From Clostridia bacterium (lineage in GTDB: Bacteria > Bacillota_A > Clostridia > Oscillospirales > Acutalibacteraceae): 18,356 bases of DNA. Numbering within the stretch: position 1 is the stretch's first letter; every line of letters starts with the position of its first letter. Shown in pieces: positions 1 to 18,356 of the stretch. A program made the translations under genes and the position numbers. Under the pieces are notes generated by a model. It was not told the DNA's origin and did not search any database. It worked only from the letters and a program-made list of their open reading frames with translations. Location: positions 1 to 18,356 of the forward strand of contig JAILQN010000146.1 of assembly GCA_024699005.1 (NCBI GenBank), read 5' to 3'.

Positions 1-135
1 ATCCGACAGGATATTGAAACTGAGCGAGGAAGCGACCCTGTTTTCCGCCGAGCCGAGACTCGCCGGCACGGCAAGACAGGATAAAACAAGGATCAGCGAT
101 AACAGCAGTGATAAAGAAGTTTTTGCGCGTTTCAC
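1..135 (-). CDS. Secreted protein, N-terminal fragment (runs off the left edge)
   Basis: Reading leftward from a GTG at 135, 45 codons stay open to the window edge. The product begins with a basic n-region (MKRAK) and a hydrophobic core (SLSLLLSLILVLSCLAV), a clear signal peptide. Cleavage could follow GSA at about residue 30; the Cys at 20 makes a lipoprotein possible, but the preceding residues are a poor lipobox. A GGGGG stretch lies a few bases upstream of the GTG, and a TTTACT-17-TAAAAT promoter lies further upstream. The mature part visible (ENRVASSLSFNILSD) is too short to assign; its end vaguely recalls the first strand of a metallophosphoesterase, which is only a guess. It is separated from the CRISPR locus by a strong terminator. 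Confidence 0.6.
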   Translation of the reverse strand, partial: MKRAKTSLSLLLSLILVLSCLAVPASLGSAENRVASSLSFNILSD

Positions 136-166
136 AAAAAATCCCCCTTTTTAATCGATTGGTTGT

Positions 167-195
167 ATTTTACAATATTAGTTTTAAAAAGTAAA
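167..195 (-). promoter_or_regulatory. Sigma-A type promoter for the left-edge secreted protein gene
   Basis: On the minus strand TTTACT (190-195) is followed after 17 nt by TAAAAT (167-172). It lies about 30 nt upstream of the GTG start of the secreted protein. Spacing is ideal and both boxes are close to consensus; no experimental support. Confidence 0.5.
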
Positions 196-207
196 GATAA
201 ATTGATG

Positions 208-244
208 AAAAAAACATTTCTCCCGGTAAAATGCCGGGAGAAAT
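208..244 (-). terminator. Rho-independent terminator after the Card1-like gene
   Basis: A perfect 11-bp stem (ATTTCTCCCGG with its complement) closes a 7-nt loop, and on the minus strand it is followed by G and seven T. It lies about 90 nt after the stop codon of the CARF nuclease gene and marks the left boundary of the CRISPR locus. Nothing else is recognised between it and the stop codon. Confidence 0.85.
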
Positions 245-336
245 ATTTAAGCTTTGCCGCGCCGGGTTCCGGTGATTTACGGAAAGAATGGCAGCTTAAA
301 GATTTGCTGACTGCCGAAAACCGTTTTTTGTATGCG

Positions 337-1557
337 TTACGGGCATACCGGGTGTTTTTCCGTGATGTACAGAAGATCGCGGATGCGCTCCGTGAATTCG
401 TCCAGGGTCATGGCGGCTATATTGTCGATCAGAATGATCTCGCTTTCCTTCGCTCTGTTCCTGATCGCCTTCGTGGCTTCGACCGATGAGAATATGACCG
501 GTTTCGCGTACTTTCCGCCGTAATAATGGGCCACAGTGTCGATTTCGTAGACATGCTCGTTTCTGATTTCCGTGTTTTTGCAGCTGATGAATGCCGCCTG
601 AAAACCGTTTGAAAGTATCAGATCGACCTCGTTGGTGACCTCCTCGGGCCTGTCCTGCACGCAGCCGTCCCAGTCCACGTTTACTCCGACGCTGCAGTCG
701 GCGAATACGCCGGAGGACAGGGCGGTATGATAGGCGTACATCTCAAAAGCGCTGCCGCCCTTGTCGAGCAGCAGTCTTTGATTTTCCGGGAGGTTTATTC
801 TGTACCTGACAAGCTCACCGTTCAGCACGATGATGTCGATTATTCCTGCTTTTTCAAGCGCAGTCAGAAAATACCGGCATCTTCCCATGCGGATGGAAGT
901 GAACTTTTTCAATATTTCGTCAGACGGAGCCCAAGGACTGTTCTCATTCTTAAGCGTGCAGAATGTGTTCCACTCCCGCGGGTGGTCTTTTACCGAGTTC
1001 CATACCCGTAGGATATTATCGCTGAAATTTTGCTCGGAAAGATTCGGCCTGAATTCATTTCTGCCCCTCAGAAGGCTGTTTGAAACCGCGGAACCCTGGA
1101 GCATTACAAGATCCACGACGTTCAGCACTCTTTTCTGCTCGGTGATCTCTTCCGTGTAGCCGGGAAAGATCCGGAAGAATTTTTTCCGCTGAAAATCAAA
1201 GTAATGTACGCGGACGTTGTCCGGCTTCCTGTCCGAAACGAATCTGCCCAGAGTGAAAACGAAGGATTCCGGACCGCCGGTAAGGTCGAAATCAAAACTG
1301 TCCTGATCGTTGACGATCCGTGAAATCGCGGCAATGATCCCGTCGGCGTCGTTGCCGCCGGTTCTGACGTAATGCGGATCAAGATGCATTTTTCTTTGGT
1401 TGAATTCGGAGAGCGCGTCAAAGATCAGGTCTATGCCGAAGATCTTTTTCTGATCGGCATAATAAAGGTAGTGTATTTCGTCGTAATCGAAATACAGCTG
1501 CGATATGCAGTTGTTCAGATTTTCCTCGTCAAAGAATTCGATAAGTACTTTTTTCAT
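337..1557 (-). CDS. card1: Card1/Can2-like CARF-domain nuclease (type III CRISPR ancillary effector)
   Basis: The 406-residue product has the layout of the Card1/Can2 (DUF1887) family: an N-terminal CARF Rossmann domain, a helical middle (about 180-260) and a C-terminal PD-(D/E)XK nuclease. The CARF ligand loop is visible as DFDLTGGPES (about 89-98). Nuclease residues are E272 in GSAFEMY, E310 and D312 in TNEVDLIL, and K327 in FISCKN. Known members are switched on by cyclic oligoadenylate from Cas10 and cut nucleic acids in trans; cA4 as ligand here is inferred. The ATG at 1557 is preferred over an in-frame start 150 nt upstream because the product then starts directly with the CARF beta strand (MKKVLIEFF), AGGA lies just upstream, and the longer form would translate a hairpin and part of a CRISPR repeat. 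It sits downstream of the mini-array on the same strand, with no clear promoter of its own. Confidence 0.85.
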   Translation of the reverse strand: MKKVLIEFFDEENLNNCISQLYFDYDEIHYLYYADQKKIFGIDLIFDALSEFNQRKMHLDPHYVRTGGNDADGIIAAISRIVNDQDSFDFDLTGGPESFVFTLGRFVSDRKPDNVRVHYFDFQRKKFFRIFPGYTEEITEQKRVLNVVDLVMLQGSAVSNSLLRGRNEFRPNLSEQNFSDNILRVWNSVKDHPREWNTFCTLKNENSPWAPSDEILKKFTSIRMGRCRYFLTALEKAGIIDIIVLNGELVRYRINLPENQRLLLDKGGSAFEMYAYHTALSSGVFADCSVGVNVDWDGCVQDRPEEVTNEVDLILSNGFQAAFISCKNTEIRNEHVYEIDTVAHYYGGKYAKPVIFSSVEATKAIRNRAKESEIILIDNIAAMTLDEFTERIRDLLYITEKHPVCP

Positions 1558-1575
1558 GATGTTCCTATCATTAAA

Positions 1576-1604
1576 ACACGGGGCGTGATCGTACCGCCCC
1601 GCGT
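1576..1604. terminator. GC-rich hairpin between mini-array and Card1-like gene (terminator or attenuator)
   Basis: CGGGGCG (1579-1585) pairs with CGCCCCG (1595-1601) around a 9-nt loop, with further pairing outside one mismatch. On the plus strand it is followed by TG and seven T, which makes a convincing terminator. On the minus strand the tail is only GTTTTAA, so transcription from the mini-array toward the nuclease gene may pass at least in part. It lies just upstream of the ribosome binding site of the nuclease gene. Confidence 0.6.
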
Positions 1605-1662
1605 TGTTTTTTTGCAGGATAAGGGGAAGAGTTGAATTCGGAGTTCCGGATTGCCGGGATTT

Positions 1663-1817
1663 TTTTGATTCCCCTGAATGGGTATGCAAGCTCTCTTGTA
1701 AAAGCACACTGCAAAGTGACGCTTGGTGGGTATCAATTCACGTAATGGGTATGCAAGAATCTTTTTATAAAGGAGGGAAAATAATGGATGTATTAATTCC
1801 CGTAATGGGTATGCAAG
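1663..1817 (-). CRISPR. Mini CRISPR array, three repeats and two spacers
   Basis: Three 28-nt repeats match those of the main array: 1663-1690 (plus-strand 5' half degenerate, 3' half intact), 1730-1757 (one mismatch) and 1790-1817 (one mismatch). Spacers are 39 nt (1691-1729) and 32 nt (1758-1789). Degeneracy at the left end and the leader on the right give leftward transcription, as in the main array. The 32-nt spacer contains AAAGGAGGG followed by ATG, a translation start. The crRNA-strand repeat ends in ATTGATAC, close to the ATTGAAAC 5' handle common in Cas6-processed repeats. It shares Cas6 and the Cmr complex with the main array in all likelihood. Confidence 0.93.
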
Positions 1818-1995
1818 AGAACAACATTTTGTTGACGGTTCTTATTATATCACCCGGATATGGCAGTGTCAAGTAAAAACAATATGCGTATATTCAAAAA
1901 TGGCGGCAAAAAATTAGGCAACCGTTGCAACGGATCGTTGAAAAATGCAGATTGTCGGTTTTGGATGAAACAAAAAATTGCGGTCAACTAAATAT
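1818..1995 (-). promoter_or_regulatory. Leader of the mini CRISPR array
   Basis: This region is a paralogue of the main array leader. Measured from the left edge of the -35 box, the conserved box TGGNGGNAAANAATTAGNCA begins at offset 34 and the ACTAAATAT motif ends at offset 128 in both copies, so there is no net insertion or deletion across about 129 nt. Next to the repeat is an inverted repeat CAACA-TTT-TGTTG (1822-1834). The position matching the rt-cas1 -35 box has changed from TTGACT to TCAACT, and no cas1 follows. Beyond it, 1996-2144 is moderately GC-rich with nothing recognised. Confidence 0.8.
1844..1872 (-). promoter_or_regulatory. Consensus promoter of the mini-array
   Basis: On the minus strand TTGACA (1867-1872), a 17-nt spacer and TATAAT (1844-1849) form a perfect sigma-A consensus. 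Transcription would start about 20 nt before the first repeat and run through the array toward the Card1-like gene. Confidence 0.85.
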
Positions 1996-2144
1996 TTTCG
2001 GGATTTTTCTGTAAAAGACGTTATTTTTGCGTTTTATACGTGGTGCGGGAAGATTGCTCTCCACGGTCCGCGCGGCGTTTGCCGGGCGGCTGCGGCATAA
2101 GGAGAAAACGCCTGTTCGGGGGGCGTCGGAAGGGATCCGAAAAC

Positions 2145-2167
2145 GGGGCGACAGATAATGCCGCCCC
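2145..2167 (-). terminator. Probable terminator of the cmr operon
   Basis: GGGGCG and CGCCCC form a 6-bp GC stem around an 11-nt loop; on the minus strand GTTTT follows. It begins about 20 nt after the stop codon of the exonuclease, the last gene of the operon. The stem is short and the T-run weak. Confidence 0.55.
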
Positions 2168-2185
2168 ATCTTTTGCCGGTCTTTG

Positions 2186-2701
2186 TCAGCGTTTGTAAAT
2201 CAGCTTATTCCACACCGCCGCTGTCATCAGAACGTCGTTCATTGCGTCGTGAGACGTCAGTTTTAAACCTGAAAACTCTTGCAGATCAATATCAAAACCG
2301 TAGCCTCTGGCGCAGAGCAGCGTGCTTAAGTCATAAATCGGAAAAGGCGCGAGCAGCGCTCTTTCTGGCAGGTCAAACCGGACGCATTCCTCAAAAAGCC
2401 GTGTCTCGACCGGATACTGCACGTAAGCAACGCAACGGGTTTCATTATTGCGGTGTCTGATCCAGAAGTTCCAGAATGCCGTGAGCATATCCGCCTGATC
2501 ATTGAAACGAAGATCGGCATTCTCAAGATAAGGAAATACGTTCTGCCGTACCCAGCGGGACTGTATGTCCTCTTTTTTTATCCTGACGGACGCGCAGAAC
2601 CGGTCGGTCTCTTTGCCGTCGTCGTCTGCCGCCAGGGCGGCAATGCTTAAAAACGCCCCGTAAAGACCGTCGGTTTCCGCATCAACAAAAAAAAGACTCA
2701 T
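2186..2701 (-). CDS. DEDD-family 3'-5' exonuclease (DnaQ/oligoribonuclease-like), last gene of the cmr operon
   Basis: A 171-residue, single-domain protein. Motif I is FFVDAETDG with D7 and E9; motif III is SHDAMNDV with H151 and D156, the HxAxxD form of the DEDDh subgroup. Motif II is less clear: AYVQYPVETRLF places E99 where an Asp is usual. The family removes nucleotides from 3' ends of DNA or RNA, or degrades very short oligonucleotides. Its ATG overlaps the cmr6 stop by one base (TAATG), so it is made with the Cmr complex. Possible roles are breakdown of the second messenger, trimming of prespacers or crRNA 3' ends, or target RNA decay. From memory, CorA-type III-B loci can carry a signal-degrading phosphodiesterase (NrN, a lyase or a DEDD enzyme), which favours the first. 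The function is inference. Confidence 0.75.
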   Translation of the reverse strand: MSLFFVDAETDGLYGAFLSIAALAADDDGKETDRFCASVRIKKEDIQSRWVRQNVFPYLENADLRFNDQADMLTAFWNFWIRHRNNETRCVAYVQYPVETRLFEECVRFDLPERALLAPFPIYDLSTLLCARGYGFDIDLQEFSGLKLTSHDAMNDVLMTAAVWNKLIYKR

Positions 2702-3606
2702 TACGTTTCGCCGGCCTGTCTGACGGAGAGAACAAGATTTCCGTTTTGCGTGATCTTTAATACTTTGACCGTTACCTTATCACCTACATGTAAAAATGCA
2801 TTGATATTCGTGACCTTTCCGGCAGCGATCTCGGATTTGCTGACCGAGCCTTTTTTGTCGCACCCGTCGAGTTTGACGAATGCGCCGAAATCCGTGATCC
2901 CGGTGATTGTTCCGGGTAGGACTGCGCCTGCCGTCACCTCCGGACCTGCCGTCGCTGCCTCGGATTGCTCAACAGGAATAAGCGCGCCGTATCCGACATT
3001 TGTCTTTGCTCCGACGCCTGCCGCTCTGAGCGCGGTCCGGAAAAGCTCCTCTTTTTCGTCCTTTTGTATAATATCGTCGGTAAGAATAAAACGGAATTCG
3101 AAAACAACGTCAGGCAGGATCTTCAGCATAAGCAGCGGGACCGGATTCCTGAAAGCGGACTTATGCGGGGTGATGTAATCTGTGCCGAGTATTCTTCCGT
3201 TCCGGTTTGCCTTATACACTACGGCGTCAAAAAACACGTCGCCGCCTTTTTCAAATATGCCTTCAACGGTTTCTTTGTCGAACCCTGTTTTTTCGAAAAA
3301 GCTCCTGATGATCCCCTTTACGCTGCTGCCCGGGACATAGGGCTGTCCGGTCGTGTAATCAAACGAGAAACCGATTTTGATATTATCGTCGTCCTGTCCG
3401 GCGTTATGGGCATAACCGGTGCCGACCATCATGCCGGGGTAGGTCGTTTTCATGTGAAAACAGGTGTAGCCGTCAAGTCCGTTCAGGCCGCTTTCCGCGT
3501 AATCGGATGCCGTTAATGTGGTCCTGAAAATCTCTTTGTTTTTTTCGCTTAAGCTTTGTTTGCCGTCATAGTAAGTCTTGTAAAACAAAAGGCCAAGATT
3601 GTTCAT
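2701..3606 (-). CDS. cmr6: Cmr6 RAMP subunit with C-terminal S1 RNA-binding domain
   Basis: Residues 1-210 are a Cas7-type RAMP of the Cmr6 family: MVGTGYAHNAG and YVPGSSVKGIIRSFF (about 60-104), ending with the glycine loop GVGAKTNVGYG (about 197-207). Cmr6 caps the type III-B backbone on the 3' side of the crRNA. After an Ala/Pro/Thr-rich linker (211-229), residues 230-297 form an S1 domain: PGTITGITDFGAFVKLDG, then GDKVTVKVLKI and LVLSV. The usual S1 motif LVHISEI reads GSVSKSEI here. An S1 domain is not part of the standard Cmr6 as I know it, and it suggests extra RNA contact at one end of the complex. The gene starts 11 nt after cmr5 with TAGGAGG upstream, and no frameshift separates the two parts. 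Confidence 0.85.
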   Translation of the reverse strand: MNNLGLLFYKTYYDGKQSLSEKNKEIFRTTLTASDYAESGLNGLDGYTCFHMKTTYPGMMVGTGYAHNAGQDDDNIKIGFSFDYTTGQPYVPGSSVKGIIRSFFEKTGFDKETVEGIFEKGGDVFFDAVVYKANRNGRILGTDYITPHKSAFRNPVPLLMLKILPDVVFEFRFILTDDIIQKDEKEELFRTALRAAGVGAKTNVGYGALIPVEQSEAATAGPEVTAGAVLPGTITGITDFGAFVKLDGCDKKGSVSKSEIAAGKVTNINAFLHVGDKVTVKVLKITQNGNLVLSVRQAGET

Positions 3607-3617
3607 GTCACAGCCTC

Positions 3618-3992
3618 CTACACAAGATCGAATGAGTTCATCGCCAGTTTGAGCGCTACGGAAGCGTTTATGAAGTCTTCTTTCATTTCATCCATTGATT
3701 TGCCTTTGAGATCCGAAACCTCATCAAAGATGTCTTTTGCTTCTTTCCATTGGCCTTTTGTTATAAAATACAACGCTTTTATGAGTTCGGTGCGCTCTAT
3801 AGTGCTGGAGCCCTTATCACTGAAAAACGCCACGGCTGCCCTGAAAGACCCCATGGTTATGGCTGCGCCGAACGTAGAGATGGCGCCGCGGAAAGTTTTT
3901 TCGATTTTTCCGTTTTTGGCGATCTTCAGATTTTCGTTTTTCAGGGCTTTGATGGCAACGGGGATATATTCTTCAACTTTCCTTTTGTTCAT
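3618..3992 (-). CDS. cmr5: Cmr5 small subunit (Cas11) of the type III-B complex
   Basis: A small all-helical protein of 124 residues from the ATG chosen here. The Cmr5 signature is visible as GAAITMGSFRAAVAFFS. Cmr5 forms the inner filament along the Cmr4 backbone and contacts the target RNA strand. The ATG two bases after the cmr4 stop has a purine-rich GAGGGGG about 10 nt upstream; a GTG nine bases earlier, inside the cmr4 end, would add three residues but sits almost on top of that Shine-Dalgarno sequence. Position between cmr4 and cmr6 is the classical order. Confidence 0.85.
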   Translation of the reverse strand: MNKRKVEEYIPVAIKALKNENLKIAKNGKIEKTFRGAISTFGAAITMGSFRAAVAFFSDKGSSTIERTELIKALYFITKGQWKEAKDIFDEVSDLKGKSMDEMKEDFINASVALKLAMNSFDLV

Positions 3993-3994
3993 GA

Positions 3995-4780
3995 TCAGCA
4001 CGCCCCCTCTTTTAAAAGCGTAAGTCTGCAGTAACCGCAGCCTATGGACGCGTTCGCGCCGAACTGGATCACTGCGCCGTCAGGGATGACGTTGAGTATA
4101 TCTTCCCTGTTGTATTTATCGGGAGTCAGAACTATAAGATAAAATGCGCTTCCGTGCGGCACATACTCTTCATACCAGAGGTTTTTGCTCGTGCCGGTTT
4201 CGTCGTCAAGCGCGTTCCGGGCTATTACAGGCAGACCGTAATTGTCAAAACTCCTTGCGATAGCGTAGTTATCCACTCCGAGCACGTTTTTGATGGCGTC
4301 ATCCGGTTCGAGTCTGTTATCGGTTTTGTCTCCTTCTACGGAACTCACCCGGTCGTCTGTTGTTGCAAACGCATATCCGGGAGCTATGGACGGATCTTTC
4401 GGTTTAACGCCGAATCCGCATCCGAATGCTTCAGCTTTGGAGAGATAATCGTTGACGGCTTTTATGGTGGTGACCGGGACGTAAGGAACAGATCCTGTCG
4501 TTCTCATCGGCCTGTAAAGGAAGCTTGCTTCAAAAAATTTAAACTCTCCGGAGTTCATACGCTGCGCGTCGCCGACGGATCCGAAAACTTTGCTGACGTC
4601 AACGCCGCAGCGGCTTTCACAATAATCCCTTACGGCGCCTTTTACCCCTGACGCGTTTATGACCGGATAACCTGTTACGGGATCTTTTTCCACCTCATTG
4701 TCTATGATGGAAAAATTGACGTCGCCGGAACCTACGTGTAAATTTGTGAGACACTCTATTTTGTACAGATAAGATTTCAT
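3995..4780 (-). CDS. cmr4: Cmr4 backbone subunit (Cas7), target-RNA nuclease
   Basis: The 261-residue product starts with the Cmr4 signature: LTNLHVGSGDVNFSIID, then DPVTGYPVINASGVKGAVRDY. Cmr4 forms the repeated backbone along the crRNA and cuts target RNA at 6-nt steps. D27, in SIIDNEVEKD, aligns with the catalytic Asp of known Cmr4 proteins, so target cleavage is probably retained. A GASIGCGYCRL stretch near the C terminus matches the RAMP glycine loop. The start overlaps the cmr3 stop by four bases (ATGA), suggesting translational coupling. Confidence 0.9.
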   Translation of the reverse strand: MKSYLYKIECLTNLHVGSGDVNFSIIDNEVEKDPVTGYPVINASGVKGAVRDYCESRCGVDVSKVFGSVGDAQRMNSGEFKFFEASFLYRPMRTTGSVPYVPVTTIKAVNDYLSKAEAFGCGFGVKPKDPSIAPGYAFATTDDRVSSVEGDKTDNRLEPDDAIKNVLGVDNYAIARSFDNYGLPVIARNALDDETGTSKNLWYEEYVPHGSAFYLIVLTPDKYNREDILNVIPDGAVIQFGANASIGCGYCRLTLLKEGAC

Positions 4781-5820
4781 TTTATTACCCCTTTTAAAAT
4801 AATGCTGTTAAATCCTATGGTTGCTGCGTTCCGTTGCTTCCCGGATGGCTCATAGTCAAACCGATCCGTCGGGATCGCAATGCTTCCGGCTTTGATAAAG
4901 CGGTGCAGACAATCGCCTCTCTGAACGTGTCCTGAATCCAGAACGGCAAACGAACGGAAATCCCTCGTTGCGACTGCCGCAAACTGAAATCGGGAATAAA
5001 TATCCTCAAGACGTGAATCCGTAAAAAAGTCGCTTGCGAAATAGACGAAGTCGTCCGGCTCGACTCCGACCCGCTGCCTTGCCTGCGTTATTATGCTTCC
5101 TGCCTTGTTTTCAAGACTTTCGCCGGTATAAAGCGCCATGTTCACCGAAAACGGCGATTTGCCCTGCCCGAGCAGAACGGCCTGATTGCTCAGTTCCGGC
5201 GCGGCATCGATATCGGCAATAACGGCGAATGAAAAACCGCTATTTAACAGTTTGTATTCCTTTTTGAACAGTCCGTCGTTGTCGCTGCGCCTGTTGATCC
5301 CGATCTGAACGCTGCTGCTGAACACATCCCGCTCAATATGCCCGTCACATAAGGACATACACGATGATTCGATGCCTTTTTTTGAATCATATTGTTCTGT
5401 GTACAGCTTTTCTCCGTCAGCAGTTGTCATTTTACGGTAATCGCTCAGAGGAGTATAAACGCCGCTGTCTGAGGAGCGGTTATGGTCGTACGGAGTGGGA
5501 ATGAACCATTCGTCATCCTTTGCGAGGAAGACCGGAGACATGGACCTGATCGCCCCGAAATCCTGTACCGTTCCGGAATCGATGATAAACGGCTTTCTGC
5601 CTATGAGCGACGCGCTGTTTCCGGCGGTTTCAAAGCTTTTTTCCGGAAGCAGAAGATACCTGAGCGCACCGAACAGGGTCGTTTGCAGCGGACTGTTTTC
5701 TCCGCTTATGAAATATGTAATATTTTCGGAATTATCGTTTTTGCCGTAGCTTAAACGCTTTTCGTTTCCGAAGAAGTATTCTCCGGACGGAGTAAATCTG
5801 ACAAGATACCGGCTCATCAT
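4777..5820 (-). CDS. cmr3: Cmr3-like RAMP subunit (Cas5) of the type III-B complex
   Basis: A 347-residue RAMP protein between cas10 and cmr4. The N terminus YLVRFTPSGEYFFGNEKR followed by SPLQTTLFGALRYLLLP resembles Cmr3, whose N-terminal half carries a 'TP...FF..' strand and a 'TLxGALR' helix. Cmr3 grips the 5' repeat handle of the crRNA and joins it to Cas10. The C-terminal ATIGFNSIIL is a weak form of the RAMP glycine loop. The start overlaps the cas10 stop by four bases; AAGGAGG precedes two consecutive ATG codons, and the second (5817) has the better spacing, so the true start may be one codon later. The assignment rests on motifs and gene order. Confidence 0.78.
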   Translation of the reverse strand: MMSRYLVRFTPSGEYFFGNEKRLSYGKNDNSENITYFISGENSPLQTTLFGALRYLLLPEKSFETAGNSASLIGRKPFIIDSGTVQDFGAIRSMSPVFLAKDDEWFIPTPYDHNRSSDSGVYTPLSDYRKMTTADGEKLYTEQYDSKKGIESSCMSLCDGHIERDVFSSSVQIGINRRSDNDGLFKKEYKLLNSGFSFAVIADIDAAPELSNQAVLLGQGKSPFSVNMALYTGESLENKAGSIITQARQRVGVEPDDFVYFASDFFTDSRLEDIYSRFQFAAVATRDFRSFAVLDSGHVQRGDCLHRFIKAGSIAIPTDRFDYEPSGKQRNAATIGFNSIILKGVIK

Positions 5821-7259
5821 TTTACCTCCTTCTCAACAAAGAACTTAATGATACGCAGAACCGCCGCAAATACCTGTGCGCGGCTGCCGCTGTCTGTGAT
5901 TCTGATTTTTCCCGTGGTGATGTTCTCGTCAAAGAAGTCCGGTAATTCCCTGTGGAAATACGATGCCGAATTGCTCAGGTGAAAATCCGCGTCAAAGGTG
6001 TTTCTGAACAAGCTTGCGGAACCGGAATCAACGTTGTCAAAAAGAACGCTGAATAGCGCGACCTTCTGCCCCGCGGATAAGAAAACTTTTTCGGTGCCGT
6101 CTTTGCTGCGCTCCTGTTCGATCGCCGGTTTCAGACGGCGGTTGAACGCGTCAAGCGCGTCGTTTGATATGCATAGTTCCACGCTCTGCCCCGAGTGTTT
6201 CTGGAGACGGACTGCGATACAGTTCTTTCCGCCCTTCTGCTTGTCCTTGGCTATGCCGAAAAGCTGATATGCGGACAGATCCAATGCCTCATACAGCGGG
6301 AATTTCTCATAACCTATAAACAAGCCGAAAGAAAGCCCGACCTTTATTCCGGCGGAAAGATTATCGGAACAGCTTTTGAAACTGTCTGAAAAAACCTTAT
6401 TGATGCTGCCGATAAGATCAAAAACAGTTTCGCCGCTCTCGTTTTCGCATGGGGTCAGCGCAAGCAGATCATCCCCGCCGGCGTAGATGGTGACGCCTCC
6501 GAAGCGTCTGACTTCAGCCGCAACGTTGCTGCAGTACTGAAGGCAGGTCTTCGAAAACTCTCTGCATTCCTGTTCGTTTTCAAGGTCTGCGATGATTTTG
6601 CTCATATTGTCGCCGTCCGCCCGCAGAATGCAGAAGTACCTGTTCTTCTTGTAACCGCGGCAGCGTTTTGAATAAGCGATTTCCGCCAGCGATTTTATCC
6701 TTCCGTCTTTGAAGAGCTGGAATTCGCCGGCGGCAATACCGAGCTTTTCGGTAATGGTATTCGAGATCTCGTTGTTGCTGAACTTCGCTGACAGTTCATT
6801 TCGCCGTTCAAGAGAATTAAACCGCCTGGTAAGTTCCATGCAGTCAAGCATTTTGGCGCAGCGGAGGATTATCTCCGATTCATCCGAATCGAAACTGCAT
6901 GCGGATATATTGACTGTCGACTGAAGGTATCCGATATCGACATCAAATGCTTCTGCGGTCCGGGAAAGCGCTTTCGCAAAAGAATCTTTCACGGCGGAGA
7001 TATCTTTGCCGCACCTGAAAATGATATGATCGTGAAAAACGCCGACCCCGTCGTTCCTGTTGATGAGCGGGTCATCAGGGTCAAAATAAGGTGTTACGAT
7101 CTCATTGCAGGTGCATATACTGTCTTCGACAAGCGCATTGCAAATGTTTTTCGCGAGGAATGAAAACATATAACTTGCAGCCCAAAGGGACGCCGGTTTG
7201 GAGGAAAGCGCCATTGTATCGCCGATAGGGCCGATCGTAACGGCAATATACTTACCCAT
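5817..7259 (-). CDS. cas10: Cas10/Cmr2 with active GGDD cyclase motif and no HD nuclease
   Basis: The 480-residue product begins directly with the first palm domain (YIAVTIGPIGDTMALSSKPA, then SLWAAS), typical of Cmr2. The second palm has CILRADGDNMSKI (about 211-222) and IYAGGDDLLAL (about 258-268, GGDD at 261-264), the nucleotide-binding and metal sites used to make second messengers from ATP. No N-terminal HD domain is present, so single-stranded DNA cleavage by Cas10 is not expected and immunity must act through Cmr4 and ancillary effectors. With a CorA-like effector in the operon, the product could be SAM-AMP instead of, or besides, cyclic oligoadenylate; that is inference. The ATG overlaps the cmr1 stop by one base (TGATG) with AGGAGG eight bases upstream; a GTG one codon earlier is less likely. 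Confidence 0.92.
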   Translation of the reverse strand: MGKYIAVTIGPIGDTMALSSKPASLWAASYMFSFLAKNICNALVEDSICTCNEIVTPYFDPDDPLINRNDGVGVFHDHIIFRCGKDISAVKDSFAKALSRTAEAFDVDIGYLQSTVNISACSFDSDESEIILRCAKMLDCMELTRRFNSLERRNELSAKFSNNEISNTITEKLGIAAGEFQLFKDGRIKSLAEIAYSKRCRGYKKNRYFCILRADGDNMSKIIADLENEQECREFSKTCLQYCSNVAAEVRRFGGVTIYAGGDDLLALTPCENESGETVFDLIGSINKVFSDSFKSCSDNLSAGIKVGLSFGLFIGYEKFPLYEALDLSAYQLFGIAKDKQKGGKNCIAVRLQKHSGQSVELCISNDALDAFNRRLKPAIEQERSKDGTEKVFLSAGQKVALFSVLFDNVDSGSASLFRNTFDADFHLSNSASYFHRELPDFFDENITTGKIRITDSGSRAQVFAAVLRIIKFFVEKEVK

Positions 7260-8410
7260 CACTGTATCCTCCTTATTTTAATTTGTCTCTCAAGGAATGA
7301 AGACAGCGCCGTCGTTCCTGAACCGGGATCGAGTTCGTTTCTTGTCTTGTTAAGCTCTGTGACGGCATAGGCAAGAAAACCGTCCATAAAGTTCTCGTCG
7401 ATTTGTTCTGACTTTTCCGGAACCGGGATCTTAACGGAAGATCCGCCTTTTTTAAATGTAAAGGTTTTGCCGAATATCCCGCTGTCGATTCTTTTCCCCA
7501 CGAAATACACGGTTCTGCCCACTATTTTGAAGAAGACGGTGGATTGATAACGCTCGATCTCCGGATTGCTGATGCTGATCGTGGTTTTGTCCCTTCTGTT
7601 GGAAAGGTCGTTTAAAAATTCAATATGATCGCCGACGCCGAGAAGAGAGCGCACGTATCGGCTCTCTTCATTATTGTTGTTCAGATCGTGCTGATGTCCG
7701 TGGCCGTTTGAAACTACAGGCGCTATGCCCTGCTGTTTGAGTTTCGCTTTTTCATTGCCGATCCCGAGCTTATGCATGTATAAGAACAGGAGGGACCGTC
7801 TGTAGCCATGGAAATTGACGCCGGACTTCATGATGGAGTAGATCGTCTTGATATCCTTGAAGGGCTTGTCCGATTCAAAGGCGTAGCAGACCTTTGCCTG
7901 ATATTCTTTTTTAAGTGCGGCGGCAACCGTGTTTTCATCCGGATCGCCGCCTGCGCAGAAGGATCCGAAACCTTTGCTCTGCATCCTGCCGAAATTTGTG
8001 ACAAGGAAGAATCCGGAAATAAGACTGCCGATCGTTTCCATGAGCTCATTGTCAAAACAAATGACAGTCATGGCGACGTCGGAGAGGAACCGGACGGCTT
8101 TTACAGGCCTGGTGTTTTTACCCATATTGCCGAAATAGATCTCATAATCTGTGCGCGGACCGAGATCCAGTCTTTCAAAATCGGGAGAAGAAAATCTCAG
8201 CTTGTAGTTCAAAGCGTCTTTGTCTCCGAGGAACCAGTTCTTATGTTCCTGCCTCACCTTTTCGGCGCCGCCGAGTTTTTTCAGAATGAATCTGTCAAGT
8301 TTCGGTTTGACTTCGGTCGCACGGAGCGTGGCGCCGGTTTGTTCTGACTGAAAATGGATCAGCGGGGAATGCTGCTTCAGGTGAAACACTTTTTCGTAAT
8401 CAGTGTTCAA
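7259..8410 (-). CDS. cmr1: Cmr1-like RAMP subunit of the type III-B complex
   Basis: A 383-residue RAMP. The N terminus HLKQHSPLIHFQSEQ followed by ATLRATEVKPKLDRFI matches the Cmr1 pattern of a first beta strand with 'TP', then 'LR.T.IK..LR'. The glycine-rich loop GRMQSKGFGSF lies at about 141-151. Cmr1 and Cmr6 lie at the 3' end of the crRNA in type III-B complexes. The start is TTG at 8410 with AAAGGAG seven bases upstream; no better ATG exists nearby. It begins 36 nt after the CorA-like gene and overlaps cas10 by one base. The Cmr1 call relies on motif, first-in-cmr position and the absence of any other candidate. Confidence 0.72.
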   Translation of the reverse strand: MNTDYEKVFHLKQHSPLIHFQSEQTGATLRATEVKPKLDRFILKKLGGAEKVRQEHKNWFLGDKDALNYKLRFSSPDFERLDLGPRTDYEIYFGNMGKNTRPVKAVRFLSDVAMTVICFDNELMETIGSLISGFFLVTNFGRMQSKGFGSFCAGGDPDENTVAAALKKEYQAKVCYAFESDKPFKDIKTIYSIMKSGVNFHGYRRSLLFLYMHKLGIGNEKAKLKQQGIAPVVSNGHGHQHDLNNNNEESRYVRSLLGVGDHIEFLNDLSNRRDKTTISISNPEIERYQSTVFFKIVGRTVYFVGKRIDSGIFGKTFTFKKGGSSVKIPVPEKSEQIDENFMDGFLAYAVTELNKTRNELDPGSGTTALSSFLERQIKIRRIQ

Positions 8411-8446
8411 ATCGTAACTCCTTTCATATTATGACGGTTTATATTT

Positions 8447-9982
8447 TCATTTTCTTTTCCTTCTGTAAACAAATCGGACCGCAAGAATCACTAATGCACC
8501 GGCAAGGATACTGAATCCCAGCCATTTGAACCATGGCGTGTCAGTCGGGAGCAGTTTCTCCAGAAATATCTCCTCAAGCGAATACAGCGCGCCGAGGATG
8601 GCGAAAATATAGCCTATTTTATTGAACCCCAGATCGAGGCAGGTGTCGGCAGAATCGTTGAGTGCTTCCATCTGTTCCCTTACGTTTGTCAGGCATACGT
8701 CCGTAAAGAAGAATTCCCTGAACATTGCGTAAATCTCAATTCCCTGTTCCTGAGGTGTGATCTCATTGAAGCAAAGCTGGCTCTCAAAAACCGAGAACCG
8801 CTCGCGCAGGTCCATAAGCTCGGATATGACTTTGTGACGGCTGTCTTTCCGCATTTTTGCGGAGATGAACGCCGCTTCATTCTGAAACAGGATCAGGGAC
8901 GCCTTCTGCGCAAGACAAAGGCGGGCAATGCTTACATATTGCGTAAGGAAATAAGGAATAAGATATTCCGCTTTGCCGTTGAAAACCATAATGAGACTCT
9001 GCGCGGCGACGGAATAGATGGATTTAGAGTTGAACCACCGTTTGTAAAGATGTTTGTCGAGCAGATCGAACAGCATACCGTCCGACTGGCAGCTGCAGCT
9101 GCCGTCCGTGTCGAGAAAAACCAGCTCGTAAAGAGACCGGGCTTTCCCTATGTCTTTCTGATAGGATCCATCCGCCAAAAAATCGTCTGTCGCGTTTTCG
9201 TCGTTTATAAGGCAGCAGACGAACATCCTGTCGTCGACAGCGGGATGGATATATACTTCGTTTTTCCCGTCACAGGGTTGAGAGCGGAATTTATAATTGC
9301 TTTTGTAACCCAGTGTGTTTTTGATGAGACTGCTGAGGTAATTCAGATGCAGATCCTTTTTTCTTTGATCGTCGTCCTTTCTGTTAATGCTTTCGATAAA
9401 AGCTTTGAAATCGGTTTCGAAACGGCATTCGGGGGAGATCTCGATCCCGATCTTATCGGCGCAGAGAGAGTATCCGAGCTGTTCCGGTATGAAAGGCAGC
9501 GTTATGCGTCTGCCGTATTCGTTGATGCTTTTTACGTCGGCAAGGGATCTTTGGCTTGTATCACGGTTTTCGCATTCAAGAATAAAAAGCGCGATCCCGG
9601 TGTTATATACGGACAGTCTTATCGCATTGATCAGCAGATTATAAGTCCTTTCATTTTTGGTTATACGATACGTTGCTTTCTCATGAACCTTCTGCGGCAG
9701 AAAAACGTAATTCCGGACTATTGCTTTGTCGTTCCCGTTCAGGGCCTGACTGACCTGCGGGTAAAAATACTGGTATTCGGCGTAAAATGAGAGCGCGTCG
9801 TCAAAAGGGCGGAAGCCTGTGTCCGGATCCGGATCTGCCGCCTCCCAGGCGGGACTGCAGTCGAAAATATCGGTGATCTTTTCGAATTTCAGCGGATGAT
9901 CGGCAATATCCTTCCATGCAAGCGGCAGAATAAAAGTGTGATAGCTGTATACTTCAGGAATATCAGGATTTGAGTTAACCAT
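8447..9982 (-). CDS. CorA-like membrane protein, probable second-messenger effector of the Cmr system
   Basis: A 511-residue protein with a large soluble part and two C-terminal transmembrane helices (about 454-474 and 488-506), ending in the basic YRRKRK. A long helix before them (about 385-450) and the 2-TM end give the CorA magnesium-channel layout. The GMN selectivity motif is absent, and the N-terminal 350 residues match nothing I recognise. From established work on type III-B systems, CorA-like effectors are activated by SAM-AMP made by Cas10 and kill or stall the cell by membrane damage. It is first in the cmr operon. The ATG at 9982 is chosen over one 147 nt upstream because GGAGG lies 10 nt before it and the longer form would translate through a terminator hairpin. 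Confidence 0.7.
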   Translation of the reverse strand: MVNSNPDIPEVYSYHTFILPLAWKDIADHPLKFEKITDIFDCSPAWEAADPDPDTGFRPFDDALSFYAEYQYFYPQVSQALNGNDKAIVRNYVFLPQKVHEKATYRITKNERTYNLLINAIRLSVYNTGIALFILECENRDTSQRSLADVKSINEYGRRITLPFIPEQLGYSLCADKIGIEISPECRFETDFKAFIESINRKDDDQRKKDLHLNYLSSLIKNTLGYKSNYKFRSQPCDGKNEVYIHPAVDDRMFVCCLINDENATDDFLADGSYQKDIGKARSLYELVFLDTDGSCSCQSDGMLFDLLDKHLYKRWFNSKSIYSVAAQSLIMVFNGKAEYLIPYFLTQYVSIARLCLAQKASLILFQNEAAFISAKMRKDSRHKVISELMDLRERFSVFESQLCFNEITPQEQGIEIYAMFREFFFTDVCLTNVREQMEALNDSADTCLDLGFNKIGYIFAILGALYSLEEIFLEKLLPTDTPWFKWLGFSILAGALVILAVRFVYRRKRK

Positions 9983-10008
9983 ATGCAAATGGCCTCCGGA
10001 AAAGGTGA

Positions 10009-10036
10009 ACAATATGGATCGGGGGGCGGTTTTCAA
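10009..10036 (-). promoter_or_regulatory. Candidate promoter of the corA-cmr operon
   Basis: On the minus strand TTGAAA (10031-10036) and TATTGT (10009-10014) are separated by 16 nt, just downstream of the hairpin that follows the array. The transcript would start about 20 nt before the ATG and still include GGAGG (9993-9997). The -10 box is imperfect. Confidence 0.4.
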
Positions 10037-10053
10037 TTGCCGCAGGGGTTTAT

Positions 10054-10092
10054 AAAAAAGGCTCTGGATTTTTGTCCGGTGCCGTTTTTTTT
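10054..10092. terminator. Bidirectional terminator hairpin between main array and cmr operon
   Basis: GGCTCTGGA (10060-10068) pairs with TCCGGTGCC (10075-10083) with two mismatches and a 6-nt loop. Six A precede it and eight T follow after one G, so either strand shows a stem plus T-run. It would end or reduce crRNA transcription before the CorA-like gene. Confidence 0.6.
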
Positions 10093-10195
10093 GTATTAAA
10101 AAGAGACAGCGCGACGCGCCTGCCTGCACGCACTATTGTAACTGGAATGCATGGGTTATGCTTATTATATCGTTTCTGTTGTTTCTCCGAAAATT

Positions 10196-12125
10196 GTATC
10201 AATTCCCGTAATGGGTATGCAAGAAGGACGGTCAGTTCATCGACCTGCTCATCAGCGTGCTCGCGTATCAATTCCCGTAATGGGTATGCAAGCGTGGAGT
10301 AAAAATGGATAATTATAATCCGTCAACAGTATCAATTCCCGTAATGGGTATGCAAGCAGTCGTTCGCTCAGGCGTGCATCGGAGCTGACGGCGAGTGGAG
10401 CAGTATCAATTCCCGTAATGGGTATGCAAGATTTTACAGCTGTGTGCCACTTTTTGTTTTGACATAATAGTATCAATTCCCGTAATGGGTATTCAAGTAC
10501 GGAATTAAAGAGGGAGGGGACATAACTTTCCATTAAAAAGTATCAATTCCCGTAATGGGTATGCAAGTCTGGAGTCGATACGGCTTCAAGGAGGAGGACC
10601 GCTACAATGTATCAATTCCCGTAATGGGTATGCAAGGAGAAATACCGTATCGAACAGGAAGAATTGGAAGCATTGTATCAATTCCCGTAATGGGTATGCA
10701 AGTTGCGGAAGCGAAAATCAACAAATTGCTTGATGAAATGTATCAATTCCCGTAATGGGTATGCAAGATCCGCTACAATGGCGGGCTTCACTCAGACTAG
10801 TAGCCCCAGTATCAATTCCCGTAATGGGTATGCAAGACCGTGCAGCATATCGAGCGCATCCCCGTTGAATAAAAGTATCAATTCCCGTAAAGGGTATGCA
10901 AGACAGTTATGGAAATCTCGAAGGACATAGATGTCCCTGCTGAGGTGTATCAATTCCCGTAAAGGGTATGCAAGTGGTGTCCTACCAAAAGGATGGATAT
11001 GCCCGTCATAAAGTATCAATTCCCGTAAAGGGTATGCAAGGAGATCGAGTTAGTAGAGAGGAAAATAAAAAAAACAAGGTATCAATTCCCGTAAAGGGTA
11101 TGCAAGCTTCACTCAGACTAATCCATCCCAAAAACCAATTTTCTTAAGTATCAATTCCCGTAAAGGGTATGCAAGGGAACTTACCTCGGCTGACAAAGCC
11201 GATGAAACACTAGTATCAATTCCCGTAAAGGGTATGCAAGCAGAACGTTCCGGTCGCCGTTTGCGTGGCTGAACAGAAGGTATCAATTCCCGTAATGGGT
11301 ATGCAAGTTTTTTAACAGAAACGCTGTTAGGTATTTGCGCACTTATTGTATCAATTCCCGTAATGGGTATGCAAGCCTTTTACTCAAATGAGCAAGGGTA
11401 TGTACGGCAGGCGCAATGGTATCAATTCCCGTAATGGGTATGCAAGATTTAATAAAATATGAAAGGAGACTTCGAAATGAAGAATGTATCAATTCCCGTA
11501 ATGGGTATGCAAGTACCCAAAGGATGGGTGGTCCCTTCACACAAGTCCGGGTATCAATTCCCGTAATGGGTATGCAAGTTTTTTTTAACAGAAACACTAC
11601 TAGGTGTGTGCGCACTTATTTGTATCAATTCCCGTAATGGGTATGCAAGAAACAACAAACTGGTAGCAATCAGAGCGTACAACAAAAAGTATCAATTCCC
11701 GTAATGGGTATGCAAGAAAACGTGGAGATTAACATGTACGATTACAATGCTAGTACTGTATCAATTCCCGTAATGGGTATGCAAGTATTTCAAAAAATAT
11801 TGAGGGGAGGGAAAAGAATATGATCGTATCAATTCCCGTAATGGGTATGCAAGCAAATACTTATTCGTCAGAAGCTATCTCAGAAGCTATCATTGGTATC
11901 AATTCCCGTAATGGGTATGCAAGTAATAATTAGAAAGGAAGTTTAAGTTGTTATGGTATCCATAGTATCAATTCCCGTAATGGGTATGCAAGAATCTAAA
12001 AAGGAGGAATCTTGTATGAGAGCATTGTATCAATTCCCGTAATGGGTATGCAAGGTATATTTCCCGCACAATCACAACAACCGATTGCACTGTAATGGTA
12101 TCAATTCCCGTAATGGGTATGCAAG
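10196..12125 (-). CRISPR. Main CRISPR array, 29 repeats and 28 spacers, type III-B
   Basis: Twenty-nine 28-nt repeats (plus strand GTATCAATTCCCG, then TAATGGGTATGCAAG) are separated by 28 spacers of 34-46 nt, mostly 37-43. Repeat 5 (10470-10497) has one change near its end (ATTCAAG), and six consecutive repeats, 11-16 (10875-11240), carry T17A. The leader lies on the right and the crRNA strand is minus: the repeat then ends in ATTGATAC, resembling the ATTGAAAC handle cut by Cas6. New spacers are therefore added at the right end. Many spacers read on the plus strand as coding or translation-start sequence, so crRNAs are antisense to those mRNAs. Open frames crossing the array are repeat artefacts, not genes. 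Confidence 0.99.
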
Positions 12126-12300
12126 AACAACAAATTGTTGACTTTTATATTATATATGCAAGATATGGATCTGTCAAGACTGAATTTGACGGAATGGTAT
12201 TTTATTGGAGGAAAACAATTAGTCATAGTGTGTTCTGAAACGCACAAAAAACCATTATACGGGAAAAATGCTGTCGGAAAAATTGTGGTTGACTAAATAT
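12126..12300 (-). promoter_or_regulatory. Leader of the main CRISPR array
   Basis: AT-rich region between the newest repeat and rt-cas1, paralogous to the mini-array leader. It holds an exact inverted repeat CAACAA-A-TTGTTG (12128-12140) two bases from the repeat, the crRNA promoter, a conserved box TGGNGGNAAANAATTAGNCA (12206-12225) and a conserved ACTAAATAT end that coincides with the -35 region of rt-cas1. Divergent transcription of crRNA and adaptation genes starts from this segment. Confidence 0.85.
12149..12177 (-). promoter_or_regulatory. Consensus crRNA promoter of the main array
   Basis: On the minus strand TTGACA (12172-12177), a 17-nt spacer and TATAAT (12149-12154) match the sigma-A consensus at all 12 positions. 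Expected start is near 12142, so the CAACAA/TTGTTG hairpin would lie at the 5' end of the pre-crRNA. Confidence 0.9.
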
Positions 12301-12317
12301 ACGTCGTGTGGTAATAT
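12289..12317 (+). promoter_or_regulatory. Candidate promoter of rt-cas1-cas2-cas6
   Basis: TTGACT (12289-12294), a 17-nt spacer and TAATAT (12312-12317). The start would be near 12324, only about ten bases before the ATG, and no Shine-Dalgarno sequence is visible there. The -35 box is inside the conserved end of the CRISPR leader. Confidence 0.55.
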
Positions 12318-12334
12318 CCAACCGGTGATCGGTT

Positions 12335-14236
12335 ATGATAAAACTGGTTTTTACGCCGGAAGATCTTCTCCGGCACTGCAGGGAGCTGGGGGGCGGACGC
12401 GCGTTTTCCCCGGGGTTTGACAAAATGCCCCCCGAGGGAGCTCTTCAGTGGCTGAAATACAACGGAGAAAAGCTGTGCGCGCAGCTCAACGCCGGTAAAT
12501 ACAGGGTGATGCCCGCATGTGGTTTTTACGTCGCGAAGCGGGACGGACACTATCGCCGGCTGGCGCGGCTGACCGCGATAGACCGTGTGATCCAGGCCGA
12601 CGCTCTTGAAATGCTCTCCCCGTTCTGTGAGGAGAGATTTTCCCCGTTCAGCTTTGCGTACCGCAGGGGCAGGGGCACGGGAAGCGCGCTGCGTCAATAC
12701 TGTGAATACGCGTCGCAGTACCCGTTCGCCGCGAAGATCGACCCGGTCGCCTGCTTCGACAGCATCCGCCACGATGAGCTTGAAAAAGCCCTGACCGGTT
12801 TTTTCTCTCACGGTAAAACCGTTTCGCTGCTTATGTCCTTCGCAAAAATGCCGCTGATCCTCGACGGGGAACTGACGGAAAGGAACGGCGGGCTGCTTCA
12901 GGGCGCCCCGGCAAGCGGGATGCTGTGCAACGTGTATTTTCACGCACTCGATATGGCGCTGACTCAGAGGCAGATCCCGTTTCTTCGCTACGGTGACGAC
13001 GTTGTGGTCTTCGCTTCTTCGCCGGACGCTGCGAAGGAGGCGTCCGGGTTCGTCCGCTCGTATATGGAGCGCTCTCTCGGATTGAGGATCAACCTTTCAA
13101 AGAGCCGTGTGGACGCTTCGGAAAAGCTGAAATACCTCGGGCATGGCTTTATCCGTGACGGCAGCGGGATCATACAGATCGGTCCCGGCGAAAAAAGCGC
13201 TTCCGCGTATTATGAGTGGAACATATCAAAACCGCGCAACCACAGAAACAGCATGGATATCCTCTCCTCCGGAATACTTCGTCAGAAGGACTATTCTGCA
13301 ATATTTGAGAGCGATACGGAAAGATACGCTCTGCCCCTTGACGCCATTGAGCGCATCAATATTTTTTCTTCCGTGATATTTGACAGCGGCTTTCTGGAAA
13401 AAGCCATGAGGGCGGGAGTCTGCGTAAACGTTTTCGGCAAAAACTATGATTTTCTGGGCAGGTTCGTCCCGGCTGCACCGATCAGGAACCAGCAACTGAT
13501 ATTTGAACAGCTGATCGCATATAACGACCCGGCGGCGCGCCTTGAGCTCGCGAAACAGTTCGATCTTGCCTCGGTTCATAATCTGAGGCTCAATATCAGA
13601 TATTACAACAAACAGCGCGGCAATGAACGTTTTGAGCAAACTCTCGCGGAAATAAACAGTCTGTACCGTCGGATGAAGGACTGCTGCCGGTATTCCGAAC
13701 TGCTCCTGCTTGAAGCGCGGATCCGGGAGCTGTATTACGGCTGCTTTGATCTTTTTATAAGCAATCCGCTGTTCTCCTTCGGCGTAAGATCAAGACAGCC
13801 TCCGCTGAACGAAGTAAATTCGCTGTTGAGTTTCGGCAACGTGGTGTTGTATAATTATATCGCTACGGAGCTGTATAAGTCCTCTTTGGATATACGCGTC
13901 GGGTTCCTTCATGCGACCAACCGGCGAAAGGAATCCCTGAACCTCGATATAGCCGAGATATTCAGACCGCTGCTCGTGGACCGTGTGGTCTTTGCCATGA
14001 TAAACAGAAAAGAGATCGATCCCGGCTGCTTCGATACGGAGGAAAACGGAGGCGTATATATGAATGAGGAGGGGAAGCGTCTGTATCTGCGGGACTTTTA
14101 CGAAAAGCTCAACTCCACTCTTCAGATACGCGACCGGCAGCTAAGTTACGCCATGCTGATAGACGACGAGATACATAAGCTGACAAGGCGGTTCCGGAAC
14201 GGCGAAGAATACAAAGCGTACAGGCAGGTGAGATAG
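12335..14236 (+). CDS. cas1: Reverse transcriptase-Cas1 fusion protein
   Basis: The 633-residue protein joins a group II intron-like reverse transcriptase (about 1-285) to Cas1 (about 305-633). RT motifs: KIDPVACFDSI with D136 (motif A), LLQGAPASGMLCN (motif B, about 188-199), YGDD at 219-222 (motif C, usually YADD in relatives), INLSKSRV (motif D) and LKYLGHGF (motif E). Cas1 residues: E460 in LLLEARIRELYY, H526 in GFLHATNRRKESLNLD, and E541 in IAEIFRPLLVDR. Such fusions, with Cas2, acquire spacers from RNA as well as DNA. No Cas6 domain is fused in front, unlike many relatives; Cas6 is separate here. Translation starts with MIKLVFTP at the first ATG, close to the predicted transcript start and without an evident ribosome binding site. 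Confidence 0.97.
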   Translation: MIKLVFTPEDLLRHCRELGGGRAFSPGFDKMPPEGALQWLKYNGEKLCAQLNAGKYRVMPACGFYVAKRDGHYRRLARLTAIDRVIQADALEMLSPFCEERFSPFSFAYRRGRGTGSALRQYCEYASQYPFAAKIDPVACFDSIRHDELEKALTGFFSHGKTVSLLMSFAKMPLILDGELTERNGGLLQGAPASGMLCNVYFHALDMALTQRQIPFLRYGDDVVVFASSPDAAKEASGFVRSYMERSLGLRINLSKSRVDASEKLKYLGHGFIRDGSGIIQIGPGEKSASAYYEWNISKPRNHRNSMDILSSGILRQKDYSAIFESDTERYALPLDAIERINIFSSVIFDSGFLEKAMRAGVCVNVFGKNYDFLGRFVPAAPIRNQQLIFEQLIAYNDPAARLELAKQFDLASVHNLRLNIRYYNKQRGNERFEQTLAEINSLYRRMKDCCRYSELLLLEARIRELYYGCFDLFISNPLFSFGVRSRQPPLNEVNSLLSFGNVVLYNYIATELYKSSLDIRVGFLHATNRRKESLNLDIAEIFRPLLVDRVVFAMINRKEIDPGCFDTEENGGVYMNEEGKRLYLRDFYEKLNSTLQIRDRQLSYAMLIDDEIHKLTRRFRNGEEYKAYRQVR

Positions 14237-14500
14237 TTGTTCGTGATTCTGTGTTATGATATCGGCGTAAAAAGAAACGCGAAGGTAAAAAAGATCGCGA
14301 GGCGCTATCTCCGGCCTGTTCAGGAATCCGTGTGCGAGGGCTTCCTGACCGACGGAAAACTGAAAAGGCTTTGTCTGCAGCTGAAAAACGTGATCGACCC
14401 GGAAGAGGATTCCGTGGTGATTTACAAGCTTGCCGCCGCCCCCGGCTTTGAGAAAGCCGTGATAGGGCAGGCGCTGAAAAACGAGGATCTTATTCTCTGA
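14237..14500 (+). CDS. cas2: Cas2 (spacer acquisition)
   Basis: An 87-residue Cas2 with the first strand FVILCYDIG carrying the conserved Asp (residue 8) and a ferredoxin-like length. Cas2 forms the central dimer of the Cas1-Cas2 integrase. It starts at a TTG directly after the rt-cas1 stop (TAG TTG); a GTG two codons later is an alternative. The tight junction suggests coupled translation and a matched protein ratio. The product ends ALKNEDLIL without extra domains. Confidence 0.93.
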   Translation: MFVILCYDIGVKRNAKVKKIARRYLRPVQESVCEGFLTDGKLKRLCLQLKNVIDPEEDSVVIYKLAAAPGFEKAVIGQALKNEDLIL

Positions 14501-14514
14501 CAGGGTGATGTATT

Positions 14515-15231
14515 ATGCAGATCAAACTCAGGCTTCGCCCCGAAAGACCGCTGATCATCCCGTACAACTATAACTACCAGCTTCAGAGCGCCCTTTACTC
14601 CATGCTGGGGGAGGTGGGCGAGTCCGATTTCTGGCATGACAACGGTTTCGGCGACGCTGCAGTATTCAAAGGCTTCTGCTTCAGCGGACTGAACGGGAAA
14701 TACCGCGTTGACACGGAAAACAGACGGCTCTGCTATCAGGATAACGTGTATCTTGAAGTCAGAAGCTGCTCGTTTGATTTTATCGACTCGTTTCAGAGAG
14801 CGGTGGAGCGTCATCCGTATATAAAACTGTTCGATACGCGTCTGGATATCACGGACGCTTCGCTGCTGAACGTCCACCTGATGACCGGACGTGTTCTGTT
14901 CGACGCTGTTACTCCGGTTGTTGCGCACAGTACGGCTGAGGACGGGCATACCCGCTATTTCTCCCCGGAGGAGGATGAGTATTATATCCGGATCTGTTCC
15001 AACGCGGAGAAAAAATACGAAGCTGTCGCCGGCAGTCCCGTTCCCGCCATCGCTTTACGTCCGGCCGGGGAATTCAAAAGAATCGTGAAGAATTACAAGG
15101 GGTTTTATATCTGCGGGTATATCGGCACTTTCGGGCTCGATACGTCGCTGCGTATGGCGGAATTTCTGTATAACACCGGTCTGGGTGAAAAAAACGCACA
15201 GGGCTTCGGTTTTGTGAATATTCGTGAATGA
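14515..15231 (+). CDS. cas6: Cas6 pre-crRNA endoribonuclease
   Basis: A 238-residue RAMP endonuclease that cuts the repeat to leave an 8-nt 5' handle. The C-terminal glycine loop GLGEKNAQGFGFV (about 222-234) is diagnostic. H41 in DFWHDNGF is a likely catalytic His, by analogy with the N-terminal His of Cas6 proteins. It begins 14 nt after cas2 with a weak GGGTGA ahead of the ATG. It is the only crRNA-processing enzyme visible and must serve both arrays. Its stop lies 10 nt before pyk. Confidence 0.92.
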   Translation: MQIKLRLRPERPLIIPYNYNYQLQSALYSMLGEVGESDFWHDNGFGDAAVFKGFCFSGLNGKYRVDTENRRLCYQDNVYLEVRSCSFDFIDSFQRAVERHPYIKLFDTRLDITDASLLNVHLMTGRVLFDAVTPVVAHSTAEDGHTRYFSPEEDEYYIRICSNAEKKYEAVAGSPVPAIALRPAGEFKRIVKNYKGFYICGYIGTFGLDTSLRMAEFLYNTGLGEKNAQGFGFVNIRE

Positions 15232-15241
15232 GGAGAAACAC

Positions 15242-16657
15242 ATGAGAAAAACAAAAATAATCTGCACCATAGGTCCCGCCTGCGACAGTGAGCAGACGCT
15301 TCGGGAATTGTGCCTTGCGGGAATGAACGTGGCGAGACTGAATTTCTCCCACGGCAATCACGAGGAGCACCTCGCCCGCATAGAGAGGATAAAAGCCATC
15401 CGGGAGGAGCTGGGACTGCCGGTGGCGATAATGCTCGACACCCGCGGCCCGGAGTCCAGGATCGGCAAATTCGCAGATCAGAAAGTCACGGTAAAGGACG
15501 GCGCGCTGTTCACCTTCACCGCAGAGGACGTTCCCGGGGACGAGACGCGCGTGTCCCTTGCGGACAAATCGATAATAGGCAGGCTTAACGTCGGAGACGA
15601 TATCTATGTGAACGACGGTCTGCTTAAGTTCAAAGTAGAGGAAATCTCCCCGGACGCGCTTGTCTGCCGCTGTGTCTCGGGCGGCGTGATGTCCGACAAC
15701 AAGGGCATGAACTTTCCGAACAGGATACTGCATACGACGTATCTCAGCGACCGGGACAAGGCGGATCTTGCGTTCGGAGCGGAAAACGGAGTCGATTTCG
15801 TCGCGGCTTCCTTCGTCTCCCAGAAGGAGGACGTGCTCGCCGTGCGGGAGTTTCTTGACTCCGTGGGCGGAAAGGATATAGATATCATCGCGAAGATCGA
15901 AAACCGCTTCGGAGTGCGTAATATCGATTCCATCTGTGAGGTCGCCGACGGCATCATGGTAGCGCGGGGCGATCTCGGCGTCGAAATACCCTTCGAGGAG
16001 GTGCCTGCGATCCAGAAACGCCTGATAAAAAAAAGCAGGCTTCTGGGCAAGCGCGTGATCACCGCGACGGAGATGCTGGAGTCGATGATAGAGAATCCGC
16101 GCCCCACCCGCGCAGAGATTTCCGATATCGCGAACGCGGTATACGACGGATCCTCCGCCCTTATGCTTTCGGGTGAGACAGCAGCCGGAAAACATCCGGT
16201 CGGAGCGCTTTCGACCATGGCACAGGTTATCGGGGCGACGGAGCATCATATAGATTACGCGGCGCGTTTCCACGAGGAGCGTTATGTTATCAAAAACAAC
16301 TCCGACGCGGTATCGCACGCCACCTGCGCCATGGCTATAGACACAAAGGCGAAGGGGATAGTGGTAAGCTCCCTCTCCGGCACCACCGTCCGAATGGTGA
16401 GCCGATTCAGACCGCCTGCGGATATAATAGGAATGACGACTTCTCCCGGGGCGTGGCGGAAACTCGCTCTGAGCTGGGGCGTCACCCCGGTGCTGAGCGA
16501 AGAGTTCAATTCTGCGGACGTGATGTTCTATCATGCGTTCAAAAGCGCGAAGGAGACCCTTGATCTTTCTTCCGGAGATAACGTGGTCCTGGTAGGCGGT
16601 ACGACCAGCGGCAGGTCGGGGGAGACGAATATTATCCGGCTGGAGCAGGTGAAATAA
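15242..16657 (+). CDS. pyk: Pyruvate kinase
   Basis: A 471-residue pyruvate kinase converting phosphoenolpyruvate and ADP to pyruvate and ATP, the last step of glycolysis. Family signatures: KTKIICTIGPACDS at the N terminus, ARLNFSHG (substrate and K+ site), IAKIENRFGV with the catalytic Lys, MVARGDLGVEIP, and TATEMLESMIENPRPTRAE. The usual DTKGPEIR reads DTRGPESR here. Length corresponds to the form without the extra C-terminal PEP-utiliser-like domain of Bacillus enzymes. The ATG at 15242 is chosen because GAGGAG lies just upstream and the product then starts MRKTKII; a start six codons earlier would overlap cas6. It is probably partly co-transcribed with the cas genes. No terminator is seen after it, only heptamer repeats. 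Confidence 0.97.
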   Translation: MRKTKIICTIGPACDSEQTLRELCLAGMNVARLNFSHGNHEEHLARIERIKAIREELGLPVAIMLDTRGPESRIGKFADQKVTVKDGALFTFTAEDVPGDETRVSLADKSIIGRLNVGDDIYVNDGLLKFKVEEISPDALVCRCVSGGVMSDNKGMNFPNRILHTTYLSDRDKADLAFGAENGVDFVAASFVSQKEDVLAVREFLDSVGGKDIDIIAKIENRFGVRNIDSICEVADGIMVARGDLGVEIPFEEVPAIQKRLIKKSRLLGKRVITATEMLESMIENPRPTRAEISDIANAVYDGSSALMLSGETAAGKHPVGALSTMAQVIGATEHHIDYAARFHEERYVIKNNSDAVSHATCAMAIDTKAKGIVVSSLSGTTVRMVSRFRPPADIIGMTTSPGAWRKLALSWGVTPVLSEEFNSADVMFYHAFKSAKETLDLSSGDNVVLVGGTTSGRSGETNIIRLEQVK

Positions 16658-16719
16658 AGTTCAAAGTTCCAAGTTCCAAGTTCAAAGTTCCAAGTTCCAA
16701 GGTTTAAGTTCCAAGTTCC
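16657..16719 (+). repeat. Nine tandem heptamers, consensus AAGTTCC
   Basis: Nine consecutive 7-nt units starting in the pyk stop codon: six AAGTTCC, two AAGTTCA and one AAGGTTT. The complementary unit GGAACTT recurs downstream of the four-helix-bundle gene at about 17201-17217 and 17273-17290, so that gene is bracketed by the same heptamer in opposite orientations. Confidence 0.9.
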
Positions 16720-16771
16720 GAGATTCAGGGTTTGAAGATACAAAACACAAGGATAAAAAGAGACGCCGGTT

Positions 16772-17140
16772 ATGGCAAATTATGAAGAACTGATCGTATG
16801 GCAGAAGGCAATGACGCTGACGGAAGAGATATACCGCATTGTGAAGTTTCTGCCCAAAGAAGAATTGTTCGGACTGTCCGATCAGATGCGCAGGGCAGCC
16901 GTATCCATTCCGTCAAATATAGCGGAAGGACACGGGCGTGATACAAATGGGGATTTCCGCCGTTTCCTTTTGATCGCGCGCGGTTTTCTGATGGAGCTTG
17001 AAACACAACTTGAAGTCTGCAGACGGCTGCATTATATCCCCGAAAAAGAACTTGAAGCATCCTGTTCTCTTTGTAGTGAAATAGAAAAAATCCTGTGGAC
17101 CATGATAAACAAGCCTTCTTCACGTATAAAGCAGCTTTGA
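16772..17140 (+). CDS. Four-helix-bundle protein of the 23S rRNA intervening-sequence family
   Basis: A 122-residue helical protein with the family pattern: YEELIVWQKAMTLTEEIY at the start, then GLSDQMRRAAVSIPSNIAEG and HGRD, and a C-terminal pair of helices. Members were first seen inside 23S rRNA intervening sequences and are related to the Avd accessory protein of diversity-generating retroelements; the cellular role of free-standing copies is unknown. No RT of the retroelement type lies beside it, and the CRISPR RT-Cas1 2.5 kb away is a different family, so a link is not claimed. The ribosome binding site is weak. The flanking heptamer repeats suggest a mobile or recently inserted cassette. 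Confidence 0.88.
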   Translation: MANYEELIVWQKAMTLTEEIYRIVKFLPKEELFGLSDQMRRAAVSIPSNIAEGHGRDTNGDFRRFLLIARGFLMELETQLEVCRRLHYIPEKELEASCSLCSEIEKILWTMINKPSSRIKQL

Positions 17141-17146
17141 ACTTTT

Positions 17147-17292
17147 ACTCTTCAAAACCGCAAGCTTCGCTGAACGGAAGTCATCTTATTATCGCCGGTT
17201 GGAACTTGGAACTCGGAACTCTTCAAAACCGCAAGCTCCGCTGAACAGAAGCAGCGATATTGTCGCCGGCTTGGAACTTGGAACTTGGAACT
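17147..17292 (+). repeat. Two imperfect 71-bp direct repeats ending in GGAACTT heptamers
   Basis: ACTCTTCAAAACCGCAAGCT starts at 17147 and again at 17218, with period 71. Each copy contains CGCTGAAC and TCGCCGG and ends with two or three GGAACTT-like heptamers. The copies diverge most in their centre. No coding potential was seen; this is repetitive intergenic DNA after the four-helix-bundle gene. Confidence 0.85.
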
Positions 17293-17302
17293 AACAACCC
17301 TC

Positions 17303-17331
17303 TTGACACACACACAGCGTTGTGTTAAAAT
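17303..17331 (+). promoter_or_regulatory. Promoter of the SCIFF peptide gene
   Basis: TTGACA (17303-17308), a 17-nt spacer and TAAAAT (17326-17331), eleven of twelve positions matching the sigma-A consensus. It gives a 5' leader of about 25 nt that contains GGAGG before the ATG at 17363. Confidence 0.8.
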
Positions 17332-17362
17332 ACACTGGAAATAATACTAACGGAGGCAAATT

Positions 17363-17509
17363 ATGAAACGCATCAAAACAATAGAGACCCGCGATCTGCG
17401 CGAGAGCGTACAGAACGGCGGCTGCGGCGAGTGCCAGACATCCTGTCAGAGCGCCTGCAAAACGTCCTGCGGCATAGCCAATCAGCAGTGCGAGAAGGTC
17501 GCGGAGTGA
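17363..17509 (+). CDS. scfA: SCIFF peptide (six-cysteine ranthipeptide precursor)
   Basis: A 48-residue peptide: MKRIKTIETRDLRESVQNGG as leader-like half, then a core with six Cys at 21, 24, 28, 32, 36 and 43 (CGECQTSCQS, ACKTSCGIAN, QQC). This is the six-Cys-in-forty-five-residues precursor found almost throughout Clostridia, modified to thioether crosslinks by the adjacent radical SAM maturase. CGGAGG lies upstream of the ATG, and a terminator follows, so peptide mRNA can exceed maturase mRNA. The biological role of the mature product is not settled. Confidence 0.93.
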   Translation: MKRIKTIETRDLRESVQNGGCGECQTSCQSACKTSCGIANQQCEKVAE

Positions 17510-17531
17510 TCATTAAATTCTAAATGCATGG

Positions 17532-17567
17532 GGCTGTAAAAATCACGGGTTTTTACAGTCCTTTTTT
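17532..17567 (+). terminator. Terminator after the SCIFF peptide gene
   Basis: GGCTGTAAAAA pairs with TTTTTACAGTC around a short loop, with a G-T type closing pair, and is followed by CTTTTTTATT. A strong intrinsic terminator between peptide and maturase genes. Confidence 0.85.
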
Positions 17568-17578
17568 ATTGTAGCAGT

Positions 17579-17649
17579 AAGCAGGCAGCAGGCAGTACGC
17601 GCTTTGAATGGCAAAACAGTAAGCTTGCTGCCGCGTCTGCCGCCTGCTT
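17579..17649. repeat. Imperfect inverted repeat between SCIFF peptide and maturase genes
   Basis: AAGCAGGCAGCAG (17579-17591) is matched by CTGCCGCCTGCTT (17637-17649) with one mismatch, enclosing 45 nt that hold further CTGCCG and CAGTAAGC copies. Function unknown; it may be a small dispersed repeat element. Confidence 0.6.
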
Positions 17650-17666
17650 CCCGATCCCTCAAAATC

Positions 17667-18356
17667 ATGGTGCACACTTATAATCTCAACGGCTCATATA
17701 TCGCCGTGGACGCCAATTCCGGTTCCATCCACGAGGTGGACGACGTCGCTTACGATATCATAGAAATGTTCTCCGGTAATACAGAGGAGGACATAGTAGC
17801 GGCTATCCTGAAAAAGTATCCCGACCGCGACGACGTGACGGACCGGGATATACGGGACTGCATAGCGGACGTAAGGGAGCTGAAAAAACAGGGCAAGCTT
17901 TTTTCCGAGGACGAATTTTCGCCTCTCGCGGCGGAATTCAAGCGCCGTTCCGGCGGAGTCGTCAAGGCTCTGTGCCTGCACGTCGCTCACGCCTGCAATC
18001 TGACGTGTTCGTATTGCTTTGCGGGGCAGGGAAAGTTTAAGGGCGAGGCGGCGCTTATGCCCTTCGAGACGGGCAGAAGAGCGCTGGATTTCCTTATCGA
18101 GAATTCCGGCACGAGGCGCAATCTGGAGGTCGATTTCTTCGGCGGGGAACCGCTGCTGAACTTCGACGTATGCAGACGCCTTGTGGAATACGCGCGCTCG
18201 GTGGAGAAGGACGCTGGCAAAAATTTCCGGTTCACTCTGACCACCAACGGTATGCTCATTGACGACGAAGTGATCGACTTTGCAAACCGCGAGTGTCACA
18301 ACGTCGTGCTGTCGCTGGACGGGCGGAAAGAAGTCAACGACCGTTTCCGCGTGGAC
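17667..18356 (+). CDS. scfB: SCIFF radical SAM maturase, N-terminal 230 residues (runs off the right edge)
   Basis: The product starts MVHTYNLNGSYIAVDANSGS and IHEVDDVAYDII, the peptide-recognition region typical of the SCIFF maturase. The radical SAM cluster motif CNLTCSYC follows at residues 110-117 (Cys 110, 114, 117), then DFFGGEPLLNFD and LTTNG, the SAM-binding GGE region. The enzyme forms thioether crosslinks on the SCIFF peptide. The C-terminal part with auxiliary Fe-S cluster Cys lies outside the window. No Shine-Dalgarno sequence is visible before the ATG, but the start agrees well with the family N terminus. Confidence 0.93.
   Translation, partial: MVHTYNLNGSYIAVDANSGSIHEVDDVAYDIIEMFSGNTEEDIVAAILKKYPDRDDVTDRDIRDCIADVRELKKQGKLFSEDEFSPLAAEFKRRSGGVVKALCLHVAHACNLTCSYCFAGQGKFKGEAALMPFETGRRALDFLIENSGTRRNLEVDFFGGEPLLNFDVCRRLVEYARSVEKDAGKNFRFTLTTNGMLIDDEVIDFANRECHNVVLSLDGRKEVNDRFRVD

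Follow-up and report, generated by a model that had tools for sequence, protein, structure and literature searches.

The window analysed here, a whole stretch of 18,356 nt of DNA, is a type III-B CRISPR-Cas locus with two arrays and 30 spacers in all. Its genes, arrays and leader promoters are listed below.

337..1707, minus strand: CARF-PDDEXK (Card1-like) nuclease; the first match was below the cut-off, a second search supports it
1663..1817, minus strand: mini-array; one degenerate repeat leftmost (left end approximate), two clear repeats (1730-1757 and 1790-1817) and two spacers (1691-1729 and 1758-1789)
1844..1872, minus strand: mini-array leader promoter, TTGACA-17-TATAAT, layout as in the main array; from the leader alignment, coordinates counted by hand
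2186..2701, minus strand: DEDDh nuclease (E = 2e-5)
2701..3606, minus strand: Cmr6 with a C-terminal S1 RNA-binding domain, above cut-off
3618..4001, minus strand: Cmr5 (PADLOC model)
3995..4780, minus strand: Cmr4, above cut-off
4777..5820, minus strand: Cmr3 (PADLOC model; below the NCBIfam cut-off)
5817..7262, minus strand: Cas10/Cmr2 (TIGR02577, 94.8 bits against a cut-off of 79.4), with AGGDD (GGDD)
7259..8410, minus strand: Cmr1 (PADLOC model)
8447..10129, minus strand: CorA-like membrane protein (E = 6.5e-65), true start probably further in
10196..12125, minus strand: main CRISPR array, 29 repeats of 28 nt and 28 spacers, crRNA from the minus strand
12149..12177, minus strand: main-array leader promoter, TTGACA-17-TATAAT, 12/12 matches, directed into the array
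12335..14236, plus strand: RT-Cas1 fusion of 633 aa, RT motif RYGDD
14237..14500, plus strand: Cas2 (search match)
14515..15231, plus strand: Cas6 (search match)

By predicted gene content, Cas10/Cmr2 with its GGDD motif and Cmr1, Cmr3, Cmr4, Cmr5 and Cmr6 make up a type III-B effector, and the RT fused to Cas1, plus Cas2, makes up an RT-Cas1 adaptation module. The gene layout of CorA/SAM-AMP systems, corA and a phosphodiesterase-like DEDDh gene beside the cmr genes, is present, with corA on one side of the cmr block and the DEDDh gene on the other. CARF-PDDEXK nucleases of this kind elsewhere respond to cyclic oligoadenylate. Together, the CorA/DEDDh pair and the CARF-PDDEXK nuclease (337-10129, minus strand) may give this single locus two signalling outputs. 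A short tandem repeat of AAGTTCC-like heptamers lies at 16657-16726, flanked by pyruvate-kinase-like and four-helix-bundle-like genes (named by reading).

The right flanks of the main array and the mini-array are similar when both leaders are aligned, and both carry perfect sigma-70-type promoters directed leftward. Since the leader promoters point leftward and the repeat polarity agrees, the crRNAs of the window are minus-strand transcripts and the plus strand is the target (mRNA) sense. Read on the plus strand, the near-identical spacers 11308-11347 and 11579-11621 encode FLTETLLG(I/V)CALI; three of their differences are synonymous and one swaps I and V, a pattern that is an independent mark of plus as the mRNA sense. 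Thus, leader promoters, repeat polarity and this coding pair all agree with the first-pass annotation, which had taken the crRNAs to be antisense to mRNA. Several window spacers contain stop codons. Six consecutive repeats (10875-11240) carry one common substitution (GTAAAGGG for GTAATGGG), with the usual form on either side.

Homologous sites recur among the spacers: 11308-11347 with 11579-11621, 10293-10328 with 11717-11757, 10975-11012 with 11514-11550, and 10568 with 10768 and 11107 (the 10293/11717 and 10568/10768 overlaps were found by reading the sequence). Related elements were apparently sampled repeatedly at homologous sites, in one pair with nearly identical boundaries. Two related loci described below, L006 and L016, hold similar homologous spacer pairs.

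Start sites in the spacers were counted with a strict motif, a 5-base Shine-Dalgarno sequence followed after 3-10 nt by ATG; looser and tightest versions were counted as well. The spacers credible as start sites by reading are as follows.

1758..1789, plus strand: mini-array spacer with a strong start site, AAAGGAGGG then ATG
10293..10328, plus strand: moderate start site, reads MDNYNPST; looser motif
11447..11485, plus strand: strong start site, AAAGGAG-8-ATG
11717..11757, plus strand: moderate start site, reads MYDYNAST; looser motif
11786..11825, plus strand: strong start site, GAGGGGAGGG-8-ATG
11924..11964, plus strand: weaker start site, AAAGGAAG, TTG or ATG; motif version allowing GTG/TTG
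11993..12026, plus strand: strong start site, AAGGAGG-8-ATG

The spacers at 10293 and 11717 apparently hold the same gene start from two related elements. Eight spacers had been named earlier as carrying a Shine-Dalgarno sequence and a start codon, and the seven above stood up to reading. The eighth, 10568-10608 (plus strand), was rejected: it contains WSRYGFKEEDRYN in frame and overlaps 10768-10808, which continues RYNGGLHSD-stop, so that it reads as coding sequence close to a gene end. Two strict matches that had not been named, 10903 and 10975, read as coding and are probably due to chance.

The strict motif was found on the plus strand of 6/30 window spacers, whereas dinucleotide shuffles averaged 0.74, and on the minus strand of 0/30, as the first-pass annotation had noted for the opposite strand. 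Its further claim, that start sites exceed what random sampling of mRNA would give, also held against random sense windows of phages, which stand in for the targets: P = 0.0006 (strict, 6/30), 0.0009 (looser, 8/30) and 0.025 (tightest, 3/30). The window by itself is moderate evidence for a start-site excess, and the relatives make the evidence strong.

Related loci were collected by scanning genome contigs with a profile of 28 RT-Cas1 proteins, and 80 loci (numbered with an L) were kept. The RT-Cas1 fusion was present in 22/80, and 19 of those 22 had arrays; no array was found in L004, L005 and L009. The titles of the RT-Cas1 loci were mostly Bacillota, with one Treponema MAG, and the closest titled relative of the window RT-Cas1 among the 80 was L001, an uncultured Clostridia MAG (59% identity). 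In L021 (12796-16920), RT-Cas1 lies near a Cas13a (type VI-A) gene. The 19 loci and the window form the RT set, 20 loci with arrays and 229 distinct spacers of 25-50 nt, after 12/241 spacers outside this length or duplicated were removed. Trimming of repeat remnants in L010 and L017 changed the strict counts from 26 vs 0 to 25 vs 0. L023-L025, in which the RT was not found or cut off, were set apart; in their 20 spacers, the strict motif occurred once on the target strand and never on the opposite one. When the set was to be enlarged, alignment against 394, 392, 76 and 73 genomes returned only the known RT-Cas1 loci and five plain-Cas1 genomes, and no RT-Cas1 was found in the viral contigs searched. 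Additional arrays from the L012 genus gave 20 spacers listed as new; all ten of L234 were those of L010 (same contig), one of which had been dropped for length. One spacer of L232 was nearly identical to one of L225. These two loci (10 spacers) showed the looser motif three times on the target strand and never on the other, and were left out of the main counts.

The predicted leader side of the related arrays was set by the repeat end ATTGA(A/T)AC. The promoter of the window arrays recurs on this side in L002, L003, L006, L007 and L008, 52-53 nt from the first repeat and with a spacing of 16 or 17; one of the three L003 arrays scores 11/12 for it. In the remaining RT loci, the best promoter match was 8-11/12 and sometimes not on the leader side (one L013 array has 11/12 on the other side). 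A degenerate terminal repeat lay on the predicted trailer side in 17/17 arrays having one. Six RT arrays were oriented by hand after the counts had been printed, with the automatic orientation reversed for L010, L018 (one array) and L021. These reoriented arrays add no strict match after trimming.

In the RT-Cas1 arrays, the strict motif occurred on the target strand of 25/229 spacers (10.9%) and on the crRNA strand of 0/229; without the window, the counts were 19 vs 0 of 199. Thus, with orientation by promoter and repeats, the start sites show a complete target-strand polarity (25:0). Random sense windows of four phages gave 717/20,000 (3.6%), with 122 in antisense; these phages are stand-ins, not the real targets, and shorter target genes would raise the expected rate. 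The tightest motif was found in 21/229 RT spacers (9.2%) and 424/20,000 phage windows (2.1%). The difference between the RT spacers and the phage windows was significant by Fisher's test (P = 1.2e-6 strict, with an odds ratio of 3.3; P = 4e-8 tightest). Bootstrapping by locus placed the strict rate at 5.8-16.1%.

Ordinary sampling might give such rates if the genes of the targets were very short and their Shine-Dalgarno sequences strong, and the strict rate does vary from 2.3 to 4.0% among the four phages that stand in for the real targets. However, tight matches recur in 11/20 RT loci with arrays, from different hosts (they are absent in 9/20), and by our estimate the start-site density would need to be 2-3 times that of the reference phages. 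We regard this explanation as very unlikely. The bias is real and repeated in related loci.

Not all RT-Cas1 arrays show it. The cyanobacterial RT-Cas1 arrays had no excess (strict, 4 vs 1 of 205), and those of Rhodococcus and Tistrella (20 spacers) had the strict motif on neither strand. By effector kind, the tightest motif was found in 6/59 spacers of four loci with a III-B-kind Cas10 and in 10/67 spacers of six III-D-like loci, a label that rests partly on weak matches; the grouping covers these ten loci. The single Cas13a locus with RT had tight matches in 0/6. Enrichment among the newest spacers was not significant, with 28/144 among the five leader-proximal and 14/95 elsewhere (rank test, P = 0.14).

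For comparison, loci without RT were analyzed, sorted by repeat type only after the counts had been printed. In RT-less type III arrays, the strict motif occurred on the target strand of 15 and the crRNA strand of 1 of 280 spacers (target strand 5.4%; bootstrap by locus 3.0-7.8%), and the tightest in 9/280 (3.2%). RT-less loci with I-B-like repeats gave 17 vs 19 of 778, and plain-Cas1 arrays, a set unsorted by effector type that includes archaea and other phyla, gave 32 (1.5%) vs 23 of 2,076. The arrays of L180, L193, L206 and L208 were assigned to neither control set. When all 31 RT-less Cas10-linked stretches were pooled, the strict motif was found on the target strand of 32/1,058 spacers and on the crRNA strand of 20. 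L109, a locus of the mixed set among these controls, had five strict sites on its assigned crRNA strand and none on the other; therefore, either the strand excess there is of opposite sign or the orientation of L109 is wrong.

The first-pass annotation had proposed the comparison with type III arrays lacking RT, and its outcome favours the bias: the RT arrays exceed the RT-less type III arrays with P = 0.03 (strict, 10.9% vs 5.4%), 0.0003 (looser) and 0.007 (tightest), and with P = 0.10, 0.002 and 0.008, respectively, without the window. The modest strict contrast counts against the capture reading favoured below, as does the finding that the RT-less type III arrays were themselves somewhat above the phage windows (5.4% vs 3.6%, P = 0.14).

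The same arrays bear on selection after acquisition. Uptake could be more even, and crRNAs against translation-initiation regions could protect best and hence be kept, through accessible RNA, early transcription or blocked translation. The 15:1 target-strand polarity of the RT-less type III arrays is in agreement with selection, as is the S1 domain of the window Cmr6, and in Thermus the type III strand bias arises by selection and not by acquisition, according to the available text of PMC7515739. However, RT-less type III systems should feel a similar selection, yet they lie near the composition-matched expectation (strict, 15 vs 12.0, 1.25-fold, P = 0.23; looser, 20 vs 22.5; tightest, 9 vs 7.2). 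Moreover, the start-site pattern occurs with more than one effector kind, and no S1 match was found in the fetched stretches of the other 22 RT-Cas1 loci. Selection is thus a rather unlikely source of the excess, with some weight.

The target strand of the RT spacers is 36% A, and start sites are commoner in phage windows matched to this composition (5.4% strict) than in windows left unmatched (3.4%). A machinery that prefers A- or purine-rich RNA would therefore meet start regions merely as the richest in such RNA. A share of the start-site excess does stem from this composition: after matching, the RT spacers exceed phage mRNA about 2-fold, down from about 3-fold. The excess survived matching with 39-nt windows, at 25 vs 12.3 expected (strict, 2.0-fold, P = 1e-3), 41 vs 22.7 (looser, 1.8-fold) and 21 vs 8.3 (tightest, 2.5-fold), and matching may over-correct because start sites themselves shape composition. 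Dinucleotide shuffles of the RT spacers (n=300) averaged 5.5 strict sites and never exceeded 13, against the 25 observed, and the RT spacers without a strict site resemble low-GC phage windows in base composition. Composition as the whole cause is improbable.

The mean predicted RNA folding energy of the RT spacers (-4.37) was nearly equal to that of low-GC phage windows (-4.34); therefore, no general preference for unstructured RNA is evident. In the 26 strict matches before trimming, the ATG lay 12-36 nt from the 5' end of the spacer with no favoured place, which speaks against a sharp footprint. ATG triplets in general were most frequent at offsets 5-25, as counted in spacers and not along mapped genes. 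Gene ends were not clearly enriched: spacers without any open frame made up 5.2%, or 3.4% once the start-site spacers were excluded, against 2.0-3.1% of phage windows.

No convincing protospacers were found when 5 of the 31 RT arrays were compared with phages. The window main array and single arrays of L006, L003 and L012 gave no match, and a single L016 array gave one weak 30-nt match (E = 0.03). Five spacer patterns had no match in viral contigs. Compared with 18 and 14 genomes from the respective family or genus, the L016 and L012 arrays gave weak, mostly A-rich matches. Two L012 spacers fell at start-like places in relatives (27/34 and 26/36 bases), too weakly to be taken as protospacers. 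Against their own genomes, the L016, L012 and L006 arrays matched themselves, other arrays or array-like sequences, and one weak piece; the weaker L012 matches were only partly identified.

The orientation, the target-strand polarity and the excess over both phage mRNA and RT-less type III arrays are direct observations. Capture by RT-Cas1 is favoured because the start excess sets the RT arrays apart and spans more than one effector kind. That RT-Cas1 captures the start regions of mRNAs is thus the leading candidate explanation, at roughly even odds. The RT-Cas1/Cas2 proteins would capture foreign mRNA over a stretch that begins near the Shine-Dalgarno sequence and extends into the early codons. 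The crRNAs, transcribed leftward, would therefore be complementary to the mRNA start region, and the Cmr complex could bind this region through them. The excess would then arise at RNA capture and not in later selection, and the spacers would come from phage or other foreign mRNA. That the module takes its spacers mainly from foreign mRNA, concentrated around ORF starts, we hold to be neither probable nor improbable on balance. More tentatively, RT-Cas1/Cas2 of this clade may specifically capture translation-initiation regions, for example as fragments protected by initiation complexes or as 5'-end fragments, so that the crRNAs strike where viral translation begins.

Which RNAs RT-Cas1 systems select, and from what source their largely unmatched spacers derive, is treated as open in the available text of PMC5513706. 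In that study, 2,054 RT-linked spacers gave few matches. The start-site bias can be read from the spacers alone, with no protospacer needed, and suggests that they come from translated messages. It would also bear on tools that record transcription with RT-Cas1. Among the literature titles and abstract openings listed, there was no report of start sites in RT-Cas1 spacers. A word search of PMC11014452 gave no matches, and the start codon mentioned in the available part of PMC8102632 belongs to a reporter plasmid.

Strand bias by itself is ordinary for type III systems. Coding-strand spacers make up 65% on average in type III arrays (PMC8482600, available text), and type III interference requires such polarity, which selection can produce (PMC7515739, PMC8482600). 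The window shares with those arrays crRNAs complementary to mRNA; the available text of PMC8482600 covers strand and not position within genes, with 'start codon' and 'gene start' absent from it. The III-B system of Marinomonas mediterranea (Silas et al., PMC5576922) also has RT-Cas1, Cas2 and a Cmr effector. In its available text, acquisition of spacers from RNA is demonstrated, and the orientation of new Marinomonas spacers is only partly related to the source transcript; in the window, RNA uptake is predicted from the genes. A word search for 'start codon' in the texts of PMC5576922 and PMC5513706 gave no match.

The first-pass annotation had called the capture of start sites a new bias, which is too strong. 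Biases of this kind are already known in part, the nearest precedent being start-codon-proximal acquisition, reported in the available part of a review (PMC9048733): per this review, Zhang et al. 2021 found that coding-strand spacers of the RT-free type III-A system of S. thermophilus were enriched at positions about 10-50 bp downstream of the start codon. Both cases thus have in common that spacers of coding-strand sense are enriched close to gene starts. In S. thermophilus, however, there is no RT, the genes are those of the host, and the enrichment is ascribed to single-stranded DNA structure, whereas in the window and its relatives the arrays are linked to RT-Cas1, the motif spans the Shine-Dalgarno sequence and the ATG, and the spacers are naturally kept ones and not those of an acquisition assay. 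As for the signalling genes, the CorA-associated type III-B system of Bacteroides fragilis (PMC10600005, available text) likewise combines cmr genes with corA and a gene for a small phosphodiesterase, and some such loci have RT-Cas1. In the window, where the layout is read from the genes, the phosphodiesterase-like gene is a predicted DEDDh nuclease and a CARF-PDDEXK nuclease is present in addition.
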